From: Eutreptiella sp. 'Long Island Sound 2002'
Lineage: Eukaryota; Euglenozoa; Euglenophyceae; Eutreptiales; Eutreptiaceae
Direction of reading: 5' to 3'
Assembly: GCA_964036045.1 (NCBI GenBank)
Contig: OZ038387.1
Span: forward strand, 54,530,427-54,594,426
DNA: 64,000 nt
A program made the position numbers and the translations under genes. The notes under the pieces are model-generated. The model did not search any database. It was given only the letters and a program-made list of their open reading frames with translations, and was not told the origin of the DNA. Below, piece after piece: positions 1 through 64,000 of the stretch. Positions within the stretch are counted from its first letter, which is position 1; each line of letters begins with the position of its first letter.

Positions 1-533
1 CTCGCAAACAATTCCACCTGGATCTCGTCCAGGTTTATCTGAAGGGCCGCCAGTCCATTTTCGAGAACATGACGGGCCAGTTGGTAGTTTTCAGTACGAT
101 AGTTCGTCTTGGCTGCGTAGCGCAGCCCAGACTCTTTTCGTCCTGACAGCTCCAAAGGAACGGAGAATAGCCCACTGCCAAAGTCGCAGTGCAAAGAGTA
201 AGGATGCTGTAGGGACAGCATTTTAACCTGGGGGTTTCTTCTTAGAAAGTCAGTGCCAATGACAATGTCAAAGGCGTCAGTGTCCAACACTCTGCAGTGT
301 TGGGTCACGGTTTCGTCGCCCAGACATATGGTCACATCGACCCCCCCCAAGGAATGGATGGTACGCCCATCCCCTACTCTTATGGCCACAGTCTTGGTCT
401 TCCTGAAAGTTTTAAGCAGGCGCCGGGCCACTATGGAAAGTGTTGCACCGGTATCAAGCACTGCTCGAAAAACCTGATCCCCGATTTTGACGAGGATCCA
501 GAAAACCAAGTCCTCCTCTTCGGAGCCGCCCCC
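1..533 (-). CDS. Retropepsin domain of an LTR retrotransposon (partial, runs off the window)
   Basis: On the minus strand the frame stays open from just after the gag stop codon to the window edge (about 177 codons). It contains the aspartic-protease signature VLDTGATLSIV (codons around 444-461) and, about 75 residues later, DIVIGTDFL, the second hallmark strand of retropepsins. The enzyme would cleave the Gag-Pol polyprotein inside the virus-like particle. It is in the same frame as the upstream gag, separated only by one TAG at 534-536, so it is probably made by stop-codon readthrough as a Gag-Pro(-Pol) fusion. RT and integrase would lie beyond base 1. The overall form suggests a Ty3-type element, but the pol order is not visible, so the superfamily is inference. 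Confidence 0.8.
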
Positions 534-536
534 CTA
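534..536 (-). promoter_or_regulatory. Candidate gag/pro UAG readthrough site
   Basis: A single TAG separates gag from the protease in one continuous frame. The context is GAA-TAG-GGG-GGC-GGC. A purine-rich UAG-GGN context is known from gammaretroviral gag-pol readthrough. I did not confirm a downstream pseudoknot. Confidence 0.5.
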
Positions 537-2768
537 TTCCTCATCAGGGAATTTCACATCCACTCCTGCAGCCATGAGGGACTTGGCCATCCAGGCCAAG
601 CGCCTCTTCTTAGAATTATTCCCCTCAGGGGTAGCGTTATCCCCTTTGGGGCGCTTCTGGGGGACACCTGCGGCAAGAGCGGGTGTAGCAGCAGGAGTAG
701 GCGTAGCAACGGGCGCTGATGAGCGCCTCTGGGGGTTAGGGGGTCCAGTCTTACCACCCCCCTTGCCACCTCCTTTACCTTTATCCCCATTCGGGGGATT
801 TCTGGCGGGCGTCGGGTTCTTCTGGCGCTCCGCCTCCTGACGCTTGAGTTTGTCACTCTCGCGTTTCTTGATGTGGCATTCGTCCTCATAGTGACGACGC
901 TTGCCACAGTAACCACAGGTGATGGTACACCTGAAGTGGTCCTGATGGGTCACAGTTTTCCCATCTTTAGTATGCTGCTGACGTTTCATCTGCAGCATAC
1001 AGCCACTGCGAAGATCGCAGTCAGAGGCATGACAAGGTCCCCCCTTGTCATTGACAGGTCGGCAGTAAAACAGGGGGGGGGTGCCTGCATCAGTTGGAAC
1101 CTCGTTCATGGCACGTAGGTTGCCCCTCCCTTTACCGCCTCCCTGGTTGGTGTTAGTGGGATTTTTATGCCCCTTCCCTTCGCCACGTTCAGGGGTAGGG
1201 GTACCACCTCGTCCTAAATGCTTCTTGAGGAACTTCTCCATGTGGGAGTCGTTCTCTCTCTCAAGAGCTAGCTCAATCAAGAGATCCACCAGTGTATCAT
1301 ACGAGTGGGTCCTGCTCTTCCTCTCAGAGGTTGAGCGGCAATCATCCCACGTACGCTGGGGGATCTTACTCATGAGCCACAGGTGGGGCTCAGTGGCTCC
1401 GTAGGAGCCCACATTCATCCTCCAAAATAAGTACTCCATGTCGCACACATACTCAGAAATTCGCGCAGCGGATGGAAACTCCGGGAGCATAGGTAGCTCC
1501 TCGATTTGTGTGCGTACGCTGAGGTCAGTCTCATAGACTGGGAATGTTTTCTCTAACCTCAGGAGTACCTCCGCCCAAGTAGAACAGGTTTTCACAATCT
1601 GTTTGACCTGTTTTTGCAAAAATTTCTTTTTGCATGAGCGTTTTAGCAGTGAACATTTGGTGGCCACATCCACATGGGATTGGCCAGTCAACAAAAGGAA
1701 CTCCGCAAATTCTTCTGCCCATTCAGGCAGGTTTTTAGGGTCGAACTCCGGCAGTTCCAGCTGGATGTTCGCCTGGGCAATTGGTCTGCCCATCTTCCCA
1801 CCCCCCGGAGTTAGGCCTGAAGGCGACACGCCGGCAAGTGGGGCCAGGGCTGACAGCCCTCTTCTCTCACTCTCTGTGACAGGCACGTCCTGTAGGTCCG
1901 CCATAGGCACAGTCCTGGCACGGGGGTGAAAGGGGCTGGGGCATGTAACCTTAGGCAACAGCCTTGAGACCCTCGATCTCTTGAGATCTTCGGCCAGGGT
2001 ACTCAGCCCTGGAGAGAGAGAGAGGAACTCAGGCTTGGGTAAGGGTTCTGCAATACCCAGTTTAGCCTTAATGGCCTCTGATAAGGCCGTCACATCTGGA
2101 TCTTCTGATCCAGACAGGAATTTGGCCAGCAGCTCGGCCGTTTGATCCAGGGCACCGTAGGTTGGCCTTGGATGATGTTCTTCGACTCGTGTTGGGCCCA
2201 CTTCGGGAGCCCTTGGGGTTGGGTACTCAGGTCGTAGTCGTCTTGGCAGGGATGCAGTAGACGGAGGGCCTGAGTGTGAGTAGGACCCTAGATCCGTACG
2301 TGGTCTGGACCCATGTACAGCCAGTGGTTCCTCTCCATCTTCCCCACGGATGGATTTGTAGTACTCATCGTGCATGATGTACTCATCCATCTTCATCTTC
2401 AGCTTCTCATATTCCTCAGGTCCTTCAATGGCAGTTGAGGATGAAGCTGGGCAATTGGATCGTGATACTGAAGCAGCCACACGTCTGTGGAGGTGACTGA
2501 AGCTGTCTCCACCGTGTGCTGCTAAGGCCTCGGTGGTAAGGCCTTTATTCTTCTCCGCCCTTCTGCGTTCTGGATCTCCTTGGGACCCAGATGCGCCACT
2601 GAGGTGATGTGGTGCTCGGTGTGGTGGTTCACTCATTGGGTGGACCACACTGCCCATTTGTACTTGGACAGTTCGGATAGGCCAGGTCCTTACACTTGGT
2701 GTGGACATTATGGACTTGTTGTTGAGCTTTTGTTCTGCACTTCTCAGGGTCGGTTCAAAAGGTCTCAA
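534..2768 (-). CDS. gag: Gag-like capsid/nucleocapsid protein of an LTR retrotransposon
   Basis: This is a 744-codon frame. The first half is Pro/Ser/Arg-rich. The centre (about residues 330-500) reads like a retrotransposon capsid, with LPEFDPKNLPEWAEEFAEFL followed by helical segments. A zinc knuckle CGYCGKRRHYEDEC (C-x2-C-x4-H-x4-C, residues about 618-631) follows, then a basic Lys/Gly tail for RNA binding. A second Cys cluster (CHASDCDLRSGC) lies just before the knuckle. The first methionine is taken as the start, but an internal ATG about 20 codons in is equally possible. The ORF begins directly after the presumed primer-binding site at 2776-2787, as expected for gag. It ends in TAG, and the protease frame continues in phase. 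It is intact over its whole length, suggesting a fairly recent insertion. Confidence 0.78.
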   Translation of the reverse strand: MRPFEPTLRSAEQKLNNKSIMSTPSVRTWPIRTVQVQMGSVVHPMSEPPHRAPHHLSGASGSQGDPERRRAEKNKGLTTEALAAHGGDSFSHLHRRVAASVSRSNCPASSSTAIEGPEEYEKLKMKMDEYIMHDEYYKSIRGEDGEEPLAVHGSRPRTDLGSYSHSGPPSTASLPRRLRPEYPTPRAPEVGPTRVEEHHPRPTYGALDQTAELLAKFLSGSEDPDVTALSEAIKAKLGIAEPLPKPEFLSLSPGLSTLAEDLKRSRVSRLLPKVTCPSPFHPRARTVPMADLQDVPVTESERRGLSALAPLAGVSPSGLTPGGGKMGRPIAQANIQLELPEFDPKNLPEWAEEFAEFLLLTGQSHVDVATKCSLLKRSCKKKFLQKQVKQIVKTCSTWAEVLLRLEKTFPVYETDLSVRTQIEELPMLPEFPSAARISEYVCDMEYLFWRMNVGSYGATEPHLWLMSKIPQRTWDDCRSTSERKSRTHSYDTLVDLLIELALERENDSHMEKFLKKHLGRGGTPTPERGEGKGHKNPTNTNQGGGKGRGNLRAMNEVPTDAGTPPLFYCRPVNDKGGPCHASDCDLRSGCMLQMKRQQHTKDGKTVTHQDHFRCTITCGYCGKRRHYEDECHIKKRESDKLKRQEAERQKNPTPARNPPNGDKGKGGGKGGGKTGPPNPQRRSSAPVATPTPAATPALAAGVPQKRPKGDNATPEGNNSKKRRLAWMAKSLMAAGVDVKFPDEE

Positions 2769-2775
2769 GGGACTG

Positions 2776-2787
2776 CCTCTGCTACCA
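2776..2787 (-). promoter_or_regulatory. Primer-binding site matching initiator tRNA-Met
   Basis: Reading the minus strand, TGGTAGCAGAGG sits just upstream of gag. It is complementary to the 3' end of eukaryotic initiator tRNA-Met (ends CCUCUGCUA-CCA), the usual primer for many LTR retrotransposons. The 5' LTR should therefore end a few bases upstream, near 2794. Confidence 0.6.
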
Positions 2788-2793
2788 GAAAGA

Positions 2794-3680
2794 TGTCCTT
2801 GAATTATGCCCTAGGTCTTTTGATGTATTCCTGCAAGTTGGTTTTGTAGTTGAAAACCCCAAACCAAAGCAGCAAGTAGAGCAAGGACTGAATATGGATC
2901 GAATCAATGAAATCAATGATTGGTTTTAGAATCCAGTGTAACACAGAAGGGCTGCAGATAGACAAAGCAGGTATATGAACATAGATTCAATCACAAATGG
3001 ATAAAGCAAAAGGTTTTATATGAAAATTGGTCAGACTCTAGCCTCAGAGGTTGCAATAGGCACTTCATGTGCACTCTTTTGGGTGAAATGGTGCTGGTTA
3101 GGACTGAGGGGCATAGATGTCAGGACCACACAGAAAATGACTTGGCCAAGCAACTGAATTCAGAAACAGTTACAAAGTAGGACCACAATAAGTGGTAGAA
3201 TCAATTGAGTATAGGGGTCTTGGGGTGGGAGACCACTTAGGCTTAACCTCCAAGGCCCACAAGCATGGAATGCCTGAATTATTTTGGTATGACCTCCATG
3301 AAGGAAGGTACCTCCGCTCAGTTGAGTGGTAGGGGTGAACTTCATGGGGGGGGCTAGGGTCACAACCCTAGTTACTTTGAGAAAGTGTACTTTAGGCTAC
3401 AAAAGAGAGATAAAAACACTTAAGTTTGTCTCAGCATCAACAAAGAGTTTTAAGGGGGGCTTAGCCTGGATCAAGCCCTCCAAGAAAGACATGGCAGTGA
3501 CTTTTTCTTACTGTTTTGAACGTGAAGAACATTCAGATTATCGAGGAATCGTGGGTGCATTGCTCTGTGTGTCGACCCAACACGGCCTGGTCATGCATAC
3601 AGAGTATGCAAGCTACCTCAGCAGACTGGAGCACCAACGGAGAGACATGCAATTCAAGCGAACAAATTATTGAATACCAT
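2794..3680 (-). mobile_element. Region expected to hold the 5' LTR (outer edge undefined)
   Basis: The primer-binding site at 2776-2787 places the inner LTR edge near 2794 on the minus strand. The sequence here is AT-richer, with no convincing coding frame. Only one LTR is in the window, so its outer end and any target duplication cannot be fixed. The limit given is only the start of the next recognisable element. Confidence 0.4.
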
Positions 3681-3782
3681 GAAGAAGCAAGCTATGGTGT
3701 TACAGTATCCACGAAAGACACTCTGTAAGCAACCTTGCGGACGACCAAGGCCCACATCCAAACCAGGGTTTGCCATGTAAGC

Positions 3783-4558
3783 TTAGCACATACCAACATA
3801 GGAACCCCCATGTTGCGGCAATGAGTCCTTTGGGACCAATTGATCCTTCTTTTCCGCCTGCACTTCCTGAGCAACAGCAACAAAGGACTCACCCTTGCCA
3901 CCCTTGTTTCTAGGCGGCAACCAACAATCAGCAGCAACGTGACCGGCCTTTCCGCAACAAAGACAGGTAATTCTGCCATCACCACGCTCGCCCCGTCTGC
4001 CGGCACCTTTGTATCCAGCTTTGTGATTGATGTCTTTGCCTTTTTCCAGAGGGAGAGCCAGCCCCATTACCTGCATCCGTGACCAAACTGACAGCCACGG
4101 AACTTGGTGAGTCAGCAAACACATTCCGTAAAGCAAGTTGCACAGAAGGAAACGACAAATCACGATTCGTGGTAGCCGACACCATGGCCTTTACGTCGAC
4201 ATAAAAATCAGAATTTTCCAGCAAAACACAACCCGACAGACGTTGATCAATCAACACACCTTGAAGCTCAATCCGTCCCACGACTTCAGCCACACTAATC
4301 GAATACTTCCGAAACGGGCTATGACCGCATCTGCCGTGAATCAGCTAGCAAACCGATGACAGCAAGCCTTCACAACCGTCCACCCCAAAATTCGCATCCA
4401 AGACTTCATCGATTTTCTGTGTGCCATCATTTGTCAGCGCCAGGTCGATGGGAACACACGCAGTGACCACTTCTGCAGGTCTACCACGAATGGACTCCAG
4501 TACCTCACAGTTCTTCTTCGGAATAGCCATAGAATTTGTCTCATACCAAGCTCGAGCA
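3783..4558 (-). pseudogene. Gag-like remnant, C-terminal part with CCHC zinc knuckle
   Basis: This continues a gag-like frame whose first half lies at 5813-6261, beyond an inserted LINE. Reading minus, it runs from ARAWYETNSMAIPKK through a helical segment, meets a TAG near 4345, resumes in the same frame, then shifts frame near 4075. It reaches a zinc knuckle CLCCGKAGHVAADC (C-x2-C-x4-H-x4-C) within a basic Gly/Lys/Arg stretch. One stop and one frameshift make it a pseudogene. The compact layout (short gag, one knuckle) resembles Ty1/copia-type elements, but no protease or integrase is readable downstream, so the superfamily is a guess. Confidence 0.55.
4543..4558. repeat. Left target-site duplication of the LINE
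   Basis: ATACCAAGCTCGAGCA, identical to 5797-5812. Both copies are in the same reading frame of the interrupted gag. Confidence 0.8.
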
Positions 4559-5796
4559 GTGTAATTTGTTCTTTCTGACAATGCGAATGTGGTAGACTTC
4601 TACAAGCTTGCCAAGCGCCCGGACTTCCATTTGTTTCACAAACACCCGTCTCGTCACGGGATCAAGTCATTCAGGTCAGCCATTGTGCAGCTTGCTGCTC
4701 AGTGTGTGCGAGTAGAGGTAAGATGGATCAAGGCCCGGACAGGGTTCAAAGGAAATGAAATTGCATACGCTTTTGCCAAATGGGCAAGTTTTGCAATTTT
4801 ACCGACCTCACTGATCCTTCCACCACCCCAAAAAGGAAGCATCACATGGCAAGGTATGCTTGTCCTCGGTAAACTCACACAAAAATCATACAGCCACCTC
4901 CTTCCCAAGCACGTGCACACAGACATCAAGTTGCCAGAGAGCTAGAACTGGTTTCAGTCCACTTCCTAGTTCTAGAGTTTAGCATTCAAATGCTCCGCGT
5001 GTATTTTCTGCACTAAGGGACAGAACCCACATTTCAGAATAGAGAAACACCCCTGCCCAGCTTGCACACACCCTCACCCCATGGACCCCATATCAGTCAC
5101 AGCTCTTTGCACTAAGGCAGCTCACCTCCAGCACGATTTCATTCGGGCATGGCCACCACCATTCGAAGCCTTAGTGTCAAATTGGTGGCATCCGGCCCCC
5201 TCAGCGAGGCACAAACCAAATTTCATCAGAACACTTTCCGAGTGCCACTATATAATCATCTATTTTCCCGTATGGGCTCTACACAAACATCATTCAACAG
5301 CCAGTTAGGTGCAGCACTAAAAGAAAGAGGAGACATGACGACAAAGGCAGCCAAAACAGCCAAGGAGTGGCTGATTGATAACCCTTTATGCTTCCTTCTC
5401 CCCCCGGCAGTCAGCCATAATTCATGGAGCATGAAAGGCTCACCTATTGGCACGTCATTTTTCATCCGCCCCCAAACGAAAGCAACAGTACCATGAACCT
5501 AATACCCTGCCCTCGAAGGTCACACACAAATCAGCAACAATGACACCAAAGAGAGGCAAAAAAACACTACACAGGCCACTAACTCAGCCTGCCATTCGCC
5601 CACAAAATCTGCCACCACCACAACCATTGTTCTCTCCTTCCCTTTGGGACTTTTTTCACCTCAGGTCTCCACCAGAACCACGTCCTTGTGAGGTCACTGT
5701 ACATACTTAAGTGTACATACGGCAATGACGGCTTGACGTGCACACTGGGACAATGATGTTAATGTTATGGGTGGCGACCAACCCCATGGGAAAAAA
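4559..5796 (+). mobile_element. 5'-truncated non-LTR retrotransposon (LINE) inserted in a gag remnant
   Basis: This 1.24-kb plus-strand insert is flanked by a perfect 16-bp direct repeat, ATACCAAGCTCGAGCA (4543-4558 and 5797-5812), and ends in an A-run directly before the right copy. Both are signatures of target-primed reverse transcription. Its 5' end is truncated inside an RNase H domain: the coding part begins near VLSDNANVVDFYK and continues with VRWIKARTGFKGNEIA, matching the D/H/D tail of LINE RNase H domains. A Cys/His-rich segment (around 4990-5120) and a Lys-rich C-terminus follow, as in LINE ORF2 tails. Several frame breaks are present. Confidence 0.75.
4589..4945 (+). pseudogene. 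RNase H C-terminal fragment of the inserted LINE
   Basis: This 118-codon fragment lies within the truncated LINE. It carries an RNase H-like end (RWIKARTGFKGNEIAYAFAKW, where the usual ...GNE.AD..AKW has Tyr for Asp). The domain's N-terminal part, with the first catalytic acids, is missing because the element is 5'-truncated. It is not expected to be functional. Confidence 0.55.
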
Positions 5797-5812
5797 ATAC
5801 CAAGCTCGAGCA
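5797..5812. repeat. Right target-site duplication of the LINE
   Basis: ATACCAAGCTCGAGCA, directly after the A-run that ends the LINE. It is identical to 4543-4558. Confidence 0.8.
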
Positions 5813-6261
5813 CGAAACGCCCATGCCCTGTATTCCGCAATGGTAACCATCTCACCTTTTCCATCAGAACCAAGCGTGCGGCACGTCGTTGACTTCATAC
5901 TCGCCAAACCAGACGGACCGGACGGCGACCCGCCACGAAGCCTAGTGAACGAAGAGGAGTGATTGATAACATGAGCCCGCCAACGCTCTTCATTGAAAAC
6001 ATTAGCCAGCTCACGCCTTTGCGCTAGCAGCTGCTCTTGCATTGCGCCCTCGCGATGATCCCACTTTTGGTCAAAATCAGCCTTCATGTTAGACAACAAG
6101 TGATGCTGCAGCTCAAGCTGATGATGTAGATTACAAACCAAGGCACTGAACTCCGGCTCAGGGACATGCCGCATATGATTAGAAAAAATAGGACCGCCAC
6201 ACAGATCTTCTGGTGTCAGACCACGTGGCTCACCTTGCTTAGTGTACTCTTGATTTGCCAT
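5813..6261 (-). pseudogene. Gag-like remnant, N-terminal part
   Basis: The frame starts at MANQEYTKQGEP (ATG at 6261) and runs about 150 residues with a Gln/His-rich helical segment and a Ser/Gly-rich linker. It reaches RARAW at the LINE target duplication. The same frame continues beyond the LINE at 4558, so the two pieces were one ORF before insertion. No domain is recognised in this half. Its identity as gag rests on the zinc knuckle in the other half. Confidence 0.45.
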
Positions 6262-6299
6262 CAATAAAAGGCCGCTACTAGTGTTATAAATTCCCAAGT

Positions 6300-7380
6300 A
6301 TTGTTGAAACCTTTTAAATAATTCAATTGAGCAGGATCAGCAGGCGAATCAATAGAAGACTTCCAAAGCACTGAGCATTCCAATGAGCAGTCTTGGTTCT
6401 CCAAAGAAAGACACCAATCTATACAACAAACATGATGTAAAATGATATAAATCATAGCTCAAAACTTATTTTAAACAATAAACCTCTGACATGTTTGTGA
6501 CTTCAAAAATTAGGATTTACCGCTTTTTCTGAAACTTTCAGTTTCAAGCAGCTGGCTGAGTAGCATCCACCATGTTCATCTGTCCATCATGAAAAATCTT
6601 TAAAAACATCTTTTTTGTCCTGAAAATCCTTTTATATTCATGTCTTTCTCGAAACATTCAATCATAGAAACTGGTTCAAAAATCACTGTCAACAGTCACT
6701 CATACTGTTACAGTTTTCCATGCTTTAACACCCCTGCCCCCAAGACCCCATTCAGGTAGCAGCTGAGGAGCGCACGGAGGATGGCGATGAGTTTGATTTG
6801 CATGTGACATATGACAATGCTTTCTGAAATTGTCTTCCTCAACACATGAACAGGGGTCCCGAGATGACTCGTCAAACAAAAAGGTCATTCGAACTTTCTG
6901 AGCCATACTTGTGGGATGGGGTCTTGTGCATGTGTGACCTTTTAGTGAAAATAAGCAAAAGGAACAAAAATTTCCCATTTTCAAAATGTTGGTTCTTGAA
7001 ACTATTTGGGCATTACTTAAGGTAGAAAGTGTGTTTTGCGCACCAACAACAAGTTAAATAACAGATGTAAAGCAGCAGAACAGTGACAAATAGCAATGCA
7101 TGGGCCATGCTACACGTTTTTCAAAAATTTTCCAAAAAAAAATTTCAAAAAATTTCCTTTTTAAGATTCATGAAAACGGGTACACGCACCCTCATCAAAG
7201 CACACACAGGCCCCTGAAGGGTAAGAACATCCTTACCCAGTCATAGGAAAGAAATCTAATCAATAGTTTATGGTCCCAAGATATAAAAGTACCCATTAAA
7301 CTACTTTTTCTTGTCAAACTTTTCAATTTATATGTAGTGGCATAGAAATTGGTCATTGGTATAGTTATCGGTCATTTGAC
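6300..7380. other. No gene recognised
   Basis: AT-rich sequence with short frames only. No motif or repeat was seen that I could support. Confidence 0.5.
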
Positions 7381-7384
7381 CTTA

Positions 7385-8411
7385 GGCGTAAAAGTCTCTA
7401 CCGAGAGAGAGGTGTATGTTGTTGTGAAAGTTTGCAGAGAGTAAATCTTTGATACCTTTAAAAGTTATTTTGCCAGGAAGTGGAGTGCAGTTGTGAGAGA
7501 AAAAATAATTGGAGCCTGGCTGATGTAATCTTGGGGGGGTAAGTGATGTGGTCGGAGAACCATTTACATATCGCGTCACAGTAATCATTTCCACAGAAGT
7601 TTGCATAGCCCTTGATCAACGTAAAAACAACATCGACGGGGAAAGAATGGAGGAAAATCCAAATATGGGAGTACCAAGGGCAGAAAAGGTTCTTTCTGGC
7701 AGTGAAAAGGTTGAAAGTTGCCTTTTGAATGAAATAGAGAGTGTCGCCGGCACTTAGAATGTCTCCATCGAAGATTATGGGCTGGGAAAAAGTAGGAAAG
7801 GCTTGGAAGAGGCATGTAGAGACGATGGCAAAACTTTCTGCACACTATGAACCTTTGATGGGGGAGATATTGCAAATAAATATGGGCGGTGATGTGTTGA
7901 ATGTAGCCGCAGAGCTAGAGAGTTTGTCATTTTTGGGGTCGTCAGAACCATCTGTGTAGCACACATTGGCGGTAAAGTATTGTGTGAGAACTTGTTTGAA
8001 GTCATGGTAGCACCAGTAGTGGAGGTGGTGTGGATTTGGTGGGGGTATGTTGAGATCGAAAATGAATTGAAAAAAGATAGGGTTAAAAAAAGAGTTGGTG
8101 AAAATATTGGGAAACGAAGTAGTATCAGGGGGGCTTGGGGGTTTAATAAAAAAAGAAATGGCATTAATGGTGTTGGTGGGGAGGCGGAATCCGTTGTTGT
8201 TGGTGATTTGAGCGGTCATATCAGGGAACGTTGCTGTGCTTTTATGCTGATTGAGGTGATCAACAGTGCCCAAGTGCCAGATTGTAATTCTTTTGGGGTG
8301 CTGAGAGTTTTGGGTGAAAGAATAAGTAAAGAGATCCGTGGTAGAGTGATAATCAAAGAAGGCTATTTCTGTTGGGGTGTGTGCGGGCGTTTGGTTGAGA
8401 GGGGTTGACAT
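7385..8411 (-). pseudogene. LINE RNase H and C-terminal remnant
   Basis: On the minus strand, fragments in changing frames give an ordered RNase H domain: YTDGS (first catalytic Asp), AESFAI (Glu), FDGDILSAG, then IKGYANFCGNDYCDAICKW, corresponding to the late His/Asp segment. A hydrophobic tail follows. The first part (7845-8411) is a 188-codon frame and the rest is split by frameshifts. This is a dead 3' part of a non-LTR retrotransposon, in the opposite orientation to the LINE at 4.6 kb and with a similar tail, so possibly the same broad family. Confidence 0.5.
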
Positions 8412-8639
8412 TGGGGATGTTGGGGCAATGGTAGCCGAGGAATTTGGCAGGGGAGGCAGTCATATGCTGGAGCAGATTGCGGTCCTGGAAACATATGAGT
8501 AGGGCGTTAATGGCAGTGTCATGTGTTTTTGGGGCCATGACGACGAGGTGCCTAGGTCAGCCAAAAATGAGGCGGGACATGCTCCCATGGTCGGCAGAGC
8601 GGGTGACAGACTTGCCTCTGAATGCAAAATGGAGTAAAA

Positions 8640-9063
8640 TGCAACAAAATACGGACTGATTGGTGCAACTCGTTAGCCGCCACGCCAGATGTTCCTAACC
8701 AAACCCTAATGCCACAACCAAGCAAACAGGTGCTCAATGCGCGCCCTATACCACCCGTGCACGTCATGGTAACATTGTTGGCGGGCTGTCATAGTGCCAG
8801 TCTTTCTTCCAATGAATGGCACAATGACATGAATCCAGCCTTTACCAGCACCATCATGGTCCCCAGCTTCGAAATCAAAGAAATCACCTCGGGTACGAGA
8901 AGGTCCATACCCATCCCAAATCAACACATCAGCGGATGTCCTGGGGGCCAAGGGGCAAATCCATATAATGTTGCCCAACAATGTTGCCCAACATATCAAC
9001 GGCAACAATCACCTTGTAAACATGTGACGCATACTTAGGATTCCACAGATTGGCACTCCATAT
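8640..9063 (-). pseudogene. PIF/Harbinger-like DDE transposase fragment
   Basis: Minus-strand pieces read WNPKYASHVYKVIVAVDMLG, then ADVLIWDGYGP, then YRARIEHLFAWLW. These correspond in order to the first Asp, second Asp and the R..vEh.F..lk Glu motif of DDE_Tnp_4 transposases (PIF/Harbinger type). The frame is broken by a tandem duplication of 13 bp (ATGTTGCCCAACA at 8968-8980 and 8981-8993). N- and C-termini are missing. It would have catalysed cut-and-paste transposition but cannot do so now. Confidence 0.5.
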
Positions 9064-9127
9064 CCCGCCAATGGAACTGATGTGCATGGAGTCTCTGAAA
9101 GGCGTCATAAAGAAAGGAAAACGGGGA

Positions 9128-9412
9128 CACGCAACAAAGCGTGGATTGCGAGTCCCTAACCCCAACTCAAGGGGCCACGCAACGAAGCGCGGATTGAGAG
9201 TCCCTGACCCTTGCCTTCTCGGGGGCCCAAAAGAGGGCAGAAATGCTATGTCACCCTGCATTCTCAGGGATCCCCAACAAAGGGGAACAAAATCAGAAGT
9301 GGCTACCTCAGCCCTGCCTTCTCGGGGGCCCAAAAGAGGGCAGAAATGCTACGTCACCCCTGCATTGTCGGGGGTCCCCAGCAAAGGGGACAAAATCAGA
9401 AGTCAAAACCTA
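9128..9412. repeat. Two adjacent degenerate direct duplications
   Basis: A unit of about 50 bp (ACGCAACAAAGCGTGGATTG...) is repeated at 9128 and 9178. It is followed by a unit of about 100 bp starting GCCTTCTCGGGGGCCCAAAA at 9213 and 9319. Copies differ by a few substitutions. No function is evident. Confidence 0.7.
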
Positions 9413-9419
9413 CGCTAGG

Positions 9420-12400
9420 GGTTACAATGATGCCCCTAGTATCTCAAAGTATGGGTCTCTAGTACAGCCACACACCCAAATAAGCTGCCACACACCCAAA
9501 TAGCTGCACTGCGCTAAGTGCACCCCCTTAGTGCACCCCCTAAAAGGCCACCGGTGGGGCACGAGTCAAAAAAGATGCCTGGCGCGCGCCTGGCGCGCTA
9601 ACGCTCCCCCTCTGGTGTGAGACCATCCCACATGATCCATGGAATCCAGGCAGTCTGTTTGTTGGAATGAGCGAGCAGAAATCTTGAACTCAAGCTTGTC
9701 TTGCACTGTGTTGTCAAGCATTACGAACGGAACATCGGCCAACCAACATTTCATGCCAAACCACATCAAACATGCTGTACACGGTGCAACTACCATACTC
9801 CAAAAAATGTGGAAACAACTCTCAGCGCTGTTTGAACGAGGCATTGTTTGCGCAAGGCGGGGGCAGAGTAGCACAGCTGTTTTCAACCTACCTGTCATCT
9901 CTATCAACAAATCAGTGGCTATCGCAGGGTACCCCTGATTGTGAGGTCAGAGCTGACGTTTCCCTAAACAGGAGGATATGACTTGGCACAAATCTCGTCA
10001 TTTGGCTTTGGGGAGCCTTTTTGGGGGTGTGTCTTACAGGTTCAGTTTGGTTTTCAGGGCTGACGAAACCTGCCATCATGAGCAAACATGTGTTCAGTCC
10101 TCTGATGTAGCATCTTAGAGATGGCATACCATTGTAGCAACCAGACAAAAAGAGAGAAACCACAGCATTCCAAACGTCGATGTGAATTTGAATCTCAGTG
10201 TGGTGTGCAAGCTTGATACCCAAGTTCTCTTGCAACGACGGCTAAAATGCTTGGCCAACCCTCAGAGCTACGATGGACAGGGTCAATATCACAGAGTTTA
10301 CCATCTTTACATCTTGAATCAGACGCTCAGGGCGCTTTTCTCACGACATCTTGTGCCTCTCTGCACATTCTCTCCGTACCAGTGCTGTGCTGTCCAACGT
10401 TAGGCACTGGGAGAGGGTGAGGGGGAGGGGGCATGGGGGGCTTCGGTGTTCTCGGACACAGCTTGTGCCAAAGGCACTCTCGAGATGATCCCAGATCAGA
10501 GGTCAATACAAACAGTGCAGGAGGACAGCCTCAGAACGTGAGGGTGGCCCCGCGAGGGGGGCCCCGTGAGCAGGGGGTCTTGATCCCACTATCCACGGCA
10601 TCCGACCACTGCATCTCCACCTGTCAAGTACCAGGCCATGGGATGCGTAGGCCCTTGGTGGTAGCAGGTGTGCCCGCGGGGTGATGCGTTCCGTTGCGTC
10701 TGCATAGCGGACCTGATTCTGATGGTCCCCCGTTCTTCGGTGGGCCTGTGGTGCATGGGCCAAGACCCACCCACCCACGTTCTGAATCGACCCAGGGCCT
10801 TTGGCCCATGCACACGGGAGGGGGAGGGGTTCAGTCCATCATGCAGTGGCCCACTGACCCCTACAAGGGGAGGATTTCCCGAGCACAGATCCAGCGCCGG
10901 GGGCCGGCGGTCCGTCCAGCCCTTGCGCTCCGACCTGCGCTGCACCGTTGGGGGAGGGCTGTCGGTGCAGAACGTAACCGCCCCCAAACACCCCCCCGCC
11001 CGGGGGCGTGCCCTGCACAACAAGAAAGGCTGGTCATGCATATATACGGCAAGGTATATTCGCGGGGGTAAGAGGAACGTCGATGAACACCTTGGTCTCT
11101 AATCTCTGATGGGGAAACGCGGGTCCTGCCTTCACTTTGCCGATCAAAAATATACACACCACGGTCGCCTCCCGTTGCTTGTTGCATTTGCATGTCTTTT
11201 GACGAGGGCGTACTCTAGGCTGGCCATGCTTTTGGATCGGTTAATTCGAATGCTGTTGACCTCCCTTGAGCCTTAATGTTCTCCTTAATGAGCCTTAAGG
11301 CCCTCATGTTCAGATGCGGCCAGAGTGTGTAAAGCGTGAGTTCGCACCGCAGCTGTACGACTGACGCAGAGGAAACAGCAGCAAGATTGAGTTCAGGCCG
11401 CCATTTGGGTACTGATGGCCCGGCGCGTTCGCGTCCCGGGCTTTTAAAGAACCAACAAGGACGAGTCCCCGTGTCAGCCAGGCAGGCGGTATGCTTTCGC
11501 CTCTTGCGTGCCTGGGGCGGGGGAGGGGGTCGGAGGTGTGGGTAACCCTCGTCCTTTTGAACCACGCTCTGTGAGCACAGCAGGTAGCTGCTGGTGGTGC
11601 AGAGGCAGAGGCTGTTAATTCTGCGCTTGCGACCCCTATACAGAATTGTTGCTCTCCTACTGGTCGTCACACAAGATGCAGAACATCAAACACGCTTGCT
11701 GCCAAATGCGCCAGAGCCATTTCTGCCGTCTCTATACTTTGACGTTAACTCTGGCTTTACCTTCGACCTCTGGATGCTTGACTTACAAGAGGAACGGTGG
11801 GGGAGGGGGGTCTTGCCCTAGAGAGGAGGGACACTGGTCGTGGAGCAGCGGCTCGTGGGCGGTACGTTATGAGAGCATGGGATTATACGGGAGGCAAGGC
11901 ACCTTGGGGGTGTTTGCCTGGGGCGTGGTACTTTTGGGCACTTCAAAGTGCACGTGGCTACGTAAAGGCTGCCATCCACCACCTCCTCCCTATTTTCATT
12001 CACACCAATTCTTCCATTCAGGCATAAGCCGGCTCCACAGCTCCTGCCCCACAGCTACACAAATGCTGTATATTGTCAAATGGGCCACCTTGTGCTATCG
12101 GACACAGGGATGGGGGGGGGCGGCAGAAAGAATGCACGAATCTCTTTTACAAGACCAAAATCGTCAGATGCTTTCATCCCAATCCGTTCCGTTTTGTGGG
12201 TTTGAGCCATTTATAGACCGTTTGACTTATCAGGGCACCTCGCGCCATTTTTCAACAGTGCCGAGCCATTCAGATGGCTTTGGCCCATCGCATGGCAGTG
12301 TGGTTTATAAAAGGTGCACATCGCATGCACATGGCCATGGGAGACCATTGGCTGGAGGGAACGCTGCCAACAAGAAGGATCCAGAGAGTAGAGGGGCAAT

Positions 12401-13915
12401 GGGCATTGGCAGGCTGCCTCCCCAGGATTACAGGCATGGGACGATGACAGGGGGGCGCGGTGCAGACTCTGTTCTGGACGAGATGTTGTTTGGCAGCGGG
12501 TTGGCACACCGGAACACCGCCTGACGCACCGCGCGTAATGCTCAGCGTGGCTTTGGGGTTGCTGCAGACGCACTCAAAGTGACAACAAATGTGTTCCAAG
12601 CGTAGCATCTTAGAGCCCGCAACAATTTGCAGAGAGCCCTGGGAGATCCCTCACTGACACGCACCCATGGGGCATCCCTTACTGACGCATCGCCAGGAGG
12701 CACCCGGGAGACCCCTGACGACCACCATTCAGAGAATTGCACCAGAGGACACACGGCCTCTTCAAACTCCGGTGCCGGGATGTCAAGCCGCCTCCCGGAG
12801 CGTTACGATACGTCAGCGAAGACGTGCACGGCAAATGCTCGGCCCTGTGCAGCCGAGTGGCTCCGAGTCACTCCCGTCTGCCGGAGAACAGGAGTGGCGA
12901 CGCCTCAAACAGGTTGGCACGCATTTGATGGCCCAACGGTGGGCTCTTGGGGGGTTCACGGGCTGATATTGCGGGGTACAACACACGTGAAGCACGTGAA
13001 TGATTCGCTATTGGGGCATTGGGCCGTCTGCACACCCAAAACAAGTGTCTGCAGCGCCCTCGTACCTCAACCCTTTACCTGGCGCTAACCAAGTGCTGTC
13101 AGACTGGGAAACGTGGGGCTGGCCCCCCGGAGCCCCTGTCTGATGCCCTCCGGCCGACAAACATGAGCCCTTGTATGGCATCCGGACTGAGGAATTACTG
13201 GGTATAGAATTTTAGAAAGGTACAATTGCAATGATCGGGACCGTCGTGTGAGGCCTGATCTCACGCAGATGATTCGCACACCCGCCCATTTCGTTCCATC
13301 CCCCCCTTCCCCCACGCCCCTTCCCCCTCGTCAGGAGGAAGAAGCGCAACTTTCTGCGCAAGAAGCGGAACCGCGTGCGGCATGGGACAGAACGATCTTT
13401 CGGCCAGGGCCCATGGGAACACAAACGAGGTCCGATGGGCTGACACGTGGCCACGAACATCGCTCCGTATCGCCGTGCCAGACCGAGCGTTGCGGTGCGC
13501 AAGACCAGCGACACACAACCCCTCCATTACAATGGCCACCCAAAAAAAACACGACTCCGTGTAACCACACGGGCACAATGCCGTCCAATCCGACGATTGT
13601 CACAGCTCCGTTTACACTTTGGCGGCATGGGCGTCACTGAAAACATCGCGGGTTCTGGAAATCGTCTCCAAAGGAAAGCCATTACAGCGCAAACCGGAAC
13701 CATCGCAGGCTTTGTGGCGCAGTCACCGTGCCAGTGTGGTCACATTGCTGCTTGAACACTTACGTCTTTTAAAAGGTGCTCTGGCACTTCGTGTTCTGTC
13801 TGAGCACAAGCCCTGTGAAGTACCGTGACCGCCCCGCACCGTGCGCACGCAGACGAGCTTGCCCCACCTTCATTGAGCCTTGGCTTGGCATAGGTATTGC
13901 CAAGACGCCTGCTGC
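9420..13915. other. No gene recognised; GC-rich flank of the thioredoxin gene
   Basis: This stretch is downstream of the terminal exon of the minus-strand thioredoxin gene. Many overlapping frames are open because of GC richness (the longest is 292 codons on plus at 11646-12524), but none shows domain-like composition or recognisable motifs. Any 3' UTR of the thioredoxin gene would start below 13919. Confidence 0.5.
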
Positions 13916-13918
13916 ACA

Positions 13919-14407
13919 CTACAACTGGTCATTGTCGGGATCGATGTCCACGTCAATGTTGTCATATGACATCCATCCATCTGAGTCGTCGCCACCCTCG
14001 CGGTCATCGCCGGCGTTGGCGTCCGGCTCTGGCTCGACATACGCAGGGGCGTCGAAGTGCTTTTCCTCCTTCGCCAGCCTGACGTACTCCTCCATTGCCT
14101 CCGCAGTCTTCTGGCCGAGATACTTGACCTTCCCAGACTTATCCCGCTTCGAGAAGGCCTTGAGGGTCGGTAGCCCCTCGATCCCAAACTGTTTTCCCAG
14201 GGCCTTCTGAACCGTGACATCGGCCCGGGCCACCACAACCTCAGGGTCACTTTTCAAGGCCCGGGCCAGTGCCTCCATCTCGGGCTCCAGCTCTCGGCAG
14301 TATGAGCACCATGGCGCATAAAACTCCATGAGCACGGTCTTGCTGGGGTCGAGCACAACACGGCGGAAATTGGCGCGACTCACTTCAACGACCTCAGAGT
14401 CCGGGTC
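13919..14407 (-). CDS. Exon 5 of the thioredoxin gene: thioredoxin domain with WCSYC and C-terminus
   Basis: The acceptor is CTGCAG|GAC at 14408-14409. This 489-base exon (162 residues plus TAG) encodes VLMEFYAPWCSYCRELEP, VARADVTVQ, the cis-Pro strand GLPTLKAFSK, a final helix, and an acidic tail (DDREGGDDSDGW) ending in NDQL. Acidic tails followed by KDEL-like tetrapeptides are usual in ER-resident PDIs, though NDQL is a divergent form. If it is not the last exon of the gene above it would need another start. The frame upstream of the acceptor opens at 14509, but its residues do not look like thioredoxin sequence. Confidence 0.85.
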   Translation of the reverse strand, partial: DPDSEVVEVSRANFRRVVLDPSKTVLMEFYAPWCSYCRELEPEMEALARALKSDPEVVVARADVTVQKALGKQFGIEGLPTLKAFSKRDKSGKVKYLGQKTAEAMEEYVRLAKEEKHFDAPAYVEPEPDANAGDDREGGDDSDGWMSYDNIDVDIDPDNDQL

Positions 14408-17400
14408 CTGCAGATTCCGATGGTGTGCCACAAACAACGGCGACCGGGTTGAGACGGGCTCTAAATATGACCCGAATCTGCGAATAATGTGAACTGAACA
14501 CGGTCCCAAAGATGCCGCTGCTCATAGGGCACCTTCAGGAGGCGCAGAAAGCCTCGCTAAGTCAACACATTGGGGAGAACGTGCCGGCAGAAGCCAAATA
14601 TCCCCATTACCCTCCCAATTTTAGAATTCAGCTGCTTTGTGCATCAATCCCTTCGAAAATAATGCTCATGTAATTGTTACCCCCCCCCCCCCCCGGCGGC
14701 AGTGCGGATGCCCGCAGTAGTGCGGATGCCCGTTTGTGATCGCAGAAGGTTCAAGGGCGAGAGGGCAATAGGCGCCGCCACAGGCTAACAGAGCCAACCA
14801 CCCAGGCGTTGTGCCACCCCCCCCCCCCCTCCCCGCCCCACTGGCGAGAACAACGGCCAAATACCAAAAGTTGCCCAAACAACAGTTGTTGTCCTGACAA
14901 GAGGTTGTTCTAGCAAAAAGGGGGGAGGGGGCTTCAGCGATGGCCTCATGAGTACGGTCGGGACACTTCCTCCTCCTCATCGCTGGCCAAATACAGTGAC
15001 ACCCACGGGCAGAGAGGAGGAGGACGCAGAGAATCAAACACTCCTCTTGAGCATAACAAGGAAGACAATGGCCCTAGAGTCCAGAGCACCTCGTAGTTGC
15101 CTGCAATGAAGGGGTTGGCACGCCCCATGGAAAGCAGGGGGGCCAAAGGACTGGCGACCGAAGCGAGAAGCGCATGGGTTCATGGATTGCAGGGGCATAT
15201 CCCCTGCCGTCTCACAACGGGGGTGACTTGCACTAACACAACCCTCCGTGTTGTTGTGCGCAGTCGATTGCCCTGAAATGAGAAAGGGGGCTGGCACACA
15301 CCATGAGTTTAGCTACGAGATTGGACATCGAGGTTCGCCTGTTGGAGGATGGACCAACAGAGGGGGGGGATTTTGCGCCACGTCAAATTTGCAGTGGCAA
15401 ATTTCGCTGTGGGAAATTTCGCGGAGCCCCCTGGATTTTGTGTGGTACCCTCCGCCAGAGCCAATGTGTACTGCTAGTGTGCGAGAAATTCGCGGAGAAC
15501 CCTGAATTTTGCGTGGGACATTTCGCAGTCAATTTGAAACGCGAAATTTCCCACGCCAAATTATAGTGCCACGAAATCCCCCCCCCCCCCCATGTCTGTC
15601 TGCAACACCACGGTTGCAACCCTCTTTGGGTGGCAACGGGGAGCACATCAGTGCTTTGTCTCGCGAGTGGCACAGACTGGGTGCTTGCCTGGTCTGGCCA
15701 AGCTCCCCGCCCTCACCTTGCAGGCCTGGCGAGGAGGAGGAGGGCCCCCCCCCCCCCCCCCCTTCCCCGCTGGCAAACAGGCCAGTCTATGCCTGAGGGA
15801 AAGTCGGGTCTGGGACAAGTGCAGCTGTTTGGAGGCTGGTGTGGATGGCAAGATGCATGTGTCCCTTGGAGTTTCCCATGTGATCGGCCCATTCGGGGGG
15901 TTGTTCACCATCCCCTTGAAAACACCCTCCACATCGCCCAACGGATAATTGCTCTGCGCGCACTGTGCTCAAGGCGTGCCCAAAATAACTCGGGTTGATT
16001 GAAATTGCCCCTGACCCTTTTATGCGACAAATTAAAAAAAATTTGTGAGTTTGGGGTCACAAAATTGGGGGAGGTGTGATTTTTCCATTTTCGACCCCCC
16101 TCGGCCGCCCTTAGGACCCCGGAGCCCCCCAATGTACCCTTCGTGAACCGGCCGTTTGAATCCGAGATTCACGGTACCGTGAATTTCACCCAATTTTGCT
16201 GTGTTTTGCTCGTAACTTGGTGCTATCGTGTGCTTTTGTCGTGCTACCTTCGCCCAAAGTAAGATGCAACAAATAGGTGCAATTTAGAGGTTTAAAGTCC
16301 CCGCATGGTTTAACACATTTGGTGAGATTCGCATGAATGTGAGATTCACGCACCTAAATTCACGCAGAAATTCACGCCAGATTCACAGATTCACAGAATG
16401 TGAAATTCGTACGAAATTCGTACGAATTTCGTACGAATTTACCCTCATTTCCACTGTTTCGCTTTCTCACAGCTCTCAAAGCCTTTCTTCGCATTCTCTT
16501 TTGACAATGTCCCAGCAGACTATGTCGCAGCTCGCCAGCCTGGCCTCTCGCCCCGACCCCGCAGCCGACACCCTCGCCCATTACCAAGCCCTCCCCGTTG
16601 CCCACCATCAATTGGAGGAGGCAACGTACGAGTCGGAGGCACTGGGGGTGGATGACATCGTGGGCTGGGCAGCCTCCCTCGACCCCTCCCCCGATGTCAT
16701 CCACATCGACATGCGCAGCCCCACCCGCAACAGCTACCTCGGGGGGAGGGGATGGGCCACAACCCTGTGGAGGGAACTGCGCCACCAACTCCCCACCCTC
16801 AAATTTCTCCATCTAACCCCTCTCCCCTCCAGTGTTGACCAGCTCCTCAACTCGATGAGGAATAACCCTGTGGGGAAGCCTAAGGACGCCCACGTCCAGG
16901 TGTACCCCACCACTAACCTCGTCCACACCCCCCCCCACTGCGATATGGTGTGCCTGCAGGATCTTGCTGCAGGTGCACCAGCAGACCACTCTTTTTTCCC
17001 CTTTTCTTGGCATCTTGCCAACCCCCGGTGGTGGGATGATTTGGGCGTCGCCCCTTTCCATCCCACCATCCCCCCCCAGGTGCACGTCCCCGACGTCACC
17101 CACCCCACCTTCTATAGCACAACTTCTTTGCAATGGTACCGTGGTGCCTCATGCGCCCCCCCCTTCATTTCGAGTGAACCCCCCCTCCGCACCGAACCCC
17201 TTCCCGACCCCCCTCATGGGGTGACGGGCAGCCCTGACCCCGCCCCCGACAGGGTTGGCCCCTCTCAGCCGCCCCTCAACTTTGTTGATGGGAACGGCTA
17301 CATTGTGCTTCGGGGGCTTGTGGAGGCACGGGATTGTGAGGTGGGGTGGAGGAGGAGGAGGAGGAGGAGGAGGAGGAGCGCCTGCCGCGGTCCCACGTAC

Positions 17401-20400
17401 GGTCAGCCTTGGCGTCGTCCCCCGGGGGCCCCACGCAGGCACAGCCGAGGGAGTCCTCCGTCTTACCTCCGCTAGAGTAAGACGAATCTCGTCGCACACC
17501 TGAGAACGCCCCTCCCAGCAGGCCGTCTGGGTCAAAGCGCCGGTGTACGACAACGCTACGGTCCGATCTGCTCTCCGGTCCCGGCCACCGACCGCTCCGA
17601 ACTGTCCTGGGTCCACCCGAGGTAGCGTCCCAGGATCAACGGGCACGGAAGGTGTGGGTCTCCCGGGGCATCACCCCCGACTTGAAAACGTCGCCGGGCT
17701 AAATACAACGCGGCCCAGCACGACTATGCGCACTGCCGGCGGGCTGAGTACCGCCGGCGTCGCGAGTACGGTCACGCTACACGATCACGCGCACCGCCGG
17801 TGGCCTGGGTACCCCCGGGTTCTGTGAGTGCGGGACGTGCGTCACAGCCATAGCACCACGGTGGTGCACCGCCGTGGAGGTCACCGACGACGCCCGGCCG
17901 CAAAGGCCGAGCCCAAACGACGAGCCCTACGATACGTGCACCGAGACGGCACGTGACCGAGAAAGTGGCACCACGATGGTGCCCGAGCGAGACGGCGACG
18001 TTCGCCGATGGCACGTGAGGTGGTGAGTACCGCCGATGACTCGTCACCTCTGCACGGGGTGTCACGGAGGGTGGCGGAGCGCCAGGTGCAGACCCCGCCA
18101 TGGTGCCTCGAGTATTGGCCTGGAGGACACACCATGGCCAGGCTGGCGCACGAAGACCGTTTGGGCAGCGCCACGGTGGCGCTCTGCCCTGAAGGTTGCG
18201 CCACGACGGCGCACGTGTACGTTGACTGCACCACGGTGGTGCCACGTCACTGAACTGGCGCCACGTCGGCGCAGGGCTGTCTAGGCAGCGCCGCGGTGGC
18301 GTTCTGCCCTGAGGATTGCGCCACGATGGCGCACATGTACGTTGGCGGCACCACGATGGCGCTCTGCCACTGAACTGGCGCCACGGAGGCATAGGGCTGT
18401 CTGGGCAGTGCCACGACGGCGCCGTGCCCCGAACACTGCGCCACGGCGGCACACGTGCACGTTGGCTGCACCACGGTGGTGTGATGCCACTGAAGTGGCG
18501 CCACGTTGGCGCTGGATTGTTTGGGCGGCGCCGTGGCGGCGCTCTGCCGAGAAGGCCGCGCCACGACGGCGTTCTGCCCTGAAGGCCGCGCCACGACGGC
18601 GCACGGGTACGTTCGCGGCACCACGATGGTGCCCTGCCACTGAGCCCGCGCCATGTCGGCGCAGAGCTGTCGGGGCAGGCGCCACGTTGGCGTCTGGCGG
18701 TCGGGGGGAGGCCACGTATGTGCATCTGTCCCCCACAGGACTGCATGTCTGGCCCAGGGAGGGGTCCTGGACGGTTGGCGGGCGGGGTGGGCTCGGCCTG
18801 ACACAGGGAAGACGCACGAGAAATCGAGACGTATCACGACTAGCTTCGAGCGTGGCAGTGCGTGTGGGCAATCCGTCCCACAGCTACCATCCTGAGGGTT
18901 TTTAGACTGGTGCCGGGTCACCAGGGTGGGGTGGAACAAGGTGATGAAGGCGTGGGGCAGCGGCGACGAAAAAGTCGTTGCAAAGAATTTTGAGCTCCTT
19001 TTCAACGCCGCGCGCAGTGAGGAGCAGGCCAAGGATCCTGCGCTCCCCCGCCGGTGGCAAAGCAAGAGCGCCTTGGGGTCGGGGGTGGGGGGGCCTCTCT
19101 TCAAGAAGTTCAACCCCCACCTCACCGAAAGTGTCCCTGGGGTTGGGAACCTCCACCCAATGACGCCGGGCAGCGTCATTGTGGCCAGTGTGGGGAGTGG
19201 GCCGCAGCTCCCCCACACCGACGTGGCCACCCACCCCGACGTCCTCCCCCCCAGCGACAGGGCGGTGGGGGACTGCCACCTGAGTAACTTCCTCTGCTTG
19301 TCAGAGGACTACCAGGTGGCGGTGCAGGCAGGGACGGCCCTGGGGGAGGCGGGGGAGGCGCGCTGGGACACCGTTCAGCTGCATCGGGGGGACATGCTGC
19401 TGATGGTGGCCACCAGCCGCCATCATGGATTGCCTGCCCACCCCGACTCCAAGGATGGGCTGCAGGGGGCTCTTTTTAACTTGTGGACCCCCGACCCCCG
19501 ACACAAACACCACCAGGCCAACACCACACACTTGGACGCCATCCCCCCCAAGGAGGCCCTGGACGTTGCTGGGGATTTGTCCAGCTGGGACCTCCCCAGC
19601 GTGGACCAGGTGTTGTGGGTGGGGAAGGGGGCGGTTGGGAGGGTGGGGTTGTGGGAGGGGGAGGCTGTCCAGGCCCTCTTCGCCGACCCCCCCCAGACGC
19701 TCCCGGCAGGCCCCCCCACCTGCCCCTTCCACCCCACCTTCATCTCCCGGTCGGCCCCGGCCTCCGACCTCGCCGTCATCGAGGTCGGCCCCCAGTGCAT
19801 GGTGTTCTTCGTGGGCAGCGTGCACCAGCTGGAGGTCGCCAAGGGGGGCGATGTCGACGCGGAGTCGGAGATCCACTTCGCCTTGTCCGGCATTGCCCCC
19901 CCGGGTCGGCCGACCACGCTGTGGCACCTGGTGAACACGGTCCCAGCGTGGCGGTCGCCCAAGTGCGCGAGGACCGGGGCATGGAGCATCACCTGCCCAT
20001 GCGACTGCAAGGTGTGCTTGCTTGTGTGTTTGCTTTGTGTATTGGCAAATTGGACGAAATTCACGTGAAATTCGTACAAAATTCGTACGAAATTCGTACG
20101 AATTTCGTACGAATTTCACGTGAATAAATTTGTGTGAATTTTCTCGAGATGTGAAATTCGTACGAAATTCGTACGAATTTCGTACGAATTTCGTACGAAT
20201 TTCTGTGAATTTCGTCCAATTTGCTCCTTTTGCTCTTGCATTGCCTCGTGTCCACTCCCCCTTTCTCAATTTGTGCCTTGCACACCTCCCCACATCTGCA
20301 TGCAGGTCCCGTTCACCGCTTGGTCGCCAGATATTCGGCACCACACCAAGCGCCAGTACAAGCCCCGGCCCCGATTGCCCGAGGAGCACGCCGAGCCCGC

Positions 20401-23400
20401 CGAAGGCCCCGGTGGCGACCAGCCCGCAGGCACCGGCGGTGGACGGGCACCAAGCGACTGGCAGTGTGCGCAGTGAGGGGTCGCAGCGCTCTCGCCGTTC
20501 GGGAGGCAGCGAGGCCAGCACCGCCAGGGGGCATATGGTGCGCGAGGTGGTGGTGCCCCAGCCGTCCCGCGACGAGTTGGGCGACGCCCACAACGACCCC
20601 CCCCTGGACCGGGTCACCCTGGCCGCCAGGCAGCCGGATCCGGCCTGGACCCAGCAGGTGCCGCCCGGGCCGGATGGGCGGCAGCGGCACCTCAGTGCCG
20701 TGTGGGACATGGAGTTGGAGTCGCGGGGGGTGCAGGGCACCCTCCGCATCTCCTTCCCCTGCCCCATTGTGCTCCGGGGGGGGTCCAACCTGCCTGCGGG
20801 GCAGGAGCTGGTGGGCATGTTTGCCTACCGGCTTGTGAGTGGGCACTGGCGGGTGCAGACGGGGGTGTCGCGGATCGGGGAGGAGGGGACGGTGACGACG
20901 GCTGGGATTTGTGGGCTGAATGTGCTCACGGGTTGGGAGCAGCGGAGGCCGGAGTGGGTGGACGTGGCATGGCTTGCCATGCGCGTCCATGTGGGGAGGC
21001 AGCGGAAGATGGGGGTGGTGGCTGACGTCATTGACGTCGAGGAGGACGAACCCCCCCCCACGCGCAAGCGGAAAGGGCGCCCCGAAGGGGACACGGGCCC
21101 CACCCCCCCCCCAAAGCCCCGCGTACGTCCACCCCGGCGGAGCGGGCAGGGCGGGCGGAGCAGGCGGAGCCGGTGGGGGGGCGGGGGCAGAGGGGGGTGG
21201 TGCAGGAGTGGGTGGACCAGCAGCGGGCGGGGGCGTGGGAGGCACGCGCCATCAGCGCGGAGGCCGCCAACCGCGACCTCGAGGCCCGTCTGTCCAGGGT
21301 CCACGAGGACAGGCGGGACTGCGAGTCGCGGTTGGCGGACGTCACCAAGGAGCGTGACCGGCTGGCCACCAAGGTGAAGACTCTTGAGCGCGACGTGGCG
21401 ACGTTGCGCAGGGCAAAGCCCGCGGCACAACCAGCAGAGGTAGTGGAGAGGGCTGAGGGTGCTGAGGCCCCCGCCCCCCCGGGTGACAGGGGGGGGGGCC
21501 AGTGCTGCCGGTGTCCGGTACCTCCTGGCCGGCGCACAGGCCTGGCATGCCCAGGCCGAGGCATGCGCCGGCCAGATGTCCGCAGTGTCCACCGGCCTGC
21601 GGATGGCCATGATGGCCAGTGGCCAGCAGGTCGATGTGGACAGCGTGGCCCCGGACGCCCCCAAGGTGACTGCCGCAATGGAGGAAGTGCGCCGGCAGTA
21701 CCCCCCCCACCGCCTCACGTCGGCGGCCATGGACCCCTCCTTTGTGGAGGCGGTGGTGGAGCAGAGCTCCCAGGGCACCGCTAGCCGGAGCTCTGCTCCC
21801 GGGGGGGGGGGGGTGCGTAGGTACCCTCCGGAGCACCTGTCCTTTCTAACCACGACGAATGTTATCCTACCCCCCCCGCCCCAAGCATGGGCAGTTTGAC
21901 CGATATGTGGGGTACTCCCCCCCCACTGTGCGAAATTTTCTGCAGCACTGTTTGTACATTAATTGGGGTACGGTGTGCCCCCTGACCTGTTTGCGATTTT
22001 TTCTGCGGAACTGTTTGTATTTTATTTGGGGTATGCTATGCCCCCTGAAGTGTTACACTGCTGGCTGAGTGACAGCCGGAATGACAGCCAGTGGACTGGG
22101 CGTGTGATAGCCCATGAGCAACATCCTGAGCTTGCTTTGTGAGGGTCAACGAGGGCACAAGGATGAGGCTTTGGCAGAAATTCTGTGACAATCATGTGAA
22201 ATTCGCACGAAATTCGTACGAAATTCGTACGAATTTCGTACGAATTTCGTACGAATTTCACATTTTCAGAATATTCACACATTTCTATTCACGTGAAATT
22301 CGCACGAAATTCGTACGAATTTCGTCCGAATTTCGTACGAATTTCGTGCGAATCTATGTGAAATTCTTTTAATTGCATGCGAATCACAGTAGAGAGAGTT
22401 GTCTGCGGGAGGGGGATGGTAGAAACTTTGCGATGACTGCCTGCCCATTCAACAGGTCCTGTATCTCACACCATGCCACGGCCCAAGGAGCCATTCCATC
22501 TGGTAGCGGATCGTACACGACGGCGGCGCCTACAAGAGCTCCAGGAGGTTGTTACCAAGGAGCTTGCAGCACCCTACACCGTCAAGTACCTGCCCGACAC
22601 GGGGCAAATAGTGCTTACCCCCGAAACAAGAATTGTAGCCACCGTCCAGCCCGAGCCCACCCAGGAGGAGAGGTTGATTATGGCCGTGTGGAGGATCCGG
22701 TCATTGCACCTCTCTAGGACAGAGTCCCGGTACCTAGTGGGGAGCATGACGTACGGTGTGGTATGGGACCAGGTGTACGGCATGCTTCGGCAGCTAGCGT
22801 TGCCGGAGTCCCGGGCGTTCACTGCCTATACGGGTGACGACACGGCCATCAATGGTGCGGCCTGCTACCTACCTGACCGCATCGCCCACCTATTCAAGTG
22901 TCGACCACCACCACCCTCGGCCATCATGCAGCCCGGGGACCGACGGCTGCATTGGTTGCCTATTGCGGTGGACGGTACATCGAGGCATGAGGCCTCGTAC
23001 GTCCATTGCACGCTTGGTGGCACCGCCAGCCCCAACCAACTATCTAGTTGGTGGCTACTAGGGGGCAGTGAAAAGTGGGAGACCCTCTACGCGGCCTCCC
23101 AGGAAATTGATTTTGATGATGAGTTGCGCAAGGCCGCAACCGTAAGTTTTAAGGATACGGCAGGGAACGATAGGCAGTCCCTTTTTTTTCTGTGTGCAGA
23201 TGGTAAGGCACAGGTGCTCATGGCGGGCTGCCAAAACTGGAAGGCAGAATCCCCTGGTGCCACTGTGTGTTGGGTCTGCATGCGTAACCGTGCTCTGTGC
23301 CTTGCTACCTTTGGCACAGCAAGTGCGATAGACGGCAACTGGGAACCAGCCGTTGCCATAAGTGCTATATATAGGACCATTATGAGTGATAGGCGAGTGC

Positions 23401-26400
23401 CGGATTATGGCCTCCATGGGGTCCTTCGTGTCCTGTTGTGTGCCGTTAACGGGACACGGGACCTAGTTGTACAATTGACAGGGAAGGCACCGGCCACTGT
23501 GGCACGCACCATGCTGCAACCGGTTTTAGATGGGGCACGGCTTGCTGCACGAACTTCCACCCGTGCCTCCTTAAATAATGACAAGGCAAACAGCAAGGGG
23601 AAGGTGAGGATGGAGTGTGCTGCTGCCATCCATTTCATGCGCAATAGGGGTTGGGAGAAGATAATAGATGCTTGCCTAGAGCAGCCTAGTGTCAGGCAGC
23701 ATCAAGTAGGGGGAAAAAGTTGGGAGTCGGTGTGCAAAACGTGGTGGGAGAATTTTGCAAGCATGTGTGTATACGCGTGGCGTTCCGCATGGTTCTCCGG
23801 GGCCGACTTGGGGCGGCTCCGGAACCATAGCATAGCCATGGGCGCTGCCCACAATGAGCTCCAGTGGGGCAAACTTCTGTGGACGCATCTTTGGATCGAC
23901 CACATGTATTATTTTGCAAAGAGGTGGAGAATCTTGTCAAAGTTCTCCTGCTTTGCCATGGAGGGAAGTCACCGGAGGCTGAAGCGCATGTTGCGCAACA
24001 GCGGGGGCCTAAGCCTCCTCCGGGGGAGACTAGGGGTGCAAGTGGTTGTGGACAACCACACAATTGACGATAGCCTTTGGTTGCATGGCTGGGATGCGAC
24101 CAAAAGGGCTCAACATGGGCAAGGGCCCATAAGTGTACAAACGTATGCAAGCCGCACAAGAAGACGGCTTCCAACCGACATGCAGCACCTTCAGACTCTA
24201 CAGCGGCGGTTCCGGTGCCGCAAGAGACGGACATGAGATGACCTTACGAACCCAGACCATTGTTGCCTGTGACCGGGGTGCATGCTGGGGGGCTTACTAG
24301 GGGTGTGAGGACAAATCAGGGGGTGCACACGGGTAACATTTGTGTAAATTCAGGTGAATTCACGTGAAATTCGTACGAAATTCGTACGAAATTCGTACGA
24401 ATTTCGTACGAATTCACGTGAATTCACGGCTGTGAATCGGCTACAGGCTTGCCGGGTTCCGGCACCTCTCGTTTTGGGCACGGTGCGGTCATGATGCATG
24501 CTTTTGGGGCGGGACTTTCATTGGATGATGCGTAACAAAGCTAGGGGAGGAATTTTGGCCCCTCAAAGCCCTTGAAATGAACCAAGAATATGGCATTTTC
24601 CCCCAAAAACCTCAAAATTTGGGTAAATTGACGTGAAATTCACGCAATTATTCCAACGGCCACTTAACGGCCGTTCACGAAGGGTACAAAGCGGTACCCA
24701 ACGAAGGCTGAGGGGTCAAAATCAGAAAAATTATTGGGCGGCACTTCCTTCCGCACGGGCAGCACTCCCTTGCGCACAGGCTGCAGTTCCTTGTGCACGG
24801 GCGGCACTCCCTTGCGCACGGGCAACACTTCCTTGGGAATGCTTCCTGCGCGCCGCAGGTGCGCCACGGGCGCGCCGCAGGGAAAGGGTAATTAGCTTTA
24901 GTGTACATTGTCCAAGAAAATGACCCCGTGGACCATACGGCTTGTACTTGACGTTGCACTTGTTGATGAAATGCGGTTCATAGCATGGACAATCCAATGG
25001 AGTCGTAGTATGCTCTCCTCCCAGTTCTTCCCCAACTTGATGCACGGCTCGCGGCACACAGCCCAATCAGGGGGAGGGCGGAAGAAAAATTCCCCTAGGA
25101 GGTGAAATTTTTTTTCAACCACGACACTTGTCCCCCCCCCAACCCCGTATACAAAAATTTCTACCCGTGGGGGACTTTTTCTACCCTAACCCCCCATTGT
25201 CCCCACTAGGCCCACAAACCCCCTGCCCCCCCCCCCCCCCCGTTGCCCCCCCCCCTGGCCCCCCCACCCCCACCCCACCCCCCTTGCTCCGCCGCCTCCA
25301 CACAATTTCCATGGAGGCTGCCCCGGCTACCATGGCCAGGCGTGGCCAATCACATGCCCCCGATCCCGGGGCCGACTCACGGAGCGCCGGGTTCCAAGCA
25401 CACGAGCACCAATTGTCGGATCGATTGTTCACATATATATGTACAGGAGCACATTGATCTTTTGACACCATCGCTCTCTCAAAGAGAAGAGACTATGGCC
25501 CCGGCTCAATGTGCAAAAGCGTAGAAGGGAATTGCACCCTTCGGCACTGTGTCGCACTCGGTACTCACACGCACAACGCTTGTGACTTGCATCCTGCACA
25601 CACTGTGCTGGGGCGCCAACACACCTATTTTTGTGGAATGCCTGTCTTCAGCGCCATGCGAAGATGCCGTCAAGTGGTCGCAGCAGCCTTGGTTGTTGGC
25701 ATAGGTGCTAGACTGGAGCAGAACACCGAGGGGCCTGCAGAAAAGTGTCAAGCAAAACACACCTGTTTTTTGCCTGTTTTCAGCGCCATCCAGAGATGCG
25801 TTGCCCATGATGCGCCCATTGTCAACTTGAGGGTCAGGGTCTTGGTGTTGCTCCACAAAATCTTGATACCTGCAAAAAATTTGCAAGCAAAACACACCTA
25901 TTTTTTGCCTGTCTTCGGCGCCATCCAGAGATGCGCTGCCCATGATGCGGCCATTGTCAACTCGAGGGTCAGGGTCTTGGTGTTGCTCCACAAAATCTTG
26001 ATACCTGCAGAAAAGTGGCAAGCAAAACACACCTGTTTTTTGCCTGTCTTTGGTGCCATGCGCTGCCCATGATGCGGCCATTCTCAACTTGAGGGACAAG
26101 GTCTTCTTGTTGCTCCACAAATTCTTGATACCTGCAGAAAAGTGGCACGTGTGCCGGGGCGCCAACACACCTGTTTTTTTGAATGCCTGTCATCAGCGCC
26201 ATGCGAAGATGCGGGCTGGTGGTCGCGCACGCTCTTTGGCTGGCGCGCAGTCTTGCCGCAGTAGCATCCGCTTTTCTTCTGAATTCTGCCTTGATACCTG
26301 CAGAAAAATCGTATGCACAACACACCTGTTTTTTGCCTGTCTTCAGCGCCACCCAGATATGCACTGGCCACATCCTGTTGGTTGCCTCGCCCATTGGCAG

Positions 26401-29400
26401 ATCAGCTTGGGCACTCCTTCGCGCACATCCTTCGTCCACAAAATCTTGATACCTGCAGACAGCTTCCAGAGCGCACTTTGCACTACACAAGCAAACATGG
26501 ACGATATGCACGACAAGCACCCCACCCCTCCCCCCTGCTCCGCCACCTCCACAAAAACTGCAGTGAATTCCTGTGAAGGCTGCCCCGGCTACCATGGCCA
26601 CGCGTGGCCAATCACATGCCCCCGATCGCGGGGCACACTCACGGAGCGTCGGGTTCCCAACCCCCCAGCCCGCCGCCATTCCCCTTGCCCCTACCCTCTG
26701 GTCCCTCTGTCCACCATCTTCTCCACCCTCTGTCGTTGGCGGCGGGCTTGCCCCCTCCCTCCCGTCTTGCCCCCCTCCCTCTCGTCCCTCTATCCTCCCT
26801 CTTCCCTGTTGCCTCCCCTTCTCGCTGCCACCCATCTCATCCCCCTTCCTCCCTGTTGTGGGTCACGGTCACAGTCACTTGGCCTGTTTGCCTCCCTGTC
26901 TGTACCTAACCGGTGTTGATGCCCGGCGCCCCGGACATGGAGTTGAGGTACGGCAGTACCTCGCGCGCGCAGGAGTTGATGGGCTTGGTGCACCCAAGTG
27001 GGCAGTGGAGCTGGAGCAAGACCCGCAAGGAGGAGCCGGTGGCGAAGACGCGGTGGCTGGTGCTGTTCGTCACGGAGACGGAGAGTGACGCGGTCGTCGG
27101 CATGCGGGCGCCTGGGCGACCAAGGAGGCAAGAGACCAAGCAGGCAAGCAAGGCACGCAAGAGAAAGGAGGAAGAAGCGGAGGAAGAAGAAGAGGACGAA
27201 GAAGAAGCGGAGGAACAGGAACCCACGCAAAAAGAAAGAAAGCTCTGAAGAGGAAGATGAGGGAAAAGATAAGCAGAGAGTAGACAGATGAGAAAAGGGG
27301 ACCCAGACAGAGGACAGGGACAGTGGCGAGCGCACCACAGTACTGGTGACTGCTCTGTGCGGTGCGGCGTGGATCTGGCGTTGGTTCGTGCAGCCCGCCA
27401 TTGTCTGGTTCAGGGGGGCCAGACCGCACAGACCCCCACAACGACATCCCCCTCCACTGCTCGCACACTCCGGTGGAGGTGGCAGGCCCGGCGATGCAAG
27501 GGCGATGCATGCGCGATGCAAGGGCGCCACACTGGCAATGCGCGGAGGACCCCGTGGGCCTTACCCTGGCAGCCACACGGATCAGGAGCTGACCTTAGGT
27601 GGAAAGGGGGGAGGGAGGAGGAGAACAATGCGCCCGTGCAGTCTGACCAACTACTGCACAGGACAGCCCTGCCGGCTTCCATCTGCTCCTTTCTTCCTCT
27701 GTTTCCCCTTCTTTTGCTTCTCTGGCTCCCATGCCCCCTGCGGTTTTCATCTGCACCCGTGTCTTCCCCCTCTTGGTCCCGCTGCCACAACACTGGAACC
27801 ACCCCCCGGGAGGGCGAGGAGACGTGGATTGCGGAATCCGCTGCACCTGCAGCCGGCGCAGGACCTGGCTGTGAGCTTCTAGCGAGCCGGATTGATTGTG
27901 CATGCCGTGTAGCAGCCCTGGCCGCAGAAGGTGGCCCATAAGCAGAACTGCTCGTACGTGGCGGTCAAAGCCGCCAGCGCCTTCGTGTACAAGCCCACGA
28001 ACGACTGGAAGATTCCCGAACCCGGCGACCTCTTCGACAAGGACAACTCCATGACGGAGCAGCACCGAGAAGAACAACGTTCCACGCCGGAATGGCTGCA
28101 GGAATGGAGCCAGATCAAGGTGCAGCCGCAGTCGAAGAGACGGGGCAAGTACGTCCCCAAGCGCCCCCACATCGCCAGCACCGCGGAGACCACCCTGCAA
28201 GAAGGACTGTGGCCGTGCGGGTACACAGCGCTGAGCAAGGACGCGATGATGGCGGTTGTGGCGAGGCGCAGTGGACGGGCCCCCAACGTGATGAGGAGCG
28301 TGGTGGCCGGCCCCGTGTGTGGTGGTGGGACCACGGCCAATGTTGGGGAAGCGACGTGCGCCATGTCCACCGCCACCACAAACGAGTGGCGGCTGGGCCG
28401 GGAGGGGCGGAGGGGCCCTTCATCGCGGGGGCTGTGGTATGCCACTGGAAAATCGGGCATGTGGCCGGTGCGCCCTGCAGGCAGCCAGTGTGCACCCCTC
28501 ATGGCCCCTTGCAGCTTGTGCAGCGACCGCCTCCTTTCCACATACTCCGCTAGGGCGGTGTTGGAGCTTTGCAGCTGCCTGTTCCTTTGCGCGCCCGAGG
28601 GGGCACGCACGCTGACAACCTGGTCGACCCACCTTGCTTTGTGGCCAGCGTCACTGCTTGCTCCCGTTCTGATTCATAGATCCGTGTCATCCACTGCATC
28701 TCATCCTCCGCTCTTGCCTCTTGTACTGCCGCTTCAGGCCTTCAAAGAGCTTCTTGTCCTCCGCCTTTCTTGCTTCCCTCTCTTTCTGCTCCTTCTCTCT
28801 CTGTATCTATCTTCGTACGGTGTCTTGTTGTGGGTCTGGCCCGTGTGTTCGTATTCGGCTGGTAATTGTGTCCGACTCCTCCGACTCCACCGGACTGTCT
28901 GTGTCCGAGTCCCTCACGAGTGGGTGGCCCACAGATGAGCGGGGCGCCTTCTTCATGGCGGGTTCCTCCCTCCGCGCCCTTGGTTGGGGTCCTGGTGTGC
29001 TCCAGAGCTTTTGCGTCGATATTCCGGATCCTTGCGTTGCCTTCTCTCCTGATGGCTGATCCGCGGCATGTCCCTTCTCTGGTTGTTGTTCCTGTACTTG
29101 CGGCTGGTCCGCAGCATGTCCCTTCTCCGCGTGCTCTGCCTCTGCTGCTGCCTCTCGTGCACTCTCCTGTTCCTCCAGCCATTCCTTTATCGGTATAAAC
29201 TCGCTGCTATCCCAAGCCGTGGTCATGGTTCCTTGGATGTAATAATACACAGATGGTGAGTTCTCATTTGTCACTCGGTCCCTTTGTGTTGTGATGGTAA
29301 AATGGATGGGCGTACCCTCTTTGGTCACCGTCCCTGCCGCTTCCACTGCGGCAGTACAGTATTCTTCGCTGTGCTGCCTCCTCCACTCCCTGTCTTGCCA

Positions 29401-32400
29401 ACTCCGTCCAACCGGGGTAATTCCACATTTCCTGGGGACACTCCAGTCGCTCGCATCCAGTGGTGGTGGGCCGGCTGTCTTGTAGGCCTCCCTTTCAACA
29501 TCTGTAAGCTCGGCGATTTCACCCTCAGAGAACTCGGCGGGGTGTCCACCTGAAGAGGAATCATCATCCCACCCGGGTATGGGAACCCCGGCTTGCAACC
29601 ACTGCTCTGCAGGCTGCTGTCCTACCTTCTTTTTTGCCTCCCCTGGCGCTTGCGGCTTTGCTTCCTTTGTTCCCGGTGCCTCTGCTAGATGCTTTGGTGC
29701 CTCCTGGGGCGCTTGCGGCTTTGCTTTCTTTGTTGGTGTTGCCTCTGCTGGCTGCTTTGCTTGCTGCTGTGCTGCCTCCTGGGGCGCTTGCAGCTTTGCA
29801 TCCTTTGGCGCTGCTGCCTCTGTTGGCTGCTTTGCTGCCTCCTTCGGCGCTTGCGGCTTTGCTTCCTTTGGCGCTGCAGCCTGTGCCGGCTGCTTTGCTA
29901 GCTCCTTTGGTGCTTGCGGCTTTGCCTCGTTTGGCACTGGGGCTGCCTTTGCTGCCTCTTTTGGTGCCTCCTGTTGTGAGGCCTCTGCTGCTTGAGCTTC
30001 AGCCACCCTTGATTTCTTGGGTGCCCCTTTCGGTTGCAGCTTGGGGGCCATCCCCTCAACGCCTTGCTTGTCAGCAATACATGTGTGTGCACAGAAGCAA
30101 GTAAAAAGGCCCAAGCGTCCAATTGGTCCCTCGCGGTTCTCCGAGTGCCCGTCCCCAATGGTCCCAATTCCTTTTGCAGTGGCTGCGGCGCCCCCAGAGG
30201 TACACGTAATGCCCTCACTTCAACCGGAACTCCCCATTTGCAGAGCACAACATGTCAAATGCCATCAGTCAGCCGGGCATGGGTTTTCACTCTACCAACT
30301 GGTTGCATGGCAAGCAGAAAAAGGCAATAAACCCCCCAAAGCGCGGAAATTGTCCCTCACAGTTCTCCAAGTGCCCGTCCCCAATGGTCCCAATTCCTTT
30401 TGCACTGGCTGCGGCGCTCCTAGGGGTACACACAATGCCCTCACTTCAACCTCAGCTACCCATTAGCAGAGCACAACATGTCAAATGCCATCCGTCAGCA
30501 GTGTAGGGTTTTCACTCTACTAACTGGTTGCATTGCAAGCAAAAAAAGGCAATAAACCCCCCAAAGCGTCCAACTTGTCCCTCACAGTTCTCCGAGTGCC
30601 CGTCCCCAATGGTCCCAATTCCTTTTGCAGCGGCTGCGGCGCCCCTTGGGGTACACATAATGCCCTCTCTTAAATGTAAACTCCCCGTTGGCACAGCACA
30701 CCACGTCAAATGCCATCAGTCAGCAGTGCAGGGGTTTTTTCCTGTCTATTCATGTGTGCCACCATCCGCAGTAAGGCTTTTTCCTATCTATTCATGTGTG
30801 CTGCCATCCGCAGGAAGGCTGTGCCACCGTCTGCAGTAAGGCTTTTTCCCTGTCTATTCATGTGTGCCACCATCCGCAATAAGCCTTTTGCTATCGATTC
30901 ATGTGTGCCACCATCCGCAGTAGGCTTTTTCCCTGTCTATTCATGCGTGCCACCATCCGCAGCAACACTTTTTCATGTCATGGTGGGAGGGATGGTGGTG
31001 TTGAAAAACACCGTTGTGGCACCGTGGCGCCTTGGGGCTCGCTCACTTGAGGAAGGGGCGAATGATCCCCCGGTCGGCCCGTGGTAGGCCGACAGGCGGG
31101 GCGTGGCTGGGGCTGCAGGGGCGACCCCGACCTCGTCGCTGGGCATGCTGCCCAACATCCGCTCACCGAACACAGTGGCGAGGGTCTCCTTCTTCTCCTT
31201 CTCCTCTTCCTTCTCGTGTTCCTTCTCCTCTTCCTTCTTTACCTTCCCTTCAAAGGGGATGATCCTCTTCACCTTCTTCGCCTACTTTTCTTCCTTCTCC
31301 TCTTCCTTCTTTACCTTCCCTTCAAAGGAGATGATCCTCTGCACCTTCTTCCCCTACTTCTCTTCGTTCTCCTCTTCCTTATTTGGCTTCCCTCAAAGGG
31401 GATGATCCTCTGCACCTTCTTCCCCTGCCTTTCTTCCTTCTCCTCTTTCGTCTTCGCCTTCCCCTCAAAGGGGATAATCTTCTACACCTTCTTCTCCCTC
31501 TTCTGTTCCTTCTTATGCTCTTCCTTGCCCCGGTATGGGGTGATCTTCGGGGTCCTCCGCCTCTTCTTTTCTTTTCTGGGCATTGTATAAGCAACCTATA
31601 GGAGTGCTGCAAAAGGGAGTAGAGGATGTGGAGAGGAAAAAGGGCTCCTTCCACAACAGTCCTCTGATTGCCACTACTTTAAATGATGTGTGCCTCCAAT
31701 GAAAGGCTGCAGAAGATCACACCACAAGATTCCTCTCATCGCCACTACTTAAAATGCTATGCTCCTCCGTTTCACTCTACCACCTGGTTGCATTGCAAGC
31801 AAAAAAAGGCAATAAACCCCCCAAATCATCAAACTTGTCCCTCAGAGTTCTCCGAGTGCCCGTCCCCAATGGTCCCAATTTCTTTTGTAGTGGCTGCGGC
31901 GCCCCCAGGAGTACACATAATGCCCTCACTTCAACCGGAACTCCCCATTAGCAGAGCACAACATGTCAAATGCCATCCGTCAGCAGTGCATGGGTTTTCA
32001 CTCTACCAACTGGCCCCATTGCAAGCAAAAAAAGGCAATAAACCCCCCAAAGCATCCAACTTGTCCCTCAGAGCTCTCCGAGTGCCCGTCTCCAATGGTC
32101 CCAATTCCTTTTGCAGTGGCTGCGGCGCCCCCTGGGGTGTACAGAATGGCATGATACATCCATGAATTACCTGTTCGCCGGGCACATTCCGTCAAGTACC
32201 ATCAGTCACCACGGTCAAGTACCATAGTCAGCAGTGCGAGGGTTTTCAGTTCTGCCCGACTGGCTAGTGGTGTTTAAAAACACCGTAAAGATCCGCTTAC
32301 TGAGGCGTTGCAGAAGAGCTGGAAATTGGAACGTCTCGCCGAAGTCCGGGGTCGCTGCGGGGGGGCCTGCGTAGGGAGCAATGACCCATATTGGGGCCTT

Positions 32401-33403
32401 TGCGGTGGGGGGGGCGCACTGAGAGGCTCGCCGCTGGTTGGCTTGCGCAGTGAGCAACGAACCAAACTGCGGGGTGGGGCACGGCCGCTTTGGAGCGGGA
32501 GCCAGTGGGAGCAGTGAGGAACGGCGGTGCCTGCTATACTGGGTCAACGTCACCTGATCACTGGCTGGAGGGGGCGGTGGCCGATGAGGCAGAGGTCTGG
32601 GGATACGGGGGTGTTTCGGGGTAGCACAGAGGATTTCAAGCACCACTACTGCATGTTCCTCGTCCCTGCCAAGGAAATGCGAACGGCTAATTCGCATTCC
32701 CTCCCGCCATACCTGCAGGGGGTTTTTCTTGGGCCACATGGTGCTGGGACGCACAGCATAGAAGGTGAAAAATGGTAGGAAAATGCTGAGCATATTGCTC
32801 AGGATATTTGGGGATGCTCAGCATTCATGCTCAGCAAATGGGACTCATATTGCAGGGTTGATCTCGGAAGTCCCAGCCAAAATTTCTTCCGAGCTCCCCC
32901 GGCACGGTCGGCTGGGGAGCCCATGGAACATTCCTACCGATATCGGTTGCGTTTTGGGACCCGATTTGGCTGCCAAAACTTCCGAGCATCTTTCCGAGGG
33001 ATTTAAAAAACTTGCAAGCGTTTTTCCATCAGTTTTTTGTACAATGACCTACACCGTTCTTGGTTCCCAAATCCCACACCTCAGCAAAGAAACACACAAA
33101 AAGACAAGCATGACCGTTCACTTACGCTTGAAATGTGAATGCTCAGTGCCTTGCCTGTTCATTTCAGCTTGAACTGTGAATGCTGTAATCTCCTTCGCTG
33201 AGCATCTGCACAGGACAGCCATCGCTTGACATGGCATCCACATCCACCACCACACGGCGATACTTCTTGGGTTGAGGTTGGGGTTCAGGGTTGTCACTGG
33301 ATGATGAGGAAGAATCTGAGGCACTTACTGTGGAGGCACCAGATAGGTGCACAGCATCATCATCCGAATCATTATCCTCGGGACTGCTACTGCTCCCACT
33401 ATC

Positions 33404-33450
<47 letters not shown>

Positions 33451-36400
33451 TACTGTCACTGCTGCTACTGCCACTGCCACGAGGGCACACAAGTTGCTGC
33501 TCAATGTCGCTATCAACAATGGGTACACGCGCCAACTTCGTACGCCTCATGGGTTGAACACGCTGCTGCTCGTTCAAACCCGTAGGACCTTGAAATGAAG
33601 CAGCACTGTCCTCGCCCTCCGAAGGGGGTACAATATCAACTGTCGCAGGGTTAGAAACTCGGCTTTGAGGGATGGGTCCGACACGTCCCTTACCCTTTCC
33701 CTTGTCCTTCAGCGCCTTACGGCGTGCAGCACAGGACTTAAATGTGGCACGGCTCTTCAAACCCAGTTTGGGCCACTTGCAGACAGCTTCTCTGTCCAGT
33801 GGTACCCATTGACGGACACCACGCTTTGAGCCACAGGTCCCACACAGACATACCACATCACTCTCGGGATTTGCACCTGGAAAGGCGCATTTCACCGAAC
33901 GGGTGTCTGGGTGCATATATAGGGAGCAACCACCTCCCTCCTGGAAATCCAGCAAATGCTCTAAGAGGCGTTGGAAGACCACATGCCACACGGCATTGGC
34001 AGCAACCATGCACGCCTCAAGAACAACGTTTCGTTGCACGGGCGCCCAAATTTTGGCACAGGGGATCTTCTTTTTTTTCTGCACGAACTTCTGATACAGC
34101 TCATGCTTCAAACTTTCACTAATACTGGCATCTTGCCTGGTACTAGTGACGGGGGCATATCTCTTGGCCACCCTCAGATCCCGCTCGCCGGCCTCATCGG
34201 AATACAGCATGGGTGTCCGTGGATTAAACCATGTGTGGGACCACCCATGCATATATAAGGTTGCAGTGCAACCTTCTTCAGCAAACTCGGGGATGATGTG
34301 CACAATATATGTGTACAACATCCCCATAGCTTGCCATGTGACAGTTGCCAGGTTATTACAACCATAGCATAGATGCACCATGTGGCAAAATGCCACCACC
34401 AAGGAATGGAAAGGCAGGGGGAGCACCATACCCTCTGCTAGTCTGCCCATGACTGTGCGGGCCTCGCGACCTGTGAGGCTAATGCCTGCCTGAAATCTAC
34501 CTCGTACGTGACGCATGTGCTGCCTGCTATCAGGTGGCAAAGATCCAGGATCATACCTCCTTGCCACATGTGCTATGACCTGGAGTAGCTCATGGTTGTA
34601 GGGCGCTGGTAGTGTTCGACCTATGACACCCAGGATCCTGGAGGCTGCTCCTTTGGTGTTGTGCAATACAGGTTGCACAATATATACCTCTTCCAGGTTA
34701 GAAACCCCCTGAAACTTATGGGACCCACGCACACCATTGAGACATCCCCCTTTGTGCAAAAAGAGTTCTCCCGCCCCATCCTTATTCACCCAGGGACACG
34801 CCACACAGCCCTTTTGCCGGCACTCAGACCACAAATGGTGGTGATCGGCAGTGATTGCCCCGAGCCTTATCTGCAGGGTGGTGTTGTACACTGCACCAGC
34901 ATACTTCATACGTTGCTTAAATTTACAAGAAGGCAGGGCTTGTAAGGCCTCTGCACGTTTGGGTAGCCACTGGCAATCACTGACCTTGGGAAGCTCTTGC
35001 CAGGTCAACATGTCTGTGCACCTAGGCACATTGCCAAACATTGGGAACCAGTGTCCCTGGAAATCAATTATACTGATTTTTGTGTTAATATTTGGACGGC
35101 CCCGGGGCTGGTAACCGTCGGCGTAGAGGCCTAAGGTCAGGGTGGCATGGGGTGGTGGGGGTTTCTGCCGGCCTTGGGCAGCCAATGAGCCACACTTCTG
35201 TAGAAGTAGGTGGCACAGCTGTGGTAACAACTTCCTGTTGTCCAGGGAGTAGTCCACTGCAGGAAGATGCAGGTCCTCCTGTTGCCTTAAAGCAACCATT
35301 GACCAACCAACCCCTGGTTGGAGATGGTCTAAGGTGCGCAAGACAGCTGCTGGCACCACATGCTCATGGCGAAGGCGAAGTGCAGCGGCCTGGCACTCTG
35401 GTGCTTGGGTGACTGATGTGGCCTGTGTGGTAGGCAAAGGGCCAAGGGACCTACGCACAACTGTGAAGGTGCCACTTGGGGGGCGCTGTAGCTGGTCTAG
35501 GTCCTTGGCCTGCAAGGGGGTGGCCGTGGGGAAGTTCATGGCAAAGGCTGACACCATGAATTGATCAGCTGGAATAGGGCATATGCTGGCAAATGCCTCC
35601 AGCTTGGAGATCTCCCCCTTCACCCATATAGCATGGTTGTTCACAACAAATTCATGGTGAAACATGGTGCCTGGAAAACAGAAGATTGCAGTGGGCCACT
35701 GTTTTGGTTGGTTTCAAAGGAACCATGTATGGAAAGCCCCAACCAATACCTGTCACCAGAACCTTTTTTTGCCAGGATTGCTCCAACCAGTTTCGAGATC
35801 CAAGGGTCCAAAGTGTGCTCGACTATCCGCCCCCTCCCTCTGCGCCACTGTTTTGGTTGGTTTCAAGGAAACCATGTATGGAAAGCCCCAACCAGTACCT
35901 TTCACCAGAACCTTTTTTTGCCAGGATTGCTCCAACCAGTTTCGAGATCCAAGGGTCCAAAGTGTGCTCGACTATCCGCCCCCTCCCTCTGCGCCACTGT
36001 TTTGGTACGTTTCAAAGGAACCATGTATGGAAAGCCCCAACCAATACCTTTCACCAGAACCTTTTTTTGCCAGGATTGCTCCAACCAGTTTCGAGATCCA
36101 AGGGTCCAAAGTGTGCTCGACTATCCGCCCCCTCCCTGTGCGCCACTGTTTTGGTTGGTTTCAAGGAAACCATGTATGGAAAGCCCCAACCAGTACCTTT
36201 CACCAGAACCTTTTTTTGCCAGGATTGCTCCAACCAGTTTCGAGATCCAAGGGTCCAAAGTGTGCTCGACTATCCGCCCCCTCCCTCTGCGCCACTGTTT
36301 TGGTTGGTTTCAAGGAAACCATGTATGGAAAGCCCCAACCAGTACCTTTCACCAGAACCTTTTTTTGCCAGGATTGCTCCAACCAGTTTCGAGATCCAAG

Positions 36401-39400
36401 GGTCCAAAGTGTGCTCGACTATCCGCCCCCTCCCTCTGCGCCACTGTTTTGGTACGTTTCAAAGGAACCATGTATGGAAAGCCCCAACCAATACCTTTCA
36501 CCAGAACCTTTTTTTGCCAGGATTGCTCCAACCAGTTTCGAGATCCAAGGGTCCAAAGTGTGCTCGACTATCCGCCCCCTCCCTCTGCGCCACTGTTTTG
36601 GTTGGTTTCAAGGAAACCATGTATGGAAAGCCCCAACCAGTACCTTTCACCAGAACCTTTTTTTGCCAGGATTGCTCCAACCAGTTTCGAGATCCAAGGG
36701 TCCAAAGTGTGCTCGACTATCCGCCCCCTCCCTCTGCGCCACTGTTTTGGTTGGTTTCAAAGGAACCATGTATGGAAAGCCCCAACCAGTACCTTTCACC
36801 AGACCTTTTTTTGCCAGGATTGCTCCAACCAGTTTCGAGATCCAGGGGTCCAAAGTGTGCTCGACTATCCGCCCCCTCCCTCTGCGCCACTGTTTTGGTT
36901 GGTTTCAAAGGAACCATGTATGGAAAGCCCCAACCAGTACCTTTCACCAGAACCTTTTTTTGCCAGGATTGCTCCAACCAGTTTCGAGATCCAGGGGTCC
37001 AAAGTGTGCTCGACTATCCGCCCCCTCCCTCTGCGCCACTGTTTTGGTTGGTTTCAAAGGAACCATGTATGGAAAGCCCCAACCAATACCTTTCACCAGA
37101 ACCTTTTTTTGCCAAGATTGCTCCAACCAGTTTCGAGATCCAAGGGTCCAAAGTGTGCTCGACTATCCGCCCCCTCCCTCTGCGCCACTGTTTTGGTTGG
37201 TTTCAAAGGAACCATGTATGGAAAGCCCCAACCAATACCTTTCACCAGAACCTTTTTTTGCCAAGATTGCTCCAACCAGTTTCGAGATCCAAGGGTCCAA
37301 AGTGTGCTCGACTATCCGCCCCCTCCCTCTGCGCCACTGTTTTGGTTGGTTTCAAGGAAACCATGTATGGAAAGCCCCAACCAGTACCTTTCACCAGAAC
37401 CTTTTTTTGCCAGGATTGCTCCAACCAGTTTCGAGATCCAGGGGTCCAAAGTGTGCTCGACTATCCGCCCCCTCCCTCTGCGCCACTGTTTTGGTTGGTT
37501 TCAAAGGAAACCATGTATGGAAAGCCCCAACCAGTACCTTTCACCAGAACCTTTTTTTGCCAGGATTGCTCCAACCAGTTTCGAGATCCAAGGGTCCAAA
37601 GTGTGCTCGACTATCCGCCCCCTCCCTCTGCGCCACTGTTTTGGTTGGTTTCAAAGGAACCATGTATGGAAAGCCCCAACCAGTACCTTTCACCAGAACC
37701 TTTTTTTGCCAGGATTGCTCCAACCAGTTTCGAGATCCAGGGGTCCAAAGTGTGCTCGACTATCCGCCCCCTCCCTCTGCGCCACTGTTTTGGTTGGTTT
37801 CAAAGGAACCATGTATGGAAAGCCCCAACCAGTACCTTGCACCAGAACCTTTTTTTGCCAGGATTGCTCCAACCAGTTTCGAGATCCAAGGGTCCAAAGT
37901 GTGCTCGACTATCCGCCCCCTCACTCTGCGCCACTGTTTTGGTTGGTTTCAAGGAAACCATGTATGGAAAGCCCCAACCAGTTCCTGTCACCAGAACCTT
38001 TTTTTGCCAGGATTGCTCCAACCAGTTTCGAGATCCAAGGGTCCAAAGTGTGCTCGACTATCCGCCCCCTCACTCTGCGCCACTGTTTTGGTTGGTTTCA
38101 AGGAAACCATGTATGGAAAGCCCCAACCAGTACCTTTCACCAGAACCTTCATTTGCCAGGATTGCTTCAACCAGCTTCGAGTTCCAAGGGTCCAAAGTGT
38201 GCTCGACTATCCGCCCCCTGCCACAGGCACAACAAGCACAAGCTGGGCAGTTCATGGCCGACTGGCTGGTGGTGTTGAAAAACACCGTAAAGGTCCACTT
38301 CCTCAGGCGTTGCCGAAGAGCTGGAAATTGGACCGTCTCGCCGAAGTCTGGGGTCGCTGCGGGGGGGCTTGCGCAGGGAGCAATGACCCAAACTGGGGCC
38401 TCTGCGGTGGGGGGGCGGACTGAGAGGCTCGCCGCCCGAGCAACGAGCCAAACTGCGGGGGGGCTTGCGCAGGGAGCAATGACCCAAACTGGGGCCTCTG
38501 CGGTGGGGGGGCGGACTGAGAGGGGGGGCCGAGCAACGAGCCAAACTGCGGGGTGGGGCACGGCCGCTTTGGGGCGGGAGCCATTGGGAGTAGTGAGGAA
38601 CGGCGGTGCCTGCTATATTGTGTCAATGTCACCTGATCCCTGGCTCGAGGGGGCGGTGGCCGGCGAGGAACGGGTTGAGGGGGCGGCTTGGGGATAGGAG
38701 GGTGTTTTGGGGTAGCACACAGCACTTCAAGCACCACTGCTGCATGCTCCTCGTCCCTGTTGAGGAAATGCGAACGACTAATTCGCAGTCCCTCCTGCCA
38801 CACCCGCAGGGGGTTTTTCTTGGGCTGCTGAACCGCAAACCGATACATCGCTCGGCAGTTCAGCACCCCATCAAAAAAATACTGTACCCCACCCCCGTGG
38901 TTGTCCCGGATGAGCTGCAGTGTTTTGGCACTGTAGGGCCCGTGAACAGTGGGTTTTGGGGGGGTGGGCGGGTCCTTGGGTGCGTACTTGGGGGGTCGTG
39001 GGGGGGATGGCGGTGGCACGGCAGTGCACATCAGGGCCTCCTCCAGGGCTTCGAGGGCGACCTGGTATGGGGTTGAGTAGGGTCTGGGCAGAGGACTTGG
39101 AGAGGTTGGTGCGCGGCTGGGTGGAGGGGGAGAGGGGGGCGGTGTGGGCAATGGAGGTTGGGGCGAGGCCAGTTCGCTGAGACACTTCTCAGCGTCAGAG
39201 TCCCACGGTGGCGACGCGGGTTGGTCTCCGAACCGCAGGAGCTCCGGCAAATCTCCCCGGCCGTCCCGGAAGGAAGGGCTGGAGGGGACAGAAGAGGCCA
39301 CGCTAAGGGGGGTAGACGACATGGCGAGCTGAAAAGAGAGGGTCACGGGTGCCAGACGCCTACTTGGCGGGAGGGCGGGGGGGCGGGGGGGGCGGGGGAG

Positions 39401-42400
39401 CACTCAAGGGTTTGGGCCAGTACCTTCCACCAGAACCTTTTTTTGCCAGGATTGCTCCAACCAGTTTCGAGATCTAAGGGTCCAAAGTGTGCTCGACTAT
39501 CCGCCCCCTGCCGCACAATGCCCCACAAGACACCGTGCGCATGGTACGTGGGTTGCTGGTCTGTTCTGAAAACCTCACCGTCGGGGGGGGTAACCACCTT
39601 TTCCCACGTGCCTGAGGGGGCTTGGTCCCACACCCGCCAGCCGTCCTTTTCCCCGAAAACCTCTACCACATGTGCACCTGTGATGGTGGCCCTGAGGGCG
39701 CTGTGAATCGTTGCATGTGGGGACTCGCAGAAGGCATCGTTTATGATAACCCTCAAAACCTCGAACGGAACATGAATAAATGAGAGGGGGGGGAACTGCA
39801 CGTTGCAGGAAACTACTTTTTTGGACCGCTTCTTGATCTTGGCCTCTTTGAACCAAGTAACTACATCGCTCTGGGTCCACTTTAACTCGCGAATGGTACT
39901 GTCCGGGTGTGTGGACAGTATTGATTTCAAGTACATGTAATGTACACGCAGCCTCTCTTCAGATTCCTCTGCAAAGGTCCGGTCCGTGTTGTATTTCGGA
40001 TCCGGACCAACAATGCAGAGGTTTCTGTATTGTACACCGTACGAGGTCTCATGTTTGCTGGGGCTTGTCTTGCCCACAGCCTCCCGTGTCGTCAAGACAG
40101 GGATTGAAAAATGCTTATGCATAAGCATAGCCAGCAAGGTATCCTTGGGCTGGATGCGGTATGCATCAGGGACGACCCTGTCCAAAAAAACCCTTAGCAT
40201 TCTGGGTTCAATGGTCTCGGACGGCTTATGCCGCAGGCACAGTGCTGCTAGGGCGTGTTGGAGGCGCGATTGTGTATCACCCGGTTCGGGAACTTCGGTA
40301 TTGGCTGTTTCCGCGTCAATGAGCTCGCCCTCAAGCTCCAAATCTTGTTCCGGGAGCTGCTGAACGGGCTGGGGGGGCTGAGCGGACGAAGACGAGGCAC
40401 TAGCGGCACTGCCTTGACTACCAGACATGTCTGTTGCAGGTGACAAACAGTGTTCTGAGCACAAAAAGGGAATACATTAGTGAGTCTACTCAAAGGGGCC
40501 TAGGTGAGAAAGCGACACACATGCAAAAAGAAAACCACAAAAGCAGGCACAAAGCATCACAAGGCACAAAGGGCAAACATTCAGAAGCTTGAGTACAGTG
40601 TTCTCGATGCAAGTTTGTAGGCAAAGCAGCCACCAAGGATCAAACTGGCGTTGCACATGTCAAAAGCAAAAGTCCAAATTCACAAAGGAGCACAAAGGGG
40701 AAGCAATCATAAGCTTGAGCAGAGTGTTCTCCATGCAGTTTTGTATGCAAAGCAGACAAAGGGTAGACAAACATTAGCTTCAACATGCTGTTCTCCATGG
40801 CATCTTGCAGGCAAGGTAGGCACCAAGCATCCAACCAAAATTCCACTGGGTTTGGGCTGAAAAATTTCTTCCGAGCTCCCCCGGCACGGTCGGCTGGGAA
40901 GCCCATGGAACATTCCTACCAATATTGGTTACGTTTTGGGACCCGATCTGGCTGCCAAAACTTCCGAGCATCTTTCCACCAAGCATCCAACCAAAATTCC
41001 ACTGGGTTCGGGCTGAAAAATTTCTTCCGAGCTTCCCCGGCACGGTCGGCTGGGGAGCCCATGGAACATTCCTACCGATATCGGTTGCGTTTTGGGGGGC
41101 CGATCTGGCTGCCAAAACTTCCGAGCATCTTTCCAAGGGTTTTCGAAAACTTCCAAGCGACGGACCGAAGCATATCGCATGCACGTCGGTACAGATTTCC
41201 TAAAATTGCCACCGGTAACCGGACAATATTGGTCTCTCTTTCAATGTTCTATGCTGGGCACCGGTGGTACATGTGCCGCTGAACCGCAAACCGATACATC
41301 GCTCGGCGGTTCAGCACCCCGTCTACAAAATATTGAACCCCACCCCCGTGATTGTCCCGGATGAGCTGCGGTGTGTTTTGGCACTGTAGGGCCCGTGAAC
41401 AGTGGGTTTGGAAGGGGTAGGGGGGTCCTTGGGTACGTACTTGGGGAAGATGGCGGTGGCACGGCGGTGGACATCAGGGCCTCCTCCACGGCTTCCACGG
41501 TTACCCGGTATGGAGTTGAGGAAACGTGGGGTCTGGGCGGAGTACTTACTGTCGTCGGAGAGGTTGTTGGTGCGCGGCTGGATGAATTCATTAAGGGGGA
41601 GAGGGGGGCAGTGTCAGCAATGGAGGCTGGGGCGAGGCCAGTTCGCTGAGACACCTCTCAGCATCAGAGTCCCAACGATGGGGGTTGGTCTCCAAACCGC
41701 AGGAGCTCCGGCACATCCCCCGGCCGCATTCCTCGTCCCGGCAGGAAGGGCTGGAAGGGACTGAAGAGGCCAAGCTAAGAGGGCTAGACGACATGGCGAG
41801 CTGAAAAGAGAGGGTCACAGGTGCAAGACGCCTACTTGGTAGGCTAGCGGCGTGAGGGTGGGGGAGCACATGTGGGTGGGGGTGGGGGGCGACCCTGACT
41901 ACTAGTACTAGACATTGAGATAGTAGACCGAGCCGGCGACACTTCCCTTTGACTAGCAGAGGCTTGGGAAAGATTCCTACTTCCCCCAGCAGCAGAGGAC
42001 TGGGACGCCTTTAGGTCAGTGCGTTTGCCCCCCTGTGTGGCAGACCGATGCGACGACCCCTCAGAGGAGGAGGATTTTGAGGACGAGGAGTCACCCGGCA
42101 AGAAGTCCCGATCCCGTGCCTCTGCCCGCCTCAGGTCCCTTCGACCTTGGTCAGATCCCCTCTGAAGGGCTGCCGAGGCCTCAGAATTGTCCTCCTCATC
42201 CCGCCTGGGTGGCGCAGGGACGGCCCCCCCCTCCTCCCCCTTGTCCCCTGCGTCACCTTGCAGGGCATCGCGGAGCGGTTTGCGCATTTTTTTGCGCCGC
42301 TGCTTCCCTTCTGGCTGCGTCCACCGGGACTTTCTCTTATTGTCCCAAAAGGCCCCCTCCCCCTCCCCCAGGACAATCAGCTCCTCCGGGCCTCAGTTCC

Positions 42401-45400
42401 ATTGCGCAGTGTGCTCGTCAGGCAGCTGGTGGTCCGAGTGTTGCTGCTCACAGTGGCGGCGCATGTCGTACCGCCGTTGCTAGCCGCACCCCTAGACGGG
42501 GCATTCAACAGGCAGTGCCTGCACACCCTGCTTGCGTGCTGCCCACATGCTGAACTTACAAAAAAATCCGTTTGCGCAAGAAAATGGTTGTGCCTGTGGC
42601 TCCCCCCCCTTTGCGCGACGCATACGGGGGACGTAGCCGGTTTCCCCGCAAAATCACGGCAAGGGGGGTGCTGTGTTGCCGAGTGCACGTGGAACGCAAT
42701 GTGAATCCGCATCCTCCCCAGCGGTGCTGTCTTCCCACAACCTGGCACGCGGCACACAACCTCCCCATCCCGCCTGCGAACCATTGCAGGCAGCGGTGTA
42801 ACCCCCTCGTAGGCAACAGCCTCCCTAGGCAGCAGTGGTGCTGCTTGTATTTTGGGGGTTAGCTGCTGCGCACAGCTACTCAGGAACCCCGCTTGCAAAA
42901 CCCACACCCCCTTTTCAAGGTCAGGGTTCACCCACTCACAGGCAGCATATTCCACCTGCATCAGTTTGCCCACCGCCCCTTCCCATACCAACATCCCATC
43001 CCCTTCCCTACAAAAAAACCTCTGCGGCATCCCTATCACGAACGCCGCGCCCGTTGCAAGCTCTTGATGGGAGGGGTCAGTGACACTCCACCCTCCAATG
43101 AGTGCAGAAGAAAATGTGAGCAAAAAGGGCGCACTTTGTGGTGGTTGCCTTGGCGGGTTCAAAATTGCCACAAAAGGGCAGCCCTTCCACAACTGAGCCG
43201 GGCCCATGGCGGGCTCCGGGACCCCCCTGACAGCCGGGATGCCGGCAGTCCTGGCAAGGCGGTCAACCGAACGCCGGACATGCTTCCCGTTGATGCGCAG
43301 ATTTAGTGCACTCATGATATGCATGTCGCGCCCCTGATACACGATCCGCCCCCCTTGAGATTCCCAAAATAGCTCAGCACGTGTATCCACATCGTACTCT
43401 GTTTCCCCAGCCGCACTATCCCGTGGAGTCGTCCATACATGATCGGGGTCAACATGCAAAAGGCCCTCCCCGAGCGGTTCGAAAAAATTATGCTCCTTAG
43501 GGTCAAGGTACGCTGCACCGGGCCACCACAGAAGGACAAAATCCAAAGCTTTGTCGGCAGCCCTCTGGCACACCGAGGGCAGGTCTACCCGGCTGATGTC
43601 CATGTCCGCCGCGTAGTGGCGCGGCCGCGCGCGGTCAATGGAAGAATAGCGAGACCGCTTCTACTGCCAAGTCGGCCGGCGGCTGTAGCTTGTGGCTACA
43701 ACCAGTGCAGCCGACAACCGTACTGCTGGCTCAGCCACCGAGCAGTTGAGGTCGATCACCATTGTCGTCACAAGGCAAAAGCCATCCTCTGCCCTCTGGT
43801 TGCCACACAGACATGCGAAAAAATTTTGTGCCCCATGCCCGTTTTTAGCTAGCCACTGCAAAAAGGCGGCAATCACCAGGAACGCCTGGACTATGCGAAC
43901 GAAATGCAAGTACCAGCAATCCCGGATTGGTTGACACCAAAGCTGGATGAGATAAATGATGTATCCGGCTTCGGCGATGTTTTCCAGTGCTACTGTTGGC
44001 GGCAGCTCTGTGTTGTAAACGCCAAACGCCCCCTATGAATTTTTCTAGTGCCGTGCCCAAAACAACGGCATCGCCGGTAGCATGGACCAAAGGGGGCGGC
44101 AGGTTAAGGTTGTTGGGGGCTGCGCGGCCTATAGCAGCCATGGATTTCAGGAGGTCAAACGCGGGCTCAACCTCTTGTTTGTCCTGTGGCAGCAACAGGC
44201 TTGGGGTCGTCACAATGGTTATGCAGCTCCCGCAGCACACCAAAAGACAACTCACCCCGCAAAATAAGGGAAGTCCCCCCCAACAGGTGGGACACCCGTT
44301 TCATCAAGTGGGGGGGGTCGAAGTTCCCACACATTCGGAACTCATCCGTTTGGAATGGAATGTGTGGAATCTCAGGCATCCCGGAGAGGGTGCTAGCACC
44401 CTCTGCATACAGTGCAGCTTGCATCTCACGGGACCGCCGTGCATCACCGTCCGTGTCTGCCGGGCGGTCCCGAAATGCAGCATTGCCGCACTACTCAGCC
44501 ATGTGTTTCCGAACAGCATGGCAATGCTCTGCCTTGAACCTGCCGCAGGTGGGGATGACCCACACAGGGATGGCAGAGTACCCCTCCTCTGTATGAGGAG
44601 CCAGAAACACCACCGTCGCCTGGTTGGCGGCGTGGTATGTATCTGGATCCTGCTCCAGCCGCTGTGCCAGAGCCTCCACATCAGCACCACTAGCCAACGG
44701 CATGGGGTGCCGGCAACACGTAGCGCACAACCCGACTGCGAGTGCCTCGCGAGAGACAGTGATGACGTCCTCCACATGGATTTCATCGATGCACAGATGC
44801 CACACACTAACACATGGCAACCCGGGATGTGGCCTTGGGCCTCCAGCAGCCAGGGCAGACTTGGCGGCTCCTTCGGACAAACACGGAGTGCTCCCTCGAC
44901 GTGCCTGCGACCCGTGTCGTAGCTGGGCAGGTACCCGGCGTTGTTCAGTGCTTGCAACAGCTTGGGCCCCCCAACACCCAGTGCTGCCCTAGGCATCCCA
45001 GGATTGCACGCTCCAGGCATCGCAGAGGTGCCCCAACACTTTGGCGGGAGCCCACCCGGCCTGCAAAAGCCGTGCTGCACGACGCCCAGCAAGCGGACGG
45101 TCGTCTTCCGCAATGGCAACAACGAGCACCTTGTAGGTGTCGCACCGCTGCCGGAACTTCTGCAGGTCCTCCTGCAACTGGCCCAGGGTCTCTTGGGCAA
45201 CGTACCCCCTGTCGTTGGCCTCGTTGAGGCGGCGGGACAAGACATGGGGCCCTTGCCGGTAAAGGGGCTCTGTGTCTCTTGGATCAATGGCGATGTTCAT
45301 CCAGCTGTTCAGCCTAGCCGCATGCTTCCCGGATAGCAAATCCAAATACGGCAAACAGGGGCCATAGCGGCCTGCTATGTCGTTCCAATGACCATCTGTG

Positions 45401-48400
45401 CGGCAATCCAGAGCGAATAGCCCTCGGCGGTTGCAGAACTCCCAGGGCGGCTTCTCGTAGTTGCCCCGCATGACGGGGTACATTCGCCGCTGCTGCTGCA
45501 GGGTGGGAGCCTGCATAGGGAGAACCCCGGGACACTTGCGCTCGCGAAGAGGGATCGGAGCGTCAAGGTCAAGGTCCATCTCCATTGCAGAGTCTACATC
45601 CAGGTCTGGCACCTGGAGAGGGGGCCCGAGCTCCGCTACAGCGGCTGCACCAGCCGCGGCCAATGTAGATGCGAGCCGGACAGCCCCTAGGAGCTGCGGA
45701 TGCTTGTCTACGCGGATGAGCATGCTCAGTAGGGGAGTTTCTGAGCCAACACTACCCTGAAAGAACTCCGGCACGACTTTGCCGTACCGCACCGAGTCGG
45801 TATGCTGGGTACCCGAGCAGTGGATGCTAAATGCCTGGCTCTTTGGGGTCTGCACTATGGGCAGGATCTTGCCATAGGGGCACTGCCACTTCTTTGTCGG
45901 GATGTCGCGGTTGCGCCACCCTGCGGCAACGTTAATGGGAGGCAAGGAGGGGGGAGATGCACGCATATCAGCCATCGTGAGGAAGTGGAAGACTTTATGG
46001 TAGCCGCAACAAAAAAGGTGAGGAGGGAGACGAACGGCAAGGCTCGCACTGTCGCACTGTATAGGAGCTCCCACGGGCCATGGGTACAACCGCATAGCCT
46101 GGTCACACTCCAGCAAAGCACGAATCAGCACAACCAAGCAACGTTTGGGCAACTATTTTGCCGATGTGAAACCAGAATCAGTCCCTGACCTTCCCATTAA
46201 CCACGTGTCTACCCAGACAGCCCATGCCCACTTCCCAACGGACGAACAACGTATGAGCAAGACGCACAAGTGTGGACGGCCCCCCCGGGGGCCCCTGTTT
46301 GGGCAGTACGCCATGGAAAAAAAAAGAGCGTACTACCCAAACAGGGGATCTCTGGATTGCGGCATAGCTGCAGTGGCAGCTCTAAGCTTCCAAGCTTAGG
46401 GAGAGTTACCCTGTTTAATGAACCGTCCACCAGGACCTCCAATGCCGCAATCACTCGGGGGCGTGTCGCTTTCGGAAAAGGTGCTGTCCGACTCAGAGTT
46501 GGAGGGGGGGGTCTTTTATCCACTGTTTGGTGCGCTCGTCCTTGAAGAGTAGTCCTTTGGAGCGCAACTCCACTGCTGCCACCTTGAAAAACTCTGCCGC
46601 GTCATTTTCCTCGTGAAAGGCAAAGCACATTTTGTTATACCCTCTGACTGACAGGCTCCAGCGAGATAGTTCCGCTAGGGCCTGCAGTAATGCCTGGTAC
46701 AATGTGTACCAGAGTGTACGGGCATGTTTGTCTTTCATGTTTTTCTTGTAAAAGACCTGGCAAACCAGTGCAGACTTCTGCAGTCCTCTGCTGTGATATT
46801 CATCAAGCGTCATGAGGGAGAAATGACCAGTTCCCCCATATTCGCCAAAAAATTTTTGTAGGCGCACGCCTGTCAGGGGTGCATAAAAGACTTGCGTGTT
46901 GAGGGGGGGTTGCTTGTCCATTACTTTCCCCTGGGTCCTGCCCTGGTGAAAGTAACATTGGGCTCCTTGAAGGCCCAGTTTTTGCATGGCATGCGGCATG
47001 TCTTTCTCATCAACTTGGATGACTCGCATATCACGATCCGGGCGTTGTGCTTTGAAAGGTTTCCGGGCCAGTGTGGCCCCCTCCCAGAGGAGTCGCACAC
47101 TGAGAAACTCGGGCTCTAGCTTGTTAGCTATGCCTGAGGCTGAGGATTGAATGACAAAGAACGAAAGTTCATGGCCTGCGCCACTAACATGCAGTTTTTC
47201 AACCCCAACAGCGGTCCCCAAAACACCCCACCCAACCGGGAACTTTTTCAACTTTGGGTGCTTTTTTTTTTTCAACCGCGACACTTGTCCCCCCCCCAAC
47301 TGGGTTGAAATTTCGCCTACCGGGGTGAATTTTTTCTCGCCCCCCCCCCCCCTTAGCCCAATTGTACAATTGGGCAAACAGATGCTCTCCAGGGCCTCGA
47401 ATGAAAGAGCGCCGATCACGGATCAACATCATACGGAATCAAATGCACCGTTTGTGAAAGATAGAGGCCCAAAAAGGGGAATGCACAATCAAATAGGAGA
47501 AAAATGTGGTGTGTGTGTGTGGGGGGTAAACGGTATGTAACAAATGTGTGTATGTATGCGGCACTATTCCGCCTCTATTCTGGTATAATTACCCAAACTG
47601 CGCGCCGCAGGGCACAACGTAGGCGCCGCAGTTTGGGTGTTCCCCTTGCGCATGGGCAGCACTTCCTTGCGCACGGGCAGCACTTCCTTGCGCACGGGCA
47701 GCCCTTCTTTGTGCACGGGCAGCCCTTCTTTGCGCATGGGCAGCCCTTCTTTGCGCATGGGCAGCCCTTCTTTGCGCACAGGCAGCACTTCCTTGCGCAC
47801 GGGCAGCACTTCCTTGCGCACGGGCAGCACTTCTTTGCGCACGGGCAGCACTTCCTTGGGCACGGGCAGCACCTCTTTGCGGACAGGAAAAATGAGTTCA
47901 CAAGGGATTGCACATCCAATTGCATACACTGGGGTACACAACGGGATAACCCCCAAAAAGGGGGGCCACATGGAGGTGATTTGGGGACCTATCCTCCAAA
48001 CAAGTGCAAGAAAGATCCGAGGTTCAAAATCCAATTGCTCTTGTTAGGATAGTCAGATAAGCAGGGAAGGAGCTAAAATGGTGGTTTGAAAGAGTGCCTC
48101 AATCGCACCGCACGCCGCACCACGGGCACCGCATGTTTTAGTCGACACGTCATTTACCAATGTACCACACCCGTGTTACAGGGAGGAAAACGGTGGCCTA
48201 CAATGCCCCCTGAAGCCCAAAAAGAAACCACACACTATTAGCCCTGGGCTGCAACGAAGATGTCTCTACCCAAACAAAGGAACTGACCACCCGTCGCTGC
48301 TGTTCAGTGCCGTATGACCGCCTTTTGCGACATTCCTCGTCGCCGTTGTTCTACGCCAGTCCTGCCGAAACGCACCGTGTGTGAGGCACTCTCGAGGGCA

Positions 48401-51400
48401 TGGTCTGCATGGTAAGGGGCGCTTAGTGACAGTGGAGTTCTACCGGATGCTAATCAAAATGAGATCTGCCATACAATTGCCGAGTAGTACCGGCCTTGGG
48501 AGCTGGGGCTGACCTGCTCTGGCTCGTAATCTTGGCCCGGCATTTTGCCGCCAGAATCCACAAACTGGCTCATCTCCAGGACCGCCCGACTGCCTTCGTA
48601 GGCCCGGGGGTCCATTTTGCCATCCTTGGCAAACCACAGCAGCGTCGGAAAAGATGGCACGGAATATTCCGCCTTGGCCCATGTTTCGGCGATGGCGTCA
48701 CACTTGGCGATGACAAGGTCCGCGCGGTCCTTGTAGCTGGTGGCCAGCTCCTCCCAAAACGGCATCATGCCCTTGCAGTGGGGGCACCATGGCGCATAGA
48801 ACACCACGAAAACGTCCTTTGTGCTGTCCTGTGCAGAAGAAATTGGAATGGATGAGTGCAGTCTCGAAAGCACCACGTTGAAAAAAGGTACACATCACAG
48901 AAATGCCGTGCCTGTTAAAAGTGGGACTTCAGAATTCTTCAGGAAAAAGAAATTCATACCTTTTGCAGAGCTTGTGAAAGTTGCACGAAAACAGGGGAAA
49001 AAACAAAAGCAGTCGCATGAAGAGGAGAGGAACGCACTTTCTTGAGAACAGTACTTCTGTGCCTTACAAAAGACAAAACGGAGCAATTAGGGAGAACTCT
49101 CGGGGGCTTGAAGGACATGGAGGAGCACCAGCATTCCATTGCAGGTCTCGCACATGGCGTTGCGATGAGACACTGCCGATAGAAAACCGTTTCCAATCGC
49201 CAATCATGGCAAGCACTCGCATTTAAAGCAGCCCCAACCTCCTCCTCCTTTTCCAACCTCACAAACCCTACCGGTCTGAGCCCTGCCTCTAATTTCAAGG
49301 ACCCAATCTCTTGAGACCAATTGGCTATTCCAGTTCCCGGTCCGGTAGGGTGTTTCTGTTGATGGTATCCGCAAGTCTACAGTTTGTTGGGATGTTTAGG
49401 GGATGGATCACTCCTACCAGCGGGACTGGGGAACCGCACTGCTGGCGTGAAGCCTGAGGTGTTTCGGGTGCGACCAAAACTGTAACTAGGCACAGGAACG
49501 GGATGAAGGCCAACCGGGACAGCTTGTACCTTGTCGCCCGGCAAACCAGGAGGTGGATCATCATTGGAACCACAGGCTCTTGAAGATCCCGGCATCCCTT
49601 GGGAAAACGGGAGGCTGGAAAAAAAGGGGCAACGTTGTAGCATTTTCTTGTCTGCGGCGGAGGTACAGCCAGTCACACACAGGTACACAGCCACACACAG
49701 CCAAAGAGGCACAGAGCCGCATGCAGAGCCGTACAGTAAATCTGTTGAAAGTCATGCAACAAGAAGCGTGAAAGTAGTGCTTGCCATGACTTGCGATTGA
49801 AAACGGTTTTGAGATGCTTCCGGGGCAGTATTCGGGAGCAGTCCTATCGGCAGTCTCCCATCGCAACGCCATGTGCGAGACCTGCAATGGAATGCTGGTG
49901 GTCCATGTCCTTCAAGCCCCTGAGAGTTCTCCTTAATTGCTCCGTTTTGTCCGTTTGACCCACAGAGCCACACAACCACACACAACCAACCAGAGCCACA
50001 CAGAGCCACAGGCACACAGAGCCATACAGAACCAAATGGAGACACCTGGATCACGCTTTTGTAATTGTTGCGGACGAGCTTCTTCACGTATGAACTCTTC
50101 TCGGCCTCGCGCTCGGCCGCAATCCGCTTCCTCCGCTCCTCGGCTTTGCGCGCCATCTCGACCTTCCGCCGCTCCTTGGCCGCCAGCTCTTGGGCCTCCC
50201 TTTCAAGGGCGGCTTTCGCTGTCGCCACCGCCTCGGCCACTCCGGCGATCCGGTCCTCACCGAATGAGAGTTGCAGATGGCGCACGATTTTGCTGCGGAT
50301 CTCCGCCTTCTCTATGGCGCCGGAGACGTCAATCTTATGCTGCTTTGCAAAGCTCTTCAACGCTTTGACGTTCAGCCGCCGGATGCTCCCGAAGGCTTTC
50401 AAAATATTGGTCTTGTGGTACAGCTGCGTGCGGGCAGCACTATCAAGCTGGAAGGGGTGCCGGAGAGGGTCGGAGAGGGTTGGAAGATTGGGGATGGCTG
50501 ACGACGTTTCGGTATTTCTTTGGTTTGCCTTCCACCAGGTATGGGTATGGTGAGGAGCACAGGGGCCCAGTCCCCCCCCCCTGGGGCCCGATGAAGATTA
50601 CGATTGCGATACCGGTACGCCCCAACATTGGTAGCGGGCAGCGACTACTATACTGTCACCCAGACCTATCATCGCAGTGCAAAGGGGGGGGGAGCGGGAG
50701 GCGTGGGGGAAGGGGATTGGAGAGGGGTGGAGAGGATCGTCAACAAACCTGCTCATTCTGCACCGCCTCCGCCACCCGGGTCTTCTCCTGCTCCACAAAA
50801 TCGAGCCCATGTCTGGCCATGTCCGCCACGATCCCCACATACAGCTGGGCAAACCCATACCTGCAGAAAGAAGGCCAAATTCCTAAATATGATTTCCTTC
50901 CTCCCAGGTGGTGTCTCATGTGACCTAACATGTGGCTTCGTCCAACGCACAAGGTGGGGAGGAATCTGCAGTCTTGGCACATTTCAGGACACGATTCTCG
51001 ACTCCAAACCGAGGAGGGGGGCATATGGCGGCTGCTGTAGGTGCATAGCACAGCCCATGGGCTGGGCGATAAGTCCCCCATCTGGACACCTCACAGCGAG
51101 GGCCCATGCTGATGAAGGAAATACCATGCCTGCAGAGCGAGAGGCTCCACTGCAGAACGGCTACGTTTGCTCACAGAACGCCTGCCCATGGCCCTCAACA
51201 GCGCTCAACTGGTGGGCATCATCATCAAGTGGCATCATGTTGTACACTATGGTGGTGTTCATCTGGATTGGGATCCTGGTACACCTGCCCTGTAGCTTGA
51301 CCCAGCAGCTGGACGCAATGTCGCACCCATCGCCTGGCCGGCCTTGGCGCCGGAGGGAGCAGTGAAGAATCGGTGGACTGTGGAAGCAGTGGGCTCGGTG

Positions 51401-54400
51401 GCTGTGGAGCCAACGGGACCTCGTACTGACTCATTGACACTGGGGTCTTCCTCATGATCCATGGGCCCAGTGGCTGTGAAACCAATGGGAGGGCGTACAG
51501 GTCTTCTGGGGCAGGGTGATCATATTCTGCTTGGGGAGGGTTCTCACTGAGCTCTTCGAATAGAGCAGCTAACAGTTTCGGGGGTAGAGGGTGGGGTCCT
51601 AAGCATTCTGCTCTCCTTCCCCGGACGTTGCAGCCGGCAACTAGTGGTCAGAGGTCATGGCAGATGGTGGTGCTTTGCTGTGCCAGCTGGAGAGACCATG
51701 TGGGAGGCAACGGTGCAGTCCCTCACGAGGACCGCCATGCTTTGACCAGGCTTACCCCTAGTATCCCTGCAGAGTTCCGCAATAGTCTAGGCAGACCTGG
51801 CTGGGGAGGAAAGGTGCATCCAGGCAGGCCCGAACAGAAGTCTTTGCTACAAATCACGGCAAAATGTGAAAAATTGGCCATCATTGTCAAGCAAAATATT
51901 GCTATGCAACCACACAAACCTCACAGCCATCAAAAAGACTCTCTTTCCCACCACCATCGTCTCAAAATGATGGGACCACAACAACAGCGGTTCCAAAAAG
52001 GCCCCCAAACCGACCGCAACATGGGGTCAATTGTGTTTACCCAACACTCCCTATGGGAGATTTCAACTTTTACGCATGAGTTATTATTTGTGGCATTGCC
52101 ATCACCAATGTTTGGTTCAATAGGCCCATTGCATCAAGGCATTGGTCGTTTTTAGGTGTGGTTCCACTTCACAAAGGATGTTGTCGATCATGATTTATTC
52201 CCCAGCACAAGATGGCCAAAACCCATTCCTAAGATCTATCTACAGTCTTGTCTGGACGGGAAAACAAAATGGCCGCAAGCCTCTCAGTGTTGGTGGTTGC
52301 CTACGGTCTGCAGGTGGGCAAAGCTGCTGGCTTCAAGGTCCAAGATTTTTCCTTCTTTAAAAGAAAGACAGGGGCTCAAACAACAAGGCATGCATCGGCC
52401 AACATCTCTCGGTATTGGGCTTCTTCAGAGCCACAGCGATCACCTTTGGAAAGGGCGAAATGGTTCTGTACCCCGTTGTCATGTTTCTGAACCCCCTCCT
52501 TCCTGCCCACCCTTCTTGTATTGTATCATGATGATGGAGAGGTGGGGCCAATCCTCACAACAAGAATTGCCACAAGCAAGACAGTTTTACCAAGGATGCA
52601 ACTCAACGGTGCTCCAAGCTGAAAGTGCCACAAATACCCACAAGAGGACCACACCACATTATCCCTTGTGATGGCTTCCTGAGCAGTCAGTTTTCGATGT
52701 TGGTGCCGATGAGAGGGGACATGATAGTTGAAACTCAGAATCCAAGTTGGCCACAAAAGAACACGGGGAGCCCCATAACTGTTGTGCATTCTTTGAGACC
52801 GGGAGACCCCAAGATAGCATGGCGCCATGTTACTTCTCTCCACTTCTCATGGTACCACCAGTGTTATGTAGACCGCCATGTGAAAGCAAATGCATGTAGT
52901 CTATTTCATGTACGCAGCTGCCTTTCAGGGACACATCCCTTTGGGGGCCTTTTTGGATACCTGTGTGGAAATTAGTGCGCACAACGCACATGCACGCACG
53001 TGCAAAGCAAACAGTCCCTGCAGAGCTAATGTAGAATAGCAATTCTTTCATGATGTTGGGAGTCATTTCCTCCCCTAAGCATCACAACGGTAAAGAAAAG
53101 TGGGATCCACAAGAATATTGGTGGGTTATCAAAATGGGTTGCGGCACCAAGCATCAACCTGTTAGACAGTACGATGAATCCCTACTTCATATGATCCGTA
53201 GTTCCTAGAGAGGGAACTTGCATATAGCCCCTATTGGTGTTCCTCGTGATATGGTTGCTGAGTGCCATATAATGTAATGTGCACACAAGTGTGCTTACTG
53301 ACCTTCAATGTCCCCAATCAACAGCCAAAGATAAAATGCTGTGCAAGCCACCTAGTGCTAGTGAAAAGGAGGGGTGGCACAGTGTTCCCGTGGACAAGAA
53401 ACTGTAAATCAGTGTGCTAGGGGTCTTGCATGCCAGCCACTGGACAGTAAATGCATGATTATTTGCAGATTCAGTCGGAAGATTGGAGTTGGTGGAGTTG
53501 GTCAAAATGTGCATAATCGGAATTGTTGCCTTGGCACACACCATGGGATGCGCAGCTTGGTAGGGCTCGACCCAACCCTTCTGCACTATCTGGGGACCGG
53601 AGGATCCAGAGGGGTCAAAAAGAGGGAGAGAGGGAAGGCCCAGGGTTGGGAGGGAGGGATGATGTGTGGGAGCCACCATACCAGCTGTGTGGTTCACATT
53701 ATATTGCATGGCAGGACACTTGCCTGTTTTCCTCATCCAAAGTCATCAAGTGATGTGGGCAATGACGCACAAAGGAGAAGAACGTTTTTTTGTGCCCCGT
53801 CCTGTGGGTATTAAGGTTTGGCTCATTTGCCTAGCGGTGGTGAAATTGGTCTGCATGAAGATCGGAGCTGTAATCCTGTGCCTGAAGGCAACTATGCACT
53901 ATGCACGATGTACTATGTACTATGTACTGTGCCCAACTCAGCCTCCCCAACACATGCTGCAGCACCACTGATATGCGACATGTACAGGACGCATAGCTGC
54001 AAAAATGGTCGATTGGGTATGGACACTTAATGTTGGTGCAAACCCTTGATGCAGCTGCACTATCCTGGGCCCCAGGAGCCGGGGGGTCCTTGGGTTGTCT
54101 GAGCCTGGGATCCCGTGGCGCACACACCAAGCAGCCTCTTAGACCAGGGACGTCAGCGTGTGATGGGCGACCCGGACAAATGGCGAACCCCCCCTCCCCG
54201 CCCGGATGAGCGTAGGTCTTGTTCCAAGGCCCCCCAATAGGCCCCCCCATAGGCCCTTCAATAGTCCCCCCAAAAGGCCCCCTAATAGACCCCCTAATAG
54301 GCCCCCTAATAGGCCAATAGGCCCCCCAATAGGCCCCCTAATAGACCCCCTCATAGGCCCCCTAATAGGCTGACCAATAGGCCCTCTAATAGGCCGACCA

Positions 54401-57400
54401 ATAGGCCCCCTAATAGGCCCCCCAGTAGGTCCCCTGAGGCCCCCCAATACGCCCACCAAAAGGCCCCCCAATAGGACAAATGGGGGTGCCCTTGTGGTGG
54501 CGATCAGCGGTCGTTATGCATCAAGGGCAACTAGTAAGAGCGCTGAAACTGAGGAGACCATTGGTGGCCACCCGTGCAAGGTTCTCGGGATGCTGGACAC
54601 AGCCTTGCCTGTGACCTAGACTGCAGGACTGGTGGCCGTTGGGGCAGCGGCTTTGAAAGAGGGTTAAAATGCAGGACACTCTGGCCAGTTCAGGGGACAC
54701 AGAGGGCGGAGTGCCGCCCCTCTGAATCCGCCCTACCACCGCCTACAGCCTCATGACCCCTCTGTGGGGAGCGACACCCCCTGTGCCCCTCGGACCATGA
54801 AATGAAGCCCGGTGAAGAATGGCGGTGTTCGCCCCCGAGCGCGGAGGCGCAAGTGCCTTTCCCTGCTACCCTCATGAGGTCGGCAACCGCACATGTGCGT
54901 CCCGCTGTTCCATAATCTTCATGTACTCAGATACGTGCGCTACAAAGCAGGGTTCATCCCTTTGACAGCAGGGCATTCACGGTGCATGTGCACCCTTTTG
55001 CAGGCACGTTCCTTGTGCGCTTGAGGACCGCACGGAATTGGACCGGGGCCGGAACCGGTGGCCTCAACAAACGATCTGATTTTGCTGTAAATCGGAGCGG
55101 GATGCGAGGGTGTATGGTACGGTATGGCGTTCACTCCGGTATCGGGCGGGGCCTTGGGCCGCACCCTCACACTTCCCGTGTTGAGGGCCGGGGTCGGAGG
55201 GCCCGCTTGCCGCGGCACCCGCGCGCCGGCCCCCGCCGTCTCTGGGGGGGGAGGGGGGTCCCTGGCGCGCGTCCCTGGTTCGCCCCCCGCGCGATGGTCA
55301 AACACACTGCGCACTGAGCAAAACACGCACATACTCGGGGCGGCCTTCCCAGACGGGCATCAGCTTACTCTCCATGGCGGCGACCAGGTCCAGCAGGCTC
55401 ACGTCACTGTCCTCCTCCAGTGCCAGCACCACTCGATCCAGGGTAGGAACGCGGCCCACGTGCGCAAGAAGAGCGCCGTCCAGGTCCCTGGCGTACCCGC
55501 ATTGCTTGTTCACGAAGTCCACCAGCGCCTCCTTGTCTTTGCCCAAAGTATACTCGACCCCGTACTTTTGGTCCTTCGGGAACCACTTTAGCGTCGGCGA
55601 CTCTTTGATGTTGTGTTTCTTGGTGGTGGCCGTCGCCTCCCCAGAGTCGATCTTCACGAACATCACGTCTGGCTCGTCCGCGAACACCGCGGCTACAGCC
55701 CTGAACACGGGCTCCAATTCCTTGCATTTGGGGTCCCACTGGACGCAGAAGTTGACCATCACATGCCACATTTCATCCTGAACAATGCCTTTGAAGGTAC
55801 GATCCGTCACCACTTGCACAAGAGGGAGGGTCAATTTGTGTTGCTTCTTCTTCTTCGGCTTCTGACGGGGAACGCCGTCGAAGGCACTCGCGTCCGTGCC
55901 ATGGTCCGCCGCCGTCCGTGCAGCAGGCTGCCCTGCCGACTGATCGGCATGACTTCCATCACCAGCAGCTTCGGCCACGGCATCTGGCGTTGCAGCCGGA
56001 TTGCGGTCGCCCTCCGCACTGGGCGGTGCTTGGGCATCCTGCTGCAAGGGATCCGTATCCACGCCTTGCAGTGTGTCCATGGTTTCCCCTTGTGGCTGCA
56101 TATGATGCTCCGAAGCGTCGCTGTGCTGTTCTGCCTCCATCACTTGGGCCTGTGCCTGATCCTCCCCGTCGGGCTTCGTGGTCGCATGCGCCTGCACATC
56201 CTCAGCAGCACGAGAATGTGTGTCCACAGCTGCTTCTTCCTGTAGTGTCTGTGGATGCTCCTCAGCAATAGGCTGACTCTCTACAGCTGCTGATTCCTGC
56301 GGCACTTGCGGATAGCCCCTCGCAACAGGAGGCTGACCCTCCACAGGTGCTGGTACTTGTGGCACCTTTGGGTCCTCCTCAGCAGCAGGTTGGCTCTCCA
56401 CAGCAGCCGGTACTTGTGGAACTTGTGGCACCTGGTGACCAACAGCAGGCTCCACGGCAGCTGGCATCTGTGGCACCTGCGGATACTCCTCAGTGACAGC
56501 AGGTTGACTGTGTGCAGCTGCTGTGACCTGTGGTACCTGTGGTACCTGCGGATACTCGCTAGCAACATCGGGTTGACTCTCCACAGTTGCTGCTTGTGGT
56601 ACCTGTAGTACCTGTGAGGACTCTGCGATGACAGCAGGACCGCTCTCCACAGTTACTGCTGCCTGTGGCACCTGTGCCACCTGTGGGCATTCCTCACCAA
56701 TAGCAGGCGGAGTCTCCACAGTTGCTGGTGCCTGTGGTACCTGTGGCACCTGTGAGAACTCCTCAGCAACAGCCGGCTGACTCTCCACAGTTACTGTTGT
56801 CTGTGGCACCTGTGGGTATTCCTCACCAAAAACAGGCGGAGTCTCCACATCTGCTGGTACCTGTAGATACTCCTCAGGAAAAGTAGAATGACTTTCCACA
56901 ATTCCTGGGACCTGTGGCACCTGCGGGTACTCCTCAGCAACAGCAGGCTGACTCTCCACAGATGCTGGTACCTGTGGCACCTGTGGCACCTGTGGCACCT
57001 GTGGCACCTGTGGCACCTGTGGCACCTGTGGGTACTCCTCACCAACAGCAGGCGCAGTCTCCACAGCTGCTGGTTCATGTGGTACCTGCCGGTACGCCTC
57101 GGCAGCAGCGGGCTGAGGCTGCACAGCTGCTGTTTGCGCATACTGCTCTACAACCGCCGGCTGACTCTCCAAAGCGGCTGCCTGCACCTGCATGTGCTCC
57201 TCCACAACAGGTTGCCGCAACTCCTCGGACGTTGCCTTCATTTCTGCGCCCCCTGCGGCGCGCTGTGTTTCCGCGACGTGGTCTTCAAATACAGTGGTTG
57301 GCTGAGCCCATGCAGACAGCAGTGATGCTGGTGCATTCTCGACGACAACATCGGGCTGCAACCCCACGTGCACAACCTGATGCTGTGAATACTGCGCAAC

Positions 57401-57931
57401 ACGGGGTGGCTGGGTCTCAACATCAGCAGCCTGTGCCTGGTGTTCCTGTGCCATAGAGTGTACCTCTACGTTTGCATGTGCATTGCTTGTGACTGGCAGC
57501 GCACCTGGTGTAGATTCATGCCCAATGTGGGCATGACTATGTGCATCTTCTGGAAAAGGTTCTGAGGTGGCCGCATGTGCATTCAGTGGTGCTGGATTCA
57601 CATTATGTTGCAACCCAGCATGTGCTGTTTGGGGAGCCGGCTCATTGGCAGCTTCTGCCTGCTCATATGCTGCCACAAGTTGCTTCGCTATGATGTAGGG
57701 GTGATCCACAGCATATGCCAAGTCACCCGCAGGACACGGCTGGACTGTGCCAATCTCACAGGAGCGCACCACAGCATTCCAACTGTAGCCAGCAGATGTG
57801 CATTCCCTGCAGCTTTTGTATTGAATCAAACTGCTGAATGTAACAGCAACGAACAGGAATGCACAGAAGGTGCAAAAAGCACCCATGAAAGGAACTGAAG
57901 AAAGGTCACACAAGCGCAAGGCGCGGCACAC
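13919..57931 (-). CDS. Multi-thioredoxin-domain ER protein (PDI family), five exons spanning 44 kb
   Basis: Joining 57931-55308, 50860-50749, 50447-50046, 48828-48514 and 14407-13919 gives 3942 coding bases, about 1313 residues. All junctions are GT-AG with matching phases (2,0,0,0). Domains: hydrophobic signal/anchor (about 17-37), Cys patch, Pro/Gln/Val repeats, thioredoxin-like domain (about 700-810) with WDPKC at 732-736 instead of WCxxC, ERp29c-like helices (about 810-945), a SAP-like and charged coiled region (about 930-1040), thioredoxin domain WCPHC (C1061/C1064), thioredoxin domain WCSYC (C1185/C1188), acidic tail and C-terminal NDQL. It probably acts as a thiol-disulfide oxidoreductase/isomerase in the secretory pathway. 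The last junction implies a 34.1-kb intron and is the least certain, though phase, linker and terminal retention-like motif all agree. Confidence 0.7.
14410..15360. other. 3' part of the giant intron, no gene recognised
   Basis: This is intronic sequence if exon 5 joins exon 4. It contains two C-runs (near 14682 and 14818) and short frames only. Confidence 0.45.
15362..15591. mobile_element. Small MITE-like element with G-run inverted termini
   Basis: This element of about 230 bp is bounded by GGGGGGGGATTTTGCGCCAC on the left and, as reverse complement, GGGGGGATTTCGTGGCAC on the right. Internally GTGGGAAATTTCGCG recurs inverted (near 15410 and 15540), so the whole can fold back on itself. 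There is no coding capacity. Confidence 0.45.
15592..16077. other. No gene recognised
   Basis: Spacer with a C-run near 15746 and no supported gene, up to the left terminus of the next element. Confidence 0.45.
16078..16190. repeat. Left terminal inverted repeat of the 16-25 kb element
   Basis: Contains the outer block ATTTTTCCATTTTCGACCCC, the core TGTACCCTTCGTGAACCGGC and the inner GTGAATTTCAC. Each has an inverted counterpart at 24640-24732. Spacing between blocks differs by about 10 bases. Confidence 0.65.
16400..16440. repeat. CGTACG dyad array 1
   Basis: AAATTCGTACG repeats followed by the inverted form CGTACGAATTT, just before the oxygenase-like start codon. The array can form a hairpin. 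Confidence 0.75.
16507..20476 (+). CDS. 2-oxoglutarate/Fe(II)-dependent oxygenase-like protein (three exons)
   Basis: Exons 16507-17335, 18906-20011 and 20306-20476 join in phase (GTGAGG...TTTTTAG, then AAG|GTGTGC...CATGCAG), giving about 701 residues. GNGYIVLRGLV before the first junction resembles the first strand of 2OG oxygenases. Exon 2 carries HTD (H380, D382), then HRGDMLLMVATSRHHG with a distal His (449/450) and GALFNLW: the HxD...H iron-binding arrangement of a double-stranded beta-helix. Such enzymes hydroxylate proteins, small molecules or nucleic-acid bases; the substrate here is unknown. ATG at 16507 (MSQQTMSQLA) is chosen because the upstream frame is only translated CGTACG repeat. 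An alternative acceptor at 20331 would fuse it in frame to the next ORF. Confidence 0.65.
17336..18905 (+). other. Intron 1 of the oxygenase-like gene, filled by a minisatellite of about 120 bp
   Basis: Donor GTGAGG and acceptor TTTTTAG restore phase across 1570 bases. From about 17.9 to 18.7 kb the intron is a degenerate tandem repeat of about 120 bp (for example GCTGTCTGGGCAGTGCCACG near 18393, with relatives near 18274 and 18513), very rich in CACGG/GCGCC. Its lack of stops creates long false frames on both strands. Confidence 0.6.
20066..20205. repeat. CGTACG dyad array 2 (two dyads)
   Basis: Two back-to-back inverted arrays of AAATTCGTACG/CGTACGAATTT bounded by TTCACGTGAA. They lie in intron 2 of the oxygenase-like gene. 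Confidence 0.75.
20535..21899 (+). CDS. Hypothetical protein with coiled coil, frame interrupted at two homopolymers
   Basis: From MVREVVVPQPSRDELG (ATG 20535) one frame runs through LSAVWDMELESRGVQG, QELVGMFAYRLVSGHWRV and an acidic/basic linker (VIDVEEDE, TRKRKG). Reading must then shift at a C10 run near 21104 to enter APRTSTPAERAGRAEQAEPV and a coiled coil (EARLSRVHEDRRDCESRLAD...). It must shift again at a G-run near 21490 to enter an Ala/Met/Gln-rich helical end (GVRYLLAGAQAWHAQ). Both breaks coincide with homopolymers, so they may be sequencing errors rather than mutations. No family is recognised. It may be a separate gene or the C-terminal part of the oxygenase-like protein if the acceptor at 20331 is used. 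Confidence 0.5.
22196..22366. repeat. CGTACG dyad array 3 (two dyads)
   Basis: Same architecture as array 2, about 100-280 bases upstream of the transposase-like ATG at 22473, in a position where a promoter would be expected. Confidence 0.75.
22473..24236 (+). CDS. DDE-like transposase of unassigned superfamily
   Basis: This intact 587-residue frame is the largest single-exon gene of the element. Candidate catalytic residues: D167 in PIAVDGTS, D243 in FLCADGKAQVLMAGC closely followed by a CWVC zinc pair (C266, C269), DYGLHG (D311, H315), and E497 in CFAMEGSHRRLKRMLRN, followed by a basic C-terminus. Asp - Asp - Cys-x2-Cys - (D)xxxH - Glu in an RNase H-like order is the pattern of several large eukaryotic cut-and-paste transposases. 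I considered KDZ (Kyakuja-Dileera-Zisupton) and Plavaka types but cannot assign it. It is expected to act on the terminal repeats at 16.1 and 24.7 kb. It starts directly after dyad array 3. Confidence 0.6.
   Translation: MPRPKEPFHLVADRTRRRRLQELQEVVTKELAAPYTVKYLPDTGQIVLTPETRIVATVQPEPTQEERLIMAVWRIRSLHLSRTESRYLVGSMTYGVVWDQVYGMLRQLALPESRAFTAYTGDDTAINGAACYLPDRIAHLFKCRPPPPSAIMQPGDRRLHWLPIAVDGTSRHEASYVHCTLGGTASPNQLSSWWLLGGSEKWETLYAASQEIDFDDELRKAATVSFKDTAGNDRQSLFFLCADGKAQVLMAGCQNWKAESPGATVCWVCMRNRALCLATFGTASAIDGNWEPAVAISAIYRTIMSDRRVPDYGLHGVLRVLLCAVNGTRDLVVQLTGKAPATVARTMLQPVLDGARLAARTSTRASLNNDKANSKGKVRMECAAAIHFMRNRGWEKIIDACLEQPSVRQHQVGGKSWESVCKTWWENFASMCVYAWRSAWFSGADLGRLRNHSIAMGAAHNELQWGKLLWTHLWIDHMYYFAKRWRILSKFSCFAMEGSHRRLKRMLRNSGGLSLLRGRLGVQVVVDNHTIDDSLWLHGWDATKRAQHGQGPISVQTYASRTRRRLPTDMQHLQTLQRRFRCRKRRT
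24363..24430. repeat. CGTACG dyad array 4
   Basis: A single dyad of AAATTCGTACG and CGTACGAATTC flanked by TTCACGTGAA, about 130 bases past the transposase-like stop codon. Confidence 0.75.
24630..24732. repeat. Right terminal inverted repeat of the 16-25 kb element
   Basis: Reverse complement of the left terminus: the core at 24673-24688 is a perfect 16-base match, the outer block is at 24713-24732, and the inner GTGAAATTCAC is near 24633. Confidence 0.65.
24740..24850. repeat. 18-bp minisatellite, copy field A
   Basis: About six degenerate units of CTTGCGCACGGGCAGCAC, followed by GCGCGCCGCAG motifs. The same unit and flanking motif recur at 47.64-47.89 kb. Confidence 0.75.
25110..25190. 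repeat. Dispersed C-rich repeat, copy A
   Basis: TTTTTTTCAACCACGACACTTG followed by a C-run. A near-identical copy in the same orientation lies at 47270-47350. Confidence 0.6.
25290..26660. repeat. Degenerate array of about 135-bp units bracketed by direct repeats
   Basis: Units containing CACACCTGTTTTTTGCCTG and AAATCTTGATACCTGCAG recur about every 130-150 bp from 25.6 to 26.46 kb, with about six copies. The array is flanked by a direct repeat of about 110 bp (GGCTGCCCCGGCTACCATGG at 25.32 and 26.58 kb). Confidence 0.7.
26919..27248 (+). CDS. Hypothetical protein with acidic-basic tail
   Basis: About 109 residues starting MPGAPDMELRYG, then QELMGLVHPSGQWSW and KTRWLVLFVTETESDAVVG, ending in a long Arg/Glu/Lys stretch. 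The front half faintly resembles WDMEL...QELVGMF...SGHWRV of the ORF at 20.7 kb, so it may be a diverged relative. It could be a single exon of something larger. No function can be given. Confidence 0.35.
   Translation: MPGAPDMELRYGSTSRAQELMGLVHPSGQWSWSKTRKEEPVAKTRWLVLFVTETESDAVVGMRAPGRPRRQETKQASKARKRKEEEAEEEEEDEEEAEEQEPTQKERKL
27917..28340 (+). CDS. Hypothetical exon
   Basis: After an acceptor-like GTGTAGCAG the frame reads PWPQKVAHKQNCSYVAVKA, KPTNDWKIPEPGDLFDKDN, PEWLQEWSQIKVQPQSKRRG and on to about 28.3 kb, with protein-like composition. There is no good start codon and no recognisable family. The 3' limit is approximate. It may belong with 26919-27248 on the same strand. Confidence 0.3.
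28807..30051 (-). CDS. Hypothetical Ala/Lys/Pro-repeat protein
   Basis: About 414 residues from MAPKLQPKGAPKK. The first 170 residues are degenerate repeats of about 20 residues (EAKPQAPKEAAKQ and similar), low-complexity and basic. A more ordered part follows: FSEGEIAELTDVEREAYKT, WSVPRKCGITPVGRSWQDREW, and a beta-rich IHFTITTQRDR...SVYYYIQGTM. The end is Glu/Gln/Ala-rich with a duplicated EKGHAADQP. No family is recognised. A further upstream ATG (30114) adds a Cys-rich lead with no support. Like the family members at 38-41 kb it lies in the big intron on the thioredoxin gene's strand. Confidence 0.5.
   Translation of the reverse strand: MAPKLQPKGAPKKSRVAEAQAAEASQQEAPKEAAKAAPVPNEAKPQAPKELAKQPAQAAAPKEAKPQAPKEAAKQPTEAAAPKDAKLQAPQEAAQQQAKQPAEATPTKKAKPQAPQEAPKHLAEAPGTKEAKPQAPGEAKKKVGQQPAEQWLQAGVPIPGWDDDSSSGGHPAEFSEGEIAELTDVEREAYKTAGPPPLDASDWSVPRKCGITPVGRSWQDREWRRQHSEEYCTAAVEAAGTVTKEGTPIHFTITTQRDRVTNENSPSVYYYIQGTMTTAWDSSEFIPIKEWLEEQESAREAAAEAEHAEKGHAADQPQVQEQQPEKGHAADQPSGEKATQGSGISTQKLWSTPGPQPRARREEPAMKKAPRSSVGHPLVRDSDTDSPVESEESDTITSRIRTHGPDPQQDTVRR
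30130..30730. repeat. Tandem repeat of about 226 bp, field 1 (three units)
   Basis: Units marked by CCCGTCCCCAATGGTCCCAA begin at about 30151, 30377 and 30602. They include TGGCTGCGGCG and AGCACAACATGTCAAATGCC. The same unit reappears at 31.8-32.1 kb. Confidence 0.8.
30730..30975. repeat. Short tandem repeat of 45-70 bp
   Basis: Five to six units of TATTCATGTGTGCCACCATCC with variable spacers between the two 226-bp repeat fields. Confidence 0.75.
31200..31550 (-). repeat. 72-bp tandem repeat encoding Lys/Glu-rich peptide if translated
   Basis: Four units with CCTTCAAAGGGGATGATCC at about 72-bp spacing. On the minus strand the units stay open (IIPFEGKVKKEEEKE) and lead into a frame ending at 30973. 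I cannot tell whether this is a gene or a repeat without stops. Confidence 0.6.
31770..32150. repeat. Tandem repeat of about 226 bp, field 2 (two units)
   Basis: Units at about 31862 and 32089, more than 85% alike by eye to the units at 30.15-30.6 kb, in the same orientation. Confidence 0.8.
32215..32793 (-). pseudogene. Pro/Ser-rich gene family, copy A (3' part only)
   Basis: Corresponds to the second half of the gene at 38303-39322 (PKKNPLQVWREGMRISRSHF, DQVTLTQYSRHRRSSLLP, CPTPQFGSLL). It lacks the start codon and the first 160 residues; the junction near 32.75 kb is abrupt. It ends, like copy B, at the short palindrome GGTGTTTAAAAACACC (near 32268). Confidence 0.55.
32870..33005. repeat. 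Dispersed 130-bp repeat, copy 1
   Basis: Contains TTCTTCCGAGCTCCCCCGGC and GGCTGCCAAAACTTCCGAGC. Two further copies lie in tandem at 40.85-41.12 kb. Confidence 0.8.
33164..35665 (-). CDS. Second DDE-like transposase with Ser-rich C-terminus
   Basis: This intact 833-residue frame (ATG at 35665) has candidate catalytic residues D183 in LYADGYQPRGR, D274 in LGAITADHHHLW followed by Cys residues CRQKGCVAC, then VLHNTKG (H335), and an acidic SDEAGERDL (D490-E494). The later part has further CxxC pairs (VCLCGTC) and a basic NLS-like KDKGKGKGR. The C-terminus is a long Ser/Asp run encoded by a CTG/CAG microsatellite (about 33405-33450). The order D - D - Cys cluster - H - E/D parallels the protein at 22473-24236, though I see no extended identity, so this is inferred from architecture. 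A 149-bp array begins 20 bases upstream of its start codon. Element termini were not found. Confidence 0.5.
33405..33450. repeat. (CTG)n microsatellite coding poly-Ser
   Basis: An interrupted run of about 13-15 CTG triplets, read as AGC (Ser) on the minus strand inside the transposase-like gene. Confidence 0.85.
35690..38222. repeat. 149-bp tandem array, about 17 units
   Basis: Units begin GCCACTGTTTTGGTTGGTTT at 35695, 35844, 35993 and so on. Each contains CCAGAACCTTTTTTTGCCAG and CTCGACTATCCGCCCCCT. Units differ by single substitutions. The variant GGTACGTTTCAAAGG recurs in units 3 and 6 (447 bp apart), indicating a duplicated three-unit block. One unit has an extra base (near 37506) and one lacks a base (near 36803). 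No unit has a stop in any plus-strand frame, so false frames of 900-1000 codons appear. A partial unit lies alone at 39414-39510. Confidence 0.95.
38303..39322 (-). CDS. Pro/Ser-rich hypothetical protein, family copy B (most complete)
   Basis: About 339 residues from MSSTPLSVASSVPSSPSF. The ATG follows a plausible acceptor (CCTCTCTTTTCAG) six bases upstream, so a 5' UTR intron is likely. A Pro-rich N-terminal half leads to an ordered segment: YSAKTLQLIRDNHGGGVQYF, LNCRAMYRFAVQ, PLRVWQEGLRISRSHFL, EEHAAVVLEVLCATP. A repetitive end (PTPQFGSLL, RPQFGSLLPAQAPP) follows. Segment order matches copies A (32.2 kb) and C (41.3-41.8 kb), supporting a real gene that has been copied. No family is recognised. 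The short ordered core with basic ends might bind nucleic acid, but that is speculation. Confidence 0.55.
   Translation of the reverse strand: MSSTPLSVASSVPSSPSFRDGRGDLPELLRFGDQPASPPWDSDAEKCLSELASPQPPLPTPPPSPPPPSRAPTSPSPLPRPYSTPYQVALEALEEALMCTAVPPPSPPRPPKYAPKDPPTPPKPTVHGPYSAKTLQLIRDNHGGGVQYFFDGVLNCRAMYRFAVQQPKKNPLRVWQEGLRISRSHFLNRDEEHAAVVLEVLCATPKHPPIPKPPPQPVPRRPPPPRARDQVTLTQYSRHRRSSLLPMAPAPKRPCPTPQFGSLLGPPSQSAPPPQRPQFGSLLPAQAPPQFGSLLGRRASQSAPPPQRPQFGSLLPAQAPPQRPQTSARRSNFQLFGNA
39343..40428 (-). CDS. Hypothetical protein
   Basis: About 361 residues from MSGSQGSAASASSSS (ATG 40428, just after an acceptor-like CACCTGCAACAG). A Ser/Gln/Glu-rich lead is followed by a well-ordered region: LQHALAALCLRHKPSETIEP, MLRVFLDRVVPDAYRIQP, YGVQYRNLCIVGPDPKYN, LRVHYMYLKSILSTHPDST, VVTWFKEAKIKKRSKKVV, FEVLRVIINDAFCESP and GWRVWDQAP. 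The last 50 residues are read from a fused 149-bp repeat copy, so the natural end may be near 39511 (GVLWGIVRQ). I do not recognise the fold. Codon use and the absence of stops suggest a real gene, perhaps part of the mobile cluster with copy B. Confidence 0.5.
   Translation of the reverse strand: MSGSQGSAASASSSSAQPPQPVQQLPEQDLELEGELIDAETANTEVPEPGDTQSRLQHALAALCLRHKPSETIEPRMLRVFLDRVVPDAYRIQPKDTLLAMLMHKHFSIPVLTTREAVGKTSPSKHETSYGVQYRNLCIVGPDPKYNTDRTFAEESEERLRVHYMYLKSILSTHPDSTIRELKWTQSDVVTWFKEAKIKKRSKKVVSCNVQFPPLSFIHVPFEVLRVIINDAFCESPHATIHSALRATITGAHVVEVFGEKDGWRVWDQAPSGTWEKVVTPPDGEVFRTDQQPTYHAHGVLWGIVRQGADSRAHFGPLDLETGWSNPGKKRFWWKVLAQTLECSPAPPAPPPSRQVGVWHP
39414..39510. repeat. Solo partial copy of the 149-bp unit
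   Basis: About 97 bp of the unit (from CAGTACCTTCCACCAGAACC to CCGCCCCCTGCC), 1.2 kb beyond the array. It fuses in frame to the end of the hypothetical gene at 39.5-40.4 kb. Confidence 0.85.
40825..41120. repeat. Tandem pair of the dispersed 130-150 bp repeat
   Basis: Two units, each with CATCCAACCAAAATTCCACT and GGCTGCCAAAACTTCCGAGC, starting near 40825 and 40978. A third copy is at 32.87-33.0 kb. Confidence 0.85.
41240..41787 (-). pseudogene. Pro/Ser-rich gene family, copy C (5' part)
   Basis: Begins MSSSPLSLASSVPSSPSC after the same acceptor-like TCTCTTTTCAG as copy B. It keeps the Ser/Pro N-terminus and the LIRDNHGGGVQYF segment, with frameshifts, then stops matching at MYRFAVQ (near 41280), where the dispersed 130-bp repeat takes over. 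It is truncated and frameshifted, so a pseudogene. Confidence 0.6.
41844..46152 (-). pseudogene. Degenerate large transposase-like gene
   Basis: Consecutive minus-strand pieces form one ordered protein in shifting frames. An N-terminal part starts near 45975 (MADMRASPPSLPP) with GWRNRDIPTKKWQCPYG. Then come LLQALNNAGYLPSYDTGRRH, LCIDEIHVEDVITV (candidate first Asp) with IPVWVIPTCG, and NFDPPHLMKRVSHLL. A long intact stretch (43603-42377) with VDLPSVCQRAADKALDF and CRVPGCGKTAPLGRMRIHIAFH follows, then a broken C2H2-like finger and a Ser-rich tail. The piece order resembles, from memory, a large uncharacterised transposase-like repeat family of fungi with P-element/THAP9-like features; that link is unverified. 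Frameshifts near 45.0, 44.9, 44.3 and 42.6 kb and stops at 42393, 42480 and 42492 argue for decay. Confidence 0.45.
42377..43603 (-). CDS. Longest open piece of the degenerate transposase-like gene
   Basis: This 408-codon frame opens with MDISRVDLPSVCQRAADKAL. It contains a globular region (EHNFFEPLGEGLLHVDPDHV, YQGRDMHIMSALNLRINGKHV) and a zinc-finger-like CRVPGCGKTAPLGRMRIHIAFHVH near residue 310, and then leaves the likely true frame at about 42.57 kb. It is probably an internal part of the larger pseudogene rather than a complete gene. Confidence 0.4.
   Translation of the reverse strand: MDISRVDLPSVCQRAADKALDFVLLWWPGAAYLDPKEHNFFEPLGEGLLHVDPDHVWTTPRDSAAGETEYDVDTRAELFWESQGGRIVYQGRDMHIMSALNLRINGKHVRRSVDRLARTAGIPAVRGVPEPAMGPAQLWKGCPFVAILNPPRQPPQSAPFLLTFSSALIGGWSVTDPSHQELATGAAFVIGMPQRFFCREGDGMLVWEGAVGKLMQVEYAACEWVNPDLEKGVWVLQAGFLSSCAQQLTPKIQAAPLLPREAVAYEGVTPLPAMVRRRDGEVVCRVPGCGKTAPLGRMRIHIAFHVHSATQHPPCRDFAGKPATSPVCVAQRGGSHRHNHFLAQTDFFVSSACGQHASRVCRHCLLNAPSRGAASNGGTTCAATVSSNTRTTSCLTSTLRNGTEARRS
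46493..47210 (-). CDS. Hypothetical protein
   Basis: About 235 residues of protein-like sequence (FFVIQSSASGIANKLEPEF, MRVIQVDEKDMPHAMQKLG, MTLDEYHSRGLQKSALVC, WYTLYQALLQALAELSRWS, NKMCFAFHEENDAAEFFKVA). The frame extends upstream to 47419 but there only translates the C-rich dispersed repeat, so the real start or exon border is near 47.2 kb. No family is recognised. It lies just upstream of, and on the same strand as, the transposase-like pseudogene, and could be its neighbour in one element. Confidence 0.4.
47270..47350. repeat. Dispersed C-rich repeat, copy B
   Basis: TTTTTTTTCAACCGCGACACTTG followed by a C-run and AACTGGGTTGAAATTTCGCC. It matches 25110-25190 in the same orientation. Confidence 0.6.
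47640..47890. repeat. 18-bp minisatellite, copy field B (about 13 units)
   Basis: CTTGCGCACGGGCAGCACTT units repeated head to tail with C/T changes (for example CTTTGCGCATGGGCAGCCC). They are preceded by GCGCGCCGCAG, the same companion motif as at 24.85 kb. Confidence 0.9.
47891..48513. other. Start of the giant intron, no gene recognised
   Basis: Follows the donor of exon 4 (CAG|GTCAGC, boundary at 48513). Nothing recognisable up to the 18-bp minisatellite. Confidence 0.45.
48514..48828 (-). CDS. Exon 4 of the thioredoxin gene: thioredoxin domain with WCPHC
   Basis: This 315-base, phase-0 exon has acceptor CTTCTGCACAG and donor CAG|GTCAGC. It encodes a nearly complete thioredoxin fold: strand VFVVFYAPWCPHC with the catalytic dithiol, a helix, VIAKCDAIA, the cis-Pro strand SFPTLLWFA, and a final helix. 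The first strand of the fold comes from the end of exon 3 (NNYKSVIQ joins DSTKDV). It is expected to be redox-active. It ends in an acidic linker (DYEPEQ) that leads into DPDSEVVEV of exon 5. Confidence 0.88.
50046..50447 (-). CDS. Exon 3 of the thioredoxin gene: end of ERp29c-like domain, SAP-like segment, charged helix
   Basis: This 402-base, phase-0 exon has acceptor CCCCTTCCAG and donor CAG|GTGTCT. LDSAARTQLYHKTNILKAFG closes the ERp29c-like domain, whose family often ends ...kKNILs.F. Next comes LNVKALKSFAKQHKIDVSGA..KAEIRSKI, a short helix-extended-helix resembling the SAP-like C-terminal domain of MANF/ARMET proteins. A highly charged Ala/Glu/Lys/Arg helix of about 55 residues follows, probably a coiled coil or spacer. 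The exon ends immediately before the next thioredoxin domain. Confidence 0.82.
50749..50860 (-). CDS. Exon 2 of the thioredoxin gene: middle of the ERp29c-like domain
   Basis: This 112-base exon has acceptor TTTCTGCAG and donor CAG|GTTTGT. It begins with one base that completes a Gln codon from exon 1. It encodes YGFAQLYVGIVADMARHG and a charged helix (EQEKTRVAEAV), matching the central helices of ERp29c domains, where plant PDI-like proteins read Y..iYvkv..ki...G..fv..E..R. It is too short to recognise alone; the phase match to both neighbours supports it. Confidence 0.8.
50861..55307 (-). other. Intron 1 of the thioredoxin gene
   Basis: 4447 bases between exon 1 (donor GTGTGT) and exon 2 (acceptor TTTCTGCAG). 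No gene is recognised in it. It holds the 54.2-54.5 kb minisatellite and otherwise unremarkable sequence. Confidence 0.6.
54226..54480. repeat. Minisatellite of AATAGGCCCCCT-type units
   Basis: About 20 degenerate units of 10-14 bp (AATAGGCCCCCC / AATAGACCCCCT) inside intron 1 of the thioredoxin gene. Confidence 0.9.
55308..57931 (-). CDS. Exon 1 of the thioredoxin gene: anchor, repeats, first thioredoxin-like domain
   Basis: This exon holds 874 codons plus two bases. The start at 57931 gives MCRALRL; an internal ATG 15 codons later (MGAFCTFCAF) would give a cleaner signal sequence. After the hydrophobic segment comes a Cys-containing stretch (CRECTSAGYSWNAVVRSC), then Ala/His/Glu-rich sequence, then Pro-Gln-Val repeats (about residues 280-540). 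A Lys-rich linker leads into the thioredoxin-like domain. In that domain the first Cys of the usual WCxxC is replaced by Asp, while the second Cys and the later cis-Pro motif (ESPTLKWF) remain, so a full dithiol reaction is unlikely. The exon ends inside the ERp29c-like domain at the donor GTGTGT. Confidence 0.85.
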
Positions 57932-58029
57932 TTTGCAGCAAGGCGTAATACAATCCAGGTGTCAGTTGAAAGTCCAGCAGCAGCTGTCAAGCAAGATATC
58001 CATGGTTTGACTTGAAAATCTGATAGTAT

Positions 58030-59204
58030 GCACGAAGTTGCCCCCCCCTACCTACCCCCCCTACCCCCCCCCCTACACCCCCCCCCCACACCCCCCCCTA
58101 CCCCCCCCCTACCCCCCCCCCCCCTACCTCCCCCCCCTACCTTCAGCTCGCTTCGCTCGACGCGGGGGCAAGCCCCTGCACCCCCCTTAAATAAAATGAC
58201 TCCTGCGGTGGCCACAGACCGCCTTTTGTGTGCACCGCCTTGTGTGTGTACCGCCTTCTGTGTGTACCGCCTTGCCTGTGGCCCCTTAAATAACATGACT
58301 CCTGCGGTGGCCACAGACCGCCTTTTGTGTGCACCGCCTTGTGTGTGTACCGCCTTCTGTGTGTACCGCCTTGCCTGTGGCCCCTTAAATAAAATGACTC
58401 CTGCGGTGGCCACAAACCGCCATTTGTGTGTTCCGCCTTGTGTGTGTACCGCCTTGCCTGTGGCCCCTTAAATAACATGACTCTTGCGGTGGCCACAGAC
58501 CGCCTTTTGTGTGTTCCGCCTTGTGTGTGCACCGCCTTCTGTGTGTACCGCCTTGCCTGTGGCCCCTTAAATAACATGACTCCTGCAGTGGCCACAGACC
58601 GCCTTTTGTGTGTTCCGCCTTGTGTGTGTACCGCCTTCTGTGTGTACCGCCTTGCCTGTGGCCCCTTAAATAACATGACTCCTGCGGTGGCCACAGACCG
58701 CCTTTTGTGTGCACCGCCTTGTGTGTGCACCGCCTTCTGTGTGTACCGCCTTGCTTGTGGCCCCTTAAATAACATGACTCTTGCGGTGGCCACAGACCGC
58801 CTTTTGTGTGTTCCGCCTTGTGTGTGTACCGCCTTCTGTGTGTACCGCCTTGCCTGTGGCCCCTTAAATAACATGACTCTTGCGGTGGCCACAGGCCGCC
58901 TTTTGTGTGTTCCGCCTTGTGTGTGCACCGCCTTGCCTGTGGCCCCTTAAATAACATGACTCCTGCGGTGGCCACAGACCGCCTTGTGTGTGCACCGCTT
59001 TGTGTATGCCCCGCCTTGTGTGTGCACCGCCTTCTATGTGTATGATCCTACCCCCCCCCCCCCTCCCCCCCAACCCACCCCATCCCCCCCCTACCTTCTC
59101 GACCCCCCCCTAACTCCCCCCCCTACCCCCCCCCTACCCCCCCCCCTACCCCCCCCCTATACCCCCCCCCTACCTCCAAGGTAGGGGGGGGGGGGACTTC
59201 GTGC
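58030..59204. mobile_element. 1.2-kb satellite-bearing element with inverted termini
   Basis: The left end is GCACGAAGTTGCCCCCCCC then CTACC. The right end, as reverse complement, is GCACGAAGTCCCCCCCCC then CTACC. Between C-rich borders lie nine tandem units, mostly 99 bp (CCCCTTAAATAACATGACTC at 58185, 58284, 58383, 58467, 58565, 58664, 58763, 58862, 58945); two are short by one 15-bp subunit (GTGTGTACCGCCTTC). Flanks GATAGTAT (left) and GATATATG (right) might be a decayed 8-bp target duplication. There is no coding capacity beyond stop-free repeats. It lies about 100 bp upstream of the thioredoxin start codon. Confidence 0.65.
58185..59040. repeat. 99-bp tandem repeat within the 58-59 kb element
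   Basis: Nine units with internal 15-bp subrepeats. The unit length is a multiple of three and free of stops, so both strands show long false frames. Confidence 0.95.
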
Positions 59205-59781
59205 GATATATGGAAAATCTCTTGCTGTGCCAGCTAAAATAGTAGAATGCAACGCCTTGCATTACACACTCTTCCTTTTGCAACGTAGCACATTGAAGCA
59301 GTCTGTGCGGTTCAAGCATGTCACTACATGTTTGCCAGAAGTTGATGATGGTATGACCTTCAGCAGTATCATCCCTCCTGCACAATTACCGACATAGAGC
59401 AGTGTGGGTGACAAGTGTTTACACGATAGTGGGGTGCTCTTTCCACTTTATTGTACAGCTTCTTAGGATTACGCGTGTCTCGCATGCGCCTGGCGCACTA
59501 CTTTTGGGCAACTGTCACAGGGGCCTCCCTATTGAGATACCACCTGCAATGCCTTATTGACATTCATTCTGTTACTAGCTTACTGTAGCCAGAATCCGAC
59601 GATTGCCGTCACCCCCGGTATCCCACCGGCAGGAAATCACTGTTTATTGACTCAGTAGAGTGGCAGAGCCGCAGCCATGATTCGTCCAAATGCGGCGAAG
59701 CCGCCGACATGTGTGTGTGCACGTCCCATGCACCTGCTTCCCTGCCCTATTGGGTAGGTCAGTCATCGCGCCTTTAGGCGA
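59205..59781. other. No gene recognised
   Basis: Spacer between the satellite element and the LINE tail. Short frames only. Confidence 0.5.
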
Positions 59782-60663
59782 TCAGGGGTCTTGATTATCC
59801 CTTAACCGTCGCCTCCTGCGCTCCCACTGCCATTCACTCACGTCTGTGCTAAATCCCGACCCATACCTGCTGGAGCTCGACAAGTCCACTGAGCTCCCAG
59901 ACGATGATGACGTGTTGCTGGAGGAGTCTGTGGTGGTCACCAGCCCTGCCCCCACACTAGAGCGAGAACTCAACGCGCTGCTGGGGCCTGGGGACTCAAA
60001 AGAGGACACGTCAGACGGCACCGGTGACAAGCCCATCTCCTGCCAGAGGCGTGGTGCTTCCTCCTGCGCTTCGCGTCTCCTTTTGTTATTGGGGTGCTGT
60101 TCCCTGCCCTCCTCCGCTAAGGTATCAGCCGTGTCATTGCCCTCCACCTGCATATGTGATGGCGTCCATACAAATTTCAGCAAGGCCCCCACAGACCGCT
60201 GGAGGCAAAAAAATCGCTTCTCACAGGTCCCTGTGCCCTACCTCTCGTGACTTTACCCTCCACCAGTGGCGCTGCCATCTCGGGGACCATTCTGTGATCC
60301 CCTTATATACGTACTCCGAGTCCAGCACAATCACCATCTTTTCTGCCGCTCAGCGCTGCTCTAAAGCGTACAGGCCCCCCGCAACTCCCCACTGCTGACA
60401 CTTTGACACTCCGTTACCAGCACAGGCAACCCCATACTGTGTTCGTCCGTGTCCCCAAACCACGCCCCATAACCCGCCTGCCACCAACCCCGTACCTGCT
60501 TAGCCGACCCATCGGTGTACACCATTGTCCAACCATCCGCCCACAAAACCGCCAACCGCTGTACTACTCCATCTCTGTACTGTCCCCACTTTTGTTCGGA
60601 TGCCACTGACGTGGTTGGTTTCCTCGGGAAAACCCCTGGCGTAGGCACGCGCTGCTGAAACAT
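59782..60663 (-). pseudogene. RNase H domain and C-terminus of a decayed LINE
   Basis: Three frames in order give a complete RNase H motif set: YTDGSAKQVRGWWQAGYGAW (first Asp), SSGELRG (Glu), VLDSEYVYKGITEW (second Asp), then FVWTPSHMQVEGNDTADTLA (late His/Asp). Two frameshifts (about 60.36 and 60.2 kb) separate them. A Ser-rich tail ends at the stop at 59782. Confidence 0.6.
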
Positions 60664-60929
60664 CCTACCTGTAAACCATGCGTTTCATTGGTCGAGCAAG
60701 TGTTGTAAGTCCCCGCGAGACAGAGGTAGGTTCTTCTCTGCCCTCCAAACTTCCAGAACCCCAACCCACTGTGCGACAAAATTGCCCAACGATGAGTGTG
60801 TCGCAGGAAACGAGTCTCACAGCGCAAAGCCCACTAGGCCTTCAAAGCCGCCCATAGCGCCAGGCCTTGCGTGCTCTGCAGGGACAGGGCCGGCTCCTCC
60901 AGCAGTAATCGGCTGGGTTCCAAACCCCC

Positions 60930-61260
60930 CCCTTCTTCCCTCTAGACTAGGCCAAAGGCCTTGCATACCGTGTCAAAAATGAAGGGGGAAAACCGGCAGT
61001 GTTGCAATACAGGTTCATGGTCCTCTAAGCGCCGGCACATGGGGCACCGTTTATTTCCCACTCGGTGGCCCATCCTCCCCCCAATAGGCAGTTTCTTCTA
61101 GAGGACTCGTCGCATGAAATCCAGGTCCCATTGGGGCAGGAACAATCTATTGAATTGGCGCCAAACCTTGCTCGGTTGTCGAGGTTCCTCTGCGAAGCGT
61201 GCTTGCATACACGGCAGGATGCGCCGACGCCCCCAAGGCCGCCCCCCAACAATCGACTGC
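60930..61260 (-). pseudogene. LINE connection segment with Cys/His motif
   Basis: On the minus strand, fragments such as LPQWDLDFMRRVL, then a CPMCRR...H..C zinc-like motif (about 61.05-60.97 kb), in the position between RT and RNase H where many LINE ORF2 proteins carry such motifs. Frames are broken. Confidence 0.35.
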
Positions 61261-61903
61261 CAGTCCCCGCTCCCTGTCCCCCGGAGCATAGGACCGAATG
61301 CGCACGCCCTGCACATCCATATCATAGGCCATTTTATACGTTTATGCAGTCAGCCCCAAATGCTCTAACTTTACCACCCCTGCCACCACCAAGTCCCGTA
61401 ATTGCAGAACTCCTTTGCGCACCAACCTCGGGCAGACATAAGTCAGTCCGGTGTCTCCCCTAAAAAAACATTGAGTGCCACACTCCCATTTGCGGGAGTA
61501 GGTGCAGCGGAGGGGGGGGGGCCCTCCCCCCCCCCCCCCCCCCGCGGACCTGAGAATATGCGCGAAGCGCTCCCTGTAAAAAACTGGGCTTCTTCATAGT
61601 GACCGGCGCCAATTGGATGTATGGTAGGGTCACCTCATCGAGAATTAGACTGACTCGGCCTGCCCAAGCTGTAAACTTGGCGACGTGTTCCACCGGGAAC
61701 GTGTGTGGGCGATAGACTACCGCCATGAAAGACTAGGAATGAACCCATAGCGCGTATGAGGCCAAAGGTGCGTGGTCTAGCCCCCTCACCCCTCTTTGGC
61801 ATACTGAGGATCCCCATCGTGAGGTGCAAGGAGTTTACGCCCAAAGCGACCCGCTGAATCAAACTTAACTGTGAAATAGCTTTATCCACAGGCGCTCGTG
61901 TTG

Positions 61904-62973
61904 TCAAATACAGCACGGGTGCAATCCATGATGCAAAAAGATATGCCTTTTCATCATGCCCAGCGGTAGTGTCGCAAGGGTTGCTGGTCCATAGACACGC
62001 TGCCCCGACACATTCCCCAACAACACTCCTAAATATTTGACCCATGGCATAACCGTGACCCCTGCCACGGAAGTTGGCTGCGGTGTTCCCTCTGGCACTC
62101 TTACTACCGCAACCGTTTTAGCATAGTTCACCTTCAAGCCCGAAAAGTACCCAAACACATTCACGATATAGAGTAGTGCCCTCAGGTCGCTCTGCTGTGC
62201 TCGGCCGCACCCTGGCAGACAAAACAGTACATCCTCCGCGCAAAAAAGCACCCGGACTTTGCAATGAAGGCGCTCGAAGTCGTAGACCAAAAAGATCGTG
62301 ACCACATTGAAAAGTAGGGGGGAGAGCGGGTCTCCTTGCCTGATGCCACACTGTGGTCGGAACTCCACACTGGGCTCAAACCCCCATCCCACACAAAAGA
62401 GTTTGGGGCCTCCCATTGACAACAACAGTGAAACATATAAGACCGACGGACCTATGTACTCCAGCTACACCCGGAGAAATTGAAAGGAAACGGAGTCATA
62501 TGCTTTTTGAAAATCAACCGCAACCATCATTTGCTCTGCCTTGGACTCCCACTCCACTTTTTCAGTACCGCATTCTGCAAAGCTATGGGGCACATGTCTT
62601 GTGCTTGCACTACATGGGCGAACTTAGGAATACATTTCATCAATGAAACCGACCAAGAGTCCACAACCGCCCCCCGCAGGAGGAATGGTTTCATAGCTTC
62701 CTCCATTCTTGGGAAAAAAACCGATGAAAACTGCTGGTATAGCTCTGCCGGCATGCAGTCCACTCCAGCGGACGAGCCAGCTTTCAGCAACTTTGGAGCC
62801 GCCATGACAAAGTTTGTAGACAATGGCTTCATCAACAGGGGCAGGGCTGTGCGCACTTTCGCTAGCAAGGGCTGGCTCTCAATATATCTTCGGCACCCCC
62901 CCCCCCCCGCGCGCCACCCCGGACCGAAACTCTTTGAGTAGGGAGGAGGAGTAGGGAGGAAACCAAACAACAT
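61904..62973 (-). pseudogene. Reverse transcriptase domain of a decayed LINE
   Basis: The first piece (62973-62527) holds RT fingers: LLKAGSSAGVDCMPAELYQQ, SWSVSLMKCIPK, CPIALQNAVLKKW. The second holds VAVDFQKAYDSVSFQF, GIRQGDPLSPLLFNV, CAEDVLFC where active enzymes have (F/Y)ADD, a Gly/Lys segment and YLGVLLG. Sequence between VLKKW and VAVDF is missing (roughly 100 residues in complete RTs), and a stop follows SFQFLRV. With the altered catalytic Asp, this copy is dead. The endonuclease domain was not found upstream. Confidence 0.7.
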
Positions 62974-62974
62974 T

Positions 62975-64000
62975 AGACCAGAATCAGCGTGTGCTTAACC
63001 TTTGCTAAGCGCCTTGCCCTCCAACACAGTTTTGTCTATGGCTGCATTGATTGCCATCGTGCAGCATCAACTAGGAGGACAAATTTCGCTCGGAGCAGGT
63101 GAAGCAATTGCGGCAAAACTTGCTTCCTCGCCAAGAACATGCGGAACTGAAGAGGGACAGGCAGTGTCGCATCCACGACCGGGTGCGGGGCCACACAAGT
63201 GAATCCCTTTGCAATTGCACTATGCACATCAGTGTACTTTTCCTTAACATTGCCAGCCTCATCATACATCGGCACAGCAGATAGAGCATGTCCAAGGACG
63301 GCCAAAGCCAGGGTAAGCAACTGTATGCCTGCATTGGCTGTTCGGTCCGGTCAGTCAACCGTCAAAATCCAATACCCCCTACGGTAGGGGGGGGGGGGGT
63401 GGTCAAAGGGCTGTTGGAATGTGCCGGAAATTTGTGGTCCTAAACCGAAAGGTTGCTGCGCTGATCCTCGATGTGCTGGGAGAAAGAGAAACGGTGGGCC
63501 AGCATAGCAGTGCGGTGGCTCTTGGTGAGTGGCAAGAAGCCGATTAGCACCGCCATCTGCCAGGAGAGCAGCAACGTTTGAGGGATATAACTCAGGTGCA
63601 CAAAGGACACTGCAAATACTTTGCAAACGGTCCACAGGGGCTCCTCCGCCTGCTCACCTCATCATCTTCTATCCACTTCCGCCCCCAATGAGCTTCGATG
63701 ATGGCTTTCTTTCCCCCCTCCGGAACCGCTCAGGATATCAGCCACCTCAGAGAAAGACAAGGGTGTTGCTTCTTTGGCACCCCGTGAAAGGGAAACGGAA
63801 ACAGAAACCAAAGTCCAACGGTTTCAAAGGCCTCAATCCCCAAGGCCACCCGTGAACAAACTCGGCGCGAGCTTGGTCGCAAGACCCTACGGGGTCACAA
63901 GTGGTGCGCAAAAGACAGGGGGGGCACCCAAGCACTTAGCCAGACCGCTGGCCCTTTATTGTCACACCGAAAAAGCATCGGGAACAAGCGCAAGCACAAT
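62975..64000. other. No gene recognised
   Basis: Contains a small C/G-run hairpin near 63378-63401 (CCCCCTACGGTAGGGGG). Several short frames, none with motifs. Confidence 0.45.

Follow-up and report, generated by a model that had tools for sequence, protein, structure and literature searches.

A cut-and-paste DNA transposon with terminal inverted repeats (TIRs) occupies positions 16133..24688 of the window, the whole 64,000-bp stretch of DNA that was analysed. This copy is 8556 bp long, has its genes on the + strand, and its ends were set from 17 copies. The inverted termini and the fixed-length duplication in independent insertions identify it as such an element. It presents the three co-directional ORF regions first described in the sequence-only reading: ORF1, which encodes a putative Fe(II) oxygenase; ORF2; and ORF3, which encodes a putative DDE transposase. 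We propose, with about an even chance of being right, that it is an EnSpm/Plavaka (CMCT) transposon whose ORF1 product would target modified bases in host DNA, by which the element would escape silencing.

Both ends carry the 16-base core TGTACCCTTCGTGAAC as an exact match, at 16133..16148 on the + strand and at 24673..24688 on the − strand. The core occurs exactly twice within the window, in inverted orientation, which confirms the matched termini reported from the letters. Inward of the core, an imperfect TIR similarity extends for approximately 60–90 bp, and the element termini are TGT..ACA. Directly outside it, a 2-bp duplication was found in 17/17 copies with paired ends (3 bp in 1/17), after exclusion of 4 of the 20 fetched stretches, in which the paired end was absent or masked. 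Copy comparison places this duplication (AA) at 16131..16132 and 24689..24690 in the window copy, so that the earlier limits, 16078 and 24732, are replaced by those of the cores. The blocks beyond the cores, 16079–16106 and 24706–24731, have a mutual similarity score of 26.5, reached by 1 of 2000 shuffles. These were considered as transposon termini and rejected as flank sequence, because the same positions score at most 16 in the other 16 copies and because, when the genome was searched with both flanks joined, the two flanks themselves were the only matches to the blocks among those listed (40 of 102 candidates scored). The search for empty sites, proposed as a check, succeeded in part: an empty-site paralogue is present for the flank of another copy (L060), and none was found for the window insertion among the matches listed in the joined-flank search. 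The right flank of the window copy contains a 21-bp satellite, which was matched among the listed results of the same search. An Rfam search of the window returned no match.

The core has 2881 exact occurrences in the 2.28-Gb assembly, against 1 for a reversed-letter control. All the loci fetched by the core alone (8/8) match the element ends. Markers of the transposase and of the putative oxygenase have 1063 and 901 matches in the assembly, respectively. On C1, 45 of 82 exact ORF1 markers are linked to an ORF3 marker located downstream on the same strand, against a random mean of 0.155, and 35 of these 45 pairs are spaced by 4.2–4.9 kb. One ORF3 marker lies near ORF1 markers on the opposite strand and one upstream, and 37/82 ORF1 markers have no exact ORF3 marker nearby. 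An exact core is located 1437–1470 bp upstream of the exact ORF1 marker in 10/13 cases. Adjacent cores are oriented +− in 30 cases, −+ in 6, ++ in 3 and −− in 3; the 30 convergent pairs include both exact markers in 5, ORF3 only in 11, ORF1 only in 2 and neither in 12, and such exact markers undercount the gene-bearing copies. That the ends and the ORFs travel together had been set beforehand as the test on which the element could fail; the linkage held, with many paired-end copies being without one or both exact markers, and supports a mobile element in which both move as a unit. Without the 1585 bp of a later insertion and its duplication, the window copy has 6971 bp; 11 other full copies range from 6685 to 7001 bp. 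Derivatives without ORF1 are clearly common in the genome. Four of the 30 convergent core pairs are shorter than 1 kb, L057–L061 are short, internally deleted copies (L061 has 3778 bp), and copies of 478–482 bp are built of both ends. The 12 full copies share a mean identity of 98.1% and 65 of the 74 scored transposase places (best 74 of 8559 candidates) are free of stops, which indicates recent activity.

ORF3 (22473..24236, + strand) is intact and encodes 587 aa. Read by eye, its motifs follow the order D167, D243, C266-x2-C269 (CWVC), H472-x4-H477 and E497, kept in 7/7 aligned copies, in agreement with the DDE-like transposase previously noted here. No Pfam family was found for the window copy (E up to 1) or for the copies in L046 and L062 (E up to 10), and a PDB profile search gave chance-level matches only. 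Pfam includes a Plavaka model; none of the three transposase copies matched a known Plavaka/EnSpm profile there. Membership in EnSpm/Plavaka (CMCT) is nonetheless the probable placement, since the TGT..ACA termini, the 2-bp duplication and the D-D-C2C-H4H-E order all suggest it. In the available text of PMC12730594, the CMCT group (EnSpm/Plavaka/Transib) is described with 2–5-bp duplications, a range that includes the 2 bp found here, and with mostly 5′-CA..TG termini, which are absent; the TGT..ACA of our element is instead that of PlavakaA. Within the group, PlavakaA is the best fit: as described there (Kojima 2025), this CMCT clade has a 2-bp duplication, TGT..ACA termini and a DDE transposase whose last E is preceded by C(2)C and H(3-4)H, and the element presents both these termini and this duplication. 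Unlike PlavakaA, its transposase has no Pfam match. KDZ (Kyakuja-Dileera-Zisupton) elements are also large transposons with a possible oxygenase cargo, but the kinship with them that had been suggested is not supported, because their duplications are of 7–8 bp.

In the window copy, ORF1 is divided into a first part (16507..17350, + strand), which begins MSQQTMSQLASL and would encode the N-terminal part of the putative oxygenase, and a second part (18925..20011, + strand), which includes HTD (19214–19222) and RHH (19418–19426). The segment between them, 17351..18924, is an unrelated high-copy repeat with at least 41 genomic matches including its own; of the 40 further ones (the best 40 of 2386 candidates scored), 39 are near full length, with 98–99% identity. 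An 11-bp direct duplication, GGTGGGGTGGA, frames it at 17340–17350 and 18925–18935. The segment had been read as an intron of a spliced 701-residue product; this reading is rejected in view of the separate repeat with its duplication and of the sister copies, in which ORF1 runs uninterrupted (e.g., 660 aa in L051:5573-7552:-). The intact ORF1 has approximately 658 aa, and 61 of 110 scored places keep the frame open over 640 aa or more. The inserted repeat therefore breaks ORF1 in the window copy, where the transposase alone is intact.

A 294-bp GT-AG intron with two palindromic arrays inside is predicted from ORF1 to ORF2 (20012..20305, + strand), and its donor is kept in 12/12 aligned copies. 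The spliced product would likely be one protein of about 1170 residues. The ORF2 region (20306..21896, + strand; tblastn pieces in the window) has a basic N-terminus and a coiled-coil-like stretch, with weak matches to coiled-coil families; it is frame-shifted in the window relative to other copies, and an open version of 533 aa is found at L055:3838-5436:-. Gap intervals with a length not divisible by 3 amount to 5/8 in ORF1a, 0/1 in ORF1b, 24/34 in ORF2 and 5/5 in ORF3, which indicates that many copies are decaying, and the share in ORF2 weakens the fused-protein model. Coding constraint is suggested by the dN/dS values, which are 0.33 and 0.51 in the two ORF1 parts, biased downward because the copies were picked as best protein matches to ORF1, and 0.74 in ORF3.

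The putative Fe(II) oxygenase identity of ORF1 is drawn solely from an HxD...GD...H pattern. The candidate metal residues are H377, D379 and H446-447; among 29 copies of equal length, HTD is invariant in 29/29, as is the first His of RHH, and the second His is present in 28/29. The profile searches brought the oxygenase assignment no match: no family was found in Pfam, NCBIfam or PHROGs (E up to 10), and the PDB profile search (E up to 10) gave chance-level matches, with neither an oxygenase nor CMD1 among them. Tet_JBP (PF12851) did not match two ORF1 copies in hmmscan. Its genome search found one place only, C2034, outside the transposon family, and a profile comparison of ORF1 with this one Tet_JBP gene of the assembly showed no similarity. 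The ORF1 alignment found no relative in prokaryote genomes. An oxygenase fold seems to us an evenly balanced proposition, and a DNA-modifying role is rather doubtful.

These negative searches also favour another explanation of the same transposon, in which ORF1 is an accessory protein, for instance a DNA-binding protein or a helper of the transposase, comparable to the second proteins that EnSpm, Harbinger or Mutator-like elements encode, and HTD...RHH arises by chance in a protein with many His and Asp residues. The position expected to bind the co-substrate 2-OG (placed by eye) is Gln in 28/29 copies and Arg in 1/29, further HxD sites occur in ORF1 (HCD at residue 144 and HPD at 383), and the single-sequence AlphaFold2 model, built with no alignment, is poor (pLDDT 33.8), single-sequence models being poor for both proteins. 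On the other hand, when the same window fragment is shuffled 20000 times, just 51 of the shuffles match the pattern HxD-x(45-90)-GD-hydrophobic-H, although this pattern was picked post hoc and the L051 copy, with RD instead of GD, falls outside it. Two further segments, NGYIVLRGL some 110 residues upstream and GALFNLW past the second His, stand where oxygenases have strands. We consider the accessory protein a plausible explanation, a little short of an even chance.

The Gln in 28/29 copies, together with the HxD and first distal His kept in 29/29, would also suit a vitamin-C-type base modifier like CMD1, an algal TET homologue, with the Fe triad retained and the 2-OG site lost. CMD1 is likewise described with HxD...H and without the canonical 2-OG site in the available text of PMC11065753 and PMC7854593, in which no link to a transposon appears. 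This explanation is quite improbable, since ORF1 has no detectable sequence similarity to CMD1, its residues were aligned by eye, a Lys stands four residues before the putative Arg site in 29/29 copies, and its Asp-to-distal-His spacing is 67–68 residues, against 50 in CMD1 (Asp347 to His397). An integrated virus or virophage-like element, suggested by several co-directional genes with TIRs and by a virus-like JBP gene at another place in the assembly (L064), is extremely improbable for an element of 6.9 kb in which no capsid, polymerase or packaging protein was recognised, with the 2-bp duplication and short deleted copies of a DNA transposon, and with no relative in the viral contigs searched with ORF3, an ORF1 piece and the ORF1 alignment. 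The 16-mer is present in five viral contigs, probably by chance, since these contigs have no match to ORFs 1–3.

In the EnSpm/Plavaka explanation that we prefer, ORF3 would bind the TGTACCC.. repeats at the ends of both full and deleted copies and insert these copies through 2-bp staggered cuts. The ORF1 product, probably joined to ORF2 by the predicted splice, would most likely act as an Fe(II)-dependent oxygenase on modified bases in the host DNA, and this modification would let the element evade silencing by cytosine methylation.

DNA transposons carrying TET/JBP genes are known in fungi among Kyakuja, Dileera, Zisupton, hAT7, IS3EU, PHISTA, EnSpm, ESTA, Plavaka and Helitron. They resemble our element in the putative base-oxidising gene inside a transposon and in the idea of escape from methylation; they differ from it in that about 1000 copies of one family are found here, with a cargo beyond the Tet_JBP profile. 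The element is probably a new variant of this known kind. The TET-carrying Plavaka families covered in the available text of PMC12730594 are all fungal PlavakaB, whereas the cargo found here is not recognised as TET/JBP. A Plavaka-type transposase occurs in a non-fungal eukaryote, Amoebidium, where it flanks clusters that reach 50 kb and include tyrosine-recombinase genes; the available text of PMC11244446 reports no oxygenase cargo there. A more specific proposal, which we regard as unlikely, is that a PlavakaA-like transposon, apparently beyond the fungal cases described to date, acquired on its own an Fe(II) base-modifying oxygenase outside the TET/JBP profiles (possibly working without 2-OG, like CMD1), joined it through splicing to a basic coiled-coil protein, and reached about 1000 copies in a host with many cytosine methyltransferases.

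If ORF1 is a base-modifying oxygenase, perhaps a means of evading host silencing, the capture of such enzymes by transposons would reach past the TET/JBP family and probably past fungi, and the element, being very abundant and recently active, would offer a natural system for testing methylation erasure by transposons. If it is not, what remains is a numerous family of DNA transposons with many near-intact copies and two conserved proteins matched by no library tested.

Arrays of 11-bp palindromic units (TTCGTACGAA) are located upstream of ORF1 (16406..16437), within the predicted intron (20082..20199), between ORF2 and ORF3 (22213..22341) and downstream of ORF3 (24370..24412). All 20 window sites of the unit (20/20) are inside the element, as had been claimed for this repeat type. 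CpG decay is 0.0113 per site in the arrays and 0.0108 elsewhere, so no CpG protection is visible in the arrays. As a methylation context for the preferred explanation, the host assembly has 55 C5-methyltransferase matches, and CpG transitions in the copies occur at 2.7 times the non-CpG rate.

The transposon copy of the window (16133-24688) is bounded by the inverted 16-base core noted in the sequence-only reading, exact at 16133-16148 and 24673-24688. Both ends were present in 16 of 20 stretches retrieved from the same assembly; L044, L050, L054 and L063, with the paired end absent or masked, were excluded from the end analysis. In all 17 copies (these 16 and the window copy), the core marks the limit of element homology, and directly outside it lies a 2-bp direct duplication whose sequence varies between copies; a third base matches in only one. 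The outer inverted blocks (16079-16106 and 24706-24731), earlier included in the element, are therefore not its ends. Their mutual similarity score, 26.5, was reached by 1 of 2000 shuffles, and scores in other copies did not exceed 16. They look like a feature of the window target, since a genome search with the joined flanks gave no other place for them among the matches listed (40 of 102 candidates scored). The search for empty sites gave one empty-site-like paralogue: the target of L060 is a repeat, and an uninterrupted paralogue in the same flank has 2 differences from the joined flanks over 42 bases. For the window insertion, no empty site appeared among the genome matches listed for its joined flanks (40 of 102 candidates scored).

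The window corresponds to C10:54530427-54594426 of an assembly of 2.28 Gb in 2205 contigs, where the two strands hold 1463 and 1418 exact cores (reversed-letter control, 1 and 0). Copies with the core at both ends were indeed found elsewhere: among the first 100 core places listed, which reach 54.5 Mb on contig C1, 30 of the neighbour pairs within 12 kb were convergent and 12 had another orientation. The convergent pairs range from 478 to 11819 bp and cluster near 0.48, 4.2 and 6.0-7.0 kb. Each of the eight loci chosen by the core alone (L006-L013) matched the element ends, L010 being more diverged (68-84%). In L013 (G000:C1:18344949, a 4.6-kb pair), the first 330 bp match this family at 94% and the interior, in the portion retrieved, does not match it; other cargo behind the same ends is possible there.

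Eleven other full copies measure 6685-7001 bp and, together with the window copy, show pairwise identities of 97.2-98.9% (mean 98.1%). In the 12 sister loci scanned for ORFs (L045-L049, L051-L053, L055, L056, L062, L063), ORF1, the putative oxygenase, has 657-660 aa in seven, and in the other five that start gave a shorter frame or none; the coiled-coil-like ORF2 reaches 533 aa; and ORF3, the putative transposase, has 587 aa in L045, L046, L049, L052, L056 and L062. The window copy has an intact ORF3, a frame-shifted ORF2 and an ORF1 interrupted by 17351-18924, which had been read as an intron behind a 701-residue spliced product. Given that this segment has 40 other genomic matches (39 of them nearly full-length, at 98-99%, and 1 partial; best 40 of 2386 candidates) and is bordered by an 11-bp duplication, it is another repeat and not an intron. 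Several copies of this repeat form direct pairs separated by a few kb, an arrangement expected of LTRs, and its interior holds GC-rich 120-bp units. The interval between ORF1 and ORF2 ends in GTGTGC..CATGCAG, with the donor kept in 12/12 copies, which suggests a 294-bp intron that would fuse both ORFs.

Genome-wide, 30-base markers (up to 3 mismatches) matched 901 times for ORF1 and 1063 for ORF3, with no match for controls. On C1 up to 178.19 Mb, 45 of 82 exact ORF1 markers are followed at 0.2-7 kb by a same-strand ORF3 marker (random mean 0.155), and in 35 of these 45 the distance is 4.2-4.9 kb; opposite-strand and upstream ORF3 markers occurred once each. The exact core lies 1437-1470 bp upstream of 10 of 13 ORF1 markers (first 54.5 Mb of C1), and at least 28 of 74 scored ORF3 places have an ORF1 place 2.5-6 kb upstream, among the matches listed for both. 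By exact markers, the 30 convergent core pairs hold both ORFs in 5 cases, ORF3 only in 11, ORF1 only in 2 and neither in 12; the pairs at C1:38203103 and C1:53654507 contain ORF1 places, so ORF1 is mismatched in some of the 11. Derivatives account for the 0.48-kb pairs and for most pairs of 4.2 kb. In L061, element positions 1-2357 are joined to 5469-6963; in the 478-482-bp copies, about 240 bp remain at each end (mapped in L057). The full element thus includes ORF1, which is often lost; the linkage of ends and ORFs holds, although many copies with paired ends lack one or both exact markers.

The 11-bp palindromic unit TTCGTACGAA is confined to the element, as first noticed (20/20 units of the window). 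Its arrays are found ahead of ORF1, within the predicted intron, in the ORF2-ORF3 interval and beyond ORF3, and length differences between copies at these arrays are largely multiples of 11. The arrays are CpG-dense, with a CpG transition rate (0.0113 per site) equal to that of the rest of the copies (0.0108); variation is higher at the unit's non-CpG sites (0.0195). They are not needed for mobility, because three 478-482-bp derivatives have none; arrays are present in L060 (770 bp). They may serve in regulation or protein binding.

For ORF3, Pfam, NCBIfam and PHROGs gave no family match, and PDB profiles two chance-level matches each time. Read by eye, it has a DDE-like order of residues (D167, D243, C266-x2-C269, H472-x4-H477, E497). 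Kojima 2025 (PMC12730594) recognises the EnSpm/Plavaka/Transib (CMCT) clade by a C(2)C and an H(3-4)H that precede the last E; for PlavakaA, the paper describes 2-bp duplications and TGT..ACA ends. By its motifs the element would fit both descriptions; it shares the duplication and ends of PlavakaA, but differs in matching no family by profile. Published work places TET/JBP genes on fungal transposons (PMC12730594) and describes a Plavaka transposase in a non-fungal organism, Amoebidium (PMC11244446), and the word Plavaka occurs in a green-alga paper (PMC12633428). Among literature titles and abstract openings, a scope that leaves out most subscription papers, none describes this element.

The proposed oxygenase cargo retains its HTD...RHH residues, but no oxygenase profile matched ORF1 in Pfam, NCBIfam, PHROGs or PDB searches, nor did Tet_JBP. 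All 29 equal-length copies (1 of 30 dropped for length) keep HTD at 377-379 and the first His of RHHG at 445-448, and 28 of the 29 keep the second His; this says little, because two thirds of all aligned residues are invariant in a set that was selected for similarity. Shuffling the window fragment 20000 times gave the oxygenase-like pattern, defined post hoc, in 51 cases, and the strict form of the pattern is absent from L051 (RD for GD). Single-sequence modelling of ORF1 gave no usable structure. At the usual 2-OG Arg site, as placed by us, 28/29 copies have Gln, recalling the algal TET homologue CMD1 (PMC11065753 and PMC7854593); the resemblance is a lead only. The single Tet_JBP match of the genome, L064 (G000:C2034:19243-19665), is an AT-rich frame of 534 aa that continues into a further region beyond the oxygenase part and adjoins a histidine-kinase-like frame (by eye); it looks like viral DNA in the assembly, or a contaminant.

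Pooled dN/dS over 12 copies was 0.33 and 0.51 for the ORF1 parts, 0.79 for part of ORF2 and 0.74 for ORF3; the copies were the best protein matches to the second part of ORF1, which biases the ORF1 values downward, and the comparison with ORF3 is not fair. No stop was found in 99 of 110 scored ORF1 places (best 110 of 4025 candidates) and 65 of 74 ORF3 places (best 74 of 8559). Frame-breaking gap intervals are present in every ORF except ORF1b.

The genome has 55 C5-methyltransferase matches; in several groups of these, matches on different chromosomes score equally, which would suit carriage of some methyltransferases by repeats. CpG observed/expected in the window is 0.61 outside the element and 0.81 inside, the latter including the GC-rich insert (0.74 over 12 copies). 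CpG transitions are in 2.7-fold excess in the copies (0.0108 vs 0.0040), and reach 0.0082 vs 0.0033 for non-CpG in 30 ORF1 pieces. These observations fit a CpG-methylating host.

Elsewhere in the window, a 21-bp satellite-like unit (CCTTGCGCACGGGCAGCACTT) is similar at 24737-24841 and 47644-47881, with related tandem arrays on C15, C5 and C17. An 833-aa ORF with Cys-rich stretches and a Ser-rich tail (33164-35665, minus strand), with no Pfam family above cut-off, is by eye perhaps another transposase. A 149-bp tandem repeat (35695-38219; 16.9 copies at 97%) is open in all three forward frames. Also on the minus strand are, by eye, a Gag-like ORF with a zinc-knuckle-like stretch (534-2708) and a reverse-transcriptase-like fragment (61904-62416). 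A probable host gene on that strand (55298-57886) encodes a thioredoxin-domain protein (E 1.1e-15) that includes a long region of VPQVPQ-type repeats.
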